From assembly GCF_021272185.1 (NCBI RefSeq), contig NZ_JAJSEC010000004.1, positions 62,001 through 126,000 on the forward strand: a DNA stretch of 64,000 bases. Reading direction: 5' to 3'. Position numbers and translations under genes: made by a program. The notes under the pieces were generated by a model, which saw only the letters and a list, made by a program, of their open reading frames with translations, did not search any database and was not told where the DNA came from. This document shows positions 1-64,000 of this stretch, piece by piece; within the stretch, counting starts at the first letter, position 1, and each line of letters begins with the position of its first letter. Source of the stretch: Roseivivax sp. GX 12232 (GTDB lineage Bacteria > Pseudomonadota > Alphaproteobacteria > Rhodobacterales > Rhodobacteraceae).

Positions 1-918
1 GGTGTTGATGCCCTCCGTCACCTCGGCGCAGCTCGCCCCCGGCTTCAGAAGCGAGATGCCCAGCTCATGCGCGCCGACATTGGCGTCCCAGATCGCGGCG
101 GTCGCGGCATCGGGCTCGCCCAGGTGCAGCGTGCGTTCGAGCGCGGTGTAATAGCCCGAGATCATCGGGAAGGTGTTCAGGCTCAGAAGGTCGCCGTGGC
201 GCAGCTGCCGCCCGGTGACCGGGTTATGCGCCCCGTCGGTGTTCAGCCCCGACTGGAACCAGACCCAGGTGTCGCGATACTCGGCCTCGGGGAAGCGGGC
301 GGCGATCTCGAGCTCCATGGCGTCGCGCCCGGCCATGGCCACGTCGATCTCGCGGGTGCCCTCGCGCACCGCCTCACGGATGGCGTAGCCGCCGACGTCG
401 GCGACCTCGGCCCCGGCGCGGATCAGCCCGATCTCGGCGGGGCTCTTGAGCATCCGCTGGCGCATGGTGGCGGGCGCGATGTCGGTCACGCCCACGGGCG
501 CCAGGAGGCTGTCGAGCGCGGCGCGCCCCGCGACGGTCAGGTGATCCGCCTCGATCCCGATCCGTCGGTTGGTCCCGGCGACATGGCCCACCGCGCGCCA
601 GAAGTTGTCGCGCCGCCAGTCGGTATAGGTGATCTGCTCGCCGTGGCAGCGACGCCAGGGCTGGCCCGAGTCGATCCCGGCGCTGACCACCACGTCGGCC
701 TCGAAGGTCACCACCAGCCCGTAGGGCCGCCCGAAGGCGCAATAGAGAAAGCCCGAGTAATAGGCGATGTTGTGCATCGAGGTCAGCACGCAGACCTCGA
801 CCTCGGCCTCGCGCATGATCGCCCGGAGACCCGCCAGCCGGGCCTCGTATTCGGCGGCGGCAAAGGGCAGGGGCGCCTTGTCGCCATTGGGACAGTGGTA
901 GAAATCCGGTCGCTGCAT
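1..918 (-). CDS. Creatinase (creatine amidinohydrolase), 3' end beyond window
   Basis: Hydrolyses creatine to sarcosine and urea in the cytoplasm. The 306 residues visible are the N-terminal three quarters of a protein usually about 400 residues long; the C-terminus lies outside the window. The reading matches creatinase closely: an N-terminal creatinase domain (about 1-130) with the signature SFGRPY-like segment (here CAFGRPYGLV) and the start of the pita-bread catalytic domain. The catalytic histidine expected in the motif GAHNP is present at residue 231, and TWVWFQSGLNTDGAHNP is strongly family-like. Start is ATG at 918. It is codirectional with the hydrolase at 1088-1879, with a 169-bp gap. 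Identity as creatinase rather than a generic M24 peptidase is supported by the whole N-terminal reading; sarcosine oxidase genes, if present, would be outside the window. Confidence 0.88.
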   Translation of the reverse strand, partial: MQRPDFYHCPNGDKAPLPFAAAEYEARLAGLRAIMREAEVEVCVLTSMHNIAYYSGFLYCAFGRPYGLVVTFEADVVVSAGIDSGQPWRRCHGEQITYTDWRRDNFWRAVGHVAGTNRRIGIEADHLTVAGRAALDSLLAPVGVTDIAPATMRQRMLKSPAEIGLIRAGAEVADVGGYAIREAVREGTREIDVAMAGRDAMELEIAARFPEAEYRDTWVWFQSGLNTDGAHNPVTGRQLRHGDLLSLNTFPMISGYYTALERTLHLGEPDAATAAIWDANVGAHELGISLLKPGASCAEVTEGINT

Positions 919-1087
919 CGCGCCCTCCCGCTGACCCGCCCGGGGCACCCTGAGAGCGGGCGCGGGGCGGAGAAGTCCCGGCGTGCAGGACGACAAAGAG
1001 GGGCGGGGGTGGGAGCGACGCCATCGCTCGGCCCAACCAAGCGATAGCCGGGCCGCCCCCTGCGAGGCAAGAGGGCTGGCGGCGGGC

Positions 1088-1879
1088 CTATCCCAGAAGT
1101 GCCTGAATCATCCGGCTTTCGGGATCTTCCAGCCCGTCGATCACGTCGAAGTGATGACGGTTCTCCTCGATCACCAGCCCGGCCTCCCAGGCCTCGGACA
1201 GCAGCCGCGCCTGGTCGAGGAAGGCCGGCCGCTCGTCACCGCCGACCCAGACCGTGACCTTGGCGGCGGGCTTGGGCTGATGCACCGGGCTTTCGGCACG
1301 AGCGGTCTCGGCGTCGAGCTGCAGCTCCTCGTTCATCGAGGTGCGCAGGAGCGGCTCGAGATCGGCGAGCGGCGAGATCGGCATGACATGGTCGATGCGG
1401 CGGGCGATCTCCTCGGGCAGGCGCCCGGGTTCGAGCATCCGCGCCACCAGGTGGCCGCCGGCGGAATGGCCGGTGAGCCGGATCGGCACGTCGGGCACCT
1501 CGCGGGCGGCGGTGATCACCGCATCGGTGATCTGCCGGGTGATGTCGGGAATCGTGACTCGTGGGCAGAGGTCGTAGGAGGGCATGGCCACCGCCCAGCT
1601 CGCCCGCATCGGGCCCTCGGCCAGATGCGACCAGTCGCCCCGTCCGAAGCGCCGCCAGTAGCCGCCATGCACGAAGACCACGAGCCCCTCGGCACGCCTG
1701 AGCGGCAGGAACAGGTCGAAGACGTTGCGCGTTCCATGGCCATACATCAGGCCCAGCCGCGCCCGGTTCGCCGCCCCCAGCCGTTTGCGCATCTCGCTGG
1801 CCTTCTCGGCCCATCGCGGCGGGTAGCTCGCGGCGTCGGCGATGTGGTCCTGATTGGAATAGGCGTCGTCCAGATCCAT
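1088..1879 (-). CDS. Alpha/beta hydrolase, arylformamidase-like
   Basis: Cytoplasmic 263-aa alpha/beta hydrolase. It carries an oxyanion-type HGGYW motif at residues 71-75, a nucleophile elbow GHSAGG with Ser139, a probable acid at Asp215 (GGDE) and a catalytic histidine in HHFDVID (242-243). This set is typical of the kynurenine formamidase (arylformamidase) branch, which converts N-formylkynurenine to kynurenine. No tryptophan-degradation gene is nearby, so the substrate is uncertain and a generic esterase is possible. The start was placed at ATG 1879 because GGAGAG lies just upstream; an upstream in-frame start would overlap gabD, which begins divergently at 1968. The 88-bp gap probably holds both promoters. 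Confidence 0.8.
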   Translation of the reverse strand: MDLDDAYSNQDHIADAASYPPRWAEKASEMRKRLGAANRARLGLMYGHGTRNVFDLFLPLRRAEGLVVFVHGGYWRRFGRGDWSHLAEGPMRASWAVAMPSYDLCPRVTIPDITRQITDAVITAAREVPDVPIRLTGHSAGGHLVARMLEPGRLPEEIARRIDHVMPISPLADLEPLLRTSMNEELQLDAETARAESPVHQPKPAAKVTVWVGGDERPAFLDQARLLSEAWEAGLVIEENRHHFDVIDGLEDPESRMIQALLG

Positions 1880-1967
1880 CTGTCTCTCCGGGGCGGTTTC
1901 GGCGACAATATCGTGATGACGGGCCGGGTCCACCCCGAAGCCCGCCCCAGCAACAAGGAGATGCTTC

Positions 1968-3446
1968 ATGCGCGACCTCACCACCGACCTCTCGGGCCTT
2001 CTGAAAGACCCCAGCCTGCTCGAGACCCGGGCCTATATCGGCGGCGCCTGGGCCGAGGGCGCGGATGGCACCTTCGAGGTCACCAACCCCGCCCGCGGCG
2101 ATGTCATCGCCGAGGTGGCCGACGCCTCGCGCAAGCAGGTCTCCGAGGCGATCGACGCCGCCTATGAGGCCCAGAAGGACTGGGCCCGCTGGACCGGCAA
2201 GGAGCGCGCCCAGGTGCTGCGCCGCTGGTTCGACCTGATGATGGAAAACCAGGAGGACCTGGCCAAGATCATGACCGCCGAACAGGGCAAGCCGCTCGGC
2301 GAGTCGCGCGGCGAGGTGGCCTATGGCGCCTCCTTCGTGGAGTTCTTCGCCGAAGAGGCCAAGCGGGTCCTGGGCGAGCAGATCCCCGGCCATGCCCGCG
2401 ACAAGCGCATCCTGGTGATGAAGCAGCCGATCGGGGTCGCCGCCTCGATCACCCCCTGGAACTTCCCCAACGCGATGATCACCCGCAAGGCCGGCCCGGC
2501 GCTGGCGGCGGGCTGTTCCTTCGTCGCCCGCCCGGCCTCGGAGACGCCGCTCTCGGCGCTGGCGCTGGGCGTGCTGGCCGAGCGCGCGGGCCTGCCGGCG
2601 GGGATCTTCAACGTGGTGCCCTCGTCCTCCTCCTCCGAGGTCGGCAAGGAGTTCTGCGAGAACCCCAAGGTGCGCAAGCTGACCTTCACCGGCTCCACCG
2701 AGGTCGGCCGCATCCTGCTGCGCCAGGCCGCCGACCAGGTGATGAAATGCTCCATGGAGCTGGGCGGCAACGCGCCTTTCATCGTCTTCGACGACGCCGA
2801 TCTCGACGATGCGGTCGAGGGCGCGATCATGTGCAAGTTCCGCAACAACGGCCAGACCTGCGTCTGCGCCAACCGGATCTACGTGCAGGAGGGGGTCTAT
2901 GACGCCTTCGCCGAGAAGCTCGCCAAGCGGGTGAGCGAGCTGAAGGTCGGTGACGGTCTGGCCGAGGAGGACGTCGACCTCGGCCCGCTGATCGCGCCGG
3001 ATGCCATCGACAAGGTGAAGGCCCATCTGCGCGATGCCCGCGACAAGGGCGGCAAGGTGATCCTCGGCTCCGAGGAAGGCGAGATCGACGGCAATTTCTT
3101 CAAGCCCGCCATCGTCACCGGCGCCACCCAGGAGATGACCGTCGCCCACGAAGAGACCTTCGGCCCGCTCGCGCCGCTCTTCGCCTTCAAGGACGAAGAG
3201 GACGTGATCGCCAAGGCGAACGACACGATCTTCGGCCTGGCCTCCTATTTCTACGCCAAGGACCTGAGCCGCGTCTGGTCGGTCGCCGAGGCGCTGGAAT
3301 ACGGCATCGTCGGCGTGAACACCGGCATCATCTCGACCGAGGTCGCGCCCTTCGGCGGGGTGAAGCAATCCGGCCTCGGCCGCGAGGGCAGCCACCACGG
3401 GATCGAGGAGTTCCTCGAGATGAAATACGTCTGCCTGAGCCTGTGA
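1968..3446 (+). CDS. gabD: NAD(P)+-dependent succinate-semialdehyde dehydrogenase
   Basis: Oxidises succinate semialdehyde to succinate, the last step of GABA degradation. The 492-aa length fits GabD. Catalytic residues are visible: Asn165 in PWNFP, Glu264 in MELGGN, and the nucleophile Cys298 in GQTCVC, with a second Cys300 two residues on, as in redox-regulated SSADHs. The cofactor-binding position that is Lys in E. coli GabD (KPA) is Arg188 here (ARPAS), which I recall as a variant in alphaproteobacterial relatives. Start ATG 1968 has AAGGAG eight bases upstream. No gabT or transporter is adjacent. A strong rho-independent terminator follows at 3503-3540. Other aldehyde dehydrogenases of the same fold cannot be fully excluded. 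Confidence 0.88.
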   Translation: MRDLTTDLSGLLKDPSLLETRAYIGGAWAEGADGTFEVTNPARGDVIAEVADASRKQVSEAIDAAYEAQKDWARWTGKERAQVLRRWFDLMMENQEDLAKIMTAEQGKPLGESRGEVAYGASFVEFFAEEAKRVLGEQIPGHARDKRILVMKQPIGVAASITPWNFPNAMITRKAGPALAAGCSFVARPASETPLSALALGVLAERAGLPAGIFNVVPSSSSSEVGKEFCENPKVRKLTFTGSTEVGRILLRQAADQVMKCSMELGGNAPFIVFDDADLDDAVEGAIMCKFRNNGQTCVCANRIYVQEGVYDAFAEKLAKRVSELKVGDGLAEEDVDLGPLIAPDAIDKVKAHLRDARDKGGKVILGSEEGEIDGNFFKPAIVTGATQEMTVAHEETFGPLAPLFAFKDEEDVIAKANDTIFGLASYFYAKDLSRVWSVAEALEYGIVGVNTGIISTEVAPFGGVKQSGLGREGSHHGIEEFLEMKYVCLSL

Positions 3447-3502
3447 TGCGCTGAGCGGAGGGGGCTGCGGCCCCGCTCCGCCGGCTGGCTCGGAGGGCCA
3501 AA

Positions 3503-3540
3503 GCGCCGCGCCGGGTCACCCGGCGCGGCGCGTCTTTTTT
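3503..3540 (+). terminator. Rho-independent terminator of gabD
   Basis: A 14-bp perfect inverted repeat (3503-3516 with 3518-3531), followed within three bases by six Ts (3535-3540). It sits between gabD (+) and the convergent yjhX-like gene. Confidence 0.85.
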
Positions 3541-3572
3541 GGGGGTGGCGGACCCGTGCCCGCCCCTCGGCC

Positions 3573-3830
3573 CTACCGGTTGTCCACCTGCGCCCGCACA
3601 TTGCGGCGGCCCTGCGCGGAGATGCGGTAGGGGCTGGAGGCGCGGCTTTCGATCAGCCGTTTGCGGCGGAGCTTGCGGAAGACCTCGAGCGAGCAGTCGC
3701 CGAGGATCAGCCCGTCGCGGGTGACGCAGGTGACCTCGGTCACCTGGCCGCCGGGCGCGCGCTCGTAGGCGATCACGCCGCCCTGGGCCAGCGCGTGCAG
3801 CACGCGCTGTTCGTGTTTGGAAATATTCAT
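3573..3830 (-). CDS. yjhX: YjhX family (UPF0386) topoisomerase-inhibitor-like toxin
   Basis: 85 aa, the usual family length, and recognisable end to end: it opens MNISKHEQRVLHALAQGG and closes with NVRAQVDNR, as in E. coli YjhX, with a basic winged-helix-like middle (EVFRKLRRKRLIES). E. coli YjhX (TopAI) inhibits DNA topoisomerase I and is neutralised by the acetyltransferase-like antitoxin YjhQ. No YjhQ-like gene is adjacent: the neighbours are gabD (convergent) and hsp20 (codirectional, 264 bp upstream). The gene is therefore either an orphan toxin homologue or a domesticated DNA-binding protein. Start ATG 3830. Family assignment is secure; toxicity here is inferred only. Confidence 0.85.
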   Translation of the reverse strand: MNISKHEQRVLHALAQGGVIAYERAPGGQVTEVTCVTRDGLILGDCSLEVFRKLRRKRLIESRASSPYRISAQGRRNVRAQVDNR

Positions 3831-4028
3831 GGATGCGTCCTGTGACGTCGCTGTCAGGCCCCGGACATGGCGGCAGAGCCGGCCGGCCGGGGGTAGGCGT
3901 CACCTCGTCGAACCGAGGTGTCAGCGGGTGGTCACAAGCTCCAGCATCAACAATTCCCGTCACTGGGGTGTCGTCACGGCCCCTTGGCTAGATCCGGCGG
4001 CCCTGGCGGTCAAGCGGGGGTCCAACGC

Positions 4029-4057
4029 AAAACGCCCCGGCCGTGGCGGCCGGGGCG
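4029..4057 (-). terminator. Rho-independent terminator of hsp20
   Basis: An 11-bp perfect stem (4033-4043 with 4047-4057) and 3-base loop; read on the minus strand it is followed by TTTT (4032-4029). It lies 37 bp after the hsp20 stop codon. The rest of the 264-bp gap to yjhX shows nothing else clear. Confidence 0.8.
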
Positions 4058-4094
4058 CAGGGTCGTCGAAGCGGCGCGAGGGCGCCTGCCGCGA

Positions 4095-4568
4095 TCAGTT
4101 GACCTTTTGCGCGTCGAGCAGGTCCTTGCGGGTCTCGACGGTGTCGGTCTTCTGGATCTCGATGCGGCGCGGCTTCAGCGCCTCGGGGATCTCGCGCTCG
4201 AGGTCGATGTGCAGCATGCCGTCGGCATGGCTGGCGCCGATGACGCGCACGTGGTCGGCGAGATGGAAGCGGCGCTCGAAGGCGCGGGTCGCGATGCCGC
4301 GGTGCAGGAAGGCGCGGTTTTCGTCTTCCTCGGCCTTGCGGGCCGAGACCACCAGCGCCTGGTCCTTCACCTCGACCGAGAGATCGGTCTCGGAGAAGCC
4401 GGCCACGGCGATGGAGATGCGGTAGGCATCCTCGGCGGTCTTCTCGATGTTGTAGGGCGGATAGGTGGGCTGGGTCACATCCGAGGCCAGCACCCGGTCC
4501 ATGAGGTCGGCGATCTGGTCGAAGCCGACGGTGGCTCGGTAGAGCGGGGCGAGGTCAAAGCTACGCAT
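4095..4568 (-). CDS. Hsp20/alpha-crystallin family small heat-shock protein
   Basis: 157-aa ATP-independent holdase of the IbpA/HspH type that keeps unfolded proteins soluble. It has the class A N-terminus seen in proteobacteria (MRSFDLAPLYRATVGFD, then PPYNIEK), a central alpha-crystallin domain (about residues 38-140) with AGF and the FHLADHV strand, and a short C-terminal tail with an IEIQ stretch. Start ATG 4568 follows a strong AGGAGG. Expression appears doubly heat-controlled: an RpoH-type promoter about 105-130 bp upstream, and a ROSE-like hairpin that hides the ribosome-binding site. It is monocistronic, with its own terminator. Confidence 0.92.
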   Translation of the reverse strand: MRSFDLAPLYRATVGFDQIADLMDRVLASDVTQPTYPPYNIEKTAEDAYRISIAVAGFSETDLSVEVKDQALVVSARKAEEDENRAFLHRGIATRAFERRFHLADHVRVIGASHADGMLHIDLEREIPEALKPRRIEIQKTDTVETRKDLLDAQKVN

Positions 4569-4571
4569 GGG

Positions 4572-4591
4572 TTATCCTCCTTTGAGCGATA
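4572..4591 (-). promoter_or_regulatory. ROSE-like RNA thermometer hairpin over the hsp20 ribosome-binding site
   Basis: In the minus-strand transcript the bases just before the start codon fold as UAUC-G-CUC / GAGGAUA with loop AAAG: seven pairs, with a single G unpaired opposite the Shine-Dalgarno (AGGAGG). The 5' strand contains UCGCU, matching the UYGCU signature of ROSE elements, in which the G opposite the SD is needed for heat melting. The 5' UTR between promoter and start (about 95 nt) also holds a GCGGAAC/GTTCCGC hairpin. Matches to the ROSE class are seen; function is inferred. Confidence 0.65.
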
Positions 4592-4670
4592 CCATATGTT
4601 GTGCGCCTTCCCGTATGGGACAGGCGGCTGCCAAGTTATGCGGAACCCGAAAGCGGCGTTCCGCAGCCAG

Positions 4671-4700
4671 AATTTGGGGAGGCCCGCGCGGGCTTTCAAG
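4671..4700 (-). promoter_or_regulatory. Probable RpoH (sigma-32) promoter of hsp20
   Basis: On the minus strand CTTGAAAG (4700-4693) and CCCCAAATT (4679-4671) lie at heat-shock spacing, close to the sigma-32 consensus CTTGAAA ... CCCCATnT. It sits in the 159-bp gap between the protease gene and hsp20 and predicts a leader of about 95 nt that includes the thermometer hairpin. Confidence 0.65.
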
Positions 4701-4727
4701 TCTCTTGCGGGCGGAGGAACTCGGCGG

Positions 4728-5528
4728 CTAGGGGCGCAGGAACTTGGCGGCGCTGGCGCGGCTGCCGGTCTCGGTCACCGACTTGATCCCGGGCAGCCTT
4801 GCGCGGCGGGTTTCCTCCGCAAGCGCCGCCTGCAGTCGGGGCAGCGCCGCCTCGACCGAGACCCCGAGCGAGACCGGCGCGCCCTCGGCCTCGGCCTTTG
4901 CCGAGACGATGGAGACCACCCGCGGCACGCCCGAGGCGAAGGAGAAGACCGGCGAGCCCGACGAGCCGAAATCCACACGGCAGGACATGACCACCACGCC
5001 CTGCTGTTTCGAGAGCACCGCGCAGCGCTCCTCGAGCGCGGGCACATCGGCGCCGCCGCGCGCATAGGAGACCACGCCGATACTGTCGCCGCGGGCGGGG
5101 TCGGCGTCGGTCTCGAAGGGGGTGATCGTGGTGTTCTGGATCGGGTGCTGCAGCTTCAGAAGCGCGATGTCGTTGCGCACCCGCGCCGGGCCCGAGGGCA
5201 GCGAGAAGTCGTAGTCGGGATGGGCGATGGCGCGGCGCACCCGGCGGTAGGCGGCGGCGCGGCCGTTGCGCCAGCCGGCGAGGAACTGCACCTCCTCGAC
5301 CGCGACGGGCGCGCCGCTCGCGCGGTCATAGAGGCAATGCGCGGCGGTCAGCACCAGGTCGGGCGCGATCAGCGCGCCGGTACAGAAGGTCTTGCCTGAG
5401 ATCTCGAGCCGTCCAACCGAATCCCAGGCCCCGCCCGCGGCATCTGGCCCGAGCGAGAACAGCCCCTGGGCCGAGAGGGGCTGGGCGAGGAACAGCCCCA
5501 GGAGGGCAAGGGCGAGACGGCGCGGCAA
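4728..5528 (-). CDS. Secreted trypsin-like (S1) serine protease
   Basis: 266 aa with an N-terminal signal peptide (hydrophobic LALALLGLFLAQPLSA, probable cleavage after Ala20) and a chymotrypsin-fold domain. The catalytic triad is visible: His64 in TAAHC, Asp120 in RNDIALLKL, and Ser190 in DFGSSGSPV. Cys49 and Cys65 flank the histidine as in the classic disulfide. It probably acts in the periplasm or outside the cell; the substrate is unknown. The start used is TTG at 5528, supported by GGAG six bases upstream and by the signal peptide beginning immediately; no ATG fits. It stands alone, with no inhibitor or secretion gene adjacent. Confidence 0.85.
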   Translation of the reverse strand: MPRRLALALLGLFLAQPLSAQGLFSLGPDAAGGAWDSVGRLEISGKTFCTGALIAPDLVLTAAHCLYDRASGAPVAVEEVQFLAGWRNGRAAAYRRVRRAIAHPDYDFSLPSGPARVRNDIALLKLQHPIQNTTITPFETDADPARGDSIGVVSYARGGADVPALEERCAVLSKQQGVVVMSCRVDFGSSGSPVFSFASGVPRVVSIVSAKAEAEGAPVSLGVSVEAALPRLQAALAEETRRARLPGIKSVTETGSRASAAKFLRP

Positions 5529-5729
5529 TGGGATCTCCGGCGGTGGCGCGGCTGCGGGCCAGACTATTGAGCCTCATTGACCGGAATGGGGCAAGGCTGC
5601 GGCAATCGCGGGGAGGGCGCGCGTGGGGCGGGGAGCTGTGCGCGCGGGGGCGTCGCGCCGCTGCCTCAGCGCCCGTCCGGTGATCGGCGCAGAGTGCTCC
5701 GACCGGTCTGCGCCACTACGGCGCGCCCC

Positions 5730-7121
5730 TTACGCCTCGCGCATCAGCTTCGACGGCTTCGGCCCGCCGGTCGCCCAGTCCAGAAGCTCCACCGTATGGA
5801 CAACCGGCACCTCGGTGCCCGAGCCGATCTGCATCATGCAGCCGATGTTGCCCGCGGCGATGACCTCGGGTGACTTGGCTTCCAGCGTGCGCACCTTGCG
5901 CGCCTTGAGCTGCCCGGAAATCTCGGGCTGCATCAGGTTGTAGGTCCCCGCCGAGCCGCAGCACAGATGGCTGTCCGCCGGTTCGACCACCTCGAAGCCC
6001 GCGCGCTTCAGAAGGGTCTTCGGATGCGTCTTGATCTGCTGGCCGTGCTGCAGCGAACAGGCGGCGTGATAGGCCACCCGCAGCGCCCCGCCGCCGGTGC
6101 CGCGCGGCGGCGCATGCACGCCCCGGCCCGGCGCGGCGTCGGGCCCGGCGATGCCCTCGCGGGCCTCCTGCGGGCTGGCCTCGCCGGGGGCGGGCACAGC
6201 CTCGGGCATCAGCTCGACCAGCACCTCGCTCACGTCGCGGGCCAGGGCCGAGACCTTCGCGGCCTCGTCGGCCAGCGGGCCGTTGCGGAACATGTGGCCG
6301 TAGTCCTTGACCGTGGTGCCGCAGCCCGAGGTGTTGATGACGATGGCGTCGAGCCCCTTGCCCTCGATCTCGCGGGTCCAGGCCTCGATGTTGCGCGCGG
6401 CGGTGTCATGGGCCTCGTCGCTCTTGCCCATGTGGTGGGTGAGCGCGCCGCAGCAGCCCATGCCCTCGGCCACCACCACCTCAGCGCCGAGCCGGGTCAG
6501 CAGCCGGATGGTCGCGTCGTTGATGTCGGTGTCGAGCGCCTTCTGCGCGCAGCCGGTCATCAGCGCCACGCGCATCTTCGGCGCGCCCGCGGCGGCAAAG
6601 CTCTGCGGGTCGTCGTTGCGACTGACCGGCGGGATCACGTCGGGCGCCATCTCGAGCATGGCGCGCAGCCGCGGGTCGGGCATCAGCCCCCGGAAGGGCC
6701 GGCCGATCTTGGCGGCCAGCAGCGCCAGCCGGAAGCGCTTGGGATAGGGCAGGATCCGCGCCAGCACCCAGCGCAGCGCGCGGTCGCGCCAGGGGCGCTC
6801 GTAGGTCTCTTCGATATAGGCGCGGGCGTGGTCGACCAGGTGCATGTAATGCACCCCCGAAGGGCAGGTGGTCATGCAGGCCAGGCAGGAGAGGCAGCGG
6901 TCGATGTGCTTGACGGTCTTCTCGTCGGGCACCCGCTCGTTCTCGAGCATGTCCTTGATCAGGTAGATCCGGCCGCGAGGGGAATCGAGTTCGTCGCCCA
7001 GCACCTGGTAGGTCGGGCAGGTCGCCGTGCAGAAGCCGCAATGCACGCAGGCGCGCAGGATCTCGTTCGACCGCGCGACATCGGGGTCTTGCAACTGCTC
7101 GGGGCGGAACTGGGTCTGCAT
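5730..7121 (-). CDS. glcF: Glycolate oxidase iron-sulfur subunit GlcF
   Basis: 463-aa electron-transfer subunit of membrane-associated glycolate oxidase, which oxidises glycolate to glyoxylate. Two 4Fe-4S motifs are present: Cys25/28/31/35 (CVHCGFCTATC) and Cys76/79/82/86 (CLSCLACMTTC), followed by two cysteine-rich CCG domains (GCCG and CCGSAGTYN). A Pro/Gly/Ala-rich insert of about 45 residues precedes HAACSLQHG and is not part of the usual family core; it looks like a local low-complexity linker. Start ATG 7121 has AAGGAC upstream. It is the last gene of glcD-glcE-(7142-7480)-glcF, 20 bp after the small membrane protein gene. Confidence 0.93.
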   Translation of the reverse strand: MQTQFRPEQLQDPDVARSNEILRACVHCGFCTATCPTYQVLGDELDSPRGRIYLIKDMLENERVPDEKTVKHIDRCLSCLACMTTCPSGVHYMHLVDHARAYIEETYERPWRDRALRWVLARILPYPKRFRLALLAAKIGRPFRGLMPDPRLRAMLEMAPDVIPPVSRNDDPQSFAAAGAPKMRVALMTGCAQKALDTDINDATIRLLTRLGAEVVVAEGMGCCGALTHHMGKSDEAHDTAARNIEAWTREIEGKGLDAIVINTSGCGTTVKDYGHMFRNGPLADEAAKVSALARDVSEVLVELMPEAVPAPGEASPQEAREGIAGPDAAPGRGVHAPPRGTGGGALRVAYHAACSLQHGQQIKTHPKTLLKRAGFEVVEPADSHLCCGSAGTYNLMQPEISGQLKARKVRTLEAKSPEVIAAGNIGCMMQIGSGTEVPVVHTVELLDWATGGPKPSKLMREA

Positions 7122-7141
7122 GTCTGTCCTTCTGGTGAGCG

Positions 7142-7480
7142 TCAGGGCGAAAGGGTCAGGGCCGTGGCCAGCCCGAACCACGGCAGGGTGGTCGCAAGGC
7201 TGCCGCCAAGCCGGGTCCAGCGCGAGCCGCGCCCGCCGGCGAGCTTCTGCGCCGCCGCGGTCGCGCAGGCCAGGGCCGCGATCCAGGCGAGCCAGAGGCA
7301 GATGAGCGCCGCCAGCGGCCGCAGCGGGCCGAGCGTGATGCCCGCCAGCGCCAGGGTCAGCGCGCCGACCACCAGCGCGGCGAGGTTCACCCGCGAGGGC
7401 GGCGTGCGCAGCGCCAGAACGTAGAGAAGCGGCCCCGCGCCGAAGCAGAGCGCGAAGGCTAGGACCATCTCGGCGCTCAT
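7142..7480 (-). CDS. Small multi-spanning membrane protein inside the glycolate oxidase operon
   Basis: 112 aa, not recognised. The sequence is almost entirely hydrophobic, with about four predicted membrane helices (near residues 3-24, 30-50, 55-78 and 90-110) separated by short basic turns. It starts with ATG 7480 overlapping the glcE stop by four bases (ATGA) and ends 20 bp before glcF, so it is translated with the glycolate oxidase subunits. By position it could anchor the complex to the membrane or help glycolate entry, but that is inference from context only. Codon use resembles its neighbours. Confidence 0.7.
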   Translation of the reverse strand: MSAEMVLAFALCFGAGPLLYVLALRTPPSRVNLAALVVGALTLALAGITLGPLRPLAALICLWLAWIAALACATAAAQKLAGGRGSRWTRLGGSLATTLPWFGLATALTLSP

Positions 7481-8583
7481 GCGGCCTCGGCCTGGGCGAA
7501 GATGCCGCGCGGGTCGAACTTCGCGGCGATGCCCCGGCTGAGCGCGGCCAGCGGCTCGGGTTCGGGGTGCAGGGCCGGCGGGCGGGCCGGGCCGCCCGGG
7601 GCCGCCCGCACCAGCGTCGCGTGGCCGCCGAGGCCGGAGAGCGCCGGGCGGGGGTCTTCGCCCGCCCGGAGCGCCGCCCAGACCAGCCCGCCGCCCCAGT
7701 CGTAGAAATGTGCTTTCGCGCCCAGCCGCCGGGCCACCTCCGGTCCGTCGCTCGGCTTGACCGAGAGCCGCCAGACGTCGCCCTCGGCCGCGGCCAGGGG
7801 CTGGGCGTCGCGGATCTCGCGCCAGAGCGCGGCGCTGGCCTCGGGGTCGGTCTGCGGCTCCTGGCCTGCCTCGGGGAAGAGCGCGGCCAGCGCCTTCAGC
7901 CGGTAGGCCACCGAGCTCTCGAAACCCTCGATCCGCAGGCAGCAGGCGCCGCGGTCGGGCAGATGCGCCGCGCCCGAGACCTCGTAGGGCGAGCCGAGCG
8001 CGCGGGACATGGCCGCCACCGCGCCTTGGTCGTCGAGCCCGGTCAGCACCAGCGTGGCGCTGGTCTCGGGCACCGGCAGCACCTTCAGCGCCACCTCGGT
8101 CAGGACGCCGAGCCGCCCACGGCTGCCGGCCAGGAGCTTCACCAGGTCGTAGCCGGTGACGTTCTTCATCACCCGCCCGCCGTTCTTCACGATCTGGCCC
8201 GCGCCGTCGACGAAGCGCACGCCCAGGAGGAAATCCCGCGCCGCGCCGGCCTGGATGCGTCGGGGCCCCGAGACATTGGCCGCCGCCACGCCGCCCAGCG
8301 TCGGTTCGCCCTTGGTGCCAAGGAGCGGGCGGTGATCCATCGGCTCGAAGGCCAGCCGCTGGCCCTCGCGGGCCAGCGCCGTCTCGACCTCGGAGAGCGG
8401 CGTGCCCGCGCCCGCGACCAGGGTCAGCGCGCCGGGCTCGTAGAGCCGGATGCCGGTCAGAGCGCCGGTTTCGATCACCGGGCCCTCGGGCGGGGCCGAC
8501 CGCGTGCCGCCGCCGCGCACCGCCAGGGGCTCCGTCGCCGCGCGGATCGCCGCGCTCAGCTCTTCCTCGCTTGCCGGTCTCAT
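7477..8583 (-). CDS. glcE: Glycolate oxidase FAD-binding subunit GlcE
   Basis: 368-aa second flavin-type subunit of glycolate oxidase. It has the PCMH-type FAD-binding fold: RGGGTR near residue 23, LGTKGEPTLGG around 88-98, and NVTGYDLVKLLAGSRGRLG around 140-160, followed by a short C-terminal cap. Start ATG 8583. It overlaps the following small membrane-protein gene by four bases and lies 61 bp after glcD. That 61-bp spacer contains CCTTCATCCTGGCGAAAATA, the reverse complement of a TATTTTC...GGATGAAGG string that I recall as frequent between genes in this family of bacteria. Confidence 0.92.
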   Translation of the reverse strand: MRPASEEELSAAIRAATEPLAVRGGGTRSAPPEGPVIETGALTGIRLYEPGALTLVAGAGTPLSEVETALAREGQRLAFEPMDHRPLLGTKGEPTLGGVAAANVSGPRRIQAGAARDFLLGVRFVDGAGQIVKNGGRVMKNVTGYDLVKLLAGSRGRLGVLTEVALKVLPVPETSATLVLTGLDDQGAVAAMSRALGSPYEVSGAAHLPDRGACCLRIEGFESSVAYRLKALAALFPEAGQEPQTDPEASAALWREIRDAQPLAAAEGDVWRLSVKPSDGPEVARRLGAKAHFYDWGGGLVWAALRAGEDPRPALSGLGGHATLVRAAPGGPARPPALHPEPEPLAALSRGIAAKFDPRGIFAQAEAA

Positions 8584-8644
8584 CTGCCCTGCTGTTCCTT
8601 CATCCTGGCGAAAATAGTTGGTGGGCCGCGGGGGCTGGCCCCGG

Positions 8645-10093
8645 CTACTCGGCCGCGATCGGCACCGACCGCCGGGCCTCCGAGACCGCCAGCGGAAAGA
8701 CCTTCGCGGGGTTCAGAAGCCAGGCCGGATCGAAGACATCCTTCACCGCCATCTGCGCCTCGAGATCGGCGGGATCGTATTGCGCGGTCATCAGGTCGCG
8801 CTTCTCGATGCCGACGCCATGTTCGCCGGTCAGGCAGCCGCCGACCTCGACGCAGAGCCGCAGGATGTCGGCGCCGAGCGCCTCGCATTTCTCCAGCTCG
8901 CCCGGCTCGTTGGCGTTGAAGAGGATCAGCGGGTGCATGTTGCCGTCGCCGGCGTGGAAGACATTGGCGACCTCGAGCCCGTAGTCCTTGGACATCTCGC
9001 CGATGCGGGTCAGCACGCGCGGCAGTTCCGAGACCGGGATGGTGCCGTCGAGGCACATGTAGTCGTTGATCTGCCCCATGGCGCCGAAGGCCGATTTCCG
9101 GCCGAGCCAGATGCGCCCGGCCTCCTCGGCGTCGCGGGCCTCGCGCAGTTCCACCGGGTCGTGGCGGCGGGCGATCTCGGTGATCAGTCCGAGCTGGTGG
9201 TCGATTTCGGGCTCGGAGCCCTCGACCTCGACGATCAGCAGCGCCTCGCAATCGGGGTAGCCGGCCTTGGCGAAGGCCTCGCAGGCGCGGATGCAGGGCC
9301 GGTCCATGAATTCGATCGCCACCGGCAGGACGCCGGCCTTGATGATGTCCGAGACGCAGGCGCCCGCGACCTCGTTCGAGGCGAAACCCATGAGCACCGG
9401 CCGCGCGCCCTCGGGGTTGCGCAGGATCCGCAGCGTGGCCTCGGTGACCACGCCGAGCTGCCCTTCGGAGCCGCAGATCACGCCCAGGAGGTCGAGCCCG
9501 CCGGCGTCGAGATGCGCGCCGCCGATCTCGACGACGCTGCCGTCCATCAGCACCATGGTGACGCCGAGGAGGTTGTTGGTCGTCACCCCGTATTTCAGGC
9601 AATGCGCCCCGCCGGAGTTCATCGCGATATTGCCTGCGATGGCGCAGGCGAGCTGCGAGGAGGGGTCGGGGGCGTAGAAGAAGTCCTCCGCCTCGACGGC
9701 GCCGGTGACGGAGAGATTGGTGCGCCCGGTCTGGAGCCGGATGAAGCGGTTCTCGTAGTCGGTCTCGAGCACCTCGTTCATCCGCGCGACGCCCAGGATC
9801 ACGCAGTCCGCCGTGGGCAACGCGCCGCCCGCGAGCGAGGTGCCCGAGCCGCGCGGCACCACCGGCACGCCCATTTCGTGGCAGACCTTGAGCACCGCCG
9901 AGACCTCCTCGGTCGAGGCCGGCAGCACCGCCGCGAGCGGCGGGCAGCGATAGGCGGTCAGCGCGTCGCATTCATAGGCGCGCGTCTCCGAGAGCTCGTC
10001 GATCACCGCCTCGGCCGGCAGGACGGCGCGCAGCCGCGCGACGATCTCTTCCTTGCGGGACAGGACGCTGCGGTCCGGTGTCGGCATCTCCAT
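8645..10093 (-). CDS. glcD: Glycolate oxidase FAD-linked subunit GlcD
   Basis: 482-aa catalytic FAD subunit converting glycolate (or D-lactate) to glyoxylate. The FAD-binding PCMH domain is clear: VPRGSGTSLAGGALP, FFYAPDPSSQLACAIAGNIA and NSGGAHCLKYG, followed by the FAD-oxidase C-terminal domain with NVFHAGDGNMHPL and GCLTGEHGVG. Start ATG 10093 (MEMPTPD) was chosen for GGGGAGG seven bases upstream; a second in-frame ATG lies two codons later. It leads the operon glcD-glcE-ORF-glcF. No glcC regulator is in the window. The 719-bp upstream gap contains a run of ten Gs (10187-10196) about 95 bp before the start and a structured repeat further out. Confidence 0.94.
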   Translation of the reverse strand: MEMPTPDRSVLSRKEEIVARLRAVLPAEAVIDELSETRAYECDALTAYRCPPLAAVLPASTEEVSAVLKVCHEMGVPVVPRGSGTSLAGGALPTADCVILGVARMNEVLETDYENRFIRLQTGRTNLSVTGAVEAEDFFYAPDPSSQLACAIAGNIAMNSGGAHCLKYGVTTNNLLGVTMVLMDGSVVEIGGAHLDAGGLDLLGVICGSEGQLGVVTEATLRILRNPEGARPVLMGFASNEVAGACVSDIIKAGVLPVAIEFMDRPCIRACEAFAKAGYPDCEALLIVEVEGSEPEIDHQLGLITEIARRHDPVELREARDAEEAGRIWLGRKSAFGAMGQINDYMCLDGTIPVSELPRVLTRIGEMSKDYGLEVANVFHAGDGNMHPLILFNANEPGELEKCEALGADILRLCVEVGGCLTGEHGVGIEKRDLMTAQYDPADLEAQMAVKDVFDPAWLLNPAKVFPLAVSEARRSVPIAAE

Positions 10094-10410
10094 GCGGGAA
10101 CCTCCCCTTGTCGTGGCGTCACTATCTAGCATGGAAAGGGTTAATGCCAGCACTCACCCCGGGAGTGCGGCGAGACGCCCGGGGGAGGGGGGGGGGTTTA
10201 TGTGCCGGGCCAGAATGCGCCATCGGCTGCCCCAGGGTCACTATGCTGCAAAGGTTGCCCACGCCCCGCCGCCCGGAGAACCCCATATCCACAAGCGCAC
10301 CCCCTTGCGCCCTCTGTTGGAACTGGTGGAGCGGGCAAAGGGCATGATCACTGCGCGAGACTCGCTGACCATCCGTCCGCGTCAGCGTGTCCCGTTCCAG
10401 CCCGCGCTTC

Positions 10411-10575
10411 TTGCGCCCGAACAGCACCGAAGGTGCCGGGCGCGCGCCGGACCGGCCCGATGGGCCGGCGCTCCTTGGGGTGGCGTGCTTAGCTCGCCCC
10501 TCGTCCTGACCTTGCTGGGATAAAGCGCATAGCCCGGAGGTCGGTAGCGCCGGCCCCCGGTCCGGCGCGCGCCCT
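10411..10575 (+). repeat. Structured intergenic repeat SR1, copy A
   Basis: One of four copies of a 165-166-bp element in this window. It opens TTGCGCCCGAACAGC and closes at CCCTC. Outer arms GGGCGCGCGCCGGACCGG (10438-10455) and CCGGTCCGGCGCGCGCCC (10557-10574) are perfect 18-bp inverted repeats. A 5' hairpin (10413-10443) has stem GCGCCCG/CGGGCGC capped by GCACC-GAA-GGTGC. Inside the arms CCGGCCC/GGGCCGG (10452-10468) forms a rival local hairpin, and CTGACCT (10506-10512) pairs with AGGTCGG (10538-10544). It lies in the 719-bp gap between glcD and 10813. Apart from this element and the G-run at 10187-10196 the gap shows nothing I can name. Confidence 0.85.
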
Positions 10576-10812
10576 CCGGTGGGGCTGGTTGAGAGGGTGG
10601 TGGGTGACGGGTGGCAGGGAAGATGCACCCGACAAAGCCCCCCTCCGAGCGCCGTGCCGCTCCGCGCCAGCGCGCCGCAACTGACCAACCGCACAACCCC
10701 TTCCGGCACCCCAACTGACCTACCGCACAAACCGCCCCAACACCCCCTCAGCTTCCCCCCGCCACCCCCCAACCCCCTTGCGCGAGGCGCGGGCTTGCCG
10801 CAGAGGAGTCCC

Positions 10813-11223
10813 ATGACCTGGATCAAGATCATACATCTGCTCTGCGTGATGGGCTGGATGACCTCCATCTTCGCGGTGCCCCGGGCGCTGATCTTCTGGA
10901 AGCGCGAGCACGCGCGGCTGGGCGAGTTCGGCCCGCTGGGCGACCTGACGATCCGGCTCTATCGCTTCTCGGCGGGGCTTGGCGTCATCGCGCTCATCAC
11001 CGGGTTCTGGCTGGCGGGGCTCTTGGGCATGCCCGGCTGGGTCTGGTGGAAGCTGGCGCTCGTCGCGGGGCTGGTCGCGCATTACGGCTGGACCGGGCGG
11101 CTGGTGCTGCGCGCCCGGCGCGGCACCTTCTCCGAGAGCGACCGCTTCCTGCGCATCTTCAACGAGCTCAGCGTGCTCCTGGTGATCGCGGTCCTCTGGG
11201 TTGTCGTGGCCAAGCCGGTCTGA
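10813..11223 (+). CDS. HemJ/CopD-like integral membrane protein
   Basis: 136 aa with four membrane helices. It resembles the HemJ (protoporphyrinogen oxidase, UPF0093) and CopD group: His8 in the first helix (IHLLCVMGWM), a WWKLAL segment before helix three, and a C-terminal FNELSVLLVIAVLWVVVAKPV close to the FRxLNE...VVVKP ending of HemJ. HemJ converts protoporphyrinogen IX to protoporphyrin IX using a bound haem; whether this paralogue does so is not shown by sequence, and CopD-type copper proteins share the fold. Start ATG 10813 has GAGGAG upstream. It overlaps the next gene (TGATG), so the two are translationally coupled. Flanked by direct copies A and B of repeat SR1. Confidence 0.75.
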   Translation: MTWIKIIHLLCVMGWMTSIFAVPRALIFWKREHARLGEFGPLGDLTIRLYRFSAGLGVIALITGFWLAGLLGMPGWVWWKLALVAGLVAHYGWTGRLVLRARRGTFSESDRFLRIFNELSVLLVIAVLWVVVAKPV

Positions 11224-11933
11224 TGGCCGATACGCTCGACAGCCTCTTCACCCTGCTCGACGCCACGGCGCTGATCGTCCTGGGGCTGGCCTGGCTCGGC
11301 AGCGGCCGCATCATCGAGCGCCCGCCCGCGCGCCGCCCCTCGACCTCGCTCCTCATGGCCGCCTACCGGCGCGCCTGGATGGTGCATTTCGTCAGCCGCG
11401 ACCCGCGCATCTTCGACAGCCAGATCGTCGGCATCATGCGCCAGGGCACGGCCTTCTTCGCCTCGGCCACGATGATCGCCATTGGTGGCGGGCTGGCGCT
11501 TGTGGGCAACGTCGACCGGCTGCGCGGCATCGCCTCGGACCTCTCGCTCGGGGCCGACCCGGTGATCGTTTGGGAGGTGAAGATCATCCTGATGCTGCTG
11601 ATCGTGGTGAACGCCTTCCTGAACTTCGTCTGGTCGCATCGGCTTTTCGGCTATTGCGCGGTGCTCATGGCGGCGGTGCCGAACGATCCCGCCGATCCCC
11701 TGGCGCTCGACCGCGCGCGGCAGGCGGGCGAGGTCAATGTCACCGCGGCGCGCAGCTTCAACCGCGGGCTCCGGGCGGTCTATTTCGGCATCGCCTCGGC
11801 GGCCTGGCTGATCGGGGCGGCGGCGCTGATCCTGGCGAGCCTCGCCACGCTGGCGGTGATCCTGCGCCGCGAGTTCCGCTCGGAGAGCCGCGAGATCCTG
11901 CTGCGCAACCTGCCGCAAGACACGGAAAAATGA
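11223..11933 (+). CDS. DUF599-type multi-spanning membrane protein
   Basis: 236 aa with four predicted membrane helices (about 10-25, 75-98, 115-140 and 195-225). The segment YRRAWM.....RDPRIFDSQIVG after the first helix and FNRGLRAVYFG before the last are the features that suggest DUF599, a family of unknown function. The start codon overlaps the stop of the HemJ/CopD-like gene, and an exported protein gene follows 36 bp downstream, so the three probably form one operon. No enzymatic motif is seen. Confidence 0.8.
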   Translation: MADTLDSLFTLLDATALIVLGLAWLGSGRIIERPPARRPSTSLLMAAYRRAWMVHFVSRDPRIFDSQIVGIMRQGTAFFASATMIAIGGGLALVGNVDRLRGIASDLSLGADPVIVWEVKIILMLLIVVNAFLNFVWSHRLFGYCAVLMAAVPNDPADPLALDRARQAGEVNVTAARSFNRGLRAVYFGIASAAWLIGAAALILASLATLAVILRREFRSESREILLRNLPQDTEK

Positions 11934-11969
11934 GCCCGGTTTCAGCATGGGGATGCTAGGAGCCGGAGC

Positions 11970-12329
11970 ATGACACGACTTCTCGCGCTTCTTGCCCTGA
12001 TCGCCCCGCCCGCCCTGGCCGGCCCCCCGGAAATCCGCGATGCCGCGATCGAGAAAAGCGGCATGGACTGGCGCGTCTCGGTGACGCTGGCGCATCCCGA
12101 CACCGGCTGGGACCATTACGCCGACGCCTGGCGGGTCGAGACCGAGGCCGGGGAGCCCCTCGACACCCGCGTGCTGCACCATCCGCATGTGACCGAGCAG
12201 CCCTTCACCCGGTCCCTGAACTCGGTGATGATCCCCGACGGGGTCTGGACGGTCTATATCCGCGCGCATTGCAACGTGCATGGCTGGGGCGAAGAACGGT
12301 TGGCGCTGAAGGTGCGGCCGGAGTTGTGA
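11970..12329 (+). CDS. Small exported protein of unknown function
   Basis: 119 aa with a clear signal peptide (MTRLLALLALIAPPALA, cleavage near residue 17) and a mature part of about 100 residues rich in aromatic and charged residues (WDHYADAWRVET, LHHPHV, AHCNVHGWGEERL). The histidine clusters could bind metal, which would fit a copper/haem context next to the HemJ/CopD-like gene, but this is speculation. Start ATG 11970 with GGAGC upstream. I do not recognise the family. The gene ends the three-gene unit that lies between two direct copies of repeat SR1. Confidence 0.7.
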   Translation: MTRLLALLALIAPPALAGPPEIRDAAIEKSGMDWRVSVTLAHPDTGWDHYADAWRVETEAGEPLDTRVLHHPHVTEQPFTRSLNSVMIPDGVWTVYIRAHCNVHGWGEERLALKVRPEL

Positions 12330-12400
12330 GGCGGGGGGCGCTGGGCTTAACGCCGCGCTGCATTCGGTCTTCCGCACTTAAGCAGAAACCCACGCCCACC

Positions 12401-12565
12401 TTGCGCCCGAACAGCATCGCAGATGCCGGGCGCGCGCCGGACCGGCCCCTTGGGCCGGCGCTCCTTCGAATGGCGCGCATAGCATGCCCCTAGTCCTGAC
12501 CTTGCTGCGATAAAGCGCAAAGCTCCGAGGTCAGCAGCGCCGGCCCCCGGTCCGGCGCGCGCCCT
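12401..12565 (+). repeat. Structured intergenic repeat SR1, copy B
   Basis: Same 165-bp length, orientation and arms as copy A (12428-12445 with 12547-12564, 18-bp perfect). The apical hairpin is GCATC-GCA-GATGC (12414-12426) where copy A has GCACC-GAA-GGTGC, a paired change that keeps the helix. CTGACCT (12496-12502) pairs perfectly with AGGTCAG (12528-12534). It lies in the 472-bp gap 12330-12801; the remaining 236 bp up to the next stop codon shows nothing recognisable. Confidence 0.85.
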
Positions 12566-12801
12566 CCGCACCAGGTTTTTCTCGTGGTTTTCAGCCGGAA
12601 CCTCAAAGGTTGGCGCTTCGCTTTCGCTGTTGGGATAGGCGCTTCCGCGCTGAGGGCTAGGACCGATACCTCGCATCCAACGCGCGGAGGGCATTGCGCC
12701 CAGCCGAAGACCCGGACGCGATCTCTCGATTCATAGGCTGGGTTTGCACAGGTAGCGCGTCCGTCGGCATCCAGCCGCAGCACCAATCCGCCGAAGCCCT
12801 C

Positions 12802-14844
12802 TTACCGCCGCCCTTCCCGCAGCCAGGCGCCCACGATCAGCGCGGCGGCGAGCAGCATCGTCAGCCAGGCGGGCAGGAGCGGCACGCTGCGCAGGTCCAG
12901 CGTCTCGAAGGCATCGCGCGGGGTGATGCCGATCCAGCCGCGACCCGCGGCGGGGCGGCCCTCGGCGACCTCGCGGATGCGCGGCAGCCCCTCGGCGAGG
13001 CGCAGCACCCCGCCTTCGCGGCTGTCGATCAGCCCTTCCATAGCGGCGCCCGAGGCGATGGTCCGCTCGAACTCGCGCGGCGCGGCGGGGCCAAGACCGA
13101 CCACGGCCTCCTCCTCGCCCTCGGTGAGGCGGTAGAGCCCGATCTCCGGCCCGTCGTAGAGCGCCTCGAACCGGCCTGGCGCCACCTCTTCCAGCGGCAC
13201 CTCCTCGGTCTCGCCGTCGGGGCGGGTCACGGTCACCGGGCCGACGCTGTCGCCCAGCGTGCGGCGGGTGATCCGCATGGTCTGGCCGGTCGCCTCTGCA
13301 AAGAGCGTCTCTTCCTCGAGCTCGGGCTCCTTCATCATCCAATGCGCGAGCCGGCGCAGCAGTTCGAGCTGCGGCCCGCCGCCCTCGTAGCCGCGCGACC
13401 AGAGCCAGGCCTGGTCCGAGGCCATGAGCGCGATCCGCCCCTCGCCCACCCGGTCGAGCACCAGGAGCGGGCGCTCGCCCACCCCGGCCATCAGCGTCTC
13501 GCCCGAGGACAGCGCCTCGACCTCGATCTGGCGCAGCCAGCGGCCCCAGGTCTCCTCGCCCGAGAGGCCCGCGGTTACCGGGTGGCGGTCGCCCAGGTCG
13601 GTGATCGTCGGGCGGAAGCGCTCCTCGATGACGCGGGCGGTGGGCGTGGCGGGCACGATCTCGCCCAGGGGCGAGCGGAAGATGCTGTCGGCCGAGGCGA
13701 AATCCGGCCCCGCCGAGATCAGCACCGCGCCGCCCTCCTCGACGTAGTTGCGCACGTTGTCGAGGTAGATCGCCGGCAGGATGCCGCGCCGCTTGTAGCG
13801 GTCGAAGATGATCAGGTCGAAATCCTCGATCTTGTCGAGAAACAGCTCCCGCGTCGGAAAGGCGATCAGCGAAAGCTCGTTGACCGGCACGCCGTCCTGC
13901 TTCTCGGGCGGGCGCAGGATGGTGAAATGCACCAGGTCGACCGAACTGTCGGACTTCAGAAGGTTGCGCCAGGTGCGCCCGCCGGCATGGGGCTCGCCCG
14001 AGACCAGCAGCACCCGCAGCCGGTCGCGCACGCCGTTGATCTGCACCAGCGCGGCGTTGTTGCGGTCGGTCAGCTCGCCCGCGCCCTCGGGGGTGGAGAA
14101 GCGGATCACGTTCAGCCCGCCGTGGGGCAGGGTGATCGGCAGGTCGATGTCCTCGCCCACGGGCACGGTGAAGCGCTGCGGATCGCCGCCGTCGACCGAG
14201 ATGTCGAGCGGCACCGTCGCGGCCTCGGGCGCGGCGCCCTCGTCCTCGAGCCGCAGGGTCAGGGTGACGGGCTCGTCGAGGATGGCGAAGGCCGGGGCGT
14301 TCTTGACCACCAGCCGCCGGTCCCAGTCGTCCTCCTGGCCGGTCAGCAGAAGATGCATCGGCGCGGGCAGCTCGGGCGCCCGGTCGATGTCGTGCAGCCG
14401 CCCGTCCGAGGCGGCGATGATGCCCGCGATGCGGCCGCGCGGCTCTTCGGCCAGCGCGGTGTTGAGCGCGGTCATCAGAAGCGTGCCCTGGTCCTCGGCG
14501 CCGTCGCCGATCTCGACCCGGCGGACCTCGGTGTTGGGCCGGGCCGCGAGCTGCGTCTCGAGCGTGTCGAGCGCCGTCTCGGTCGTCTCGGCGCGGTCGG
14601 CCAGCTGCTGGGAGGCGGAACGGTCCTCGAGCAGGATCACGATGTCCGAAAGCGGCGCGCGGTCCTCGTCCTGGAGCGAGGGCTGGGTCAGCGCCGCCAC
14701 CAGCACCAAAAGCGCCAGCGCCCGGAGCCCCCAGCCCGCGAGCCCGCGCCAGAGCGCCAGCGCGGCCCCGGCCAAGGCCAGGGCCCCCAGCACCGCGATC
14801 GCGGCCCAGGGCAGAAGCGGGTCGAAGAGGATGCCGTCGATCAT
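12802..14844 (-). CDS. Membrane protein with VWA-like and glutamine-amidotransferase-like regions (last gene of MoxR operon)
   Basis: 680 aa. Two membrane helices near the N-terminus (about 10-28 and 36-55) are followed by a VWA-like segment beginning DIVILLEDRSAS, which keeps the DxSxS metal-binding pattern, and IAGIIAASDGR. The middle (about 270-480) resembles the class I glutamine amidotransferase-like fold seen in related membrane proteins (LRVLLVSGEPH, DLIIFDRYKRRG, GGAVLISAGPDFA). A last helix (about 655-675) ends in a short basic tail. The start overlaps the DUF4159 gene stop by four bases. Such proteins accompany MoxR ATPases; they are thought to work in cell-envelope or complex maturation, but the precise role is unknown. 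Confidence 0.8.
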   Translation of the reverse strand: MIDGILFDPLLPWAAIAVLGALALAGAALALWRGLAGWGLRALALLVLVAALTQPSLQDEDRAPLSDIVILLEDRSASQQLADRAETTETALDTLETQLAARPNTEVRRVEIGDGAEDQGTLLMTALNTALAEEPRGRIAGIIAASDGRLHDIDRAPELPAPMHLLLTGQEDDWDRRLVVKNAPAFAILDEPVTLTLRLEDEGAAPEAATVPLDISVDGGDPQRFTVPVGEDIDLPITLPHGGLNVIRFSTPEGAGELTDRNNAALVQINGVRDRLRVLLVSGEPHAGGRTWRNLLKSDSSVDLVHFTILRPPEKQDGVPVNELSLIAFPTRELFLDKIEDFDLIIFDRYKRRGILPAIYLDNVRNYVEEGGAVLISAGPDFASADSIFRSPLGEIVPATPTARVIEERFRPTITDLGDRHPVTAGLSGEETWGRWLRQIEVEALSSGETLMAGVGERPLLVLDRVGEGRIALMASDQAWLWSRGYEGGGPQLELLRRLAHWMMKEPELEEETLFAEATGQTMRITRRTLGDSVGPVTVTRPDGETEEVPLEEVAPGRFEALYDGPEIGLYRLTEGEEEAVVGLGPAAPREFERTIASGAAMEGLIDSREGGVLRLAEGLPRIREVAEGRPAAGRGWIGITPRDAFETLDLRSVPLLPAWLTMLLAAALIVGAWLREGRR

Positions 14845-17621
14845 TGGCCAAGCCTGTCGAGAAGGGCGGGCACATGCACCTGGTCGGATTTGTAGTTGCC
14901 GGTCAGCACATGCATCACGAGGTTCACCCCGAAGCGATAGGCGATCTCGCGCTGGCGTTCACCGGCGAAGCCGCGGCCGATTGGGCGCAGCGGCTGGCCG
15001 CTCTCGTCCACCGCCCAGGCCGAGGCCCAGTCGTTGCCGCCGATCACCACCGGGGTGACATTGTCGTTGAGGTTGCGGAAGGGCATGCCTTCGATCTGTT
15101 CTGCGTCGGGCGGGGCGGCCTCGACCCAGACGTCGCGGCTGACGTAGCGCCCGGGGAAGTCCTGCAGCAGGTAGAAGGTGCGGGTCAGCACGTGGTCCTC
15201 GGGCACCGGCTCCAGCGGCGGCACGTCGAGCGGCCCGGCCAGCTCCTGCAGCTTGCGGCCGTTGGGCGAGGAGGCGCCGAAGCTCGCGATGTCGGCGTCG
15301 CGGGTGTCGAAGAGGATCAGCCCGCCCGAGCGCAGGTATTCGTTGAGCTTCGCGTAGGCCGCGGGCGAGGGCAGGGCCTGGCCCTCGGTCACCGGCCAGT
15401 AGAGCATCGGGAAGAAGGCCAGCTCGTCGTCCTCGAGGTCGACGCCGACCGGCGGGCCGGGCTCGACCGAGGTGCGGAAGAACAGCGTCTCCGACAGCCC
15501 CTCGAGGCCCGCGCGGGCCACCCGGTCGACCGCAGCGTCGCCGGTCAGCACATGGGCCAGGGTGACCTCGGCGGTGACGTCGCTGGCGAAGGCGGGGCGG
15601 TCGGCACCCGGGGGCTCGGAGGATTGCGCCCGCGCCTCGGCGCCGGGCAGCATCAGCGCCGCGAGGATCAGCGCCGCGGCCCGCGCCGGCAGGAGCCGCC
15701 CCGAAAGCGCCAGCGCCGCCAGCACGTCGGCGACCAGAAGCACCAGCGCCAGCGCCAGGAGCGGGCCGGCCAGCGGCGTCTCCTCGGGCCGGTCGAGCCC
15801 TTCGACGGGCACGCTCTCGGGCCAGGCGGCGGGGGTCAGCGCGGCCTCGCGCGGGGTGACGTTGCGCGCCAGGCTGCGCTCCTCGCCCTGGTAGCGCCCG
15901 GGGCGCAGCTCGGGGCCAAGCGCGTCGCCGACCAGCGCCGGGCCCGCGACGCCGGGCAGGTTCTCGGCCACGCCGAGCCCGCCGAAGGCATCGAGCACCC
16001 GCACCGGCTGCCAGGTCGTGCCCTCCAGGTCGCCCGCCTCGGGCTGGGCGGGCATCGAGGAGACCGCCAGCCGCTCCAGCATCTCGACGAAGAGCCCCGA
16101 GAGCGGCAGCGTCGACCATTCGGCATTGGCGGTGACATGGAACAGCACCACCTGCCCCTGGCCCTCGCGCTTGCGGGTGACGAGCGGCGTGCCGTCGGTG
16201 AGCTGGGCGATCACCCGGCTGGCCAGCGTCGGGTCGGGCTGGGCCATGACCTGGGCGTTGACGGTGACCTCCTCGGGGACCTCCAGCCCGAAAAAGGGGC
16301 TTTCGGCGTCGAAGGGGGCCAGCGTCTTGGGCTCGCCCCAGCTCATCGCGCCGCCGACGGTGCGGCCGCCCGCGCGCAGGCGCACCGGCATGAGCGCATC
16401 CTCCGCGGCGCGGCTGACCTCGCTGGCGGCGAGCCGCGGGCCGGCGAAGCGCAGGAGCATCCCGCCCTTGTCGACCCAGGCGGTCAGCGCCTCCTTCTCG
16501 GCGGGGGAGAGGGTCGCCACATCGGCCAGGACGATCACGTCGGGATTGGCGGGCAGCACCTCGAGCAGCCCGCCGTCGAGCAGGTCGGCGGTCGGCGCCA
16601 GCGCCCGTTCGAGGTAGTGCAGCGGCGAGAGCAGCTCGAGCCCCTCGCGGTTCTCGGTCCCGGCGATCAGCGCGACCTCGCGGCGGCGCAGGCTGTCGTC
16701 GGGCAGGGTCACGGCCCCGGCCGAAGAGGTGGCCTCGACCTCGAAGCGGTCGATCCGCGCCCGCAGCTCGGCGGGCAGCGCCAGGGCGCCCTCGGCGCGG
16801 GTCGCGCCCTCCTCGAAGCGCAGCGGCAGCCGGGCGAGGGCGGCGGGATTGCCCGCCGGGTCGCGGCCCTGGGCCACCACGCCGACCTCGGCCGCGCCCG
16901 AGGCGCGCAGCCGGTGCAGGGTCAGCGCCACGGCGCCATCCTCGAAGCGGGCGGGCTCCAGCGCGTAGACCGGCGCGGGGCTTTCGAAGACCGTGACGGC
17001 GCCGCGGTCCTCCAGCGCCTCAAGCATCGGCGCGCGGGCCTCGCGGTCAATCCCGTCCGAGAACCAGTAGCTTTCGAACGCGCCCTCGGGCAGGGCATCC
17101 AGCGCGGCCTCGGTGCGGGCGGCATCGGGCTCCCAGGGTTCGGGGGTGAGCCCCGAGATGCGGTTGCGCAGGGTCTGGCTCGACTGGAAGGCCGCCGCCT
17201 CGGGGCGTGCGAGGTTCAGGATCGCGGCGGGGCGATCCTCGCGCCCGGCCTCGGCCAGGAGCCCGTCGAGCGCAGTCATCTTCGCCCGCCAGGTCTGGGC
17301 CGAGGCCCAGCTGCCGTCGAGCACCACCAGAAGCGGCGCGGAGCCGCGCGTCGGGCCCTCGTTCTCGGGGTTGAGGACCGGTCCGGCCAGCCCGGTGATC
17401 ACCGCCGCGACCGCCAGCATCCGCAACAGCAGCAGCCACCAGGGCGTGCGGTCGCTGACCTGTTCGTCGTCCTTCAGACCCAAGAGCAGCACCACCCCCG
17501 GGAAGCGCCGGCGGATCGGCGCGGGCGGCACCGCGCGCAGGATCAGCCAGAGCACCGGCAGCGCGGCGAGGCCCAGGAGAAGCCAGGGCGTGGTGAACCC
17601 GATCAGCCCGAAGAGCGTCAT
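14841..17621 (-). CDS. BatA-like N-terminal / DUF4159 membrane protein
   Basis: 926 aa. The N-terminus (two helices near 8-28 and 60-80, with TPWLLLGLAALPVLWLILR and a WWLLLLR segment) is the BatA-type anchor. A VWA-like domain follows (LLVVLDGSWAS), in which the third residue of the DxSxS pattern is Ala, so metal binding may be weakened. Further helices lie near 620-660, and the C-terminal about 230 residues match DUF4159 (FFPMLYWPV, GGLILFDTRDAD, GGNDWASAW). It overlaps both neighbours by four bases (ATGA), giving a tightly coupled operon with MoxR and DUF58 proteins. Acts at the cytoplasmic membrane; substrate unknown. Confidence 0.85.
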   Translation of the reverse strand: MTLFGLIGFTTPWLLLGLAALPVLWLILRAVPPAPIRRRFPGVVLLLGLKDDEQVSDRTPWWLLLLRMLAVAAVITGLAGPVLNPENEGPTRGSAPLLVVLDGSWASAQTWRAKMTALDGLLAEAGREDRPAAILNLARPEAAAFQSSQTLRNRISGLTPEPWEPDAARTEAALDALPEGAFESYWFSDGIDREARAPMLEALEDRGAVTVFESPAPVYALEPARFEDGAVALTLHRLRASGAAEVGVVAQGRDPAGNPAALARLPLRFEEGATRAEGALALPAELRARIDRFEVEATSSAGAVTLPDDSLRRREVALIAGTENREGLELLSPLHYLERALAPTADLLDGGLLEVLPANPDVIVLADVATLSPAEKEALTAWVDKGGMLLRFAGPRLAASEVSRAAEDALMPVRLRAGGRTVGGAMSWGEPKTLAPFDAESPFFGLEVPEEVTVNAQVMAQPDPTLASRVIAQLTDGTPLVTRKREGQGQVVLFHVTANAEWSTLPLSGLFVEMLERLAVSSMPAQPEAGDLEGTTWQPVRVLDAFGGLGVAENLPGVAGPALVGDALGPELRPGRYQGEERSLARNVTPREAALTPAAWPESVPVEGLDRPEETPLAGPLLALALVLLVADVLAALALSGRLLPARAAALILAALMLPGAEARAQSSEPPGADRPAFASDVTAEVTLAHVLTGDAAVDRVARAGLEGLSETLFFRTSVEPGPPVGVDLEDDELAFFPMLYWPVTEGQALPSPAAYAKLNEYLRSGGLILFDTRDADIASFGASSPNGRKLQELAGPLDVPPLEPVPEDHVLTRTFYLLQDFPGRYVSRDVWVEAAPPDAEQIEGMPFRNLNDNVTPVVIGGNDWASAWAVDESGQPLRPIGRGFAGERQREIAYRFGVNLVMHVLTGNYKSDQVHVPALLDRLGQ

Positions 17622-18493
17622 CCATGCCCCCCGTCGAGCGCCCGCCAGAGCCAGAGCAGCGCGCTTTGCGCCGTCTCGGAGGTGTGGTGGCAGCTGTATT
17701 GCCAGCCGGTGACCCGCGCGAGGTAGTCCAGCCGGTCCTTCCGTTCGGCCAGCCGCTCGAGGTAGCGCGCCTTGAGGTCGGTGGCCTTCAGCGTCTCATG
17801 CGCCATGCTGCCGCCGACGGATTGGAAGATCGTGCGGCCGCGGTAGGGAAAGGCCTCCTCGGCGGGGTCGAGCACCTGCAGGAGCACCCCGCGCACGCCG
17901 CGGTCTGCGGCCTTGGCCAGCGCCGCCTCAATGCCGTCGAAATCGCCCAGGAAGTCCGAGACGAAGATCGCCCGGGCATGGGGGATCATGCCGCGCGCCT
18001 CGGGGGTGGCGTAATCCTCGGCCTCGGCGTCCGAGAAGAACTCCGCCAGCCGCAGAAGCTGCGCCGCGCCGCGCCGGGGCGGCAGGGTGAAGCCGGTGAG
18101 GCCCACCCTCTCGCCCGCGCGGCTGAGCAGGATCGCGACGGCCAGCCCCAGGAGCCGTGCGCGGTCGGCCTTCTCGGGCAGCCTGGGCTCGGAGGCGAAG
18201 CGCATCGAGGCGGCGCGGTCGACCCAGAGCATCACGCTTTGCGCGATCTGCCACTCGCGGTCCTTCACGAACTGGCTGTCGCTGCGCGCCGAGCGGCGCC
18301 AGTCGATGGCGCGGTAATTGTCGCCCGGCATCAGCGGGCGGTATTGCCAGAAGTCGTCGCCCAGGCCCGCGCGGCGGCGGCCGTGTTCGCCCAGAAGCAC
18401 GGTGCCCGCGAGCTGTTCGGCGCGCGCCAGGAGCGGCGGCAGCCGGGCCGCCTCACCCTCGGCGCGGGCGCGGAGGGCAAGTTCCGGCGTCAA
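17618..18493 (-). CDS. DUF58 domain protein (VWA-like partner of MoxR)
   Basis: About 291 aa. The DUF58 signature is present (GDDFWQYRPLMPGDNYRAIDWRRSAR would span it; key residues are the RPLMPGD and IDWRRSA stretches). A VWA-like core follows with LWVDRAASM, where DxSxS is altered to DRAAS. The start is not certain: TTG at 18493 gives MTPELALRAR, overlaps the moxR stop as TTGA and has GAGG eight bases upstream; no ATG fits. Second gene of the moxR operon and overlaps the DUF4159 gene by four bases. DUF58 proteins are usual MoxR partners, but their biochemical role is not settled. Confidence 0.85.
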   Translation of the reverse strand: MTPELALRARAEGEAARLPPLLARAEQLAGTVLLGEHGRRRAGLGDDFWQYRPLMPGDNYRAIDWRRSARSDSQFVKDREWQIAQSVMLWVDRAASMRFASEPRLPEKADRARLLGLAVAILLSRAGERVGLTGFTLPPRRGAAQLLRLAEFFSDAEAEDYATPEARGMIPHARAIFVSDFLGDFDGIEAALAKAADRGVRGVLLQVLDPAEEAFPYRGRTIFQSVGGSMAHETLKATDLKARYLERLAERKDRLDYLARVTGWQYSCHHTSETAQSALLWLWRALDGGHG

Positions 18494-19497
18494 GCCGCGG
18501 CCTCGGACCTGAGCAGCCCGTTGGCGATCTCTTCGATGAGCGCGCCCAGATCCTCGCCCCGGGCCCGGGCCGAGAAGGTCAGCGCCATGCGGTGCACCAG
18601 GACCGGCCGGGCCAGCGCCACGACATCCTCCATGGAGGGCGCGAGCCGCCCCTGCAGAAGCGCCCGGGCGCGCACGGTCAGCATCAGCGCCTGGGCGGCG
18701 CGCGGGCCGGGCCCCCAGGCCACCACCTCGCGCACCCTCTCGGGCGCCGAGGGGTCCGAGGGCCGGAAGGCGCGCACCAGGTCGAGGATGGTCTCGACCA
18801 CCGTGTCGCCCACGGGCATCCGCCGCAGAAGCTGCTGGGCAGCGATCAGCGTGGGGCCGTCGAAGACCTGGTAGGCCTCGGCCTCCTCGGCGCCGGTGGT
18901 GGCCAGGAGGATGTCCTTTTCGGTGCCGCGCTCGGGATAGGCCACGTCGACCTGCACCAGGAAGCGGTCGAGCTGCGCCTCGGGCAGCGGGTAGGTGCCC
19001 TCTTGCTCGATCGGGTTCTGGGTGGCCAGGACGTGGAAGGGCGCCTCGAGCGCGCGGGTCTCGCCCGCCACGGTCACCGCCTTTTCCTGCATCGCCTGCA
19101 GCAGCGCCGACTGGGTGCGCGGGCTGGCGCGGTTGATCTCGTCGGCCATCAGGAGCTGGCAGAAGATCGGGCCGGGAATGAACTTGAAGGCGCGGCTGCC
19201 GTCGGCGCCGGTCTCCAGCACCTCGGAGCCGAGGATATCCGCCGGCATCAGGTCCGGGGTGAACTGCACGCGGTTGCCCGCAAGCCCCATGACCGTCGAG
19301 AGCGTCTCCACCAGACGCGTCTTGCCAAGCCCCGGCAGGCCGATCAGCAGCGCGTGCCCGCCGCAGAGAAGTGCTGCCAAGGTCAGGTCGACGACCCGCT
19401 CCTGGCCGATGAAGCGCCGGGTGATCGCGGTCTTGGCCTCGGCCAGTTTCGCCTCGAGCGATTCGATCTCGCCCACAAGGTCTTCGGCGTCGGCCAT
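18490..19497 (-). CDS. MoxR family AAA+ ATPase
   Basis: 335-aa chaperone-like ATPase. Walker A GLPGLGKT is at residues 53-60, Walker B LLMADEINRA has Asp119 and Glu120, and sensor 1 is in VLATQNPIEQEGT. The C-terminal lid domain is complete. MoxR ATPases act with VWA/DUF58 proteins to mature or insert metal cofactors into enzyme complexes, or to withstand envelope stress. First gene of the four-gene overlapping operon 19497-12802. Start ATG 19497 (MADAED) has GAGGAG upstream; an earlier in-frame start would lack this. Divergent from the DUF1285 gene across a 54-bp gap that must hold both promoters. Confidence 0.92.
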   Translation of the reverse strand: MADAEDLVGEIESLEAKLAEAKTAITRRFIGQERVVDLTLAALLCGGHALLIGLPGLGKTRLVETLSTVMGLAGNRVQFTPDLMPADILGSEVLETGADGSRAFKFIPGPIFCQLLMADEINRASPRTQSALLQAMQEKAVTVAGETRALEAPFHVLATQNPIEQEGTYPLPEAQLDRFLVQVDVAYPERGTEKDILLATTGAEEAEAYQVFDGPTLIAAQQLLRRMPVGDTVVETILDLVRAFRPSDPSAPERVREVVAWGPGPRAAQALMLTVRARALLQGRLAPSMEDVVALARPVLVHRMALTFSARARGEDLGALIEEIANGLLRSEAAA

Positions 19498-19551
19498 GGC
19501 ATTGCTCCTCGTTCCGGCTATCATGAAAAGAGAGTATCTTTCGGCACGGAA

Positions 19552-20157
19552 ATGGCAAAAGCAATGTCCTCACAAAATCGCGTGACACCCTCCGCGGAGG
19601 GGATCGCCGCCTCGGCCAAGGCCGCGGGCAAACACCGTGGTCTGCCGCCGGTCGAGAAGTGGGATCCGCCCTTCTGCGGCGACCTCGACATGAAGATCGC
19701 CCGGGACGGCACCTGGTTCTACCTCGGCACCCCGATCGGGCGGCGCGGGCTGGTGAAGCTCTTCTCCTCGATCCTGAAGAAGGAGGGCGAGGATTACTTC
19801 CTCGTCACCCCGGTCGAGAAGGTCGGCATCCAGGTCGAGGACGCGCCCTTCGTGGCCGTCGACTTCGAGGTGCACAGCCCCGGCCCCGACCAGGTGCTGA
19901 CCTTCCTCACCCATGTCGACGACCGCGCGAGCGCGGGCCCCGCGCATCCGATCCGGGTCGAGCGCGACCCCGAGACCGGCGAGCCCGCCCCCTATGTCCT
20001 GATCCGCCGCAACCTCGAGGCGCTGATCGACCGCAAGTCCTTCTACCGGCTGGTGGACCTGGGTCACACCGGCCCGCATGACGGGCAGGAATGGTTCGGC
20101 GTGCGCTCGGGCGGCGAGTTCTTCCCGATCATCCCGGCCTCGGAACTGCCCGAATGA
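19552..20157 (+). CDS. DUF1285 family protein
   Basis: About 201 aa, cytoplasmic, no signal or membrane segment. The family features are clear: LPPVEKWDPPFCGDLDM, then IARDGTWFYLGTPIGR, VKLFSSILKKE and the C-terminal FYRLVDLG. DUF1285 proteins have no established biochemical function. The start could be ATG 19552 (MAKAMSS) or ATG 19564 (MSSQNRV); neither has a strong ribosome-binding site, so the first four residues are uncertain. It is 45 bp upstream of hyi on the same strand and divergent from moxR. Confidence 0.88.
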   Translation: MAKAMSSQNRVTPSAEGIAASAKAAGKHRGLPPVEKWDPPFCGDLDMKIARDGTWFYLGTPIGRRGLVKLFSSILKKEGEDYFLVTPVEKVGIQVEDAPFVAVDFEVHSPGPDQVLTFLTHVDDRASAGPAHPIRVERDPETGEPAPYVLIRRNLEALIDRKSFYRLVDLGHTGPHDGQEWFGVRSGGEFFPIIPASELPE

Positions 20158-20202
20158 CGCGCGATCCGCGACAGATCACGTAATCGTGCTAGGCTGAGGG
20201 AG

Positions 20203-20988
20203 ATGAAGATCGCAGCCAACATCTCCCTCCTGCATTTCGGCGTGCCGCTGGCCGCCCGCGCCGACAGTGCCCGCAAGGCCGGTTTCGACGGGCTGGAATG
20301 TCTTTTCCCCTATGCGCTCTCGCCCGGAGAGATGGGCGACGTGCGGGGCGCAATGCCCCTGGTGCTGATCAACACGCCGGTCGACGACTGGGAGGACGGC
20401 GCCCGCGGCCGCGCCGCGGTGCCCGGGGAACTGGCGCAATTCGCCTCGGACATGCAGCGCGCGATCGACTACGCCGAGGCGCTGGGCGTGGGCCGCATCC
20501 ACGTCATGGCGGGCAAGTCCACCGGCACCCGGGCGCGCGAGCGCTTCGAGGCCAACCTGCGCGCCGCCTGCCTCGCGGTGCCCGAGATCACCATCCTGAT
20601 CGAGCCGCTAAACGCGGGTGACATGCCGGGCTATTTCCTCAACGATTTCGACCAGGCCGGAGAGATCATCGACCGCATCGGCCTGCCGAATCTGGCGCTG
20701 CAGTTCGACACCTGGCACGCCAAGCGCATCCACGGGGATGCCCGCGCGGTCTGGGCCCGGCACGCGGGCCGGGTGGGTCACGTGCAGATCGCGGGGCTCG
20801 GCGCGCGCGGCGCGCCCGATCCCGACGACCCGGTGGAGGCGGCGCTCTACGAGGCCATCGCGGCCTCGGGCTACGACGGCTGGGTCAGCGCGGAATACCT
20901 CGACAGCGGGGCGGGCTACGGCTGGCTCCCCGCGCTCCGCCGCCGCATGGGCGACAACGCCGGGGACCGCGCGCCGGTCCGGGCGTGA
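20203..20988 (+). CDS. hyi: Hydroxypyruvate isomerase-like TIM-barrel protein
   Basis: 261 aa of the xylose-isomerase-like TIM-barrel family; interconverts hydroxypyruvate and tartronate semialdehyde in glyoxylate metabolism. Diagnostic stretches are MKIAANISLLH at the N-terminus, GFDGLECLFPY, the metal/substrate residues in IEPLN.GDMPGYFL, LQFDTWH, and the closing YDGWVSAEY. Start ATG 20203 has GAGGGAG upstream. Its substrate pathway connects with the glycolate oxidase operon elsewhere in the window (glyoxylate is the shared intermediate), though the genes are 10 kb apart. Other sugar isomerases of the same fold are possible. Confidence 0.85.
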   Translation: MKIAANISLLHFGVPLAARADSARKAGFDGLECLFPYALSPGEMGDVRGAMPLVLINTPVDDWEDGARGRAAVPGELAQFASDMQRAIDYAEALGVGRIHVMAGKSTGTRARERFEANLRAACLAVPEITILIEPLNAGDMPGYFLNDFDQAGEIIDRIGLPNLALQFDTWHAKRIHGDARAVWARHAGRVGHVQIAGLGARGAPDPDDPVEAALYEAIAASGYDGWVSAEYLDSGAGYGWLPALRRRMGDNAGDRAPVRA

Positions 20989-21107
20989 GGTTGGGTGTGG
21001 GTGACGGGTGAGGAGTTGGCGGAGCGGGGCGCCGCGCTGGGGTCGTATGTCTGACTGTGCAGGGGAAGGTGCGCAGCGCTGGGGTCAATCTTGCTGACTG
21101 TTGAGTG

Positions 21108-21273
21108 GAGGGCGCGCGGCGGACCGGGGGGCGGCGCTGCTGACCGGCGAGCGAGGCGCTTTATCCATGCAAGGTCAGGGCTAGGGGTGATTTAGGCACG
21201 CCATCCCAAGGAGCGCCGGCCCATCGGGCCGGTCCGGCGCGCGCCCGGCACCTTCGGTGCTGTTCGTGCGCAA
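21108..21273 (-). repeat. Structured intergenic repeat SR1, copy C (inverted)
   Basis: 166-bp copy on the minus strand. Its arms are 21246-21229 and 21127-21110, with one base changed relative to the other copies (a G in place of a C at 21119), so one pair of the 18 is lost. The 5' hairpin has GCGCACG where the others have GCGCCCG, again losing one pair, while the GCACC-GAA-GGTGC cap is intact. It occupies the 412-bp gap 20989-21400 between hyi and the sulfotransferase; the flanks hold nothing else I can identify. Confidence 0.82.
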
Positions 21274-21400
21274 GTGGGCGTGTGGGGGCCGTGGGTGCGA
21301 TTGGGTTGGAGGTAGGGTGATTTTGCGAGTCGGGAGGCTTTGAGCCAACCGCCGTGAGGCACCGAGCTTCACCCACCGGCCCGACCAACCGCGCCCAACC

Positions 21401-22219
21401 TCAATCCCCCAACTTCGCGTGCACCTCGTCGAGGTCGATCTCGCCCACCGGCTGCTTGTTCGCCGGGTTCTCGAAATCGTATTTGAACAGCTCGAAGTCG
21501 CGCTTGTAGATCTCGTAGACCAGATGCATCGAGAGGTCGTCGAAGTAGTCCTCGACCGGATGCGCGCGCTTCGGACCGTGGCCCTCGCTCTCGTTGAAGC
21601 GCGGCACCTCGCCCAGCACCACCGGATGCGGCGTCTCGATCGCGTCGAGCACCTCCTGCATCCCGGGATTGAAACGCTCGGTCCAGAAGATCTTGTTGTA
21701 GCGCCCGCCGTTCACGATGAAGGTCGAGATATGCCCCGACATGGCCGACCAGTGGATGTCGGGCTCCATCGGCCGGCGCCAGCGGATGGTGTCGCGGGCG
21801 AAGAGCAGAAACCGCCGGAACGAGCGCACCTGGTCAAACTCCTCGGTGCCGTCCTCGCCACCGACCTCGATGCCGTATTTCTGGATCAGAAGCGGCACCA
21901 GGTTGCCGCGGTAGCGCTTGCCGTTGCGCTGGATGCCGCAGATCTTGTCGAAGAAGGACGAGAGGATGCGGCTGTAGGGATTGCGCACGCAGGTGAAGGC
22001 ATAGGCCGAGCGGGTCTTCACGTTGGCGCGGATCTTCGGCTGGCTGTCCTCGAGCGCCCATTTGTGCATGCCGCCGCGGGCGTCGTGAATGTCGCCGTCG
22101 TAGAAGCTGCCGTGATCCGAGTAATAGAGGATCTGACCGATCGTCGAACAGGCGCATTTCGGCACGACGCGATAGACGACGCTCTCGCTCTCGGTCATCC
22201 AGGTCCCGGGAAACCCCAT
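21401..22219 (-). CDS. Sulfotransferase family 2-type protein
   Basis: 272 aa, PAPS-dependent sulfotransferase of the carbohydrate type. The 5'-phosphosulfate loop is VPKCACSTI (residues 19-27) and the 3'-phosphate motif is RNPYSRILSSFF (79-90), both with expected Lys, Arg and Ser. It would transfer sulfate to a glycan or other acceptor, using PAPS and releasing PAP. Start taken at ATG 22219 (MGFPGTWM); an in-frame TTG at 22279 would add 20 unlikely residues. Divergent from the DUF5928/GT14 gene at 22363, sharing a 143-bp region. A PAP phosphatase gene (cysQ) lies at 57576-58373. Confidence 0.85.
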   Translation of the reverse strand: MGFPGTWMTESESVVYRVVPKCACSTIGQILYYSDHGSFYDGDIHDARGGMHKWALEDSQPKIRANVKTRSAYAFTCVRNPYSRILSSFFDKICGIQRNGKRYRGNLVPLLIQKYGIEVGGEDGTEEFDQVRSFRRFLLFARDTIRWRRPMEPDIHWSAMSGHISTFIVNGGRYNKIFWTERFNPGMQEVLDAIETPHPVVLGEVPRFNESEGHGPKRAHPVEDYFDDLSMHLVYEIYKRDFELFKYDFENPANKQPVGEIDLDEVHAKLGD

Positions 22220-22362
22220 CTTGTCTTTCTGCCCCTCACCCCCCGCGCTTGCGTCCCGCGCGGTCTTCGCGCCAAACAAGCAAACAAATCGGGTTCATTC
22301 AATCTTCGTTTAGGGTATCACCGGAATATCGGGGCAAAAACATGGGCGTGTCGTACCTGTAA

Positions 22363-23940
22363 ATGGCCAAGGTCGCCTTCATCCTGCTATGCCACAAGGA
22401 CCCCGCGGCGATCATCCGCCAGGCGCGATCGCTGACGGCGGTGGGCGATTACATCGCGATCCATTTCGACCGCAGCGCCGACCCCGAGGATTACCGCCGC
22501 ATCCGCGAGGAACTCTCCGAAAACCCCAATGTGGTCTTCGCCAAGAAGCGCCAGCGCTGCGGCTGGGGCGAATGGAGCCTGGTCGCCGCCACCCTCGAGG
22601 CGCTAACCGCCGCGGTCGAGGCCTTCCCCCGCGCCACGCATTTCTACATGCTCTCGGGCGATTGCATGGCGATCAAATCCGCCGAATACGCGCATGACTT
22701 CCTCGACCGGCGCGACGTCGATTACATCGAGAGCTTCGATTATTTCGAGTCCGACTGGATCAAGACCGGCTGGCGCGAGGAGCGGCTGATCTACCGCCAC
22801 TGGTTCAACGAACGGACCCAGAAGCGGCTTTTCTACGCGATGTTCGAGCTGCAGAAGCGGCTCGGGCTGACCCGCAAGATCCCCGCGGACATCGACGTGA
22901 TGATCGGCAGCCAATGGTGGTGCCTGCGCCGCCGCACCGTCGACTGGCTGCTCGACTTCATTCGCAGGCGGCCCGACGTGGTCTCGTTTTTCCGCACCAC
23001 CTGGATCCCCGACGAGACCTTCTTCCAGACGCTGGTGCGCCACCTCGTGCCCGAACGCGAGATCGAGAGCAGGACGCTCACCTTCCTGATGTTCACCGAT
23101 TACGGCATGCCGGTGACCTTCCACAACGATCACTACGACGTGCTCCTGAGCCAGGATTTCCTCTTCGCGCGCAAGGTCAGCCCCGAGGCGCATGACCTCA
23201 AGCGCCGGCTGGGGGTGCTCTATTCCTCCGAAGGGGTGCGCTTCGAGATCTCCAACGAGGGCCGGCAGCTCTTCGATTTCCTGACCGCCAAGGGCCGCAT
23301 CGGCCGCCGCTTCGCCCCCCGCTTCTGGGAGACGGAAAGCACGCTCGGCCGCGAGCGCGAGCTGCTGATCGTGGTCTGCAAGAAATGGCATGTCGCCAAG
23401 CGGCTGCTCGAACGCATCCGCCAGATGACCAACATCCCCTGCATCGAATATCTCTTCAACGAGGAGAACACCGCCCTGCCGGACCTCGGCGGCATCCAGT
23501 CGACCATGGTCAAGCGTCACCGCCACCGCCGGGCGCTGATGCGGATGCTCTACGACTACTACGAGACCGAGCGCATGCTGGTCTGCCTCGACCCGGTGAG
23601 CATCGACCTGCTCGAGGATTTCTGCCGCGACCGGGCGGTGACCCGCATCCTCGAGGTGGACTGCCACTTCTCCGACGACTACCTCACCGGCCATGCGATG
23701 CGCGTCGGCCTCGCCGGCGATCGCACCCCGCCCGAGACGCTGGCCCGGCTCCTGCCGACCGTGCGCAACGACATCCTGCACGAGAGCGACCGCATCCGTG
23801 ACGCGGAGTTCCCGAACTACCTGCGCATCCGCGAGGGCGAGACGCCGGAGGCCAATGCCGAGGCGCTGGCCGCCTTCCTCTCGCTCGGGCGCGACACGGC
23901 GATCGACATCGCCCGCACCGATTTTCTTTTCGCTGACTGA
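22363..23940 (+). CDS. GT14 core-2/I-branching-type glycosyltransferase with DUF5928
   Basis: 525 aa. The N-terminal about 280 residues match core-2/I-branching beta-1,6-N-acetylglucosaminyltransferase-like enzymes: FILLCHKDP at the start, IHFDRSAD, RCGWGEWSLV, FYMLSGDCM and GSQWWCL...TWIPDETFFQT. The C-terminal half (about 310-525) is the DUF5928 region seen in Rhodobacteraceae; the stretch LLIVVCKKWHVAKRLLERI suggests a further Rossmann-like domain. Cytoplasmic; probably adds a sugar branch to a surface glycan. Start ATG 22363 has no obvious ribosome-binding site. Divergent partner is a sulfotransferase; the HIT gene follows eight bases after its stop. Confidence 0.87.
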   Translation: MAKVAFILLCHKDPAAIIRQARSLTAVGDYIAIHFDRSADPEDYRRIREELSENPNVVFAKKRQRCGWGEWSLVAATLEALTAAVEAFPRATHFYMLSGDCMAIKSAEYAHDFLDRRDVDYIESFDYFESDWIKTGWREERLIYRHWFNERTQKRLFYAMFELQKRLGLTRKIPADIDVMIGSQWWCLRRRTVDWLLDFIRRRPDVVSFFRTTWIPDETFFQTLVRHLVPEREIESRTLTFLMFTDYGMPVTFHNDHYDVLLSQDFLFARKVSPEAHDLKRRLGVLYSSEGVRFEISNEGRQLFDFLTAKGRIGRRFAPRFWETESTLGRERELLIVVCKKWHVAKRLLERIRQMTNIPCIEYLFNEENTALPDLGGIQSTMVKRHRHRRALMRMLYDYYETERMLVCLDPVSIDLLEDFCRDRAVTRILEVDCHFSDDYLTGHAMRVGLAGDRTPPETLARLLPTVRNDILHESDRIRDAEFPNYLRIREGETPEANAEALAAFLSLGRDTAIDIARTDFLFAD

Positions 23941-23948
23941 GGACCCTG

Positions 23949-24317
23949 ATGGCATTCGACTACGACGACCAGAACATCTTCGCCAAGATCCTGCGCGGGG
24001 AGATCCCCAATGACACCGTGCTCGAGACCAAGCACAGCCTCGCCTTCCGCGACATCCAGCCCCAGGCGCCGACCCATGTGCTGGTGATCCCCAAGGGGCA
24101 TTACGTCTCCTATGATCACTTCGCCCAGGAGGCCTCGGACGAGGAGATCGTCGATTACACCCGCGCCATCGGCGCCGTCTGCCGGATGGCGGGTCTCGAG
24201 GCCGACGGCTTCCGGATGATCGCCAACGCCGGCCGCGACGGGGTGCAGGAGGTGCCGCATCTGCACGTCCACATCCTCGCCGGGCGGCCGCTGGGGCGGA
24301 TGCTGGCCCGGGCGTGA
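23949..24317 (+). CDS. HIT (histidine triad) family nucleotide-binding protein
   Basis: 122 aa, the normal length of HinT-type purine nucleoside phosphoramidases. The triad HLHVHILAG is at the C-terminal end and the N-terminal motif with NIFAKILRGEIPN is typical. It hydrolyses AMP-linked phosphoramidates in vitro; its cellular role is not settled. Start ATG 23949 has GAGGA upstream. It ends directly at the first base of a 161-bp three-hairpin repeat (copy 1), which probably terminates its transcription. Confidence 0.92.
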   Translation: MAFDYDDQNIFAKILRGEIPNDTVLETKHSLAFRDIQPQAPTHVLVIPKGHYVSYDHFAQEASDEEIVDYTRAIGAVCRMAGLEADGFRMIANAGRDGVQEVPHLHVHILAGRPLGRMLARA

Positions 24318-24478
24318 GAGGTTTTTGTTTAGCGGAGCGGGCGGCGGGGCCGCCCGCGCTTGGTGTCTCGTCCGGGGCCTTTCGGCCCCGGCCTCGGGTG
24401 TGCCTCCGGCGGGAGGTATTTTTGGCCCGGTCAAGCCTGGGTGGTGGCGCGCCGGGGGTGAGGGGGTGGCGCGGATGG
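24318..24478 (+). repeat. Three-hairpin repeat SR2, copy 1
   Basis: 161 bp differing from copy 2 (34161-34321) at two positions. Three hairpins in a row: GCGGGCGGC/GCCGCCCGC (24337-24357), CCGGGGCC/GGCCCCGG (24372-24391) and CCTCC/GGAGG (24403-24416) followed by TATTTTT. The last looks like an intrinsic terminator and here follows the HIT gene in the right orientation. The strings CCTCCGGCGGGAGG and TATTTTTGGCC are ones I recall as common downstream of genes in Rhodobacterales. The rest of the 246-bp gap to 24564 is unremarkable. Confidence 0.88.
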
Positions 24479-24563
24479 TTGGCCTTTGATTTTTTGGGAG
24501 TGAGAAGGGGTGTGCAAGCCGGGGTGCTCTGTGCTTGTGCCTCGTCCGGGGCTCTGTGTTTGG

Positions 24564-25436
24564 TCAGTCCCTCGGCACTCTCTCGTAGGCCTCCAGGAGG
24601 CTCGACAGGCGCGTTTCGGTCTTCTGGTGCTGTTCGCTGTCCTCGGGCCGCGCGAGGATGTCCATCGCGAGCTTGTTGGCGGCGAAGGTGACGCCCCAGG
24701 AGAGGATGCGGCTAGGGTCCAGGCCGGTGCGGGCGTGAATGCGCTCCGCCATGCGGATCTGGCGGTTCGGGTCGTTCGCGATGCGCGGCATGTGGCTGGG
24801 ATTGGAGAGCGCCAAAGCGTATTCGGCCTCGGGCTCGCCGAAGAGCGGCAGGGGGTCGATGGTGCACCAGTGGCGCGGCGCGCCGATAATATTGGTGTGG
24901 TGCAGGTCGCCGTGCAGCATGCCCCTGTCGCCGCGCGCGTCGCGGTCGAGCGCCGCCGTCGCGATGCCGAGCGCGGTCCTGAAGGGGGCATTCGAGAGCA
25001 CCGCGCTCGCGGCGGGGTCGGCCATGAACATGGCGCTGAAGCGCTTGTCGAGGCGGCGCTCTGGGGTGAAGGCCTGGCGGCGGGCGCGGATCGCCTCGGC
25101 GACGTCGATGATGATCTCGGTGGCCTCCGCATCCCCTCCGCGCTCGACGATATGGGTCAGGAGCGCGCCGTCGAGATGTTCGAGCAGCAGGGCCTTCTCG
25201 GAGGCGCGCAGGAGCCGGACGCAGCGGTGGCCTTCCATGACCGCCAGAAGCTCCGGGGCCTCGGCCTCGTAGCCCGGCGTGCCCGCGTGGTAGACCTTGA
25301 GGATCGCCGGGGAGCCGTCCGCCTGCGCGACCTCGTAGATCTGGGCCCGCGACCGCGAGGGGCCTTCGGCTTTCAACGTCAGGTCCCATTCCGCGAGAAT
25401 CTGCGCAATGTCGGACTCTTCGAGATCCCTTGCCAT
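24564..25436 (-). CDS. APH(6)-like phosphotransferase (aminoglycoside/hydroxyurea kinase family)
   Basis: 290 aa with a protein-kinase-like phosphotransferase fold. Key residues visible are Lys47 (AILKVYH, ATP), the catalytic loop HGDLHHTN with Asp177 and Asn182, and Asp194 in CTIDPLPLFGEPEAEYA, the DFG equivalent. This arrangement resembles the streptomycin 6-kinase/hydroxyurea kinase branch (APH_6_hur). Chromosomal members often have unknown small-molecule substrates, so resistance should not be assumed. Start ATG 25436. Convergent with the HIT gene. Codon use resembles the core genes, while the region just upstream (25437-25965) is distinctly AT-richer. Confidence 0.8.
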   Translation of the reverse strand: MARDLEESDIAQILAEWDLTLKAEGPSRSRAQIYEVAQADGSPAILKVYHAGTPGYEAEAPELLAVMEGHRCVRLLRASEKALLLEHLDGALLTHIVERGGDAEATEIIIDVAEAIRARRQAFTPERRLDKRFSAMFMADPAASAVLSNAPFRTALGIATAALDRDARGDRGMLHGDLHHTNIIGAPRHWCTIDPLPLFGEPEAEYALALSNPSHMPRIANDPNRQIRMAERIHARTGLDPSRILSWGVTFAANKLAMDILARPEDSEQHQKTETRLSSLLEAYERVPRD

Positions 25437-25965
25437 GGGGTAAGGCTATCCGAGACCGCGTGAAATGCCAGAGAATTCGCTTTTAGGTGGTGGTGGGTGG
25501 GCTGCGCAATTCCGCCGGGAATTGATATGAGGTCATTCGCCCATTGCGAGTTTTCTGGAAATGGGGGTCGGAGTCGCACTTGGTATCGACAGAGAAAGCC
25601 GGGTTGCGCAGCTCACGCGGAATAGTCCTTAAAGGCGATCAGCGCAGTCGGAAAGCACGCGTTAGGCGCTGTGGGCGATAATGCGTGACATGTTTCCGCC
25701 GCAATTCGGGCGGGATCAAAATCGCGTATTTAGCGCAGCTCTCAGAAAACCACCCCGCATATAGACAATTCACCCCCATCACCTTCCAATTATGGCGGTC
25801 ATATGGGGAAAACCGTTGAAATTTGGGCAAAAATTGGGCAAATTAATCTTTGTTAACGGGACGCTGCACGGCTCGGGACAGAGACTGCCACCTGAAATCC
25901 GAACAGCGCACGTTGGAACGCCCGGTGCTCAATACGTTCATTCGGCGCCTCGGGGAGGGTGATGT
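25437..25965. other. 529-bp AT-richer gene-free region
   Basis: Between the APH-like gene and the small exported protein at 25966. It is visibly richer in A/T than the flanks (for example near 25680-25860). It holds short direct repeats (AATTTGGGCAAA... near 25820-25845) and a GTTAAC site near 25853. The only open frame over 60 codons (25639-25830, minus) lacks an ATG start and any family resemblance, so it was not called. Probable promoter region for both flanking genes; no clear -35/-10 pair could be assigned. Confidence 0.5.
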
Positions 25966-26220
25966 ATGCGTAGTAAGCTAAGCGTTGTTGCAGCTTTGGC
26001 CGCCATGTCGACAAGGATCGGCCTGCCGGACTCGGCCTTGGCCCAGGAAGCCATCGAATTGCGGGACAGATGCGAGACCTATCTCGAAATCGACGATCGC
26101 GGAATTCTCTTGAACGAGCTTGAAAACCTTCTGGAGCTCGATCCCGACGATCCCTGCATTCCCTTCCTGGTCGATCTTTTGGGTGGGAGCCCGCTGGCCC
26201 AGGCCACCTCGCCTTATTGA
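25966..26220 (+). CDS. Small exported protein of unknown function
   Basis: 84 aa. N-terminal signal-like segment (MRSKLSVVAALAAMST..., possible cleavage after SALA near residue 26) followed by an acidic mature part (ELRDRCETYLEIDD, NELENLLELDPDDPC) with two cysteines (Cys36 and Cys64) that could form a disulfide. Start ATG 25966 has GGGGAGG nine bases upstream, which supports it as a real gene. I do not recognise the family. Preceded by the AT-richer region and convergent with another small exported protein (26351-26797). Confidence 0.65.
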   Translation: MRSKLSVVAALAAMSTRIGLPDSALAQEAIELRDRCETYLEIDDRGILLNELENLLELDPDDPCIPFLVDLLGGSPLAQATSPY

Positions 26221-26250
26221 CCTCGGGCGCGCGGAACGCGCTGCGGTTCC

Positions 26251-26277
26251 ATGTCCGGCGATATTTACGCCGGACAT
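26251..26277. terminator. Possible bidirectional terminator hairpin
   Basis: A 10-bp perfect inverted repeat ATGTCCGGCG / CGCCGGACAT with a 7-base loop (26261-26267), 31 bp after the stop of the 84-aa gene and between two convergent genes. The following sequence (CTTCACGTCTTCTC) is only moderately T-rich, so efficiency is uncertain. Confidence 0.5.
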
Positions 26278-26350
26278 CTTCACGTCTTCTCAATCTTTGA
26301 GCGGTAGTCCTGATGCCAGTCGCGCGTGGCTCTGCAGTGCTGCGCGGGGC

Positions 26351-26797
26351 TTACGCGGTCCGGCAGGGCCGGAGGTATTGCGCGGCATAGGAATAATCCA
26401 TGCGCTTCAGGCGGGAGGAAAGGCCGCCCTGCTGGGAAATCCACTGACGCACCCAGGCGGGGTAGCGTTTCACGAGGTAGTCCGTGCCCCATTTGTTCAT
26501 GTCGCTGCGGGCGCCGAAGGCACGGTGAAAATGAAAGGAGGCGCCGGGGGCGATGCAGGTCTGAGAGGGGCTCAGCGACAGGAACAGCGTACAGGCCGAG
26601 GCGCAGGGGCCGTTGAAGGCGACAAGCGTCTGCTGGTTGCGCGCCCGGGCGACCCGTTGGGCGTATTCGACGACGCTGCCGCCGTTGTCGCGGCCGATCA
26701 GCAGCACCTGCCCGTTCGAGCCGGTGTTGGCAGTGGTCGTGGTGGCCGTCAGGCAAGTCAATGCAATTGCCGCAGCAATACCTTTTAGGGATAGCAT
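26351..26797 (-). CDS. Exported ClpP/crotonase-fold-like small protein
   Basis: 148 aa with a signal peptide (MLSLKGIAAAIALTCLTATTTTA, cleavage near residue 23). The mature part contains NGPCASACTLFLSL followed by CIAPGASFHFHRA, a pattern seen in periplasmic proteins related to the ClpP class (COG3904-like), where the Ser of SACT is the expected nucleophile and a following His (FHFHRA) the base. Length is shorter than full serine-protease members, so it may be a minimal or non-catalytic version. Start ATG 26797 has GAGG upstream. Convergent with the 84-aa exported protein gene. Function not known. Confidence 0.68.
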   Translation of the reverse strand: MLSLKGIAAAIALTCLTATTTTANTGSNGQVLLIGRDNGGSVVEYAQRVARARNQQTLVAFNGPCASACTLFLSLSPSQTCIAPGASFHFHRAFGARSDMNKWGTDYLVKRYPAWVRQWISQQGGLSSRLKRMDYSYAAQYLRPCRTA

Positions 26798-27188
26798 GCT
26801 CGTACCTCGTTCCCGGCGACTCTGACGTTCGCCTTCCGCTTTCTTCAGCTGCCGCGACCGACCTCGGGGAGGACCCCTCTGGGCGATGGCGACACCTGTT
26901 GGGTGACGAACATGATGCGTCAGGGGACGAAATCAATACGGCATTCACGGGACCGGAGCGGGGCAAACCCGGGGCGGCGGAGCCCGCCAAACGCGGGTCA
27001 CGAAGGGTCTCACCGGGATTTCAGGGGGTTACAGAGGGCGATCAACATGTCGTGGTTGTGAGGCCAGATATAACCACATGGAGCGATAGAATCGCCATCC
27101 TGACGACGGGAGGCAGAATTCCGCAACATGTTGTCTGATTGCCACGCTTTTCGCTGTGCAGCGCTCGCCGACGATAGCGGAGACCCGC
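26798..27188. other. 391-bp gene-free region
   Basis: Between the exported protein gene (26797) and the stop of the 1569-aa protein (27189). It is less GC-rich than most of the window, especially around 27050-27150. No open frame with a credible start and no clear terminator or repeat was found. It presumably contains the promoter for the minus-strand gene at 26797. Confidence 0.4.
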
Positions 27189-30100
27189 TCAGCCCGCCGG
27201 CGCGGCAGGCACCGTCGAATCGACCGATACCCAACGGCAGGGCAGCTTGAACAGGGCCTCGAGCTCGCCTTCGGTGGGCATGCGCCGCCGCCTTGGGTCG
27301 AACATCGCATCAGAGCGCCCGGCGGCAGGGCAGAGCACCTCGAGCCCCTGGGCGGTGATCTCCGGGATGCCCTCGATCGGGATGCGCGCGAGGTAGGGAT
27401 CGCAGAGCACCACGGTCTTGGCCCTGGCCTCCTGGAAGGCGCTGATCTGCTCGATCCGGCCCGCGTCGAGCAGCTCGCTGATCTGCGGGCGGAAGGTCAG
27501 GTCGGTGTCGTTCTCGTAGTCGGGCCAATGGAAAATGCCGATCCGCCCGGCGCGGCGGCTCTCGGCCTCCACATGCGCCGCGATCCAGTCGACCCCCACC
27601 GCCTTGTTGGAGAAATCCGCGATGAAGAGGCACCTGAGCCGCGCCGGGCGATTGTCGCGCGGCAGGATCGGCCGGGGCGCCGGATAGGCGCGGCTGTCCT
27701 CGGCCTGCCAGGGCAGGGTCAGCTCCTCCGAGGGCAGCGCGGTTTGCCAGCGGCGATAGGTGCGGAAGTAATCCTTCCGCAGCCCGTGGAAGACCGTCTT
27801 CACATGCGTGACGCTTTGCTGGGTCAGCGAGTCCGGCCGCACCATGCTGAGGGCCAGCGGCAGGTCCCGGTCGGTCTCGGCCACGGCCCGCGCGCCGTAG
27901 CGCGTCTTGAACCGCCAGATGAACTCGTTGTCGCCGCCGGCGCGCACGTTGTCCCAAGGGCCGATCTCGGAAAGGACGGCCTTGGGGATCAGGAACGACG
28001 ATTGGTTCAGGCTGATCAGCATCTCCTCCGGGCGCCAGTAGCCGACCGCGAAGAGGTCGTCGTAGACACGCAGCCAGCGCGAGATGACGCCGACCGCCCC
28101 TTCCGCCTCGCGCAGGCGTTTGAGCTGCCATTCGATCTTCTGGGGATGCGACCAGTCGTCGGCGTCATGGACGGTGACATAGTCGCCGCTGGCCTGCGCC
28201 ATGCCGGCGTTCCGGGCCAGATAGGCGCCGCCGTTGGCGGGCATTTGGATCAGCGAGACCCGCGGGTCCTCGGCGGCGATGCGGGTCACGATCTCGCAGC
28301 TCTCGTCACTGCTGCAATCGTCGACCACGATGATTTCGAGGTTGCTCCAGGTCTGCTCGCGCATGCTGCGGATGGCGTTGCCGATCGTGGCCGCGCCGTT
28401 GAACATCGGCATGACGACCGAGACCTTGGCCTGTTGTAGCTGGCTCTCCGGCGGGCCGTCGAGGATCGCGCCGCGGATGTTGCTCAGGCTCAGCGGTTGC
28501 TCCGCGTCGCGCTTCTCGATGCCGACCGCGCCTTTGGTCAGGAAGACACGGTTGATCCAGGCGAGCCGCTCCGCCTCGCCCTCGGCGGGCGCATCGGGCC
28601 CCGGGCCGCCGTAGGTATTGGCGATCTGGAACAAGAGGTTGGGATCGTCGGGATTGCGGGCCAGCATCTGCAGCGCCAGCTCCCGCGCCGCCTCGGGCTG
28701 GCCAAGCTGGATGAGGCAGTTCGCCTCGGCCAGTACCAGCCCCCGCGAGCCCATCTTGCCCAGGGCGCGCGCCTCGCGGATGAACTCGAGCGAGGTCTTG
28801 TAATCGCCAAGATAGCTGGTCCAGCGGCCGAGGCCCCAGGCCGCCAGCGCGCGCTGGCTGGCGGGCGCCTTCGGCGCGCGGAGCGCCAGTTCCAGCGCGT
28901 CCCGGGCCGGGCCGGAATAGCCGCGCCAGAGACGCCGCTCGAGCACCGCGGGCGCGGGCTTGGCCAGCGGCCCCTCGACAAGGGCGTTGCGCGCGGCGCG
29001 CTCGGCCTCGGCGATCACCTTGGTGAGCGCGCTCGGCGCCTCCTGCGCGCCGCGTGCATGCAGGCTCGCCGAAAGCATCCAGAAGGGCATGATCCCGTCG
29101 TGCGGATGGAAGATGGGCTTGCGCGCGAAGCCCAGCGCCCGCTCGCTCCAGGCCTCGGGGGTGAACCGCGCCTGGGCCGCGTAGATCAGCGGCAGGATCC
29201 GGTCCTTGTCGAAGGCCGAGAGCTGCTTGTGCCCCCATTTCGGCTTCAGGTGTTCCGCCAGCAGCCAGCCGAAGGCATGCGCCAGCCCGCGCCCGTCCCG
29301 CGAGGTGAACTCCCACAGCCGGTCGCCGCATTGCTTGGCCAGCGTCGCCAGATGCGTCCAGCACTGCAGGTTGAAATAGCAGTAGTGCCGGGTCTGGGTG
29401 CGCTGCAGCTCGTGCTTCTGGACGCCGTTGCCGTCGAACTGCCCGGCGATCCGTTCGCGGCTCCTGCGGAAGGTCTCGCAGAGCCTGGGGATGTCGCCGA
29501 GATAGGCCGCGATGGCGCCGACCTGCAGGTCGTAACAGGTGCCGTGGTTGTTGCGCGCCCGCGCCTCCTGCAACCCTTGCGGGCTTTCGAGCAGCCAGGT
29601 GAGATATTCCTCCAGCCAGAGGGTCAGCGCGGCCTTGTCCGCCTCCGGCCAGGCGCCGGCGCGTTCGAGCAGGCGGACGGCGTCGAGCAGGAAGTAGAGG
29701 TCCTTCATCTCGATCAGCCCGCTCGCCGAGTGCGCCTCGCGCTGGGCCGCCGGGTTGACCTGGGCGAACTCCAGGTGCGGGGCCATGCGGGTCTCGGGGT
29801 CGATGAACCAGCACCTGAGCAGCCGCGCCGCGTGGTCGAGATAGGCGGTCTTGCCGCTCACCGTTCCGGCCAGCGCCAGCACGGTGGTGTCGTCGAAGAG
29901 CCGCTGCAGCCGCGTCCGGTCGTATTGGTCGCTGAGGGGCTCGTAGAGCACGGTGCCCGGCGCGCGCAGCCCGTCGCGGTAGGTGCCCGAGCGTCCGTCG
30001 GGGGCGTTGGGGTCGGGCCACCAATAGGGCGCGGGGTGGTAATAGTCGTGCTTGTCGCCGCTGGGCGGCGTCAGCGTCTTGTCCGTGACCGAATAGGGCC

Positions 30101-31898
30101 CGCGCTGCAGCGCCAGCTCGGCCTCCTGCAAGAGCCGGTCGCGGATCAGCCCTTTCGAGGAGTCCTGCGGGGCCGCGCGCAGCGCAAGCAGCGTGTCCTC
30201 GTCGTAAGCCGTCAGCCGCGCCGGATCGAAACCGCGCGCCAGCGCCTTGCGGTCCAGCTCGTCGAGGATCGTGACGATGGCCTCGGCCCGGGCGGCCCCG
30301 CGCCCAACCAGCGCCTCGGTCGACTGTTCGTCCAGATGCGCGCTGCCCGAGGAGAGCCGCGCCACCCAGCCCGCCTGGCCGAAGTCGCCGGCCTCCCTGG
30401 CGCGCGCCGGGCGCGGCAGGTCCCAGACGTCGTCCTGCCAGCTGTCCCAGGCACCGCGCACGCCCAGCCGCCAGAGCAGCTCGACCTTGGGGCGGCGCCC
30501 GTAGTGATAGCTTTCCTCGAACTCCTCCGAGGCGTCGCGGCGGAACAGGATCTGGGGCTCCTCGCCGGTCTCGGGGCGGTGGCCGCGCTTCAGCAGGTCG
30601 GCGTTGTCCAGCGTCCGCGCCATCGGCACGACGTGGTATTTCATGTAGGGCGCCTGCCCGACGTCGCGCAGGATCTGCGACCAGGCCGCCCGCGAGAGAT
30701 AGCAGTTGCCGTCCCAGGGCAGCACCCATTTCGCCCGCGTCCGGCCATCGCGCAGCGCCGCGTTGCGCGCGCCGTTGTTGTTCATCAGGTATCGGTTCTT
30801 GTGCCGCCGCGCATGGGCCTCGGCGCGCATCTGGTCGGCTTTCTGCATGTCATCGTAGCTGCCGTTCAGGAAGAAGGTCAGCTGCGGGAAACTGTCGAGA
30901 TCCCAGTCGACCTGGGCGTAGTTCTCGAGGTCGAAGGGGATGTGCAGATAGGGCTGCTTGTGCTTCTCCAGAAGCGCGAGGATCGCCGCCTCCTGCTCGG
31001 GGGCGGCGATCCGGTTGACCACCCAGCGCTTCTCGCAGCGGGTCAGCCGGGGTTCGTGCTCGAGGATGAACTCCAGGTTGGCCAGCGTCTGCCCGGCCTC
31101 GTGCCGGGGCGGCAGATCGTTGCCGAGGATCCGGTAGAGGACGAAGGTGTCCGCCTCCTGGTCGAGCCCGGTGTCGAGGTATTCCGCCTTCAGCGCCGCG
31201 ATGTCGGCCACCGCTGGCTCCGCGATGACCTCGGTCGGGCGGCGGGGATTGAACCGCGTGCCGGGATCGAGGTTGGCGCCCCGGAACAGGTCGTAATCCG
31301 TGAGCCGCGACCGCAGGAGGCCGGGCTTGCTGAAATCGAGCATGTAGGGCGGCGCCCACTTCGCCCAGATGGTGCGGAAGCGCGCGGTCAGGCGGTCGCC
31401 CGAGGGGGCCTCGAAATAGACGCTGCGCGGGAAGAACTCGACGATGCCCTCGGGGTCGAGGCGCGCCATCTGGTCGGCGTCGTCGGTCAGGAAAAGCGGC
31501 AGGATCGGCTTGGCCCCGCGCTGCATCCGGTCGATCTGCTTCAGCGCGGCGCAAAGCCCGGCGGCGTCGAGCCCGAAAAGCGCCACGGCGACCAGCGGCG
31601 GGGTGCCGCCCTGACCGGGGGCCCGCGGCGCGACCGGCCGGGCCTGCAGTGCTTTCGCGGGCGGGCTCTCGAGGCACCAGCCGGCCTCCTCGGCCCAGCT
31701 CGGATCGGGCAGCGCGGCGGCCTCGATGCGCGGGGTCCTCTCGGTCCGCCAGGCGACAGTCATCGCGCGCGGCTCGCCCGGCGCTGCCGCCGCAACGGGG
31801 CCCGCGGCCCGCGTGGCCCCCTGGGCGGCACAGGGCACGCCCGCGTCCATCTGGTCCTCGTCCTCACGCGGCGGTTCTGGGGCGTCGATCTTGTTCAT
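27189..31898 (-). CDS. Giant fusion protein: alginate-lyase domain joined to GT2 glycosyltransferase
   Basis: 1569 aa without signal peptide or obvious membrane helix. (1) Residues about 250-435 are an unrecognised domain (LYRILGNDLPPRHEAGQTL, KNRYLMNNNGARNAAL). (2) About 590-940 is an alginate-lyase family domain (PF05426): PPSGDKHDYY and PYWWPDP near 610-625, ARNNHGTCYDLQ near 782 with the Asn-His pair, and RTQTRHYCYFNL near 830 with Arg and Tyr matching catalytic positions. (3) About 980-1130 is helical-repeat-like (YLGDYKTSLEFIREA, LGQPEAARELALQML). (4) About 1157-1340 is a family-2 glycosyltransferase with VSVVMPMFNG, VVDDCSSD and HDADDW. (5) About 1415-1569 is a Rossmann-like tail. Start ATG 31898 overlaps the upstream glycosyltransferase stop (ATGA). 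A lyase-type domain fused to a cytosolic glycosyltransferase is odd; it may act in a polysaccharide synthesis or editing complex (inference). Confidence 0.85.
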   Translation of the reverse strand: MNKIDAPEPPREDEDQMDAGVPCAAQGATRAAGPVAAAAPGEPRAMTVAWRTERTPRIEAAALPDPSWAEEAGWCLESPPAKALQARPVAPRAPGQGGTPPLVAVALFGLDAAGLCAALKQIDRMQRGAKPILPLFLTDDADQMARLDPEGIVEFFPRSVYFEAPSGDRLTARFRTIWAKWAPPYMLDFSKPGLLRSRLTDYDLFRGANLDPGTRFNPRRPTEVIAEPAVADIAALKAEYLDTGLDQEADTFVLYRILGNDLPPRHEAGQTLANLEFILEHEPRLTRCEKRWVVNRIAAPEQEAAILALLEKHKQPYLHIPFDLENYAQVDWDLDSFPQLTFFLNGSYDDMQKADQMRAEAHARRHKNRYLMNNNGARNAALRDGRTRAKWVLPWDGNCYLSRAAWSQILRDVGQAPYMKYHVVPMARTLDNADLLKRGHRPETGEEPQILFRRDASEEFEESYHYGRRPKVELLWRLGVRGAWDSWQDDVWDLPRPARAREAGDFGQAGWVARLSSGSAHLDEQSTEALVGRGAARAEAIVTILDELDRKALARGFDPARLTAYDEDTLLALRAAPQDSSKGLIRDRLLQEAELALQRGPYSVTDKTLTPPSGDKHDYYHPAPYWWPDPNAPDGRSGTYRDGLRAPGTVLYEPLSDQYDRTRLQRLFDDTTVLALAGTVSGKTAYLDHAARLLRCWFIDPETRMAPHLEFAQVNPAAQREAHSASGLIEMKDLYFLLDAVRLLERAGAWPEADKAALTLWLEEYLTWLLESPQGLQEARARNNHGTCYDLQVGAIAAYLGDIPRLCETFRRSRERIAGQFDGNGVQKHELQRTQTRHYCYFNLQCWTHLATLAKQCGDRLWEFTSRDGRGLAHAFGWLLAEHLKPKWGHKQLSAFDKDRILPLIYAAQARFTPEAWSERALGFARKPIFHPHDGIMPFWMLSASLHARGAQEAPSALTKVIAEAERAARNALVEGPLAKPAPAVLERRLWRGYSGPARDALELALRAPKAPASQRALAAWGLGRWTSYLGDYKTSLEFIREARALGKMGSRGLVLAEANCLIQLGQPEAARELALQMLARNPDDPNLLFQIANTYGGPGPDAPAEGEAERLAWINRVFLTKGAVGIEKRDAEQPLSLSNIRGAILDGPPESQLQQAKVSVVMPMFNGAATIGNAIRSMREQTWSNLEIIVVDDCSSDESCEIVTRIAAEDPRVSLIQMPANGGAYLARNAGMAQASGDYVTVHDADDWSHPQKIEWQLKRLREAEGAVGVISRWLRVYDDLFAVGYWRPEEMLISLNQSSFLIPKAVLSEIGPWDNVRAGGDNEFIWRFKTRYGARAVAETDRDLPLALSMVRPDSLTQQSVTHVKTVFHGLRKDYFRTYRRWQTALPSEELTLPWQAEDSRAYPAPRPILPRDNRPARLRCLFIADFSNKAVGVDWIAAHVEAESRRAGRIGIFHWPDYENDTDLTFRPQISELLDAGRIEQISAFQEARAKTVVLCDPYLARIPIEGIPEITAQGLEVLCPAAGRSDAMFDPRRRRMPTEGELEALFKLPCRWVSVDSTVPAAPAG

Positions 31899-34006
31899 GA
31901 CATACGGACCACGCTTTGAATTGCCTCGGCCGCGTCCCCGGCGCCGTTGCCCTGGTACAGATCAAGACACTGGTGACGCACGAAATTCTGCGCCGCCTTC
32001 TGCAGAAGTGCTTCGCAGACGGCGGGCAGGTGAAAAAGCTCCTCCTCCGGCAGGTCGAAGCCGGCGTTGTGGTCCTGGGCGAACTCCGCCCGCACGCCCT
32101 GGGCATCGAGCGCGGGGTGGCGGTTGGCGACGAAGATCGTCGGCAACCCGCTGGCGATGATCTCGTGGAAGGTGTTGTAGCCCGCCGCCGAGATCGAGAA
32201 GTCGAAGGCGTTGAAGTAGTGGCTCAGCGGGTATCCCTGCAGGTGCCGCGCGGTCTGCCCGGCCGAGAGGGCCAGCGCGCCGCTCTGCGCATCGGCCAGC
32301 ACCACCTGCAGATCCGGGAAGCGCTTGAGGTGGTCGAGGATGTCCGCGGTCAGCCCCAGGACATCGCGGTTGCCGCTGGCCCCGAGCTGAACCAGCGCCA
32401 GGGCCTTGTCGCCTGGCAGCCCCAGCGCCTGCCGCGCGGCCTGGCGGGGCAGGAAGTCCGTCTGGTCGAGCAGTGTGACCGGCGCGACCTGCCGGGTCTC
32501 GTGGCGGCGTGTCGCCGTCGGCCCGTCGTCCCAGGCGCCGGCCACCTCGCCGGGCTCGATGATCAGGTCCATGAAGCGCGCGTTGTCGAGATCGCGCGAG
32601 GGCGATTGCAGCATCCCGCGCCGCACCCAGACAAGCCGGCAGTTCCCGCGCGAGAGGACCGCTTTCACCAGGCCCGGGCTCGGGTTGTTGCCGTCATAGA
32701 CCACGGCGTCCGGCGCGTAGCGGTCGATCAACCGCGCCAGCTCGACCCGCAGCCAGGCGTCCCAGGCCGCCCGGTCCGACCGGATCTTAGCCTGCGCCGG
32801 CAGGTATTCGGCGAGGTATCCGAAGGAGGTGATGATCGGCACCGAGGGCGCCAGGGTCGCGAAGATCGGCTCGGCGGCCGTGTCGAGGCGCCACGCGATG
32901 GCCAGCGAGCGGGTCACATGCCCGAGCCCCGCCCCGTCCGCCGGCACGAAGAGGATGCGCTTGCCGGGCCGCTTCCGCGGCCGCACCCGCCGCCGGGGGC
33001 CGCTCTCCAGAAGGGCTAGGACCCGCGCGCGGTGCGCCTCCTCCGAGAAGGAATAGCGGCTGTGCGTCAGCGCCTCTTCGCGGGCCCGGGCCAGGGCGGT
33101 CTCGTCCTCGGCCAACTCGCGGACCCTCTGCCGGGCGCTCGCGGCGCTGGCATAGACCGGGCCCGGGCCGAAGTGGCGTTCGAGATGCTCGGGCAGGACC
33201 ACGACCTTGCCCGAGGCCATGGCCGTCGCGATGGCGCTTTCGGGCAGCACCGGCACCTGGATGCCCGGGAAATACATGAAGACATCGAGCATCTCGATGA
33301 AGCGCGCGACGGTGATGTCCGCGGCGTCGAAGCCGGTCAGCCCGGCCCGCGACCGGATCCCCTGCCAGACCTTGGCCGAAGGCTTGCCGAGCACGCGGAA
33401 ATCCGTGCCATTGCCGATCGGATAGGTCGCCAGGATCTTCTGCGGGCTCGCCGGCCATTGCGCCGCGCCGGGCACGCTCACCCGCCCGAAGACCAGGGGC
33501 CCCGGCCGCCGCGTCCCCGGCTGCCGGACCGGCCGCGCCACCGGCCGCCAGTCCTCGGCCAGCATCGGCACCGGCAGATGCATCGCCGCCAGCGAGGCCC
33601 GCACCCAGCGGTTCGTCGGCGCCCAGTGCATCTCGCCCAGCTGGAAGCTGAACCACTTGCCGGCGTTCTCGATGGTCGATTTCTGGTCGTGCACCAGCAC
33701 CACCTTGTCCGCCCGCACCGAGGTCAGATCGGCCACCGGCCAGCTCATCGTCGAGGGCGAATAGCCAACCGCAAGCTTGGCGCGGATGTCCTGGTCCGCC
33801 CTGAGCGGCTGGGCCAGCCCCTCGCGGAAGCAGGCCTGCAGGTCGGGCGAGACGAAGCGCTTCGCCGGGTCGGGCTCCACGTGGACGACGCCGACACGGC
33901 ACCCCATGTCGCAATAGGTTCGGATTTCGTTGGACAGCCGCAGCCCCGCGTCGCCCTGCCGCGCCAGGTCGGCAAGCAGCACGATATCCGGGGAACCAAC
34001 CCTCAC
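31895..34006 (-). CDS. Double glycosyltransferase (GT4-like plus MurG/GT28-like)
   Basis: 703 aa in two halves. Residues 1 to about 340 resemble a GT-B (GT4-like) enzyme, with the C-terminal donor-site segment FMYFPG...PVLPESAIATAMASGKVVVLPE. From about 345 a second GT-B unit starts with ILFVPADGAGLGHVTRSLAIA, the glycine-rich loop of the MurG/GT28 group, and continues to ISAAGYNTFHEIIASGLPTIFV, the UDP-sugar binding signature. The start is a GTG at 34006; its context TCAGTGAGG is repeated in the leader at 34043-34053. A TTGACT-17-GAATAT promoter candidate lies at 34059-34087. The gene overlaps the giant fusion gene downstream, so the two make one operon devoted to a glycan of unknown structure. 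Confidence 0.83.
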   Translation of the reverse strand: MRVGSPDIVLLADLARQGDAGLRLSNEIRTYCDMGCRVGVVHVEPDPAKRFVSPDLQACFREGLAQPLRADQDIRAKLAVGYSPSTMSWPVADLTSVRADKVVLVHDQKSTIENAGKWFSFQLGEMHWAPTNRWVRASLAAMHLPVPMLAEDWRPVARPVRQPGTRRPGPLVFGRVSVPGAAQWPASPQKILATYPIGNGTDFRVLGKPSAKVWQGIRSRAGLTGFDAADITVARFIEMLDVFMYFPGIQVPVLPESAIATAMASGKVVVLPEHLERHFGPGPVYASAASARQRVRELAEDETALARAREEALTHSRYSFSEEAHRARVLALLESGPRRRVRPRKRPGKRILFVPADGAGLGHVTRSLAIAWRLDTAAEPIFATLAPSVPIITSFGYLAEYLPAQAKIRSDRAAWDAWLRVELARLIDRYAPDAVVYDGNNPSPGLVKAVLSRGNCRLVWVRRGMLQSPSRDLDNARFMDLIIEPGEVAGAWDDGPTATRRHETRQVAPVTLLDQTDFLPRQAARQALGLPGDKALALVQLGASGNRDVLGLTADILDHLKRFPDLQVVLADAQSGALALSAGQTARHLQGYPLSHYFNAFDFSISAAGYNTFHEIIASGLPTIFVANRHPALDAQGVRAEFAQDHNAGFDLPEEELFHLPAVCEALLQKAAQNFVRHQCLDLYQGNGAGDAAEAIQSVVRMS

Positions 34007-34016
34007 TGACCTAGCC

Positions 34017-34043
34017 GTAGTGAGACATGTCGCATGTCACTAC
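34017..34043 (-). promoter_or_regulatory. Leader hairpin before the double glycosyltransferase gene
   Basis: In the minus-strand transcript GTAGTGA-CATG pairs with CATG-TC-TCACTAC: 11 pairs, loop CGA and a two-base bulge. It ends ten bases before the GTG start. The string TCAGTGAGG occurs both upstream of the hairpin and across the start codon. It could affect translation or bind a regulator; this is inference. Confidence 0.45.
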
Positions 34044-34058
34044 CTCACTGATGAGGGT

Positions 34059-34087
34059 ATATTCAGAATTTGCGATGCGGCAGTCAA
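34059..34087 (-). promoter_or_regulatory. Candidate housekeeping promoter of the glycosyltransferase/lyase operon
   Basis: On the minus strand TTGACT (34087-34082), a 17-bp spacer and GAATAT (34064-34059). The -35 is near consensus; the -10 matches three of six. The predicted transcript begins near 34052, giving a leader of about 46 nt. Confidence 0.45.
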
Positions 34088-34160
34088 GTCTCTGATTAGG
34101 CCGGAGTTTCCCTGGTGTTTTTGTGCCGCGGTTCCGGGTTCGGCCTGGGGTTGAGCGGAG

Positions 34161-34321
34161 GAGGTTTTTGTTTAGCGGAGCGGGCGGCGGGGCCGCCCGC
34201 GCTTGGTGTCTCGTCCGGGGCCTTTCGGCCCCGGCCTCGGATGTGCCTCCGGCGGGAGGTATTTTTGGCCCGGTCAAGCCTGGGTGGTGGCGCGCCGGGG
34301 GTGAGGGGGCGGCGCGGATGG
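34161..34321 (+). repeat. Three-hairpin repeat SR2, copy 2
   Basis: 161 bp identical to copy 1 (24318-24478) except for two substitutions. Same three hairpins and TATTTTT tail, on the plus strand. Both flanking genes (31895-34006 and 34542-35513) are on the minus strand, so here it is not positioned as their terminator. It occupies part of the 535-bp gap 34007-34541. Confidence 0.88.
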
Positions 34322-34479
34322 CGGGCCGGAGTATTTTTTAGCGGTTTGGTTTTTTTGAGCGGGGTTTGGCGCGTCCTGCGCGGGTGGGCCTTGCGGCGCG
34401 CGCGGTCGGGTGGGCGCGCGGTTGCGTGGGCGCACGTTGGTATTGGCCGCGGTCGGAGCCTAGGTCCCGACGGGCGGCG

Positions 34480-34515
34480 GCGCCCCGTTTGACGGGGGCG
34501 CGCCGGGGTTTTTTT
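34480..34515 (+). terminator. Orphan plus-strand terminator-like signal
   Basis: Stem GCGCCCC/GGGGCGC (34480-34501), or alternatively CCCCG/CGGGG (34483-34508), followed by seven Ts (34509-34515). No plus-strand gene precedes it between 34007 and 34480, so it either ends an uncalled transcript or is chance. Confidence 0.4.
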
Positions 34516-34541
34516 GAGGTTTTGGACGGCTTCCCGGCCGC

Positions 34542-35513
34542 TTAGTCGTGGGCGCCCTTGGTGAGGGCGAGGAAGACGTCCTCGAGGTCGGGCTGTTCGG
34601 TGCGCACGTCGGAGATCCGGATGCCGGCGGCGCGGACGGCGTCGAGGACGTCCTCGGCGTGCATCTCGCGGGCGTGGTAGGTCAGCGCCAAGATGCCGCC
34701 TTCGCGGGTCTCGACCTCGCAGCCTTCGAGCTCGGGCAGGCTCGCGGGCGTCTCCTCGGGTTCGATCACCATGGTGCGGGCGTCGAGCTCGCCCAGGAGG
34801 TTGCGGGTGGTGTCGCGGGCGACCAGCGCGCCCTGGTTGATGATGGCGATCTCGTCGCACATCTCCTCGGCCTCCTCGAGGTAATGGGTGGTGAGGATGA
34901 TCGTCATCCCCTCCTCGCGGTTCAGCCTGCGGACGTTCTCCCAGAGCATCTGGCGCAGCTCGATGTCGACGCCGGCGGTGGGCTCGTCGAGCACCAGGAT
35001 ATGCGGGCGGTGCACCAGCGCCTTGCCGAGCAGCAGCCGCCGCCGCATGCCGCCCGAGAGCGTGCGGGCATAGGCCTCGGCCTTGTCGGCGAGCCCCACC
35101 ATCGAGAGGATCTCGTCGGAGCGGCGCTGGCCCTTGGGCACGCCGTAAAGCCCGGCCTGCACCTCAAGCGCGCCGCGCGGGGTGAAGAAGGGGTCGAGGT
35201 TCAGCTCCTGCGGCATCACCCCGATCGAGGCGCGCGACTGCCGCGGGTTCTTGTCCTGGTCGAAGCCCCAGATCTCGACCGTGCCGGCGGTTTTCACCAC
35301 CAGCCCGGCGAGGATGTTGATCAGCGTCGACTTGCCCGCGCCGTTCGGCCCGAGCAGCCCGAAGACCGAGCCTTCGGGGATGTCGAGATCGACGCCCTTC
35401 AGCGCCTCCTTGGCGGGCGCGCCGCCCTGTCCGCCATAGGTCTTCTTCAGTCCCGCGATGCGGATCGCCTTGCCTGCCATGCCTGTCTTGCTCCTCGGTT
35501 CGTCATCCGACAT
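34542..35513 (-). CDS. ABC-2 type transporter ATP-binding protein
   Basis: 323-aa ATPase subunit of an exporter. Walker A GPNGAGKST, signature LSGGMRRR, Walker B ILVLDEPTAGVD and the H-loop TTHY are all present, with a C-terminal DUF4162-like region of about 90 residues typical of drug/lipid exporters. No permease gene is adjacent on either side, so its partner must be elsewhere. Start taken at ATG 35513; ATG 35480 (MAGKAIRIAG) is also plausible, since GAGGAG lies upstream of it. Divergent from the zinc-finger gene at 35540, 26 bp away. Confidence 0.88.
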   Translation of the reverse strand: MSDDEPRSKTGMAGKAIRIAGLKKTYGGQGGAPAKEALKGVDLDIPEGSVFGLLGPNGAGKSTLINILAGLVVKTAGTVEIWGFDQDKNPRQSRASIGVMPQELNLDPFFTPRGALEVQAGLYGVPKGQRRSDEILSMVGLADKAEAYARTLSGGMRRRLLLGKALVHRPHILVLDEPTAGVDIELRQMLWENVRRLNREEGMTIILTTHYLEEAEEMCDEIAIINQGALVARDTTRNLLGELDARTMVIEPEETPASLPELEGCEVETREGGILALTYHAREMHAEDVLDAVRAAGIRISDVRTEQPDLEDVFLALTKGAHD

Positions 35514-35539
35514 AAGGCACCTAGTGCAAAGGCAAAGTG

Positions 35540-35740
35540 ATGGGAACTCGCGCCATGGCTCCGGACGCCCCCGAGACCAAGATCGTCGACCGCTATCGCG
35601 TCGCCTGTGACGGCGGCGAAGGCGCGCTGGGCCATCCGCGCGTCTGGCTGCAGATCCCCGAGGACCGCGGCTGGGTCGAATGCGGCTATTGCGACGCGCG
35701 CTTCATCCACCGCGACTTCGAAGGCAAGGCCGGGGCGTGA
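35540..35740 (+). CDS. Small zinc-finger (zf-CHCC) protein
   Basis: 66 aa. The C-terminal half carries the CHCC zinc-binding signature in order: Cys in ACDGG, His in LGHPRVWL, and the CGYC pair, followed by DARFIH. This domain is shared with the NDUFS6 subunit of complex I and with small free-standing alphaproteobacterial proteins. Function of the stand-alone form is not established. Start at ATG 35540 (a GTG directly before it and an ATG at 35555 are alternatives). Its stop overlaps the GTG start of the Pr6Pr gene, so the two are coupled. Confidence 0.85.
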
Positions 35741-36336
35741 GCCCCGCCCGGGCGAGCGCGGCGCTTCTGGCGCTGGCGGCGCTCGGCACCGTGCTGGCGC
35801 GGATCTGGCTGAGCGTGAGTGAGGGCGAGAGCCTCGGCGCAGCGCTCTGGTCGCTCTTCCGCTACTTCACCCTCTGGACCAATACCGCCGTCGGTCTTTA
35901 CGCCGCCTGGGTGGCGATGGGCGGGCGCGGATCGGCGCGCCTGGCGGGCGGGCTGCTGCTGTCGATCCTGGCGGTGGGACTGGTCTATCACCTGCTGCTG
36001 GCGCATCTCAGCGACCTCTCGGGTCTCGAGGCGCGGATCGACGACATGCTGCACACCGTCGTGCCGCTGGGCTACCTGGCCTATTGGACCGGGGCCGCGC
36101 CCAAGGCGGGGCTGGGCCTGCGCGACCTGGGGCTCTGGCTCGGCTACCCGCTGGTCTATTGCCTCTACGCGATCCTCCGGGCGCAGCTCGACGGGGTCTA
36201 TCCCTATCCCTTCCTCGACGTCTCCGAGGCCGGGCCGGGCGGCGTTGCGCTGAACGTCCTGGGCCTTCTGCTGGCCTTCGGAGCGCTGGCGCTGGGGATC
36301 CAAGCGCTGGCCCGCAGGATGGCGCGCGGCGCCTGA
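35737..36336 (+). CDS. Pr6Pr family membrane protein
   Basis: 199 aa with six predicted membrane helices. The family feature is the helix-two/three region [20 protein letters not shown] and the later [28 protein letters not shown]. Related proteins include FAR-17a/AIG1-like hydrolases, but no function is established for bacterial Pr6Pr members. The start is GTG 35737, overlapping the preceding stop as GTGA, giving [11 protein letters not shown]. It precedes polA by 73 bp on the same strand. Confidence 0.85.
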
Positions 36337-36409
36337 GCGCGGCTTTCCATGTGCCGCGCCTCGGGATATGCCGGGGGCGACAGACGATTTGACCCAAGGA
36401 GCGCGCGAC

Positions 36410-39211
36410 ATGAGCTTCGGCAAAGGCTCTCACCTGCATCTCATCGACGGCTCCGCCTTCATCTTCCGGGCCTTCCACGCGCTGCCGCCGCTGACGCGCA
36501 AGTCCGACGGGCTGCCGGTGGGCGCCGTGCAGGGCTTCTGCGACATGCTGCGGCGCTATATCGCCAAGGACCACGGGGCGGGGGCGCCGACCCATATCGC
36601 GGTGATCTTTGACAAGGGCAGCCACACCTTCCGCAACGATCTGTACGACCAGTACAAGGCCAACCGCGACGAGATGCCCGAGGACCTGCGCCCGCAGATT
36701 CCGCTGACCCGGCGCGCGACGGAAGCCTTCAACATCGCCTGCAAGGAGATCGAGGGATACGAGGCCGACGACATCATCGCCACGCTCTCGGTGCAGGCGC
36801 GCGAGAAGGGCGGCCAGGTGACCATCGTCAGCTCCGACAAGGACCTGATGCAGCTCGTCGGCGGCGGGGTCGAGATGTTCGACGCCATGAAGAACCGCGC
36901 CATCGACGCCGAGGGGGTGATGGAGAAATTCGGCGTCGCGCCCGAGCGGGTGGTCGACGTGCAGGCCCTGGCCGGCGACAGCGTCGACAACGTGCCGGGC
37001 GCGCCGGGCATCGGGATCAAGACCGCGGCGCTTTTGATCAACGAGTTCGGCACGCTGGAAGAGCTTCTCGACCGCGCCGAGGAGATCAAGCAGCCGAAGC
37101 GCCGCCAGACCCTGATCGAGAAGCGCGAGCAGATCGAACTGTCGAAGAAGCTGGTGCAGCTCGACCGCGAGACGCCGCTCGACTTCGCGCTCGAGGATCT
37201 CGAGCTGCGCGACCCGGACCCTGAGACGCTCCTGGGGTTCCTGGCCGAGATGGAGTTCCGCAGCCTGTCGCGCCGGGTGGCCGAGACCCTGGGCGCCGAG
37301 GCGCCGGTCATCCCCGAAAGCGCCCCCGAGGCCGCCGCGGGCGAGGCCGAGGCGCCGGAACAGCCGGATTTCGCCGAGGCCGACTACAGCACGATCCGCG
37401 ACGCCGAGACCCTGCGAGGCTGGATCGACGCGGCGCGGGAACGCGGCTGGATCGCGCTGGATACCGAGACCACGGGGCTCGACGAGATGCGCGCCGAGCT
37501 GGTGGGGCTGTCCTTCGCCGTCGAGGCGGGCCGCGCGGCCTATCTGCCGCTTCTGCACCGCGATGCCGCCGAAGGCGACCTGTTCAACTCCGACGCGCTG
37601 CTCGAGGGGCAGATGGATCGGACCGAGGCGCTGGATCTCCTGAAGCCGCTGCTCGAGGATCCGGCGGTCCTGAAGGTCGGGCAGAACCTGAAATACGACA
37701 TGAAGATCCTCGCCCGCGTCGGCATCGAGGTGGCGCCGATCGAGGACACGATGCTGCTGTCCTACGCGATGAACGGCGGGCTGCACGGGCACGGGATGGA
37801 CCAGCTCTCCGAGCGCTATCTCGGGCACCAGCCGATCCCCATCAAGGAGGTGATCGGCACCGGCAAGAGTCAGATCACCTTCGACCGGGTGCCGATCGAG
37901 GCGGCGACGAAATACGCCGCGGAGGACGCCGACATCACCCTGCGGCTCTGGCAGGTCTTCAAGCCGCAGCTGCACCGCAAGAAGGTGACCCGCGTCTACG
38001 AGACCATGGAGCGGCCGCTGGTGCCGGTCCTGGCCGAGATGGAGCGCGCCGGCATCGCGGTCGACCGGGACGTGCTGTCGCGCATGTCCGGCGCCTTCGC
38101 GCAGAAGATGGCCGCGCTGGAGGAAGAGATCCACGAGCTGGCGGGGGAACGCTTCAACGTCGGCTCGCCGAAGCAGCTGGGCGAGATCCTCTTTGACAAG
38201 ATGGGGCTCGAGGGCGGCAAGAAGGGCAAGACCGGGGCTTATGCCACCGGCGCCGACGTGCTCGAGGACCTGGCGACCGAACACGACCTGCCGGCGCGGG
38301 TCCTGGACTGGCGGCAGCTCTCCAAGCTGAAGTCGACCTATACCGACGCCCTGCAGGAGCACATCAACCCCGAGACCGGGCGGGTGCATACCTCCTACGT
38401 GATCTCGGGGGCGAACACCGGGCGTCTGGCCTCGACCGATCCGAACCTGCAGAACATCCCCGTGCGCACCGAAGAGGGCCGCCGCATCCGCGAGGCCTTC
38501 GTTGCCGACACGGGCAAGGTGCTGGTCTCGCTCGACTACAGCCAGATCGAGCTGCGCATCCTGGCGCATATCGCCGGCATCGACGCGCTGAAGGAGGCCT
38601 TCCGCGAAGGCCAGGACATTCACGCCGCCACCGCCTCGGAGATGTTCGGCGTGCCGATGGAGGAGATGACCCCTGAGGTGCGGCGCCAGGCCAAGGCGAT
38701 CAACTTCGGGGTGATCTACGGCATCTCGGGCTTCGGGCTGGCGCGCAACCTGCGCATCCCGCGCGCCGAGGCGCAGGGCTTCATCGACCGCTACTTCGAG
38801 CGCTTCCCGGGCATCAAGGACTACATGTCCGAGACCACCGCCTTCGCGAAGGAACACAAGCGCGTCGAGACGCTCTTCGGCCGGGTGATCCACACGCCCG
38901 AGATCTCCGCCTCGGGGCCGCGCGCGGGCTTTGCCCGCCGGGCGGCGATCAACGCGCCGATCCAGGGCACGGCGGCGGACATCATCCGCCGCGCCATGGT
39001 GCGGATGCCGTCGGAAATCGCCGCGCTGCCTGCCAAGATGCTTCTGCAGGTGCACGACGAACTGCTCTTCGAGGTCGAGGAAGGCGCGGTCGACGATCTG
39101 ATCGCCGCGGCCCGCGGGGTTATGGAGAATGCCGCCGACCCGGTGGTGAAGCTCGATGTGCCGCTGGTGGTGGACGCCGGGCAGGGGCCGAACTGGGCCG
39201 AGGCGCACTGA
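36410..39211 (+). CDS. polA: DNA polymerase I
   Basis: 933 aa, three complete domains. The 5'-3' exonuclease (1 to about 290) includes LIDGSAFIFRAFHALPP and the metal-site segment YEADDIIATL...SSDKDLMQL. The 3'-5' proofreading exonuclease retains its metal ligands (Asp351 and Glu353 in LDTETTG, and YAAEDADITLRLW), so proofreading should be active. The polymerase has motif A DYSQIELRILAH (Asp709), motif B RRQAKAINFGVIYG and motif C VHDELLFEV (Asp883). It fills gaps in repair and removes RNA primers. Start ATG 36410 (MSFGKGSHLHLIDG) with AAGGAG upstream; an in-frame ATG at 36368 is less likely. Confidence 0.97.
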   Translation: MSFGKGSHLHLIDGSAFIFRAFHALPPLTRKSDGLPVGAVQGFCDMLRRYIAKDHGAGAPTHIAVIFDKGSHTFRNDLYDQYKANRDEMPEDLRPQIPLTRRATEAFNIACKEIEGYEADDIIATLSVQAREKGGQVTIVSSDKDLMQLVGGGVEMFDAMKNRAIDAEGVMEKFGVAPERVVDVQALAGDSVDNVPGAPGIGIKTAALLINEFGTLEELLDRAEEIKQPKRRQTLIEKREQIELSKKLVQLDRETPLDFALEDLELRDPDPETLLGFLAEMEFRSLSRRVAETLGAEAPVIPESAPEAAAGEAEAPEQPDFAEADYSTIRDAETLRGWIDAARERGWIALDTETTGLDEMRAELVGLSFAVEAGRAAYLPLLHRDAAEGDLFNSDALLEGQMDRTEALDLLKPLLEDPAVLKVGQNLKYDMKILARVGIEVAPIEDTMLLSYAMNGGLHGHGMDQLSERYLGHQPIPIKEVIGTGKSQITFDRVPIEAATKYAAEDADITLRLWQVFKPQLHRKKVTRVYETMERPLVPVLAEMERAGIAVDRDVLSRMSGAFAQKMAALEEEIHELAGERFNVGSPKQLGEILFDKMGLEGGKKGKTGAYATGADVLEDLATEHDLPARVLDWRQLSKLKSTYTDALQEHINPETGRVHTSYVISGANTGRLASTDPNLQNIPVRTEEGRRIREAFVADTGKVLVSLDYSQIELRILAHIAGIDALKEAFREGQDIHAATASEMFGVPMEEMTPEVRRQAKAINFGVIYGISGFGLARNLRIPRAEAQGFIDRYFERFPGIKDYMSETTAFAKEHKRVETLFGRVIHTPEISASGPRAGFARRAAINAPIQGTAADIIRRAMVRMPSEIAALPAKMLLQVHDELLFEVEEGAVDDLIAAARGVMENAADPVVKLDVPLVVDAGQGPNWAEAH

Positions 39212-39306
39212 GGGCGCGCCCCTCAGGGCCGCCCCGGCGGCGGCGCCCTAGGTCAGGCGCGGCCCCGAGCCCCGGGGCGCGCGCGGATCGCGGGGCGGGG
39301 CCTGGC

Positions 39307-40296
39307 TCAGACCAGACCCTTGTCGCGGAAGAGATCGGGCAGCGAGGTCTCGGGGCGCGGGCCCATGTGGCCGATCACCTCGCGGGCGGCGGCATGGCCC
39401 ATCTCGCCCGCGCGGAACATCTCGGCCCCGGTGACCAGCCCGTAGAGGAAGCCCGCGGCGAACTGGTCGCCCGCGCCGGTGGCGTCGACCGGGGTGATAT
39501 GCTCGACCGGCACATCGGTCCGCGTGCCGTCGCGCAGGATGGTGCAGCCCTGGCCCGAGCGGGTGCAGACCACCAGCGGGCAGATCGCGGCGACCGCCTC
39601 GAGGTCGGCCTCGAGATCGTCTTTCTGGAACAGCGCGCGGATCTCGGCCTCGTTGCCGATCACGTAGTCGAGCTCGTTCTCGATGAAGTCCAGGAAGTCG
39701 GCGCGGTGGCGTTCGACGCAGAAGGGATCGGAGATCGCGATGCCCGCCTTGCCGCCGGCCTTGCGGCAGGCGCGGGCCATCTTGGCGAAGGCGTCCTTGC
39801 CCTTGTCCTTGTCGAAAAGATAGCCCTCGAGGAAGACCACCTCGGCCTCGGCGGCGACCGCCTCGTCGACGTCGTCCGGGCCCAGTTCGGCGGAAATCCC
39901 GAGGTAGGTGTTCATCGAGCGCTCGCCGTCCGGCGAGACGAAGATCATCGAGCGCGAGGTCGGCAGCTCGCCGCCCGGGGCCGGCGGGTTCACGAAGGCG
40001 GTGCCGATCTTCTCCATCTCCTCGGCGTAGAAGCGGCCCAGCCCGTCGTCCTTCACCCGGCCGACGAAGGCGGTGCGCAGCCCGAGGTTGCCCAGCCCCG
40101 CCAGCGTGTTGGCGACCGAGCCGCCGGGCGCCTGCACCCGGCCTTCCATCGCGCCATAGAGAAGCTCGGCGCGCTCGCGCTCGATCAGCTGCATGATGCC
40201 CTTCTCGATGCCCATGTTGTCGAGGAAACTGTCCTCGGCGCGGGTCAGCACGTCGACGATGGCATTGCCGATGCCGGCAACCTGGTACTTCTTCAT
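39307..40296 (-). CDS. PfkB family sugar kinase, adenosine kinase-like
   Basis: 329-aa ribokinase-fold kinase. Features include GIGNAIVDVL at the N-terminus, the PfkB signature PGGSVANTLAGLGNLG, and the catalytic DATGAGDQFAAGFLYG with the base Asp. In alphaproteobacteria this subgroup is usually called adenosine kinase (adenosine to AMP), but ribose or nucleoside specificity cannot be settled by sequence alone. Start ATG 40296 overlaps the nth stop by four bases, so it is cotranscribed with nth. Convergent with polA across a 95-bp GC-rich gap with no clear terminator. Confidence 0.86.
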   Translation of the reverse strand: MKKYQVAGIGNAIVDVLTRAEDSFLDNMGIEKGIMQLIERERAELLYGAMEGRVQAPGGSVANTLAGLGNLGLRTAFVGRVKDDGLGRFYAEEMEKIGTAFVNPPAPGGELPTSRSMIFVSPDGERSMNTYLGISAELGPDDVDEAVAAEAEVVFLEGYLFDKDKGKDAFAKMARACRKAGGKAGIAISDPFCVERHRADFLDFIENELDYVIGNEAEIRALFQKDDLEADLEAVAAICPLVVCTRSGQGCTILRDGTRTDVPVEHITPVDATGAGDQFAAGFLYGLVTGAEMFRAGEMGHAAAREVIGHMGPRPETSLPDLFRDKGLV

Positions 40297-40937
40297 TCTG
40301 TCTTGTCCTCGAATTGGCAGAGGTCGCGGATCAGGCAGGCCCTGCATTTGGGCTTGCGCGCGACGCAGGTGTATCGGCCGTGCAGGATCAGCCAGTGGTG
40401 CGCGTGCAGCTGGTAGTCGGCGGGCACGTGATCCTCGATGGCGCGTTCGACCGCGGCCACGTCCTTGCCCGGCGCGATGCCGCTGCGGTTGCCGACCCGG
40501 AAGATATGGGTGTCCACCGCCTGGGCGGGGTGGCGCCACCACATGTTCAGCACGACGTTGGCGGTCTTGCGCCCGACGCCCGGCAGGCTTTCCAGCGCCG
40601 CGCGCGAGTTCGGCACGGTGCCGCCGTAGTCCTCGGCGAGGATGCGGCTGAGCTTGATGACGTTCTTGGCCTTGTTGCGGTAAAGCCCGATGGTCTTGAT
40701 GTGCTCGGTCAGCCCCTCTTCGCCGAGGGCGAGCATCTTCTCGGGCGTGTCGGCGACCTGGAACAGCGCGCGGGTCGCCTTGTTCACGCCCGCGTCGGTG
40801 GCCTGGGCCGAGAGCGCCACCGCCACCACCAGGGTATAGGCGTTGACATGCTCGAGCTCGCCCTTCGGTTCGGGCTCCGCGCCGTGGAACCGGGCGAAGA
40901 TCTCGCGGATCGTGTGGTAGTCGAGCTGCCGTGCCAT
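40293..40937 (-). CDS. nth: Endonuclease III
   Basis: 214-aa bifunctional DNA glycosylase/AP lyase that removes oxidised pyrimidines. The helix-hairpin-helix LPGVGRKTANVVL with the catalytic Lys, the catalytic Asp in VDTHIFRVGNR and the 4Fe-4S cluster ligands Cys191/198/201/207 (C-x6-C-x2-C-x5-C) are all intact. Start ATG 40937. Overlaps the kinase gene downstream; polA and an alkyltransferase gene are nearby, giving a small DNA-repair neighbourhood. Confidence 0.96.
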   Translation of the reverse strand: MARQLDYHTIREIFARFHGAEPEPKGELEHVNAYTLVVAVALSAQATDAGVNKATRALFQVADTPEKMLALGEEGLTEHIKTIGLYRNKAKNVIKLSRILAEDYGGTVPNSRAALESLPGVGRKTANVVLNMWWRHPAQAVDTHIFRVGNRSGIAPGKDVAAVERAIEDHVPADYQLHAHHWLILHGRYTCVARKPKCRACLIRDLCQFEDKTE

Positions 40938-41039
40938 CGCGCATGTTCATGCCCGCCCCGCCCGGGATACGCAACAATCGGGTCGCGCGGCGGGCCGCCT
41001 GCGCGGTAAAAAGGGCCCAGAGAGACGAGGATGTGCCCC

Positions 41040-41888
41040 ATGACCGACCAGAGCCCCATGCCCGGCCAAAGCGCCTATCACTTCGAGGTCATGCGCCGCG
41101 CCATAACGCTGGTCGACGAGATGGGCCCGGCGGCGCGGCTCGACGAGCTGGCGCGCGAGATGTCGATGAGCCCGGCGCATTTCCAGCGGGTCTTCTCGGA
41201 ATGGGCGGGCGTCAGCCCGAAGCGCTACCAGCAGTATCTGACGCTGGGCCACGCCAAGGCGCTGCTGCGCGAGCGGTTCACCACACTCGAGACCGCCCAT
41301 GCGGCGGGGCTTTCGGGCAGCGGGCGGCTGCACGACCTGTTCCTGCGCTGGGAGGCGATGAGCCCCGGCGACTACGCGCGGGGCGGCGCGGGCCTCGCCA
41401 TCGACTGGGCCGAGGTCGACAGTCCCTTCGGCCCGGCGCTGGTCATGGCGACCGAGCGCGGCATCTGCGGCATCGCCTTCACCGCCGAGACCGGCCCCGA
41501 GGTTGCCATGGATGACATGCGCGGCCGCTGGCCCGAGGCCGAATACCGCGAAGCGCCTGAAAGGCTCGGCCCCATGGCAGGCGCGGTCTTCGGCGCGGGC
41601 GGCGAGGTGGCGCTGCATCTCATCGGGGCGCCCTTCCAGATCAAGGTCTGGGAGGCCCTGATGCAGGTGCCCTCGGGCCATGTGACCACCTATTCCGAGA
41701 TCGCCGGCGCCATCGGCCACCCCAAGGCGGTGCGCGCGGTGGGCACGGCGGTCGGGCGCAACCCGATCTCGCTGCTCATTCCCTGCCACAGGGCGCTGCG
41801 GAAGTCGGGCGGTTTGGGCGGCTACCACTGGGGGCTGCCGGTCAAGCGCGCGATCCTCGCCTGGGAGGCGGCGCGTTCCGAAGCCTGA
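41040..41888 (+). CDS. Ada-like protein: AraC-type HTH fused to O6-alkylguanine methyltransferase
   Basis: 282 aa. Residues about 1-100 are an AraC-type DNA-binding domain (LDELAREMSMSPAHFQRVFSEW, then a second HTH), and about 110-282 is the methyltransferase with VPSGHVTTYSEIA and the acceptor Cys249 in IPCHRAL. The N-terminal zinc/methylphosphotriester domain of E. coli Ada is missing, so methyl-phosphotriester sensing is not expected; the protein may both repair O6-methylguanine and regulate genes through another cue. Start ATG 41040 is preferred because GAGG lies nine bases upstream; ATG 41031 is the alternative. Divergent from nth. Confidence 0.88.
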   Translation: MTDQSPMPGQSAYHFEVMRRAITLVDEMGPAARLDELAREMSMSPAHFQRVFSEWAGVSPKRYQQYLTLGHAKALLRERFTTLETAHAAGLSGSGRLHDLFLRWEAMSPGDYARGGAGLAIDWAEVDSPFGPALVMATERGICGIAFTAETGPEVAMDDMRGRWPEAEYREAPERLGPMAGAVFGAGGEVALHLIGAPFQIKVWEALMQVPSGHVTTYSEIAGAIGHPKAVRAVGTAVGRNPISLLIPCHRALRKSGGLGGYHWGLPVKRAILAWEAARSEA

Positions 41889-42005
41889 GCCCTTTCGGCG
41901 GCAAATCGCCGAGGATAACCGGAATGTTTTTGGATAACACGGAACCCCGCGCATATCGTCCGGCTTGTTCATGCGTAATTCAACGCGATCACGGACGAGG
42001 AAATA

Positions 42006-42668
42006 ATGATCCGAGCGAAGTCTTCCCTTCTTCTTGCGAGCGCCGGTCTTGTCGCGCTGACCGCCTGCGCGCCGCTCAACGACCCCAACAACCCCAACCG
42101 CCAGGCCCAGACCGGGGCGCTGATCGGCGCGGGCGTGGGCGCGCTGGCCGGTGCCGCCGCCGGCAATGACCCCGAAGAGCGCCGCCGCAACGCCGCCGCC
42201 GGGGCCCTGGTCGGGGCCGCGGGCGGCGCCGTCATCGGCAACCGCCTCGACAAGCAGGAGGCCGCGCTGCGCCAGCAGGTCGGCAACGACAACATCGACA
42301 TCCGCAACACCGGCGAGCGTCTGATCGTGACCCTGCCGCAGGACATCCTGTTTGCCACCGACTCGACCGCGGTCAGCCCCGGCATCCAGGGCGACCTGAT
42401 CGCCGTGGCGCGGAACCTGCAGCAGTATCCCGACACCAACGTGCAGGTGGTCGGCCATACCGACAACACCGGCGATGCGGCCTACAACCAGGACCTCTCG
42501 CAGCGCCGGGCGCAGGCCGTGGCCTCGATCCTGACCTCGAACGGCGTGCCGGGCTTCCGGATCAACACCATCGGTCGCGGCGAGGACCAGCCGGTCGCCT
42601 CGAACCTGACGCCCGAGGGCCGCGCGCAGAACCGCCGCGTGGAAATCGTGATCCTGCCGACGGCCTGA
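42006..42668 (+). CDS. OmpA-family outer membrane lipoprotein (YiaD-like)
   Basis: 220 aa. Lipoprotein signal peptide with lipobox LTAC and modified Cys21, then a glycine-zipper region (TGALIGAGVGALAGAAAG and GALVGAAGGAVIGN) that can insert into or associate with membranes, then a C-terminal OmpA domain (about 105-220) with VVGHTDNTGD and LSQRRAQAVASIL, which binds peptidoglycan. It probably tethers the outer membrane to the cell wall. Start ATG 42006 with GAGGA upstream. A strong terminator follows at 42700-42730. Confidence 0.93.
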   Translation: MIRAKSSLLLASAGLVALTACAPLNDPNNPNRQAQTGALIGAGVGALAGAAAGNDPEERRRNAAAGALVGAAGGAVIGNRLDKQEAALRQQVGNDNIDIRNTGERLIVTLPQDILFATDSTAVSPGIQGDLIAVARNLQQYPDTNVQVVGHTDNTGDAAYNQDLSQRRAQAVASILTSNGVPGFRINTIGRGEDQPVASNLTPEGRAQNRRVEIVILPTA

Positions 42669-42699
42669 GCGCCGCCGCGCCAGGACTGACGCGAATGGG

Positions 42700-42730
42700 A
42701 TGCGCCGCGGCTTGCCGCGGCGCATTTTCG
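42700..42730 (+). terminator. Rho-independent terminator of the OmpA-family gene
   Basis: 12-bp perfect inverted repeat ATGCGCCGCGGC / GCCGCGGCGCAT (42700-42725) followed by TTTCGTT. The loop would open to a few bases in practice. Confidence 0.75.
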
Positions 42731-42781
42731 TTGTAGCTGGGCCCGGGACGGAAAACCGACGACCGAAAGGCCCTCCGACCC

Positions 42782-43333
42782 ATGTCCGACCTCACGCTCC
42801 TGACGATCTCCGGTTCGCTGCGCCGGGCCGCCACCAACCGCAAGCTCGCCGCCGAGGCGGCGCGCCGCTTCGGTCCCGCCGAGGTGCAGGTGGCGGACCT
42901 CGATCTGCCGCTCTACGACGGCGACCTCGAGGAGGGGCAGGGCATTCCCGCCAAGGTGCAGGCGCTGGCCGATGCCATCGCCGCGGCGGATGCGGTGGTG
43001 ATCTCGACCCCGGAATACAACAAGGGCATCTCGGGCGTCCTGAAGAACGCGCTCGACTGGGTGAGCCGCACCGAGGGCAACCCCTGGCGCGACAAGCCGG
43101 TGGCGCTGATGTCCTCGGCGGCGGGGCGCGCCGGCGGCGAGCGCTCGCAGAACATGGCGCGGCTCTGCCTCAACCCCTTCCGGCCCCGGCTCCTGCCCGG
43201 GCCCGAGGTGATGATCGGCAGCACCTCCAAGGCCTGGAACGCGGAAGACCGGCTGGCCGACGAGCGGGCGGGCAAGCTGCTGGACGAGCTGATGGGCGAT
43301 CTGCGCGCCCTGGCCGAGGCCGGGCGCGGCTGA
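42782..43333 (+). CDS. NADPH-dependent FMN reductase family protein
   Basis: 183-aa flavodoxin-like quinone/FMN reductase (ChrR/SsuE/AzoR-related). The phosphate-binding loop ISGSLRRAATNRKLA near the N-terminus and STPEYNKGISGVLKNALDW in the middle are diagnostic. It reduces FMN, quinones or similar electrophiles with NAD(P)H; the physiological substrate is not evident. Start ATG 42782. Stands alone between two terminators and convergent with the sugar transferase gene. Confidence 0.9.
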   Translation: MSDLTLLTISGSLRRAATNRKLAAEAARRFGPAEVQVADLDLPLYDGDLEEGQGIPAKVQALADAIAAADAVVISTPEYNKGISGVLKNALDWVSRTEGNPWRDKPVALMSSAAGRAGGERSQNMARLCLNPFRPRLLPGPEVMIGSTSKAWNAEDRLADERAGKLLDELMGDLRALAEAGRG

Positions 43334-43390
43334 GGCGCCTTTGCGCCTGGGCTTGCGGCGAGGCCGCCTCGCCGGAACGTATTGGTTTTG

Positions 43391-43422
43391 AGAAACAGAC
43401 GGGCCGGGCGCAGACGCCCGGC
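43391..43422 (-). terminator. Probable terminator of the sugar transferase gene
   Basis: 8-bp perfect stem GCCGGGCG/CGCCCGGC (43403-43422, loop of four), seven bases after the minus-strand stop; on that strand it is followed by CCGTCTGTTTCT. Confidence 0.5.
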
Positions 43423-43428
43423 GGCCCC

Positions 43429-44118
43429 TCAGTAGCCGGTCCCGGTGATCACCACCCGCACCGTGCGGACCAGGATGCGCAGGTCGGTCCAGAAGGAGAG
43501 CGCCCGCAGGTAGGCGCTGTCGAAGGCCGCGCGGTCGACGAAGCTCGATTCGTTGCGCACCGAGGTCTGCCAGAAGCCGGTGATGCCGGGGCGCATCGCG
43601 TAATAGGCCGAGCCGGGGTAGAGCCGCGCCTGCTCCACCATCATCGGGCGCGGGCCGACCAGCGACATCTCCCCTTTCAGCACGTTCCAGAGCTGCGGCA
43701 GCTCGTCGATCGAGCTTTTGCGGATCACCCGACCGATGGCGGTGATGCGCGGGTCGCGGCGCAGCTTCTGGCTGCGCTCCCATTCGCGCGCGGCCTCGGG
43801 GTTCTGCGCAAGATAGGCGCTCAGATGGGTCTCGGCGTCGGGCACCATGCTGCGCAACTTCAGCATCCAGAACACCCGGCCCTCGCGGCCGAGGCGCTTC
43901 TGGTAATAGAGCGGCGAATGGCCGTCGCGGGCGATCAGCAGCATCAGCGGCAGCACGATCAGCAGCGCCGGCAGCGCCGCGACCAGCACCAGCGCGATGT
44001 CGAGGCCGCGCTTGAGCAGGTGCCGGTAGAGCCCGCCGTGCCGCGCCGCGCGGCGCGGGGTCAGCCGGTCGCCCTCGAAGTCGGAAATCGGAAACTGGTT
44101 ACGCAGGTGAATCGTCAC
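43429..44118 (-). CDS. Undecaprenyl-phosphate sugar phosphotransferase (ExoY-like)
   Basis: About 229 aa. One N-terminal hydrophobic segment (about 35-58, LDIALVLVAALPALLIVLPLMLL) and the conserved bacterial sugar-transferase domain: KLRSMV, SSIDELPQLWNVLKGEMSLVGPRP and MRPGITGFWQ. It moves hexose-1-phosphate from a UDP-sugar to undecaprenyl phosphate, the first step of repeat-unit exopolysaccharide assembly. The start is uncertain: GTG 44118 (MTIHLRNQFPIS) looks family-like; ATG 44205 would add 29 residues of unlikely composition. A TTGACT-17-TTTAAC promoter lies upstream. Polymerase and flippase genes are not adjacent. Confidence 0.88.
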   Translation of the reverse strand: MTIHLRNQFPISDFEGDRLTPRRAARHGGLYRHLLKRGLDIALVLVAALPALLIVLPLMLLIARDGHSPLYYQKRLGREGRVFWMLKLRSMVPDAETHLSAYLAQNPEAAREWERSQKLRRDPRITAIGRVIRKSSIDELPQLWNVLKGEMSLVGPRPMMVEQARLYPGSAYYAMRPGITGFWQTSVRNESSFVDRAAFDSAYLRALSFWTDLRILVRTVRVVITGTGY

Positions 44119-44282
44119 TGGAAAAAATCCCCGTACTTGCCTCGTGGCGAGGAAGAGCGCAGGCGGGACGGTTACGGCGCGTCCCGCGTCGATTGCGATC
44201 TCCATCGCGTGTCAGGTGAAGCACCGGCCCCCCAGGTGCGGATCGTCAAAGCGGCGACAATGTGGCGACCGCCTGTCCAAAG

Positions 44283-44311
44283 GTTAAAAGATTGGGGCGA
44301 AAATTAGTCAA
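44283..44311 (-). promoter_or_regulatory. Candidate housekeeping promoter of the sugar transferase gene
   Basis: On the minus strand TTGACT (44311-44306), 17-bp spacer, TTTAAC (44288-44283): five of six and four of six consensus bases. Transcript start would be near 44276. Confidence 0.5.
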
Positions 44312-44849
44312 TAATGTCAGAACTGAGGCGGCGGCCCTCGGGTGCCCTTGGGGCAGGGCGTCGCGCATCTTCAGGGTGTGCGTTTGCGGGGCGGGACACG
44401 TCTTGAATGTGAGATGTGACGCCGCGCGACGCGAAGTCCGATCCGTCACGCAGCCCCGATCCGGCGCTCATTGTTTCCTAATTGATCCGAATAACGGGCG
44501 TTCTTCCCGAAAACCCGGCCTGATTGTTCTCGTATGTGGGGTAATCGCCCTGCGGCGAGCGATAGCGCAACCCCGCCGCCCAACCCCGCGCCCCACGCAG
44601 CGGGGCAAGCGCTGCCCCGGTATGCCAGTTGCCGAAACATTCACGAAAATATTTTCTCGTGCCGTGGAAGGATTTGCCCACTCTGCGCCGCGCGGCACCA
44701 ATCCTCGCCTATCGGAGACATTGTTCGCGCAGGCCCTGCCACAATTGATTTGATTCGCCGCGCGCCCGCCGAGGGCTTACATGGCGAGGAGTTGCGCCGG
44801 CCCCCTTGCGGCTCTATCTCCCGCCCGACGCGACGATATCGGAGGGTGC
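44312..44849. other. Gene-free region between sugar transferase and rnd
   Basis: 538 bp, mixed composition with AT-richer patches (about 44460-44530 and 44640-44760). An open plus-strand frame of 163 codons (44262-44753) has no ribosome-binding site and a low-complexity, Arg/Pro/Cys-rich product, so it was not called. The promoter for rnd-lptCAB should lie here, but no confident -35/-10 pair was found. No tRNA-like cloverleaf or repeat seen. Confidence 0.45.
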
Positions 44850-45464
44850 ATGGCCATTCATCTCTACCAGGGCGATCTGCCCGACGGGCTCGACCTCGGC
44901 CGCGAGGTCGCCATCGACTGCGAGACCATGGGACTCAACCCGCATCGCGACCGGCTCTGTGTGGTGCAGCTTTCGGGCGGCGACGGCGACGCGCACCTGG
45001 TGCAGGTCGCCAAGGGCCAGACCCGCGCGCCCAACCTCGAGCGGCTGCTGACCGACCCCGAGGTGCTGAAGCTCTTCCACTTCGGCCGCTTCGACATCGC
45101 CGCAATGCAGCATACCTTCGGGGCGCTCGCCGCGCCGGTCTATTGCACCAAGATCGCCTCGCGGCTGGTGCGCACCTATACCGACCGGCACGGGCTGAAG
45201 GCGCTCCTGCAGGAGCTTCTGGGCATCGACATCTCCAAGCAGCAGCAAAGCTCGGACTGGGGTTCGGAGAGCCTGAGCGCGGCGCAGCAGGAATACGCCG
45301 CCTCGGATGTCCTCTACCTGCACCAGCTGCGCGACAAGCTGAACGAGATGCTCGAACGCGAGGGCCGGAGCGAGATCGCCCAGGCCTGTTTCGACTTCCT
45401 GCCGATGCGCGCGCGGCTCGATCTCGAGGGCTGGCCCGAGACCGACATCTTCGCGCATTCCTGA
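44850..45464 (+). CDS. rnd: Ribonuclease D-like 3'-5' exonuclease
   Basis: 204 aa, consisting only of the DEDD exonuclease domain; the HRDC domains of E. coli RNase D (375 aa) are absent, as is usual for the short alphaproteobacterial form. Exo motifs: AIDCETMGL (Asp, Glu), FHFGRFDIAAM, and YAASDVLYLHQL (Asp with Tyr, DEDDy type). It would trim RNA 3' ends. Start ATG 44850 with GGAGGG upstream. Followed after 5 bp by lptC, so part of the lpt operon in this organism. Confidence 0.9.
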   Translation: MAIHLYQGDLPDGLDLGREVAIDCETMGLNPHRDRLCVVQLSGGDGDAHLVQVAKGQTRAPNLERLLTDPEVLKLFHFGRFDIAAMQHTFGALAAPVYCTKIASRLVRTYTDRHGLKALLQELLGIDISKQQQSSDWGSESLSAAQQEYAASDVLYLHQLRDKLNEMLEREGRSEIAQACFDFLPMRARLDLEGWPETDIFAHS

Positions 45465-45469
45465 CGGCC

Positions 45470-46093
45470 ATGGCGCGCGGGCAGGGCACCTATTCGCAGG
45501 TCGTGGCGGGGCTGAAGGTTCTTCTGCCGCTGATCGCGCTCGGGCTGCTGTCGACGCTCTTCCTGTTTTCGCGAGACACCGACCCGACCCGGAACCTGCC
45601 GGTCTCCACGGCTGAAAGCCTGAAGGACCGCGAGTCGCAATCGGCCAGCGGCGCGGTCTATACCGGCGTCGCCGAGAACGGCGCCGAGGTCACCATGCGC
45701 GCCGCAGCGGCCCGGCCCGACCCGGCGGGACCAAACGGCATCCTGGCCGATATGTTCGACGCCACGCTGGCCTTTCCCGACGGCAGCCGGATCGACCTCT
45801 CGGCGCCCTCGGCCAGCATGGACAACGGCGCGGGCGCGGCGAAATTGACCGGCGGCGTGGTCATCGACAGCTCCGCGGGCTACGTCATGCGCACCGACAG
45901 CCTGACCTCGGCGATGAACCGGGTGGAGATCGAAAGCGGCGGCCGGGTCGAGGCCGACGGCCCCGCCGGACGGCTCACCGCGGGGCGGATGCGGATCACC
46001 CCGGCCGAGAGCCCGGAGGCCGAAGAGGGGGATGTGCAACTGCTTTTCACCGACGGCGTTCGGATGGTATACGAGCCGCAACAACAGGAATGA
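45470..46093 (+). CDS. lptC: LPS export ABC transporter periplasmic protein LptC
   Basis: 207 aa. A single N-terminal membrane anchor (about residues 15-34, LKVLLPLIALGLLSTLFLFS) and a periplasmic beta-jellyroll domain (about 55-200) with the LptC-type GAVYTGVAENGAEV and DMFDATLAFPDGS stretches. It passes lipopolysaccharide from the LptBFG transporter to LptA. Five bases after rnd and ten bases before lptA. The sequence is diverged from the E. coli protein, and the assignment relies partly on the lptA/lptB neighbours. Confidence 0.88.
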   Translation: MARGQGTYSQVVAGLKVLLPLIALGLLSTLFLFSRDTDPTRNLPVSTAESLKDRESQSASGAVYTGVAENGAEVTMRAAAARPDPAGPNGILADMFDATLAFPDGSRIDLSAPSASMDNGAGAAKLTGGVVIDSSAGYVMRTDSLTSAMNRVEIESGGRVEADGPAGRLTAGRMRITPAESPEAEEGDVQLLFTDGVRMVYEPQQQE

Positions 46094-46103
46094 GTGCGAC
46101 CCG

Positions 46104-46625
46104 ATGGTGATGTTCCGAGCCCTGGCCCTCCTGGCCTGCATCCTGCCGCTGCCGGCCCTCGGACAGGGCGCCGAGGTGGCCTTCGGAACCATGCGGCAGG
46201 ACAGCTCCCTGCCCGTCGAGGTCAGCGCCGACCAGCTTTCCGTCGACCAGTCGAGCGGCACCGCCGTCTACACCGGCAACGTGGTGATCGGGCAGGGCGA
46301 CATGCGGCTGGCCGCGCCGCGCGTCCTGGTGGTCTATACCGAGGGCGCCAGCCAGATCGAACGGCTCGAGGCGACCGGCGGGGTGACCCTGGTTTCCGGC
46401 GAAGAGGCCGCCGAGGCCGAGCGCGCCGATTACAACGTCGCCCAGGGTACCGTGGTCATGGTCGGCAACGTGCTTCTGACCCAGGGCGAGAACGCGCTGA
46501 CCTCCGAACGCATGGTGGTCAATCTCGACGACGGCACCGCCCAGATGGACGGCCGCGTGCGCACCGTCTTCCAGCCCGAAGAGGACACCACCGGCGAAGG
46601 TGGCGGCCAGGCGGGGGCGCAATAG
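46104..46625 (+). CDS. lptA: LPS transport periplasmic protein LptA
   Basis: 173 aa. Signal peptide (MVMFRALALLACILPLPALGQG, cleavage near residue 19-21), then an OstA/LptA beta-jellyroll domain with the usual stretches PVEVSADQLSVDQSSGTAVYTGNV and LLTQGENALTSERM. It forms the periplasmic bridge that carries LPS to the outer membrane. Acidic, glycine-rich tail. Start ATG 46104 follows lptC by ten bases. The stop is one base before the lptB start, so translation is coupled. Confidence 0.92.
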   Translation: MVMFRALALLACILPLPALGQGAEVAFGTMRQDSSLPVEVSADQLSVDQSSGTAVYTGNVVIGQGDMRLAAPRVLVVYTEGASQIERLEATGGVTLVSGEEAAEAERADYNVAQGTVVMVGNVLLTQGENALTSERMVVNLDDGTAQMDGRVRTVFQPEEDTTGEGGGQAGAQ

Positions 46626-46626
46626 C

Positions 46627-47385
46627 ATGGCGCGACCCGAGCTGAGCGTCGCGGAGGGGCAGGCGGGCCTCTCGGTCGCGCATCTGCGCAAGAGCTACAA
46701 GAAGCGCGTGGTGATCCGCGACGTCTCGATGTCGCTGAACCGGGGCGAGGTGGTCGCGCTTCTCGGGCCGAACGGCTCGGGCAAGACCACGACCTTCTAC
46801 GCCATCGCCGGGCTTGTGAACCCCGAGGGCGGGCAGGTCACCATCGACGGCCAGGACGCCACCTACCTGCCGATGTATCGCCGCGCACGGATGGGAATCG
46901 GCTATCTGCCGCAGGAGATGTCGATCTTCCGGGGCATGTCGGTCGAGGACAACATCCTGGCCATCCTGGAAATCTCGCTCAAGGATCACTCGCGGCGGCG
47001 CGAGCGGCTCGAGGATCTTCTGGCCGAGTTCTCCATCGAACACCTGCGCCGCGCCCCGGCGCTGGCGCTTTCGGGGGGTGAGCGGCGCCGGGTCGAGATC
47101 GCCCGCTGCCTGGCCGCCGATCCGAAGTATCTGCTGCTCGACGAGCCCTTCGCGGGCGTCGATCCGATCAGCGTCGGCGACATCCGGCACCTGGTCGCGG
47201 ACCTCAAGACCCGCGGCATCGGGGTGCTGATCACCGATCACAACGTGCGCGAAACCCTCGAGATCGTGGACCGCGCCTATATCCTGCACGACGGCCAGGT
47301 GCTGATGTCCGGCTCGCCCGACGAGGTGGTCCGCAACGAGAACGTCCGCAGGGTCTATCTGGGCGATTCCTTCCGCATCGGCTGA
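46627..47385 (+). CDS. lptB: LPS export ABC transporter ATP-binding protein LptB
   Basis: 252 aa ATPase that powers LPS extraction from the inner membrane. Walker A GPNGSGKT, signature LSGGERRRVEIAR, Walker B LLLDEPFAGVDPISV and the H-loop TDHNVRETL are all as in LptB. Start ATG 46627, one base after the lptA stop. lptF and lptG are not in the window. In many proteobacteria rpoN follows lptB; here the next gene is hpf after a 241-bp gap. Confidence 0.96.
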   Translation: MARPELSVAEGQAGLSVAHLRKSYKKRVVIRDVSMSLNRGEVVALLGPNGSGKTTTFYAIAGLVNPEGGQVTIDGQDATYLPMYRRARMGIGYLPQEMSIFRGMSVEDNILAILEISLKDHSRRRERLEDLLAEFSIEHLRRAPALALSGGERRRVEIARCLAADPKYLLLDEPFAGVDPISVGDIRHLVADLKTRGIGVLITDHNVRETLEIVDRAYILHDGQVLMSGSPDEVVRNENVRRVYLGDSFRIG

Positions 47386-47626
47386 GCCCAGCGCGGCCCG
47401 TCCGTCAAGCTCCGGTTTCATTTGACAGAGCGGTCGAAGAAAGCCTCAAATGGGGCCATGACGCCGTGCACCTTCGCCACAACAGACCGAAGGGCCCCTG
47501 TAACAGGGACGGTCGACCACAAGCTGTCGGCACCGCGTCAACGTCCGGCCCGTCCGTCACCCGCGACCTAGCCCCCGGCGCCCTGCCGAGGGGGGACCGA
47601 GCCAATAACCAGAAGGACACGACTCC

Positions 47627-48196
47627 ATGCGCTACCAGATTTCCGGAAAACAGATCGACATCGGTGCCGCCCTGCAAAGCCACGTTCAGACCGAGCTTGG
47701 CGTGACGGTGGAAAAATATGCCGGTCGGCCGACGGATGCTCAGGTGGTGTTTTCGAAGGCGGCGCACGAGTACATCTGCGAGGCGACCGTGCACCTTTCG
47801 ACCGGGCTGACCTGCACGGCCAAGGGCCGCGCCACCGAGATCTACGCCTCCTTCGACGCCGCGACCGAGAAGATGGACAAGCAGTTGCGCCGCTACAAGC
47901 GCCGGCTGAAGGACCACCACAAGGAACGCACGAGCCCGGTTGAACTCATCGGGGCGTCCTCGTATATCCTCGCCGGCAACGAAGACACGGCAGAGGAGAG
48001 CGCGGAGCCCGACTCGCTCCAACCGATCATCGTCGCCGAGATGGAGACCAAGATCCCGTCGCTCTCGGTCGGAGAGGCGGTCATGCAGATGGAACTGGCC
48101 GGGGCGCCCGTGCTGGTGTTTCGGAACGACAAAAAAGATGGTGTTAACGTTGTGTATCGCCGGGATGACGGAAACATCGGCTGGATCGATCCGTAA
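47627..48196 (+). CDS. hpf: Ribosome hibernation-promoting factor, long form
   Basis: 189 aa. The N-terminal RaiA/HPF domain (about 1-105) begins MRYQISGKQIDIGAALQSH and has basic helices for 16S rRNA binding (KQLRRYKRRLKDHHKE). The C-terminal about 55 residues, with SVGEAVMQMELAGAPVLVF and NIGWIDP, form the dimerisation domain of the long form, which pairs ribosomes into 100S particles in stationary phase. Start ATG 47627 with AAGGA upstream. In the 241-bp upstream gap TTGACA (47422-47427) is present but without a good -10. Followed by ptsN after 60 bp. Confidence 0.95.
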   Translation: MRYQISGKQIDIGAALQSHVQTELGVTVEKYAGRPTDAQVVFSKAAHEYICEATVHLSTGLTCTAKGRATEIYASFDAATEKMDKQLRRYKRRLKDHHKERTSPVELIGASSYILAGNEDTAEESAEPDSLQPIIVAEMETKIPSLSVGEAVMQMELAGAPVLVFRNDKKDGVNVVYRRDDGNIGWIDP

Positions 48197-48256
48197 GGCG
48201 ACAGAACCAGGTTCACTCCCAGGGCGGCAGGCCGCCTGAGCAGAAAAGTCAGACAG

Positions 48257-48721
48257 ATGAAATTCGTTGATCTCCTCGTGCCGCAGGCGGTGAAGGTTAT
48301 GGGTGCTTCGTCCAGCAAGAAGCGCGTCATGCACGACCTCGCCGATGTTGTCGAAAGCGCCTATGGCATCGCCGCGCCGCAGGTGGTCGAGGCGCTGATG
48401 GAGCGCGAAAGCCTGGGCTGCACCGGCGTCGGCCATGGCGTCGCGCTGCCGCATGCCCGGCTGCCGGGCATCCACGAGGTCAAGGGTGTCTTCCTGCTGC
48501 TCGAGAAGCCGGTGGATTTCGACGCGGTCGACCGTCAGCCGGTCGACGTGGTTTTCGGGCTCTTCGCGCCCGAGGACGCGGGGGTCGAACACCTCAAGGC
48601 CCTGGCGCTGGTCAGCCGCACGCTGCGCGACGCGGCCTTCTGCGGCAAGCTGCGCGCCAATCCCGACGCCGGCAAGCTTTACACCATCCTGACCGAGGCG
48701 CAGTCGGTGCAGGCGGCCTGA
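48257..48721 (+). CDS. ptsN: PTS IIA-like nitrogen regulatory protein PtsN
   Basis: 154 aa EIIA-Ntr. The phosphorylated histidine is His66 in VALPHARLPG, within the typical GCTGVGHGVALPHA context; the fructose-type EIIA fold is complete. It belongs to a regulatory phosphorelay that links nitrogen and potassium balance to metabolism, not sugar uptake. Downstream of hpf as in many proteobacteria, but no rpoN is in this block. Start ATG 48257. A strong terminator follows. Confidence 0.94.
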   Translation: MKFVDLLVPQAVKVMGASSSKKRVMHDLADVVESAYGIAAPQVVEALMERESLGCTGVGHGVALPHARLPGIHEVKGVFLLLEKPVDFDAVDRQPVDVVFGLFAPEDAGVEHLKALALVSRTLRDAAFCGKLRANPDAGKLYTILTEAQSVQAA

Positions 48722-48742
48722 AAGCCGCAACCTTAGAGACAG

Positions 48743-48784
48743 ATCGCCCCGGCCACGCGAGATGCTGGCCGGGGCGATGCTTTT
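48743..48784 (+). terminator. Rho-independent terminator of hpf-ptsN
   Basis: 13-bp perfect stem ATCGCCCCGGCCA / TGGCCGGGGCGAT (48743-48755 with 48766-48778), ten-base loop, then GCTTTT. The remaining about 190 bp to the next stop codon shows nothing clear. Confidence 0.85.
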
Positions 48785-48977
48785 CTGGGGGGCTGGGGGC
48801 CGGGTGCTGCTCTAGAGGCGGTGTCCGTGTGGGACGTGACGCGGCTTTTGACCGCTGTCGTGCTCGCGACGGCGCTGCTTTTGAGCGGAGTGCCCCGCAG
48901 GCGATGGTGATGCTTCTGATGCGTTGCAGCGCAGGCGGCGACGATGCACTTCTAGGCAGCGCCCCACCGCCCGCGCC

Positions 48978-50399
48978 TCAACCCCAGTCCGAAAACCCGA
49001 ACATCGTGTAGTCGCGGGCATAGGCCTCCTGGGCCAGGGCCTCGAGCGTGTCGTCATAGACCTGCGCCAGCCCGAAAGGCGCCTGCGTCGGCCGCGGCTC
49101 GGGGTCGGGCGCGGCCGGGCAGCCGACCTGCAGCGCCAGGGCGGGCAGATAGGCGGCCATCTCCTCTTCGCGGATCACCATGTCGGGAAAGGTGAACTCG
49201 GCCATGCCCAGGAGCGTCTGCGACTGGCTCGCCCAATGGCCGTCGGTGCGGATCGGCGTCTGCCCCGCGAGGTTCGCCTTGCAGAAGCGCAGGAAGCCGG
49301 TGAAGGCCTCGCGGTGATCCTCAAGGCTGTAGTCGGCGGGATCCTCCTTCAGCGGCAGCCCGTAGGTCTTGACCAGATGGGCGCGGATCTTGCCGAAACT
49401 GCCCGGCCCGGTCGCCAGGATCTTCGTGCAGAAGGCGTCATGGGCGCGGGCCAGCGGGTGGCGGATCACCGTGAAGCTGCGGTGGCCGGGGCGCGCGCGC
49501 TTCCAGTGCCGGAGCGTGTTCTGGCTGAACTTGGTGACCAGCGCGTCTTCGTCGACGCCGTCGAGCGCGGCGAGCCAGGCCGTGACCGCCGCCTCGGGCC
49601 CTGAGCGGATCGGCATGTACAGAAGATCCGCGCGCGCCGCGGCCACATAACTCGGCACCAGCGGGCCGCGCCGGGGCTCGAAGTTCGGCGTCCGCGCGAG
49701 GTTGAACCCGTCGAGCCGCACCAGCGCCTGCTCCATCTCGGCGTAGTTCTCGACCTTCTCGGAGAGCGGCTTGGGGTTCTGCACCTTGAGCGAGCGGTCC
49801 AGCGCCTCGAGCCGCTCGGGCACCCCGAGCCAGGCCGCGAGGCCGTTCATCACCTCGAGGTCCTGCAGGTCTTCATAAGCGATATAGAACGCCGTCTGCC
49901 CCGAGCGCTGCAGCGCGTTCAGAAGCCGCACCTGGAAGCCCTGCTGGGCGGCGAGATGCGCCTCGAACTCGCGCGGGTCGAAACGGGCCTTCTCCTCGCG
50001 GCGGCGGCGGACGTTGGTCAGCTTCCACTGGCCCGTCTGCTGGGCGATCTTCCAGCTCACGTAGGAGTCGACCGGGTTGCGCGTCAGCACGATCTTGGCG
50101 CAGCGCGGGTCCTCCAGAAGCGGCGTCAGCACGCGCGGGTCGTGGTCGTGGAAGTAGCGGAAACCGCCCAGCCCCTGGGTCGCCTTGCGGATCTGCGCCA
50201 GCAGCCGCTCGGGCTTGGCGTCGCGCTCGGGGCGGGTGATGCCGAGGATGTCCTCGGAGTTGGGATAGCCGATGAAATGCGGGTTGAAGGCCTCTCCGTG
50301 GCAGGTGACCGAGGGCAGGGCGTTCAGGTTGGTCTCGAGGAAATTCGACCCGGTGCGCATCTCGGCGAAGACGACGAAATAGTCGAAGGCGGCGGGCAT
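48978..50399 (-). CDS. NodH-like protein with two sulfotransferase domains
   Basis: 473 aa, about twice a single sulfotransferase. The first half has a PAPS 5'-loop AEMRTGSNF (12-20) and a 3'-phosphate motif LTRNPVDSYVSWK (about 105-117, Arg107 and Ser112/115). The second half (about 245-473) again looks sulfotransferase-like: VIRHPLARAHDAF near 313, DGHWASQSQTLLGM and a C-terminal MVIREEEM, but its 5'-loop is not recognisable (LYMPIRSGPEAAV at the expected place). It may therefore be one active plus one degenerate domain. Would sulfate a surface glycan. Last gene of the minus-strand polysaccharide cluster, seven bases after the GT14 gene. Start ATG 50399. Confidence 0.82.
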   Translation of the reverse strand: MPAAFDYFVVFAEMRTGSNFLETNLNALPSVTCHGEAFNPHFIGYPNSEDILGITRPERDAKPERLLAQIRKATQGLGGFRYFHDHDPRVLTPLLEDPRCAKIVLTRNPVDSYVSWKIAQQTGQWKLTNVRRRREEKARFDPREFEAHLAAQQGFQVRLLNALQRSGQTAFYIAYEDLQDLEVMNGLAAWLGVPERLEALDRSLKVQNPKPLSEKVENYAEMEQALVRLDGFNLARTPNFEPRRGPLVPSYVAAARADLLYMPIRSGPEAAVTAWLAALDGVDEDALVTKFSQNTLRHWKRARPGHRSFTVIRHPLARAHDAFCTKILATGPGSFGKIRAHLVKTYGLPLKEDPADYSLEDHREAFTGFLRFCKANLAGQTPIRTDGHWASQSQTLLGMAEFTFPDMVIREEEMAAYLPALALQVGCPAAPDPEPRPTQAPFGLAQVYDDTLEALAQEAYARDYTMFGFSDWG

Positions 50400-50406
50400 C
50401 GCGGGG

Positions 50407-52107
50407 CTACTTCCTGACCAGGTAGGGCTTGCGCGCCGGCCGCTGGCCGTGGCGCGGGGCGGGATCGACGGGGAAATCCCCCATCAGGTAGGGGTGCATC
50501 CCCTGGTTCTTGAGGTTCTGCAGGAACTGCCCGAAGCCGCTCAGATCGGCGAGCCGGGGCGCCTCGGCCAGCCGCCGGGTGGCGCGCTGGCCGATCTCGT
50601 CGATGATGATCTGCAGAGGCTCCATCGGGGCCTCGATGAACTCGGCCATGGTCCAGATGCGGATCCGCGCCTTGGCGTCGGGCGAGCGCAGCTCGTCCAG
50701 CATCTTGGCCTCGATCTTCTGGAGCGCCGCCGCCTCGGTCCGCAGGTCGGCGAAATCCCGGTTCGACTGGAAGAGCGGCACCGCCCAGGCGCCCGAGATC
50801 ACCGAGATCTGGGCATTGGGGTCCTGGGCGAAATGCCAGTTGATCTTGGGGTTGTCATGCGGGCCGTATTGAAAGCACTGCCGCTCGCCGCGGGTGTTCC
50901 AGACCAGGTTGGTGAGGAAGGCGCGCGGGTTGTAGTCGCGCAGCGCCGCGCTGTCGGCAAGCGCGCCGTTCAGGATGCGCTGACCGTTGACGAACTCGGC
51001 GCGCTCGGGCGCGTAGAGATGGCCGTGCACCTGCGCGCCCGTCGCCCGCGCGAGCCAGGGCTCGAAGTCCTGGAACAGCTCGGTGAAGCCCTGGAAGACC
51101 GAGTATTTCCCCGCCGTGCGGCCGTTCTCCCAGCCGTGGTTGGGAAAGCGCGACTGCATGTAGAGGCCGGCCCGCCCGCGGGTCCGCCGCTCCACCGCCT
51201 TGGCGAAGATGCGGTCGATTTTGCCGGGGTTGGGCTCGGTGGCGCTGGCCCCGCGCGCGCCTTCGCCCAGGAAGACCTGGTAGAGCCGCTCCGCATGCGG
51301 CCAGATCTTCCGCGCGACGAAACAATCCGAGCGCCGCAGGAGCTGCAGGTGATCGTCGTAGAAGATATGCGGCTTGCCCTGGAAATCGAACTTCGACAGC
51401 GTCAGCGAGCGGCTTTCGATATTGGTCGAATAAAGCCGCGCGAGGGTCTGGAAGTAGCTTTCGTCGGGGATCCAGACCGAGCGGAAGTAGCGGTCATGCG
51501 CGGCGCGGCGCGGGTCCTGCAGGATCGCCGAGAGCGTCTGCCGGGTCAGGCACCACCACTGGCTGCCCATATGCGGGGTGAGGCCCTCGGGGATGCGGCG
51601 GCGGTAGCCCACCGCGCGCTGCAGCTCGACGAAACGGTCGAAGAGATACCGCTGCCGCCGCCAGGAAAAGGGGAAATGCATGGTGAAGCGCTCTTCGTCG
51701 AGGCCGCCGACGGTCCAGGGCACATCGGCGGTGGTGGCGCTTTCGATGAAATCGGTGCGCGGGCGCTCCTCGAGATAGGCGATCAGCTCCTCGACCGGGC
51801 GCAGCGGCAGGCAGGAGCCCGAGGCCAGGTAGACATGGCGCACCTCGGGATGCGCCGAGAGCATCAGCTCGCTCGCGTCCTGGCTGGCGCGGACCAGCGC
51901 CCAGCTGCCCCAGTTGCAGGTGTGCCGGCGCGAGAAGCGGATCAACCCGTCGTCGGCCAGGGCCTCGCGGAAGGCGGCGAAGGCGCGCTGCGGCACCTTG
52001 CGGTCGACATGGATGACCACAGGGCAGCCCGCCCGCGTCCAGTGCCGCGCCACCTGTTCGGCGCGCCCCAGCGCGGTGTGCACCAGCATGACGATGCCGA
52101 CGCTCAT
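50407..52107 (-). CDS. GT14 core-2/I-branching-type glycosyltransferase (DUF5927-like C-terminus)
   Basis: 566 aa. N-terminal about 290 residues parallel the enzyme at 22363: VGIVMLVHTALGRA, VVIHVDRKVP, CNWGSWALVRA, YLASGSCLPL, GSQWWCLT and SVWIPDESYFQTL. The C-terminal half (about 300-566) is a family-specific extension including WENGRTAGKYSVFQGFT and a SISGAWAV-like stretch (VISGAWAVPLFQ). Probably transfers a sugar to form branches in a surface glycan. Start ATG 52107 overlaps the preceding gene stop by four bases; the sulfotransferase gene follows after seven bases. Confidence 0.85.
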   Translation of the reverse strand: MSVGIVMLVHTALGRAEQVARHWTRAGCPVVIHVDRKVPQRAFAAFREALADDGLIRFSRRHTCNWGSWALVRASQDASELMLSAHPEVRHVYLASGSCLPLRPVEELIAYLEERPRTDFIESATTADVPWTVGGLDEERFTMHFPFSWRRQRYLFDRFVELQRAVGYRRRIPEGLTPHMGSQWWCLTRQTLSAILQDPRRAAHDRYFRSVWIPDESYFQTLARLYSTNIESRSLTLSKFDFQGKPHIFYDDHLQLLRRSDCFVARKIWPHAERLYQVFLGEGARGASATEPNPGKIDRIFAKAVERRTRGRAGLYMQSRFPNHGWENGRTAGKYSVFQGFTELFQDFEPWLARATGAQVHGHLYAPERAEFVNGQRILNGALADSAALRDYNPRAFLTNLVWNTRGERQCFQYGPHDNPKINWHFAQDPNAQISVISGAWAVPLFQSNRDFADLRTEAAALQKIEAKMLDELRSPDAKARIRIWTMAEFIEAPMEPLQIIIDEIGQRATRRLAEAPRLADLSGFGQFLQNLKNQGMHPYLMGDFPVDPAPRHGQRPARKPYLVRK

Positions 52108-53114
52108 GCCCAGTTGCCCTTGGACATGAGGCCCAGGATCTCGAGTTGGCGCCAGTTGATGTATTTCTCGCTCCACTTGCACCAGAGGTCGGGGTTGTCC
52201 TTCAGCCCGTCCGCATAGGCGAGGTATTCCTTCGAGCCGCCGTAGTGCTGGCGGCGGTCCAGCTCCTCCTCGGCCTTGGCCGAGAAGGTGTCGAGGAACT
52301 TGGTGTGCAGCAGGATCCCCGAGGCCTTTTCCCCGCCCCATTCGTCGTAGACGAGGTTCAGCCCGCGCGGCAGCAGGTTGTGGGTCGAGCTGACATAGGC
52401 ATAGCGCCGGTCCCATTTGACCAGCGGGATCTTGTTGAGCGCCGGCGCCCGGGCGGGCTCTTCGGTGAAGAACATCCGCGCCCGCGGCCCGCCCTGGATC
52501 CAGAGGTTGCCGAACTTGGGGTTGCGGGTGATCGCGTAGTTGCCCGCGTCGAACCAGGAGGCGATCTCGAGCGGGTCCTGCCCGGGCGCATAGGGTTCGG
52601 CGTCGATCCGGCCCTTGGGATACATGTCGAGAAGCATCGCCCCGAAGGACTTGATCGAGGAGGCGTCGAGCCAGTCGGTCAGCGCCCGGATCGGCCGGGT
52701 GTCGCAGAAGGGGTACAGAAACAGCTCGTCGGGATCGACCACCAGGCACCAATGGCCGTGCCCGTGTTTCATCTGTAGCCAGTTCAGCCAGTCCACCCCG
52801 AAGCGCGCGCGCTTGTAGCTCTTGGGCGTGGTCCAGACCGAGACATCGGGCTGATCGGCGAGGTAGTCGAGCGAGCCGTCGGTGGAATCGTTGTCCACGA
52901 TCAGGAAGTGATCGACGCCCATCTCGCGGTAGTATTTCAGGAAATACGGCAGCCGCAGCGCCTCGTTGCGCTGGGTCGAGAACAGCAGGATGTCCGAGGG
53001 GTTGATCCGGTCGGTCCGGTTGGCGATGGCGCGCAGATCGCGGCGCTTGCGGAAGGCGCGGATGCGCCAGCGCCGTCGCTGCAGCCTCAGCCGGTATGAT
53101 TGCCAGACGCCCAC
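52104..53114 (-). CDS. Glycosyltransferase family 2-like protein (Glyco_tranf_2_4 type)
   Basis: 336 aa. Diagnostic stretches: LLFSTQRNEALRLPYFLKYYREMGVDHFLIVDN, split as RNEALRLPYFL and HFLIVDNDSTDGS, and the metal-binding VVDPDELFLYP. These place it with the glycosyltransferases related to GT2/GT92 that act on surface glycans. Start is GTG 53114 with GAGG six bases upstream, giving a basic N-terminus (YRLRLQRRRWRIRAFRKRR). Overlaps the GT14 gene downstream by four bases; 62 bp after the GT4 gene. Acceptor and donor unknown. Confidence 0.85.
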   Translation of the reverse strand: MGVWQSYRLRLQRRRWRIRAFRKRRDLRAIANRTDRINPSDILLFSTQRNEALRLPYFLKYYREMGVDHFLIVDNDSTDGSLDYLADQPDVSVWTTPKSYKRARFGVDWLNWLQMKHGHGHWCLVVDPDELFLYPFCDTRPIRALTDWLDASSIKSFGAMLLDMYPKGRIDAEPYAPGQDPLEIASWFDAGNYAITRNPKFGNLWIQGGPRARMFFTEEPARAPALNKIPLVKWDRRYAYVSSTHNLLPRGLNLVYDEWGGEKASGILLHTKFLDTFSAKAEEELDRRQHYGGSKEYLAYADGLKDNPDLWCKWSEKYINWRQLEILGLMSKGNWA

Positions 53115-53176
53115 CTGCTGCCTCGCCCTATGTCTCGTGCCTCGTGACGGCCTTACCGTCCGCTTATCGGCGGCTA

Positions 53177-54418
53177 TCAGACGTGGGTTAAGACGATCCT
53201 GAAATGGTCGTCCCAGCCGGGCGGGCGCCAGGCCCCCGGCCGGTCATCCCGGTCGCCGTTCCGCGTCGCGGCCCCTTGGGCCAGCCGCATTATCTTGTCG
53301 TGCCAAAGATAACCCTCTGCCACATCTGCGTAAACGGCCTTGTCGCCCAGGACCTCGCGCAGCACCGGCAGGCTGTTGCAGAGAACCGGCACCCCCAGGG
53401 CCGCGGCCTCGGCGGGGGGCAGCCCGTAGCCCTCGGCGAGCGAGGGGAAGAGCAGCCCGCGGCTTTCGGCCAGAAGCGCCGCGACCGCAGCGTCGGGCAG
53501 GGCACCCAGCTCGTGCACATGCGCCGGGCGGGCGTCGAGCCGGGCGAAGACCTCGGCGTTCCGCCAGCCGCGCGCGCCCAGGATCAGGAGGTGCGGCGCC
53601 TTGGGGCCAAGCTCCTCGGTCAGTCGCGCCCAAAGGTCGAGCAGGAAGCCATGGTTCTTGCGCGGCTCGATGGTGCCGAGCGCCACGAAATAGGGCCGTG
53701 CGGTCCAGGGCCCCTCGGGCGCCTGCCCCGGGCGCGGCACGGCGACGCCGAGGGGCGCCGTCACCACGTTCTCGCGCCGCCCGGTGAGGCGCGCGATGTC
53801 CTCGGCGGTGGCGCGAGAATTGGCGATCAGCAGATCCGCCTCGGCGCAGGCCCGGTCGAGGAGCGCGCGGAAGCGCGGCACGGTGCCTTCGCGCTGCATC
53901 TCCGGCAGGTCGAGCGGAATCGTGTCGTGGATCATCACGGCAATGCTCAAGCGCGGCACCGCGCGCAGCCCCGCGACGGTCGCCGCCGTGAGATTGCTGT
54001 GCCCGACGTTCAGATAGGCGCTGCCCGCGGGCAGATGCCGCGCCAGCATGGGGCCAAGCGCGCCTTTCCGCGCGCGGTCGAGGGCCAAGGCGCGATGCGC
54101 CTCCTCCGCCGCCGCGCGGGCCGGATCGCCGCGCCGGGCAAGCCGGGCCAGAAGGCCGGGCTGGGCCTCGGGTGGCGCATCAAGCCGCGCCGCGAAGGCC
54201 CGGCAGCCGGCCTCGTCCAGAAGCAGATACCCCAGCGCCGTCCGCACCAGCCCGAACAGCGGCACGGGAGCGGCCAGGAGGTGATCGAGATAGGCCCGTT
54301 CGACCCGGTCCACGCCGGTCATCTGCCGCCCCGCGCGACTGGTCAGCCGCGTGAGGTCGAGGCACCGGGCCGGGGGCTCAGCGCGTGTAGCGGCCGTGTT
54401 GCTGCCAGCGCCAGGCAT
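53177..54418 (-). CDS. Glycosyltransferase family 4 protein
   Basis: 413 aa GT-B enzyme. N-terminal LDLTRLTSRAGRQMTGVDRVE is typical of this subgroup; the donor-binding half has YFVALGTIEPRKNH, LLILGARGWRN, and the EX7E region FPSLAEGYGLPPAEAAALG. Start ATG 54418 lies inside galE: the two genes overlap by 41 bp, and no later start preserves the conserved N-terminus. Third-last gene group of the polysaccharide cluster. Sugar and acceptor unknown. Confidence 0.87.
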   Translation of the reverse strand: MPGAGSNTAATRAEPPARCLDLTRLTSRAGRQMTGVDRVERAYLDHLLAAPVPLFGLVRTALGYLLLDEAGCRAFAARLDAPPEAQPGLLARLARRGDPARAAAEEAHRALALDRARKGALGPMLARHLPAGSAYLNVGHSNLTAATVAGLRAVPRLSIAVMIHDTIPLDLPEMQREGTVPRFRALLDRACAEADLLIANSRATAEDIARLTGRRENVVTAPLGVAVPRPGQAPEGPWTARPYFVALGTIEPRKNHGFLLDLWARLTEELGPKAPHLLILGARGWRNAEVFARLDARPAHVHELGALPDAAVAALLAESRGLLFPSLAEGYGLPPAEAAALGVPVLCNSLPVLREVLGDKAVYADVAEGYLWHDKIMRLAQGAATRNGDRDDRPGAWRPPGWDDHFRIVLTHV

Positions 54419-55364
54419 CTTCGATCATCCGGGTCAGGGTGGAGCGCCGCGGGGACCAGCCCAGCTCCTCGCCCGCGCGGCGCGAGCCCGAGACAAGCTT
54501 GGTCGCATCGCCCGCGCGGCGCGGGCCCTCGGTCATCGGCACCTCGCGGTTGGTCACCGCGCGGGAGGCCTCGACGACCTCGCGGACCGAGAAGCCCGAG
54601 CCGGTGCCGAGGTTGAAGACCCGGCTGCCGCGTCCCTCGAGAAGCCAGTCGAGCCCCAGGAGATGCGCGTCCACCAGGTCCGAGACATGAACGTAGTCGC
54701 GGATGCAGGTGCCGTCGGGCGTGTCGTAATCGGTGCCATGGATGGTCAGCGCCGGGCGCTTGCCCTCGATCGCCTCGAGCATGACCGGCACGAGGTGGGT
54801 CTCGGGGCGGTGGTGCTCTCCGATCTCGCCCTCGGGGTCGGCGCCGGCGACGTTGAAGTAGCGGAAGATCACCGAGCGCAGCCCATGCGCGGCCTCGAAA
54901 TCGCCCAGCATGTCCTCGATCGCGCGCTTCGACTTGCCGTAGGCGTTGAGCGGCTCCTGCGGGGTCTCCTCGTCCAGCACGACGTTGTCATGCTCGCCGT
55001 AGGTGGCGCAGGTCGAGGAGAAGACGATGTTGCGGCAGCCGTGGTCGACCATGGCCTCGAGCAGGTTGAGCGCGCCCAGCGTGTTGGTGCGCCAGTAGCG
55101 CCCCGGCTCCTGCATCGCCTCGCCGACAAGGCTGAGGGCGGCGAAATGCAGGACCGCGCTCGGGCGATGCGTCTCGAAGGCGCGGTCGAGGCTGGCCCGG
55201 TCGAGAAGGTCGCCCTCGGCCAGCGGCCCGAACTGCACCGCGTCGCGCCAGCCGGTGGCGAAATTGTCGAAGGTCACCGGGGTATGGCCGGCCCGCGCGA
55301 GCGCCTTGCAGGCGTGGCTGCCGATGTAGCCCGCGCCGCCGGTGACAAGAACCGTCTCACCCAT
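54378..55364 (-). CDS. galE: UDP-glucose 4-epimerase
   Basis: 328-aa short-chain dehydrogenase/reductase. NAD-binding TGGAGYIGSH near residue 8-17, catalytic Tyr and Lys in YGKSK, Ser/Thr in SSTCATYG, and RYFNVAGADPEG. Interconverts UDP-glucose and UDP-galactose, supplying UDP-Gal to the glycosyltransferases next to it. Start ATG 55364, three bases after the galU stop. Its 3' end overlaps the GT4 gene by 41 bp. Confidence 0.95.
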   Translation of the reverse strand: MGETVLVTGGAGYIGSHACKALARAGHTPVTFDNFATGWRDAVQFGPLAEGDLLDRASLDRAFETHRPSAVLHFAALSLVGEAMQEPGRYWRTNTLGALNLLEAMVDHGCRNIVFSSTCATYGEHDNVVLDEETPQEPLNAYGKSKRAIEDMLGDFEAAHGLRSVIFRYFNVAGADPEGEIGEHHRPETHLVPVMLEAIEGKRPALTIHGTDYDTPDGTCIRDYVHVSDLVDAHLLGLDWLLEGRGSRVFNLGTGSGFSVREVVEASRAVTNREVPMTEGPRRAGDATKLVSGSRRAGEELGWSPRRSTLTRMIEDAWRWQQHGRYTR

Positions 55365-55367
55365 GGA

Positions 55368-56255
55368 TCAGCCGATCTTGCCGTCGGCGACCATCCCGTC
55401 GAGGAAGCCCTTCAGGTCGTCCTTGAGGTCGGGACGGCTGAGACCGAAGGCCACCGTGGCCTGCAGGAAGCCCGCCTTCGAGCCGCAGTCGTAGCGCTGG
55501 CCCTCGAAGCAGAGCCCGTGCACGCCCTCGCCGTCGATCTCTTGCGCGATGGCGTCGGTGAGCTGGATCTCCCCGCCCGCGCCGGAGCCCAGCTCGTTGA
55601 GATTGTCGAGCACCTTGGGGGTCAGGATGTAGCGCCCGATCACCGCGAGGTTCGAGGGCGCCTCGGCGGGCTTCGGCTTCTCGATCATGCCGCGCACCGA
55701 GACCAGCGGGCTGTCGCCCCGGTCGGCGTCGAGGATGCCGTAGGCGCCGGTCTTCTCCTCGGGCACCTCCATGGCGGCGACCATGTTGCCGCCGGTCTCG
55801 GCATAGGCCTCGACCATCTGCTGCAGGCAGGGGGTCTTGGCCGCGATCACGTCGTCGGGCAGCATGACCGCAAAGGGCTCGTCGCCGATCAGCTTGCGCG
55901 CGCACCAGACCGCGTGGCCGAGGCCAAGCGCCTTGTGCTGGCGGGTATAGGCGATCTCGCCCGACTCCATGTTGGTGGCCTGCAGGATCTTCAGGAGTTC
56001 GTCCTTGCCCTTGGCCTCGAGCTCCTGCTCGAGCTGCGGAGCGGCGTCGAAGTAATCCTCGAGCGCGCCCTTGCCGCGCGAGGTGATGAAGATGAACTCC
56101 TTGATCCCCGCCGCGCGTGCCTCGTCGATGGCGTATTGCACCAACGGGCGGTCGACGAGGGTCATGATTTCCTTGGGAACGGATTTGGTGGCCGGCAGGA
56201 AGCGGGTGCCGAGGCCGGCGACGGGAAAAATGGCCTTGGTAACGCGGTTCTTCAT
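55368..56255 (-). CDS. galU: UTP-glucose-1-phosphate uridylyltransferase
   Basis: 295 aa. Nucleotidyltransferase signature GLGTRFLPATKSVPKEI near the N-terminus, DRPLVQYAIDEA, and VMLPDDVIA with the metal-binding Asp. Makes UDP-glucose from UTP and glucose-1-phosphate. Start ATG 56255; followed by galE after three bases. The 87-bp gap from the GT2 gene could hold an internal promoter. Confidence 0.95.
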   Translation of the reverse strand: MKNRVTKAIFPVAGLGTRFLPATKSVPKEIMTLVDRPLVQYAIDEARAAGIKEFIFITSRGKGALEDYFDAAPQLEQELEAKGKDELLKILQATNMESGEIAYTRQHKALGLGHAVWCARKLIGDEPFAVMLPDDVIAAKTPCLQQMVEAYAETGGNMVAAMEVPEEKTGAYGILDADRGDSPLVSVRGMIEKPKPAEAPSNLAVIGRYILTPKVLDNLNELGSGAGGEIQLTDAIAQEIDGEGVHGLCFEGQRYDCGSKAGFLQATVAFGLSRPDLKDDLKGFLDGMVADGKIG

Positions 56256-56342
56256 GAAAGGCTCCTGAACAAATTCACCGATACTCTAGACAGGCTGCAG
56301 GCGCATTGCAGCTAGGAACGGCGCCCGCGCGCGGAAAACCTC

Positions 56343-57572
56343 TCACAGGTTGCGGCGGGTTGCGAGCGCCGCGCGCAGTGTGCCCACGCGGGTGGCAAAG
56401 CGCGTCCAGCGAAAGCGCGGCTCGTCGCGCCGGGCGCGGCCGAAAAGCCCGCCGCTCTGCCGCCAGATCCCGTCCGCGCCGAAGCGCATCCGGTGATAAA
56501 GCGCGGTCGGGCTGAGGGTGAGCACCGTCGCCGTCGCGCCCTCGGTGAGGGCCCGGCGGGCCTCGGCCTCGCGGGCGCGGCGCTGCCAGGGGCGCCCGGC
56601 AAAAAGCCGGTGCGGCGCGCCGGGGCGGGCGGTGAAAGGCAGGAAGCCGGCGCTGGCGCGCGGCAAGGGGCGCAGATGCGGGATTTCGCGGGTCGCACCT
56701 TCGCGGATGCCGCGTTCGAGCCCGCGCATCAGCGCCCAGACATCGCCCGGATCGAGCGCGCCGGCCTGCATCGACCGGAGGAGCCGCTGGCGCTGCTCGA
56801 CCCGCAAGCGCTCGAGCGCCACGGCATGTTTGGCTTCGGGCAGGTGCTTGCGCAGGAAGACCATGGTCGAGGCGCCGATCTCGGTCAGGTCGCGCGGCGT
56901 ACGGTCGGCGCGGCGGCGCGGGCTTTCCGCCATGCCGTGATGCACCAGCGCCCGCGGCACCAGCGCCGTCGCCCGGTCCTCGGCGGCGAGCCGCAGGTTC
57001 AGGTCGGTCTCGTCGAGGTAGAAGCGGAAGGCATGGTCGAAGCCGCCCATGACCGCGAGCAGGTCGCGGCGGAGCGCCATGTTGGTGCCCTCGGTCTTGA
57101 TCGCCCGGCCTTCGCGCGGGGCCAGGACCACGGGCGCCTCGTCGGCGAGCCGCAGCGGATGCCGGCGGCCCGCGCCGTCCACCGTCGCCGCGCCCCATTG
57201 CAGCGAGATGCCGTTGCGCCCGATCACGTAGCCGCCCGCCGCCGCCACCTCGAGGTCGCCGAAGGGCGCCACCAGATGCGTCAGCCAGGAGGGTTCGGGC
57301 ACCGCGTCATCGTCGATGAAGCCCAGGATCTCGCCCGCCGCGGCGGCGATGCCGCGGTTGCGCGCCGCCGAGATGTTGGGCTGGTCGTATTCCAGGCCCT
57401 TGACCTCGGCGGCCTTGGCATGGGCCTCGACCGCGCGGAGGCCCGCCGGGCAGGCCACGACCACCACCTCGAGGGCTGGGTAGTCGAGCTGCGCGAGCCC
57501 CGTGAGGCAGCGCGCCAGGGCCTCGGGGCGGCCCCGGCTCACCACGATCACGCTGACGGGCAGGGCGGCCAT
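56343..57572 (-). CDS. Glycosyltransferase family 2 protein
   Basis: 409 aa. GT-A domain in the first about 240 residues: VSVIVVSRGRPEALARCL, ARNRGIAAAAGEILGFIDDDAVPEPSW (DxD-type metal site in IDDDA), and FYLDETDLNLRL with the catalytic-type ED region. The C-terminal about 170 residues are Arg-rich and without a recognised domain; they might bind membrane lipids or the acceptor. Start ATG 57572, three bases after the cysQ stop, so the two are cotranscribed. Confidence 0.87.
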   Translation of the reverse strand: MAALPVSVIVVSRGRPEALARCLTGLAQLDYPALEVVVVACPAGLRAVEAHAKAAEVKGLEYDQPNISAARNRGIAAAAGEILGFIDDDAVPEPSWLTHLVAPFGDLEVAAAGGYVIGRNGISLQWGAATVDGAGRRHPLRLADEAPVVLAPREGRAIKTEGTNMALRRDLLAVMGGFDHAFRFYLDETDLNLRLAAEDRATALVPRALVHHGMAESPRRRADRTPRDLTEIGASTMVFLRKHLPEAKHAVALERLRVEQRQRLLRSMQAGALDPGDVWALMRGLERGIREGATREIPHLRPLPRASAGFLPFTARPGAPHRLFAGRPWQRRAREAEARRALTEGATATVLTLSPTALYHRMRFGADGIWRQSGGLFGRARRDEPRFRWTRFATRVGTLRAALATRRNL

Positions 57573-57575
57573 GGC

Positions 57576-58373
57576 TCAGCCCTCCTTCAGGTCGACCCCG
57601 GGCGCATAGGCGATGAAGAAGGGGTTGGCGAAGCCCGGCTTGCCGTAGGTCAGCGGCGTGTGGTCGTCGAAGCGCACCACCCGGCCGCCGGCGCCCGCGA
57701 GCACCGCCTGGCCGGCGGCGGTGTCCCATTCCATGGTGCGCCCGAGGCGGGGATAGAGGTCCGCCTCGCCGGTCGCCACCAGGCAGAACTTCAGCGAGGA
57801 GCCGGCCGAGCGCGAATCCTTCACGCTGTAGAGGCCGATGTAGTCATCGGTCGCCGCGTCGCGGTGGGACTTCGAGGCCACCACCATGAGCGCCTCGTTG
57901 TCGGGCTCCGAGACCTTGAGCGGCCGGGTGGTGCCCGGGGTCTCGTGGTCGAAGGGGCCCTCTTCCTCGACGCTGTTGCCGACGCTGTCGGTGTAGAACA
58001 TGCGCTTGCGGGCCGGCGCATAGACCACGCCGCGCACCGGCAGGCCGTTCTCGACATAAGCGATGTTCACGGTGAAATCGCCGCGGCGGTTGACGAATTC
58101 CTTGGTGCCGTCGAGCGGGTCGACGATCAGGAAGGTCGAGACCTCCTGGTCGTGGCTGGCCGATTGCTCCTCGGTGACCAGGGCGACATCGGGGAAGGCC
58201 TCGGTCAGACCTGCCGAGATCAGCGCGTCGGCGGCCTCGTCGGCCTCGGTCACGGGGCTGGCGTCGGCCTTGGTCTTCACGTCGAAGTCATCGGACTCGT
58301 AGATCTGCATGATCTTTTCGCCGGCCTCGAGCGCGAGGCGCCGCATCACCTGGGTCAGTTCGGAATAATTCAA
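57576..58373 (-). CDS. cysQ: 3'(2'),5'-bisphosphate nucleotidase CysQ
   Basis: 265-aa inositol-monophosphatase-fold phosphatase that converts PAP to AMP (and can act on PAPS). Metal-binding motifs VTEEQ, IVDPLDGTKEF and the C-terminal MEWDTAAGQAVL are all present. It relieves product inhibition by the PAP that sulfotransferases release, and here it heads the cluster that ends with a sulfotransferase. Start taken as TTG 58373 (MNYSELTQVMRRLALEAG), with GGCGAGAG directly upstream; a TTG at 58397 would add eight residues. Divergent from the ABC permease gene at 58497. Confidence 0.92.
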   Translation of the reverse strand: MNYSELTQVMRRLALEAGEKIMQIYESDDFDVKTKADASPVTEADEAADALISAGLTEAFPDVALVTEEQSASHDQEVSTFLIVDPLDGTKEFVNRRGDFTVNIAYVENGLPVRGVVYAPARKRMFYTDSVGNSVEEEGPFDHETPGTTRPLKVSEPDNEALMVVASKSHRDAATDDYIGLYSVKDSRSAGSSLKFCLVATGEADLYPRLGRTMEWDTAAGQAVLAGAGGRVVRFDDHTPLTYGKPGFANPFFIAYAPGVDLKEG

Positions 58374-58496
58374 ACTCTCGCCTTTCCCGCGGCACAATTC
58401 CCGCGTTCATTGATTTGAAATCGCCCGGACCTTATGCTTGCCCGCGCCGGGCCGGGCAAGCGTCTCAGCCCGGTTTGAGGAGGCAAGGCAGGCCCC

Positions 58497-59327
58497 ATGT
58501 TCGACAAGATCCAAGCGCGCAGCCGCACCGCCGGCGCGGTCCAGATCGCCGAGCTGGTGTTCCACAACGCGGTGCGCAGCGTGCGGCAGGGCCACAACAA
58601 CGCCATCCTCGCCGTGGTCACCAACATGCTGCAGGCGGTGATCTTCACGCTGGCCTTCTATTTCATGTTCCGGCTCTTAGGCATGAAGGCCTCGCCGATC
58701 CGCGGCGACTACCTGATCTTCATCATGTCCGGCGTCTTCCTCTACATGACGCATATCAAGACCATGAGCGCGGTGAAGGCGGCGGGCAACGCGCTGGGCC
58801 CGATGATGCAGCACGCGCCGATGAACACCGCGGTGACGATCCTCTCGGCGATGCTCTCGACGCTCTACATCCAGACGCTGTCGCTGATGGCGATCCTCTT
58901 CGTCTACGACGCGCTGGTCGAACCCGGCGCGCTGGCCTCGATCCACGATCCGCTCGGCGCCTACGGGATGCTGCTGATCGCCTGGGCCTCGGGGGCGGTG
59001 ATCGGGATGGTCTTCATGGCGCTGGCGCCCTGGGCGCCGACGCCGATCGGGATCCTGACCACGGTCTATTCGCGCGCCAACATGATCGCCTCGGGCAAGA
59101 TGTTCGCGGCCAACATGCTGACGCCCAAGATGCTGGCGATGTTTTCCTGGAACCCGCTGTTCCACGCCATCGACCAGGCCCGGGGCTTTGCCTTCCTGAA
59201 CTACTGGCCGCGCAACTCCTCGATCTCGTACCCGCTCTGGGTGATCGTGACGCTCCTGATGATCGGGCTGATGCTGGAGTTCTACACGCGGCGGCGGATC
59301 TCGGTGTCCTGGAGTGCGCGGCGGTGA
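58497..59327 (+). CDS. ABC-2 type polysaccharide export permease (KpsM-like)
   Basis: 276 aa with six predicted membrane helices in the ABC2_membrane arrangement. It resembles capsule/polysaccharide export permeases such as KpsM: an N-terminal amphipathic segment, a YLIFIMSGVFLYM helix, and FSWNPLFHAIDQARGFAFLNYWPRN near the C-terminus, close to the NPL-H-E/D loop of that group. No KpsT ATPase, KpsE or KpsD gene is adjacent in the window. Start ATG 58497. Divergent from the cysQ-led cluster across 123 bp, so it may export that cluster's product (inference). Confidence 0.85.
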   Translation: MFDKIQARSRTAGAVQIAELVFHNAVRSVRQGHNNAILAVVTNMLQAVIFTLAFYFMFRLLGMKASPIRGDYLIFIMSGVFLYMTHIKTMSAVKAAGNALGPMMQHAPMNTAVTILSAMLSTLYIQTLSLMAILFVYDALVEPGALASIHDPLGAYGMLLIAWASGAVIGMVFMALAPWAPTPIGILTTVYSRANMIASGKMFAANMLTPKMLAMFSWNPLFHAIDQARGFAFLNYWPRNSSISYPLWVIVTLLMIGLMLEFYTRRRISVSWSARR

Positions 59328-59404
59328 GGGGGCTGACGGGGTTGGGCCCGAGTCGAACATAGCTCAGGCCGTGGATCTTCTCCCGAAGAATGGTATTTGC
59401 CCAC

Positions 59405-59570
59405 TTGCGCCCGAATAGCACCGAAGGTGCCGGGCGCGCGCCGGACCGGCCCCTTGGGCCGGCGCTCTTGTGGGTGGTGCGCGCACTTCATCCCTAGCCC
59501 TGACCTTGCTGCCATTAAGCGCCTCGCTCAGAGGTCGGCAGCGCCGGCCCCCGGTCCGGCGCGCGCCCTC
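59405..59570 (+). repeat. Structured intergenic repeat SR1, copy D
   Basis: 166-bp plus-strand copy with perfect 18-bp arms (59432-59449 and 59551-59568), the GCGCCCG/CGGGCGC 5' hairpin with a GCACC-GAA-GGTGC cap, and CTGACCT/AGGTCGG inside. It sits in the 477-bp gap 59328-59804 between the permease gene and alkB; the following 234 bp is GC- and G-rich with no other feature I can support. Confidence 0.85.
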
Positions 59571-59804
59571 TGTTTGGGCGGGGTGAGAGGGTGGTGGGTG
59601 CGAAATGGGGGCTGTCGATGCGGCTTTGCGGGGTGCGGGGCAGGTTGCCGTCGCTTTGCAGAGAGGGAAGTTTGAGCGGCTCGTCGGAGTGGCGGTAGGT
59701 TGAGCGGCTGGGCGGGGTCAGATCGGCGCGACGTCGTGAAGCTGGGTCGGTGCGGCCCTAGGGAAACCAGCCCGCCGCCGCCTCAGACCCCACCAAAGCC
59801 CCCC

Positions 59805-60422
59805 TCACGTCACCACCCGCAGCGTCAGGTTGATCCGCCCGCCCTTCGGCAGGAGCGTAGAGGAGCCCGGCTTCACCCGGTCCACCCCGTGGTAGCGCAG
59901 CCGCGCTTCGCCGCCCATCACGGTCACATCGCCGGAGTTCAGCCACAGCGACTCGGTCTTCCCGCCGCGGGTCTCGTTGCCGATCCGAAAAAGCGCCGCG
60001 TCGCCGAGCGAGATCGAGACCACCGGCTGGGAGAAATCGGCCTCGTCCCGGTCCTGGTGCAGGCCCATCTTCGCGCCCTCGCCATACCAGTTGATCAGGC
60101 AGCACTCCGGGGCCCGCGCGCTGCCCGAGACCGCCTCCCAGACCGCGAGCACCTCCTCGGGGATCGGCGGCCAGGGCTGGCCGTCCGGGTGGCGCGGCTC
60201 GTAGCGGTAGCCCTGCCTATCGGTGACCCAGCCGAAGCGCCCGGCGGCGGACATGGCGACCGACATCTGCCGCCCGCGCGGGGTCACCGGCCGCACGAGC
60301 GGCGCGGCGCGCAGGCAGTCGCGGAGCCGCTCGACCAGCAGCTCCTGGGCCGCGCGGTCGAGGAAACCGGGGTAGACGGACATGCCGCGCAGCATCAGGG
60401 GCGCGGGCCGGGGATCGCTCAT
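59805..60422 (-). CDS. alkB: AlkB-type DNA/RNA demethylase
   Basis: 205-aa Fe(II)/2-oxoglutarate dioxygenase that removes alkyl groups from 1-methyladenine and 3-methylcytosine. Iron ligands His122 and Asp124 (LHQDRDE) and His178 (RYHGVDR) and the 2-oxoglutarate arginines Arg196/Arg202 (RINLTLR) are all present; the substrate segment NWYGEGAKMG is also family-like. Start ATG 60422 (MSDPRPAPLM) has no strong ribosome-binding site; upstream in-frame starts would add an unlikely basic leader. Divergent from dnaK. Confidence 0.92.
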   Translation of the reverse strand: MSDPRPAPLMLRGMSVYPGFLDRAAQELLVERLRDCLRAAPLVRPVTPRGRQMSVAMSAAGRFGWVTDRQGYRYEPRHPDGQPWPPIPEEVLAVWEAVSGSARAPECCLINWYGEGAKMGLHQDRDEADFSQPVVSISLGDAALFRIGNETRGGKTESLWLNSGDVTVMGGEARLRYHGVDRVKPGSSTLLPKGGRINLTLRVVT

Positions 60423-60540
60423 GGCGGGCAGTCTCGCGCCTCGGGCGGCGATTGAAAACCGCCCCTGGCGGCCATGGCCCGCCCTTTCCCCGGACATAGC
60501 CCGGCGAGCCCCAGGACGGGAAACTTTGCGCCCCCGCCCG

Positions 60541-60570
60541 CTTGCAGGCCCAAAACCCCCTTCTTATATA
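60541..60570 (+). promoter_or_regulatory. Probable RpoH promoter of dnaKJ
   Basis: CTTG (60541-60544), 18 bases, then CTTATATA (60563-60570). This fits the alphaproteobacterial heat-shock pattern CTTG-N17/18-CYTATnT. It predicts a leader of about 115 nt before dnaK. Confidence 0.65.
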
Positions 60571-60692
60571 CCGCACGACCGCGTGATCGGGGGCGGTGAC
60601 GCCCCGGGTCAGCGACCGCTATCGGGGCGCGGGGTGCCACAACGGGCCTTCGCCTCGGGTTATCGCCTTGAATTGAAGAAGGGATCGAAATC

Positions 60693-62615
<1,923 letters not shown>

Positions 62616-62639
62616 GCCCGGTGCGAAACGCATGATCGG

Positions 62640-62678
62640 GGGCCGGTCCGGATGCCGGGCCGGCCCTTGGCGTTTTAC
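62640..62678 (+). terminator. Intercistronic hairpin between dnaK and dnaJ
   Basis: GGGCCGG (62640-62646) pairs with CCGGCCC (62660-62666), 13-base loop, then TTGGCGTTTT. Could be a weak terminator or processing site lowering dnaJ relative to dnaK. Confidence 0.4.
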
Positions 62679-62698
62679 ACCGCGTGAAGGAGGCGTGT

Positions 62699-63850
62699 AT
62701 GTCCAAACGCGATTACTACGACGTGCTCGGCCTGGCCCGGGATGCGTCGGGGGACGAGATCAAGAAAGCCTACCGCCGCAAGGCGAAGGAGCTGCACCCC
62801 GACCGCAACGCCGACAATCCCGAGGCGGAGTCGCAGTTCAAGGAAGCCAACGAGGCCTATGACGTCCTCAAGGACGCCGAGAAAAAGGCCGCCTACGACC
62901 GCTTCGGCCACGCGGCCTTCGAAGGCGGCATGGGTGGCGGCGGCGGCCGGCCCGGCGGCGGCTTCGGCGGCGGCCAGGGCGATTTCGCCAGCGCCTTCTC
63001 GGATGTCTTCGACGACCTCTTCGGCGACTTCATGGGCGGCGCGCGCGGCGGCCGGGCCCGCGCGGCGCGCGGGGCGGACCTGCGCTACAACCTGCGCATC
63101 ACGCTCGAGGAAGCCTTCCAGGGGCTGCACAAGTCGATCCAGGTGCCGACCTCGGTGCAATGCGGCTCCTGCAGCGGCACCGGCGCCGAGGGCGGCGCCG
63201 AGCCCACCACCTGTCCGACCTGCTCGGGCATGGGCAAGGTCCGCGCGACCCAGGGCTTCTTCACGGTGGAGCGCAGCTGCCCGACCTGTTCGGGGCTCGG
63301 CCAGACGGTCAAGAACCCCTGCGGCACCTGCCACGGCGCCGGCCGCGTCGAGAAGGAGCGCGCGCTCTCGGTGACCATCCCCAAGGGCGTCGAGACCGGC
63401 ACCCGCATCCGGCTCGCCGGTGAAGGCGAGGCGGGGATGCGCGGCGGCCCGCCGGGCGACCTCTATATCTTCATCGAGGTCACCGCCCATCCGATCTTCG
63501 ACCGCGACGGGGTGAACCTGCAGTGCCGCGTGCCGGTCTCCATGGCCACGGCGGCCCTGGGCGGCGACATCGAGGTGCCGACCATCGACGGCGGCCGCAG
63601 CCGGGTGAAGATCCCCGGCGGCTCGCAGTCCGGCCGGCAGATGCGCCTGCGCGGCAAGGGCATGCCGGCGCTGCGCGGCGGCGGCTCGGGCGACATGTTC
63701 ATCGAGCTGGCGGTCGAGACCCCGGTCAACCTCACCTCGCGCCAGAAGGAGATTCTGCGCGAGTTCGAGGAGATGAGCGAGGACAACAACCCCGAATCCA
63801 AGAGCTTCTTCAAATCGGTGAAGAGCTTCTGGGACAGCATGAAAAGCTGA
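62699..63850 (+). CDS. dnaJ: Molecular chaperone DnaJ (Hsp40)
   Basis: 383 aa, all four regions: J domain with HPD at 33-35, a Gly/Phe-rich stretch (about 75-105), four CxxCxGxG zinc repeats ([32 protein letters not shown]), and the C-terminal peptide-binding domain. Stimulates DnaK ATPase and delivers substrates. Start ATG 62699 with AAGGAGG upstream. Confidence 0.98.
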
Positions 63851-63962
63851 CACTGCTTGCGGGCGAGGGGGCGCAGATGCGCGCCTTCGCCCGTGACGCC
63901 ACGTTGGGGCTGACAGGCTCCGCCCGGTCATGTGAACTCCGCCGCGACAAGGGAGGCCCAGC

Positions 63963-64000
63963 ATGACCGATTATCCCCATCTTCTCGCCCCGCTCGACCT
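63963..64000 (+). CDS. 5' end of a probable NADH:flavin oxidoreductase (2,4-dienoyl-CoA reductase-like)
   Basis: Only 12 codons are visible (MTDYPHLLAPLD...). A good ribosome-binding site (AGGGAGG) precedes ATG 63963. The YPHLLAPLDL start is like that of NADPH-dependent 2,4-dienoyl-CoA reductase and related old-yellow-enzyme proteins, but so short a stretch cannot settle it. The gap from dnaJ is 112 bp. Confidence 0.45.
   Translation, partial: MTDYPHLLAPLD

Follow-up and report, generated by a model that had tools for sequence, protein, structure and literature searches.

We find that the window, a 64,000-nucleotide stretch of the Roseivivax sp. GX 12232 genome, encodes a single polypeptide in which a lyase domain is joined to glycosyltransferase domains, and that the partner retained with the lyase throughout its relatives is the GT-A domain at the N-terminus rather than the GT2 domain at the C-terminus. 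Judged from its sequence, this fusion most probably works in the cytosol to assemble a uronate glycan and has C5 chemistry built in, either elimination or epimerisation.

ORF reading gives one intact 1569-residue chain with an adjoining 703-residue ORF upstream, and the coordinates given in an earlier note on this DNA were confirmed; the two genes share an ATGA stop/start overlap (Table 1). Full-length homologues of the fusion were found in loci L033 of Rhodophyticola porphyridii (56% identity), L034 (57%), and L073, L074 and L070 (about 43% each), while L035, on a cut-off contig, carries the first 1007 residues at 51% identity. Two further relatives consist of the GT-A and lyase domains alone. 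The same four overlap letters occur in L033, L034, L035 and L073. A Pfam search of the full protein bore out the note's reading of the region around residues 590-940 as PF05426 (E 3e-69) and of a GT2 domain downstream of it (Glycos_transf_2, aa 1160-1271, E 7e-32, with a DADD motif). Two TPR models fell barely under their cut-offs at aa 1031-1093, and the small N-terminal region, 32-42% identical in six relatives, is missing from both short ones. As had been claimed, no export signal is evident: by hydropathy alone the protein has no evident signal peptide or transmembrane helix, no hydrophobic N-terminus and no clear transmembrane segment separating its domains. Averaged over 19 residues, its hydropathy reaches at most 1.98, at aa 101; comparable peaks occur in the proteins of genomes G781 (1.46 at 88) and G782 (1.76 at 107), and in L033 and L034 such an N-terminal peak lies outside the three highest.

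Table 1. Features of the fusion operon and its neighbours (window coordinates).
Feature	Position	Strand	Basis
1569-aa fusion gene: N-terminal region, GT-A, PL38-type lyase, TPR-like linker, GT2, tail	27189..31898	-	ORF, Pfam, homologues
Small N-terminal region, aa 75-225	31224..31676	-	homologue comparison
N-terminal GT-A-fold domain, aa 245-560, without Pfam match; DGN at aa 396-398	30219..31166	-	predicted fold, homologues
PL38-type alginate lyase domain, aa 575-930 (PF05426 at 603-887)	29109..30176	-	Pfam, profile, Foldseek, homologues
TPR-like linker, aa 945-1150	28449..29066	-	TPR_14/TPR_19 slightly under Pfam cut-off
GT2 domain, aa 1155-1420	27639..28436	-	Pfam, homologues
C-terminal tail, aa 1421-1569	27192..27638	-	homologue comparison
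ATGA stop/start overlap of 703-aa and fusion genes	31895..31898	-	sequence
703-aa protein, C-terminal half GT28/MurG/PseG-like GT-B	31895..34006	-	Pfam, PDB match
148-aa protein, signal-like N-terminus, conserved Ser/His/Asp (SAC, FH, RMDY)	26354..26797	-	homologues
APH(6)-like kinase gene	24564..25436	-	homologue comparison

The middle domain of the fusion is PL38-type. It matched Alginate_lyase (PF05426) with 233.9 bits against a cut-off of 22.2, across profile positions 1-273 of 275, and gave profile matches to 3nfv (E 3e-85) and BoPL38 (8bdq, E 1e-67) and a Foldseek match to 3nfv (E 2e-14). Residues Y625, D642, Q713, N784, H785, R833, H838 and Y839 are invariant in all nine GT-A+lyase proteins, window included, and the residues mutated in BoPL38 (Y91, D108, Q173, N242, H297 and Y298; taken from PDB titles and located by hand count on the alignment) are all present in the same nine. 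The proposal that a lyase-type domain with intact active-site residues shares a chain with glycosyltransferase domains is supported by these data, as is the retention of its catalytic residues in homologues, and the domain is probably catalytic. Homology to the PL38 lyases BoPL38 (8bdq and mutants) and BACOVA_01668 (PDB 3nfv/3nnb) extends across about 340 residues. The solved PL38 chains, however, are about 380-400 residues long and carry no glycosyltransferase, whereas the PL38 domain of the fusion is internal, beside glycosyltransferase domains and without an evident export signal. Export is usual for PF05426 lyases but does not define them. Polysaccharide lyases are known as degraders or, in alginate producers, as periplasmic clean-up enzymes.

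The N-terminal domain, previously described as unrecognised, has no Pfam match but is predicted to fold as a GT-A glycosyltransferase (pLDDT 91). Foldseek returned no PDB match at E 0.001 or better; compared with the chondroitin polymerase K4CP the model gave a Z score of 14.7 and an rmsd of 3.5 over 200 residues. K4CP, heparosan synthase 2 and LARGE1 have the GT-A fold in common with it (Z 11.9-14.7), but at 7-17% identity, and the fusion has DGN where DxD would be expected. None of these three enzymes is known to have a lyase domain. Structural matches include the UDP-GlcA/UDP-GlcUA-bound 2z86 and 9e1t, although a common fold does not fix the donor. At the putative metal site, DGN rather than the classical DxD is found in all nine GT-A+lyase proteins, with DGW or DGA in G541, G322 and G426. 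A model of the GT-A and lyase domains together was of low confidence (pLDDT 64).

The explanation that we favour, with a little less than even confidence, is that the GT-A and PL38 domains form a cytosolic core that assembles a uronate chain, with the PL38 domain eliminating on the nascent chain. The GT-A domain would add sugars to a uronic-acid-containing chain, aided by the product of the coupled 703-residue gene and, where that domain is kept in working form, by the GT2. Because GT-A enzymes require sugar nucleotides, the polypeptide is expected on the cytosolic side. The PL38 domain would then take the C5 proton from a uronate of the nascent glycan, for which the simplest outcome would be β-elimination, cutting the chain and leaving an unsaturated non-reducing end. 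Given that glycosyltransferases could not extend such an end, we propose that the reaction would serve as a length control, cap or proof-reading step.

Genomic context gives a partial link to alginate. Some 20 kb or less from the G781 operon are genes for an Alg8-like synthase, PilZ-HlyD, an AlgL-like PF05426 protein, a beta-helix/RTX protein and two sulfotransferases, the latter about 10 and 19 kb away. Judged from ORF starts, gene order in G782 is the same, and there the synthase and the PF05426 gene were confirmed. The operon adjoins an alginate-type cluster in one genus. In the window's own genome such a cluster is on another contig, with AlgX (4e-43) and with AlgL-like and GMP-PMI-like genes under NCBIfam cut-offs. 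The name Alg8 is a putative one taken from context: the synthase returned nothing in NCBIfam at E 1e-30, nothing in the PDB and general GT2 models alone in Pfam. It was found in three of the six full-length fusion genomes, two of these positives being one genus, and in 4 of the 13 genomes searched overall, a set that leaves out the genome of L035 and in which G171 is the fourth positive. Over 26 of 197 genomes the enrichment is weak (Fisher p 0.039); the background count of 27 of 198 includes a weaker-match group of perhaps other synthases. Since three of the six lack the synthase, the substrate is not simply alginate, and we rejected alginate as an obligatory substrate.

Two other neighbours recur in part. 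Relatives of the 148-residue protein adjoin the operon in L034, L070, L073 and L074; none was found in the available part of L033, whose contig stops 214 bases past the fusion. In Pfam the window copy matched just DUF4248 (E 0.14) and the L070, L073 and L074 copies nothing, neither the window copy nor that of L073 had a match in NCBIfam, and a PDB search with the L074 copy brought up no convincing hit. A tentative ClpP-like reading comes from its Ser/His/Asp spacing, judged by eye. The APH(6)-like kinase is 47-49% identical to operon neighbours in L033 and L034, where the arrangement differs, and had no match in the L070, L073 and L074 loci.

The sulfotransferases near the G781 operon bear on an alternative that we consider possible but unlikely, in which the PL38 domain serves biosynthesis as a C5-epimerase, removing the C5-H of GlcA or ManA in the growing chain and reprotonating from the opposite face, as DS-epi1 does in making dermatan sulfate, with later sulfation. 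Lyases and epimerases have their first reaction step in common, and the predicted GT-A fold resembles that of GAG synthases. Nevertheless, every active-site residue examined matches a true lyase, the sulfotransferases near other relatives are motif-level assignments, and the G781 cluster already contains a beta-helix/RTX protein that is presumably AlgE-epimerase-like. A precedent is eukaryotic: one study assigns DS-epi1 and DS-epi2 to Pfam DUF4962, describes DS-epi1 as having an (alpha/alpha)6 toroid like that of lyases, whose structural matches include alginate lyase 3A0O, and proposes that minute active-site changes would convert a lyase to an epimerase (PMC8006597). DS-epi2 has a C-terminal O-sulfotransferase domain, according to a second (PMC13308652). 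A lyase-like toroid there serves synthesis. The archaeal GlcA C5-epimerase Agl32 was set aside as a precedent, its structure being nearer another superfamily (PMC13308652).

Less probable again is a salvage or quality-control lyase, which would clear the cytosol of uronate oligosaccharides that were imported or had gone astray while the glycosyltransferase domain just binds the chain. Retention of all the lyase residues would suit this. AlgL, of PL5 type, is a PF05426 lyase encoded with polysaccharide synthesis, an AlgL-like gene being present in the window's genome and in the G781 and G782 clusters. AlgL is unfused, whereas the PF05426 domain of the fusion is joined to a glycosyltransferase. 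In support of the salvage reading, AlgL is described as a separate periplasmic protein that breaks down misguided alginate and is dispensable for production (PMC5099689). A mere binding domain would not usually be the most conserved module of the protein, which the GT-A domain is (62-70% identity in full-length relatives).

The earlier note had looked to the GT2 'synthase' as the partner that counts, a reading that the relatives do not support and that we rejected. The domain is absent from the two GT-A+lyase relatives, and its motif, DADD in the window and DSDD in L033 and L034, is lost in L070, L073 and L074, although the GT-A and lyase domains of these three remain 54-65% identical. Related bacteria and plasmids also encode TPR-GT2 proteins that align, at 33-38% identity, with the last third of the fusion (about aa 986-1418), but these matches stop short of its GT-A and lyase domains. 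Decay of the GT2 domain in three relatives indicates that inactive domains do occur in this family, and the lyase domain could by the same token be a non-catalytic glycan-binding or scaffold domain. We regard this as improbable, since the sequence of an inactive domain should have drifted, as that of the GT2 did, whereas all eight active-site positions examined are unchanged in every one of the nine proteins. A frameshift or assembly error fusing separate genes, for which one might cite the separate GT-A+lyase protein of two genomes as evidence that the modules are separable, is refuted by the homologues: the identical open fusion stands in six complete loci, five beyond the window's genome, and in partial locus L035, and identical gene order in separate assemblies rules out such a join.

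Beyond these relatives we found no further fusion of this kind. Among 367 genomes surveyed for over-cut-off PF05426 frames longer than 600 residues (three below-cut-off frames of 681-693 residues were left out), the three frames read besides the window's gene and a broken G541 gene, those of G300, G311 and G261, carry no glycosyltransferase domain by Pfam. Plasmid searches yielded neither a relative of the N-terminal domain nor a match covering 80% of the fusion; open-licence PMC literature, judged partly from titles or abstract openings, yielded no fusion of glycosyltransferase and lyase domains.

The survey suggested by the earlier note upheld conservation of the fusion with a 703-aa-type gene always upstream (seven of seven loci, window included). 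It did not uphold the view of the double-glycosyltransferase protein as a specific companion: with scoring limited to two candidates per genome, 49 of 394 family genomes have a member of its family, and none of eleven distant double-GT loci (L103-L113), nor the half-copy locus L114, had a GT-A or lyase module in the 13-17.5 kb read. We accordingly rejected it as a dedicated partner. Its description as two GT-B domains is plausible and half shown, the C-terminal half being supported as GT-B (Glyco_tran_28_C in Pfam; 9wde in the PDB) and the N-terminal half having no match in either. Relatives of either half also occur alone.

A P-loop motif suggests a sulfotransferase, an identity that we do not claim, for the domain preceding GT-A in G322 and G426 and for a neighbour gene in G067; these gave nothing or E 0.085 in Pfam and nothing convincing in the PDB, and three P-loop ORFs behind a phage copy had no Pfam match. 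A single cytosolic polypeptide that both polymerises and performs C5-uronate chemistry, by capping elimination or epimerisation, in a bacterial GAG-like pathway, is a speculative extension that we hold to be unlikely though conceivable. In this reading the GT-A family, which has no Pfam model, might be accompanied by sulfotransferases both in bacteria and in marine phages.

Together these data describe a conserved fusion that places a lyase domain with intact active-site residues beside a glycosyltransferase, apparently on the side of the membrane where nucleotide sugars are found, and suggest that a cutter domain may be part of chain making. They also provide context for a GT-A family outside Pfam. 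If this is true, lyase-type chemistry would be a step of synthesis that gives the growing chain its length, its end group or its epimer pattern, and the fusion would be a candidate for making defined uronate glycans.

The fusion protein of 1569 aa and the 703-aa glycosyltransferase-type gene coupled to it are encoded by intact ORFs that overlap at ATGA, and their order is the same in other genomes. Pfam matches the fusion to PF05426 (Alginate_lyase; aa 603-887, E 3e-69) and Glycos_transf_2 (aa 1160-1271, E 7e-32), with a sub-threshold TPR between them. Full-length homologues with the same domain order are present in Rhodophyticola porphyridii (L033), Roseobacter sp. HKCCD6576-2 (L034) and three genomes of one genus (L070, L073, L074), and L035, a MAG contig, covers aa 1-1007; identity to the window protein is 43-57%. 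A homologue of the 703-aa protein lies directly upstream in 7/7 loci, window counted (its 3' part in L035). The ATGA overlap is common to the window, L033, L034, L035 and L073, and ATGA stands at the gene junction in L074 and L070, though their listed ORF starts are further upstream. A gene for a 148-aa protein whose start is signal-like adjoins the operon in L034, L070, L073, L074 and the window; it was not found in the sequence available for L033, whose contig stops 214 bases past the fusion. Among these loci, an APH(6)-like gene is common to just the window, L033 and L034. The fusion is real and conserved, which confirms the original observation, and its distribution is sporadic: a profile of its N-terminal domain matches 4 of 385 genomes in a class sample and 4 of 394 in a family sample, the domain occurs in three of five genomes of L070's genus, and the full-length fusion in one of nine genomes of the window's genus. 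No description of such a GT/lyase fusion was found in the open-licence papers searched.

Positions of the features discussed
Feature	Source	Position	Strand
Fusion ORF, 1569 aa	window	27189-31898	minus
703-aa ORF, upstream of fusion ORF	window	31895-34006	minus
Antisense ORF, 1140 aa	window	28497-31919	plus
Antisense ORF, 1066 aa	window	36008-39208	minus
PF03567 sulfotransferase gene	window	21401-22279	minus
Branch-DUF5928 gene	window	22363-23940	plus
Stretch 34% identical to Branch gene	window	51106-52104	
Alginate-type cluster (L078)	G000:C3	38001-58000	
Broken GT-A+lyase gene	L064	1419-2843	
Same, in genome G541	G541:C117	975-1634	
GT-A gene with another N-terminal domain	L062	9884-11992	
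GT-A gene with another N-terminal domain	L063	8231-10639	
Viral stand-alone GT-A relative	L100 (relatives also in L101, L102)	4983-8089	
Sulfotransferase, PF00685 E 4e-21	G781	about 19 kb from fusion gene	
Sulfotransferase, PF13469 E 5e-14	G781	about 10 kb from fusion gene	

The C-terminus of the 703-aa protein matches Glyco_tran_28_C in Pfam and, searched as a profile, processive diacylglycerol glucosyltransferase. Its N-terminal half had no match in the same searches, so the proposal of two GT-B domains is half shown. Members of the 703-aa protein's family occur in 49 of the 394 family-sample genomes (17 rows being long matches at E < 1e-85, the window's own genome and G624 among them), and the separate halves are also found as stand-alone relatives. 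Both large antisense ORFs lie opposite real genes, their size permitted by high G+C; the 1066-aa one has no Pfam or NCBIfam match.

For six members of the fusion's N-terminal domain (aa 245-560), Pfam gave nothing even with E allowed up to 10, and their profile found nothing credible in the PDB (one match at E 0.48). A structure predicted from 13 sequences (mean pLDDT 91) gave a PDB Foldseek list whose top entries were GT-A enzymes with E close to 1e-3 and in no case ≤ 0.001. With a structural aligner, the domain matched chondroitin polymerase K4CP (Z 14.7, rmsd 3.5 over 200 residues), several bacterial glycosyltransferases (Z 13-14), and heparosan synthase 2 and LARGE1 (Z about 12). It also matches a predicted giant-virus GT2 protein (E 3e-15, 24% identity), and a conserved DGN lies near the DxD place of GT-A enzymes. 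The model and Z scores indicate a predicted glycosyltransferase fold, from which we infer a putative glycosyltransferase activity.

The solved structures nearest to the lyase domain are 3nfv/3nnb and BoPL38 (8bdq), and Foldseek of the domain model agrees (E 2e-14 to 3nfv). BoPL38 mutant entries name, in their PDB titles, Y91, D108, Q173, N242, H297 and Y298, which correspond, counted on the alignment, to Y625, D642, Q713, N784, H838 and Y839 of the window protein. These six, H785 and R833 are identical in 9/9 proteins, window counted, and the loss of catalytic residues in homologues that the earlier note gave as a refutation is therefore not seen.

The modules differ in how they are kept. In the six long-architecture relatives, GT-A is 62-70% and the lyase 54-66% identical to the window protein, but GT2 reaches 56-60% in L033/L034 and falls to 24-28% in L070, L073 and L074. 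In these three, NPTD, DPTD or AAGE replaces DxD, VVDD is missing and another sequence takes the place of the DNEF stretch. Relatives in G171 (786 aa) and G067 (766 aa) consist of GT-A and lyase only, behind a hydrophobic N-terminus flanked by K/R. Among 13 cellular GT-A-domain proteins, of which L033, L034 and L035 came from the full-fusion query, nine carry an intact lyase and one (G541) a broken lyase, and three (a second G171 copy, G322, G426) have no lyase; the GT-A domain alone as query recovered ten, including six intact fusions and the broken one. This pattern argues that GT2 is dispensable and that GT-A plus lyase is the unit under constraint. The lyase beside a GT2 synthase does not hold up as the key pairing; the earlier interpretation is partly supported and redirected to a GT-A + PL38 core with GT2 as a probable accessory. 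The G541 gene, interrupted by a stop and with weakened lyase motifs, is probably a decayed copy. In G171 a GT-A+lyase protein coexists with a copy of GT-A that stands alone (L059, L061). The domain ahead of GT-A in L063 has a sulfotransferase-like P-loop by eye, and a GT2-type gene follows GT-A in L062 and L063, as checked with Pfam in L063.

In G781, the operon adjoins an alginate-type cluster of galU, a synthase named Alg8-like from its context, a PilZ-HlyD protein (presumably Alg44-like), an AlgL-like PF05426 protein whose start resembles a signal sequence, a beta-helix/RTX protein, a sugar epimerase, galE and a polysaccharide-export-type gene. The synthase matched only general GT2 models in Pfam, nothing in NCBIfam at E 1e-30 and nothing in the PDB. 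Judged by ORF starts, the gene order in G782 is the same, and its synthase and PF05426 gene were confirmed. A comparable cluster lies on a different contig of the window's genome and comprises an AlgX match to 4knc (E 4e-43), AlgL-, GMP-PMI- and DltB-like genes, all below their NCBIfam cut-offs, a sugar-nucleotide dehydrogenase, an Alg8-like gene and a Sel1-repeat protein. The synthase profile matches 27/198 family genomes (3/6 fusion genomes vs 26/197, p 0.039, two of the three positives being one genus). It has no match in G624 or the L033 and L034 genomes, which counts against a strict alginate link.

The G067 gene has a GT2-like gene on one side and a 387-aa gene then an ABC exporter on the other; the stand-alone GT-A copy of G171 adjoins an ABC exporter. 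Marine phage contigs carry a stand-alone GT-A copy (31% identity), followed in L100 by three ORFs whose P-loops look sulfotransferase-like by eye but have no Pfam support. In the window, a sulfotransferase gene adjoins the Branch gene; neither is matched in any of the nine further loci of the comparison.

The sugar nucleotides on which GT-A enzymes depend are cytosolic, and hydropathy places only a soluble linker between GT-A and lyase, so the lyase site should face the cytosol too. The core may be one catalytic unit that attaches sugar to a uronate of the nascent glycan and afterwards works on C5 of that residue. The main rival would have the PL38 domain act as a C5-epimerase instead of an eliminating lyase; two reports offer precedents in DS-epi1, a lyase-like toroid working in synthesis (PMC8006597), and DS-epi2, fused to a modifying enzyme (PMC13308652). 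Periplasmic AlgL, over-produced, can alter alginate length, but is a free protein (PMC5099689). With a conserved lyase active site, elimination would be the simplest outcome, and the unsaturated non-reducing end so produced would stop the chain from growing, acting as a cap or length control.
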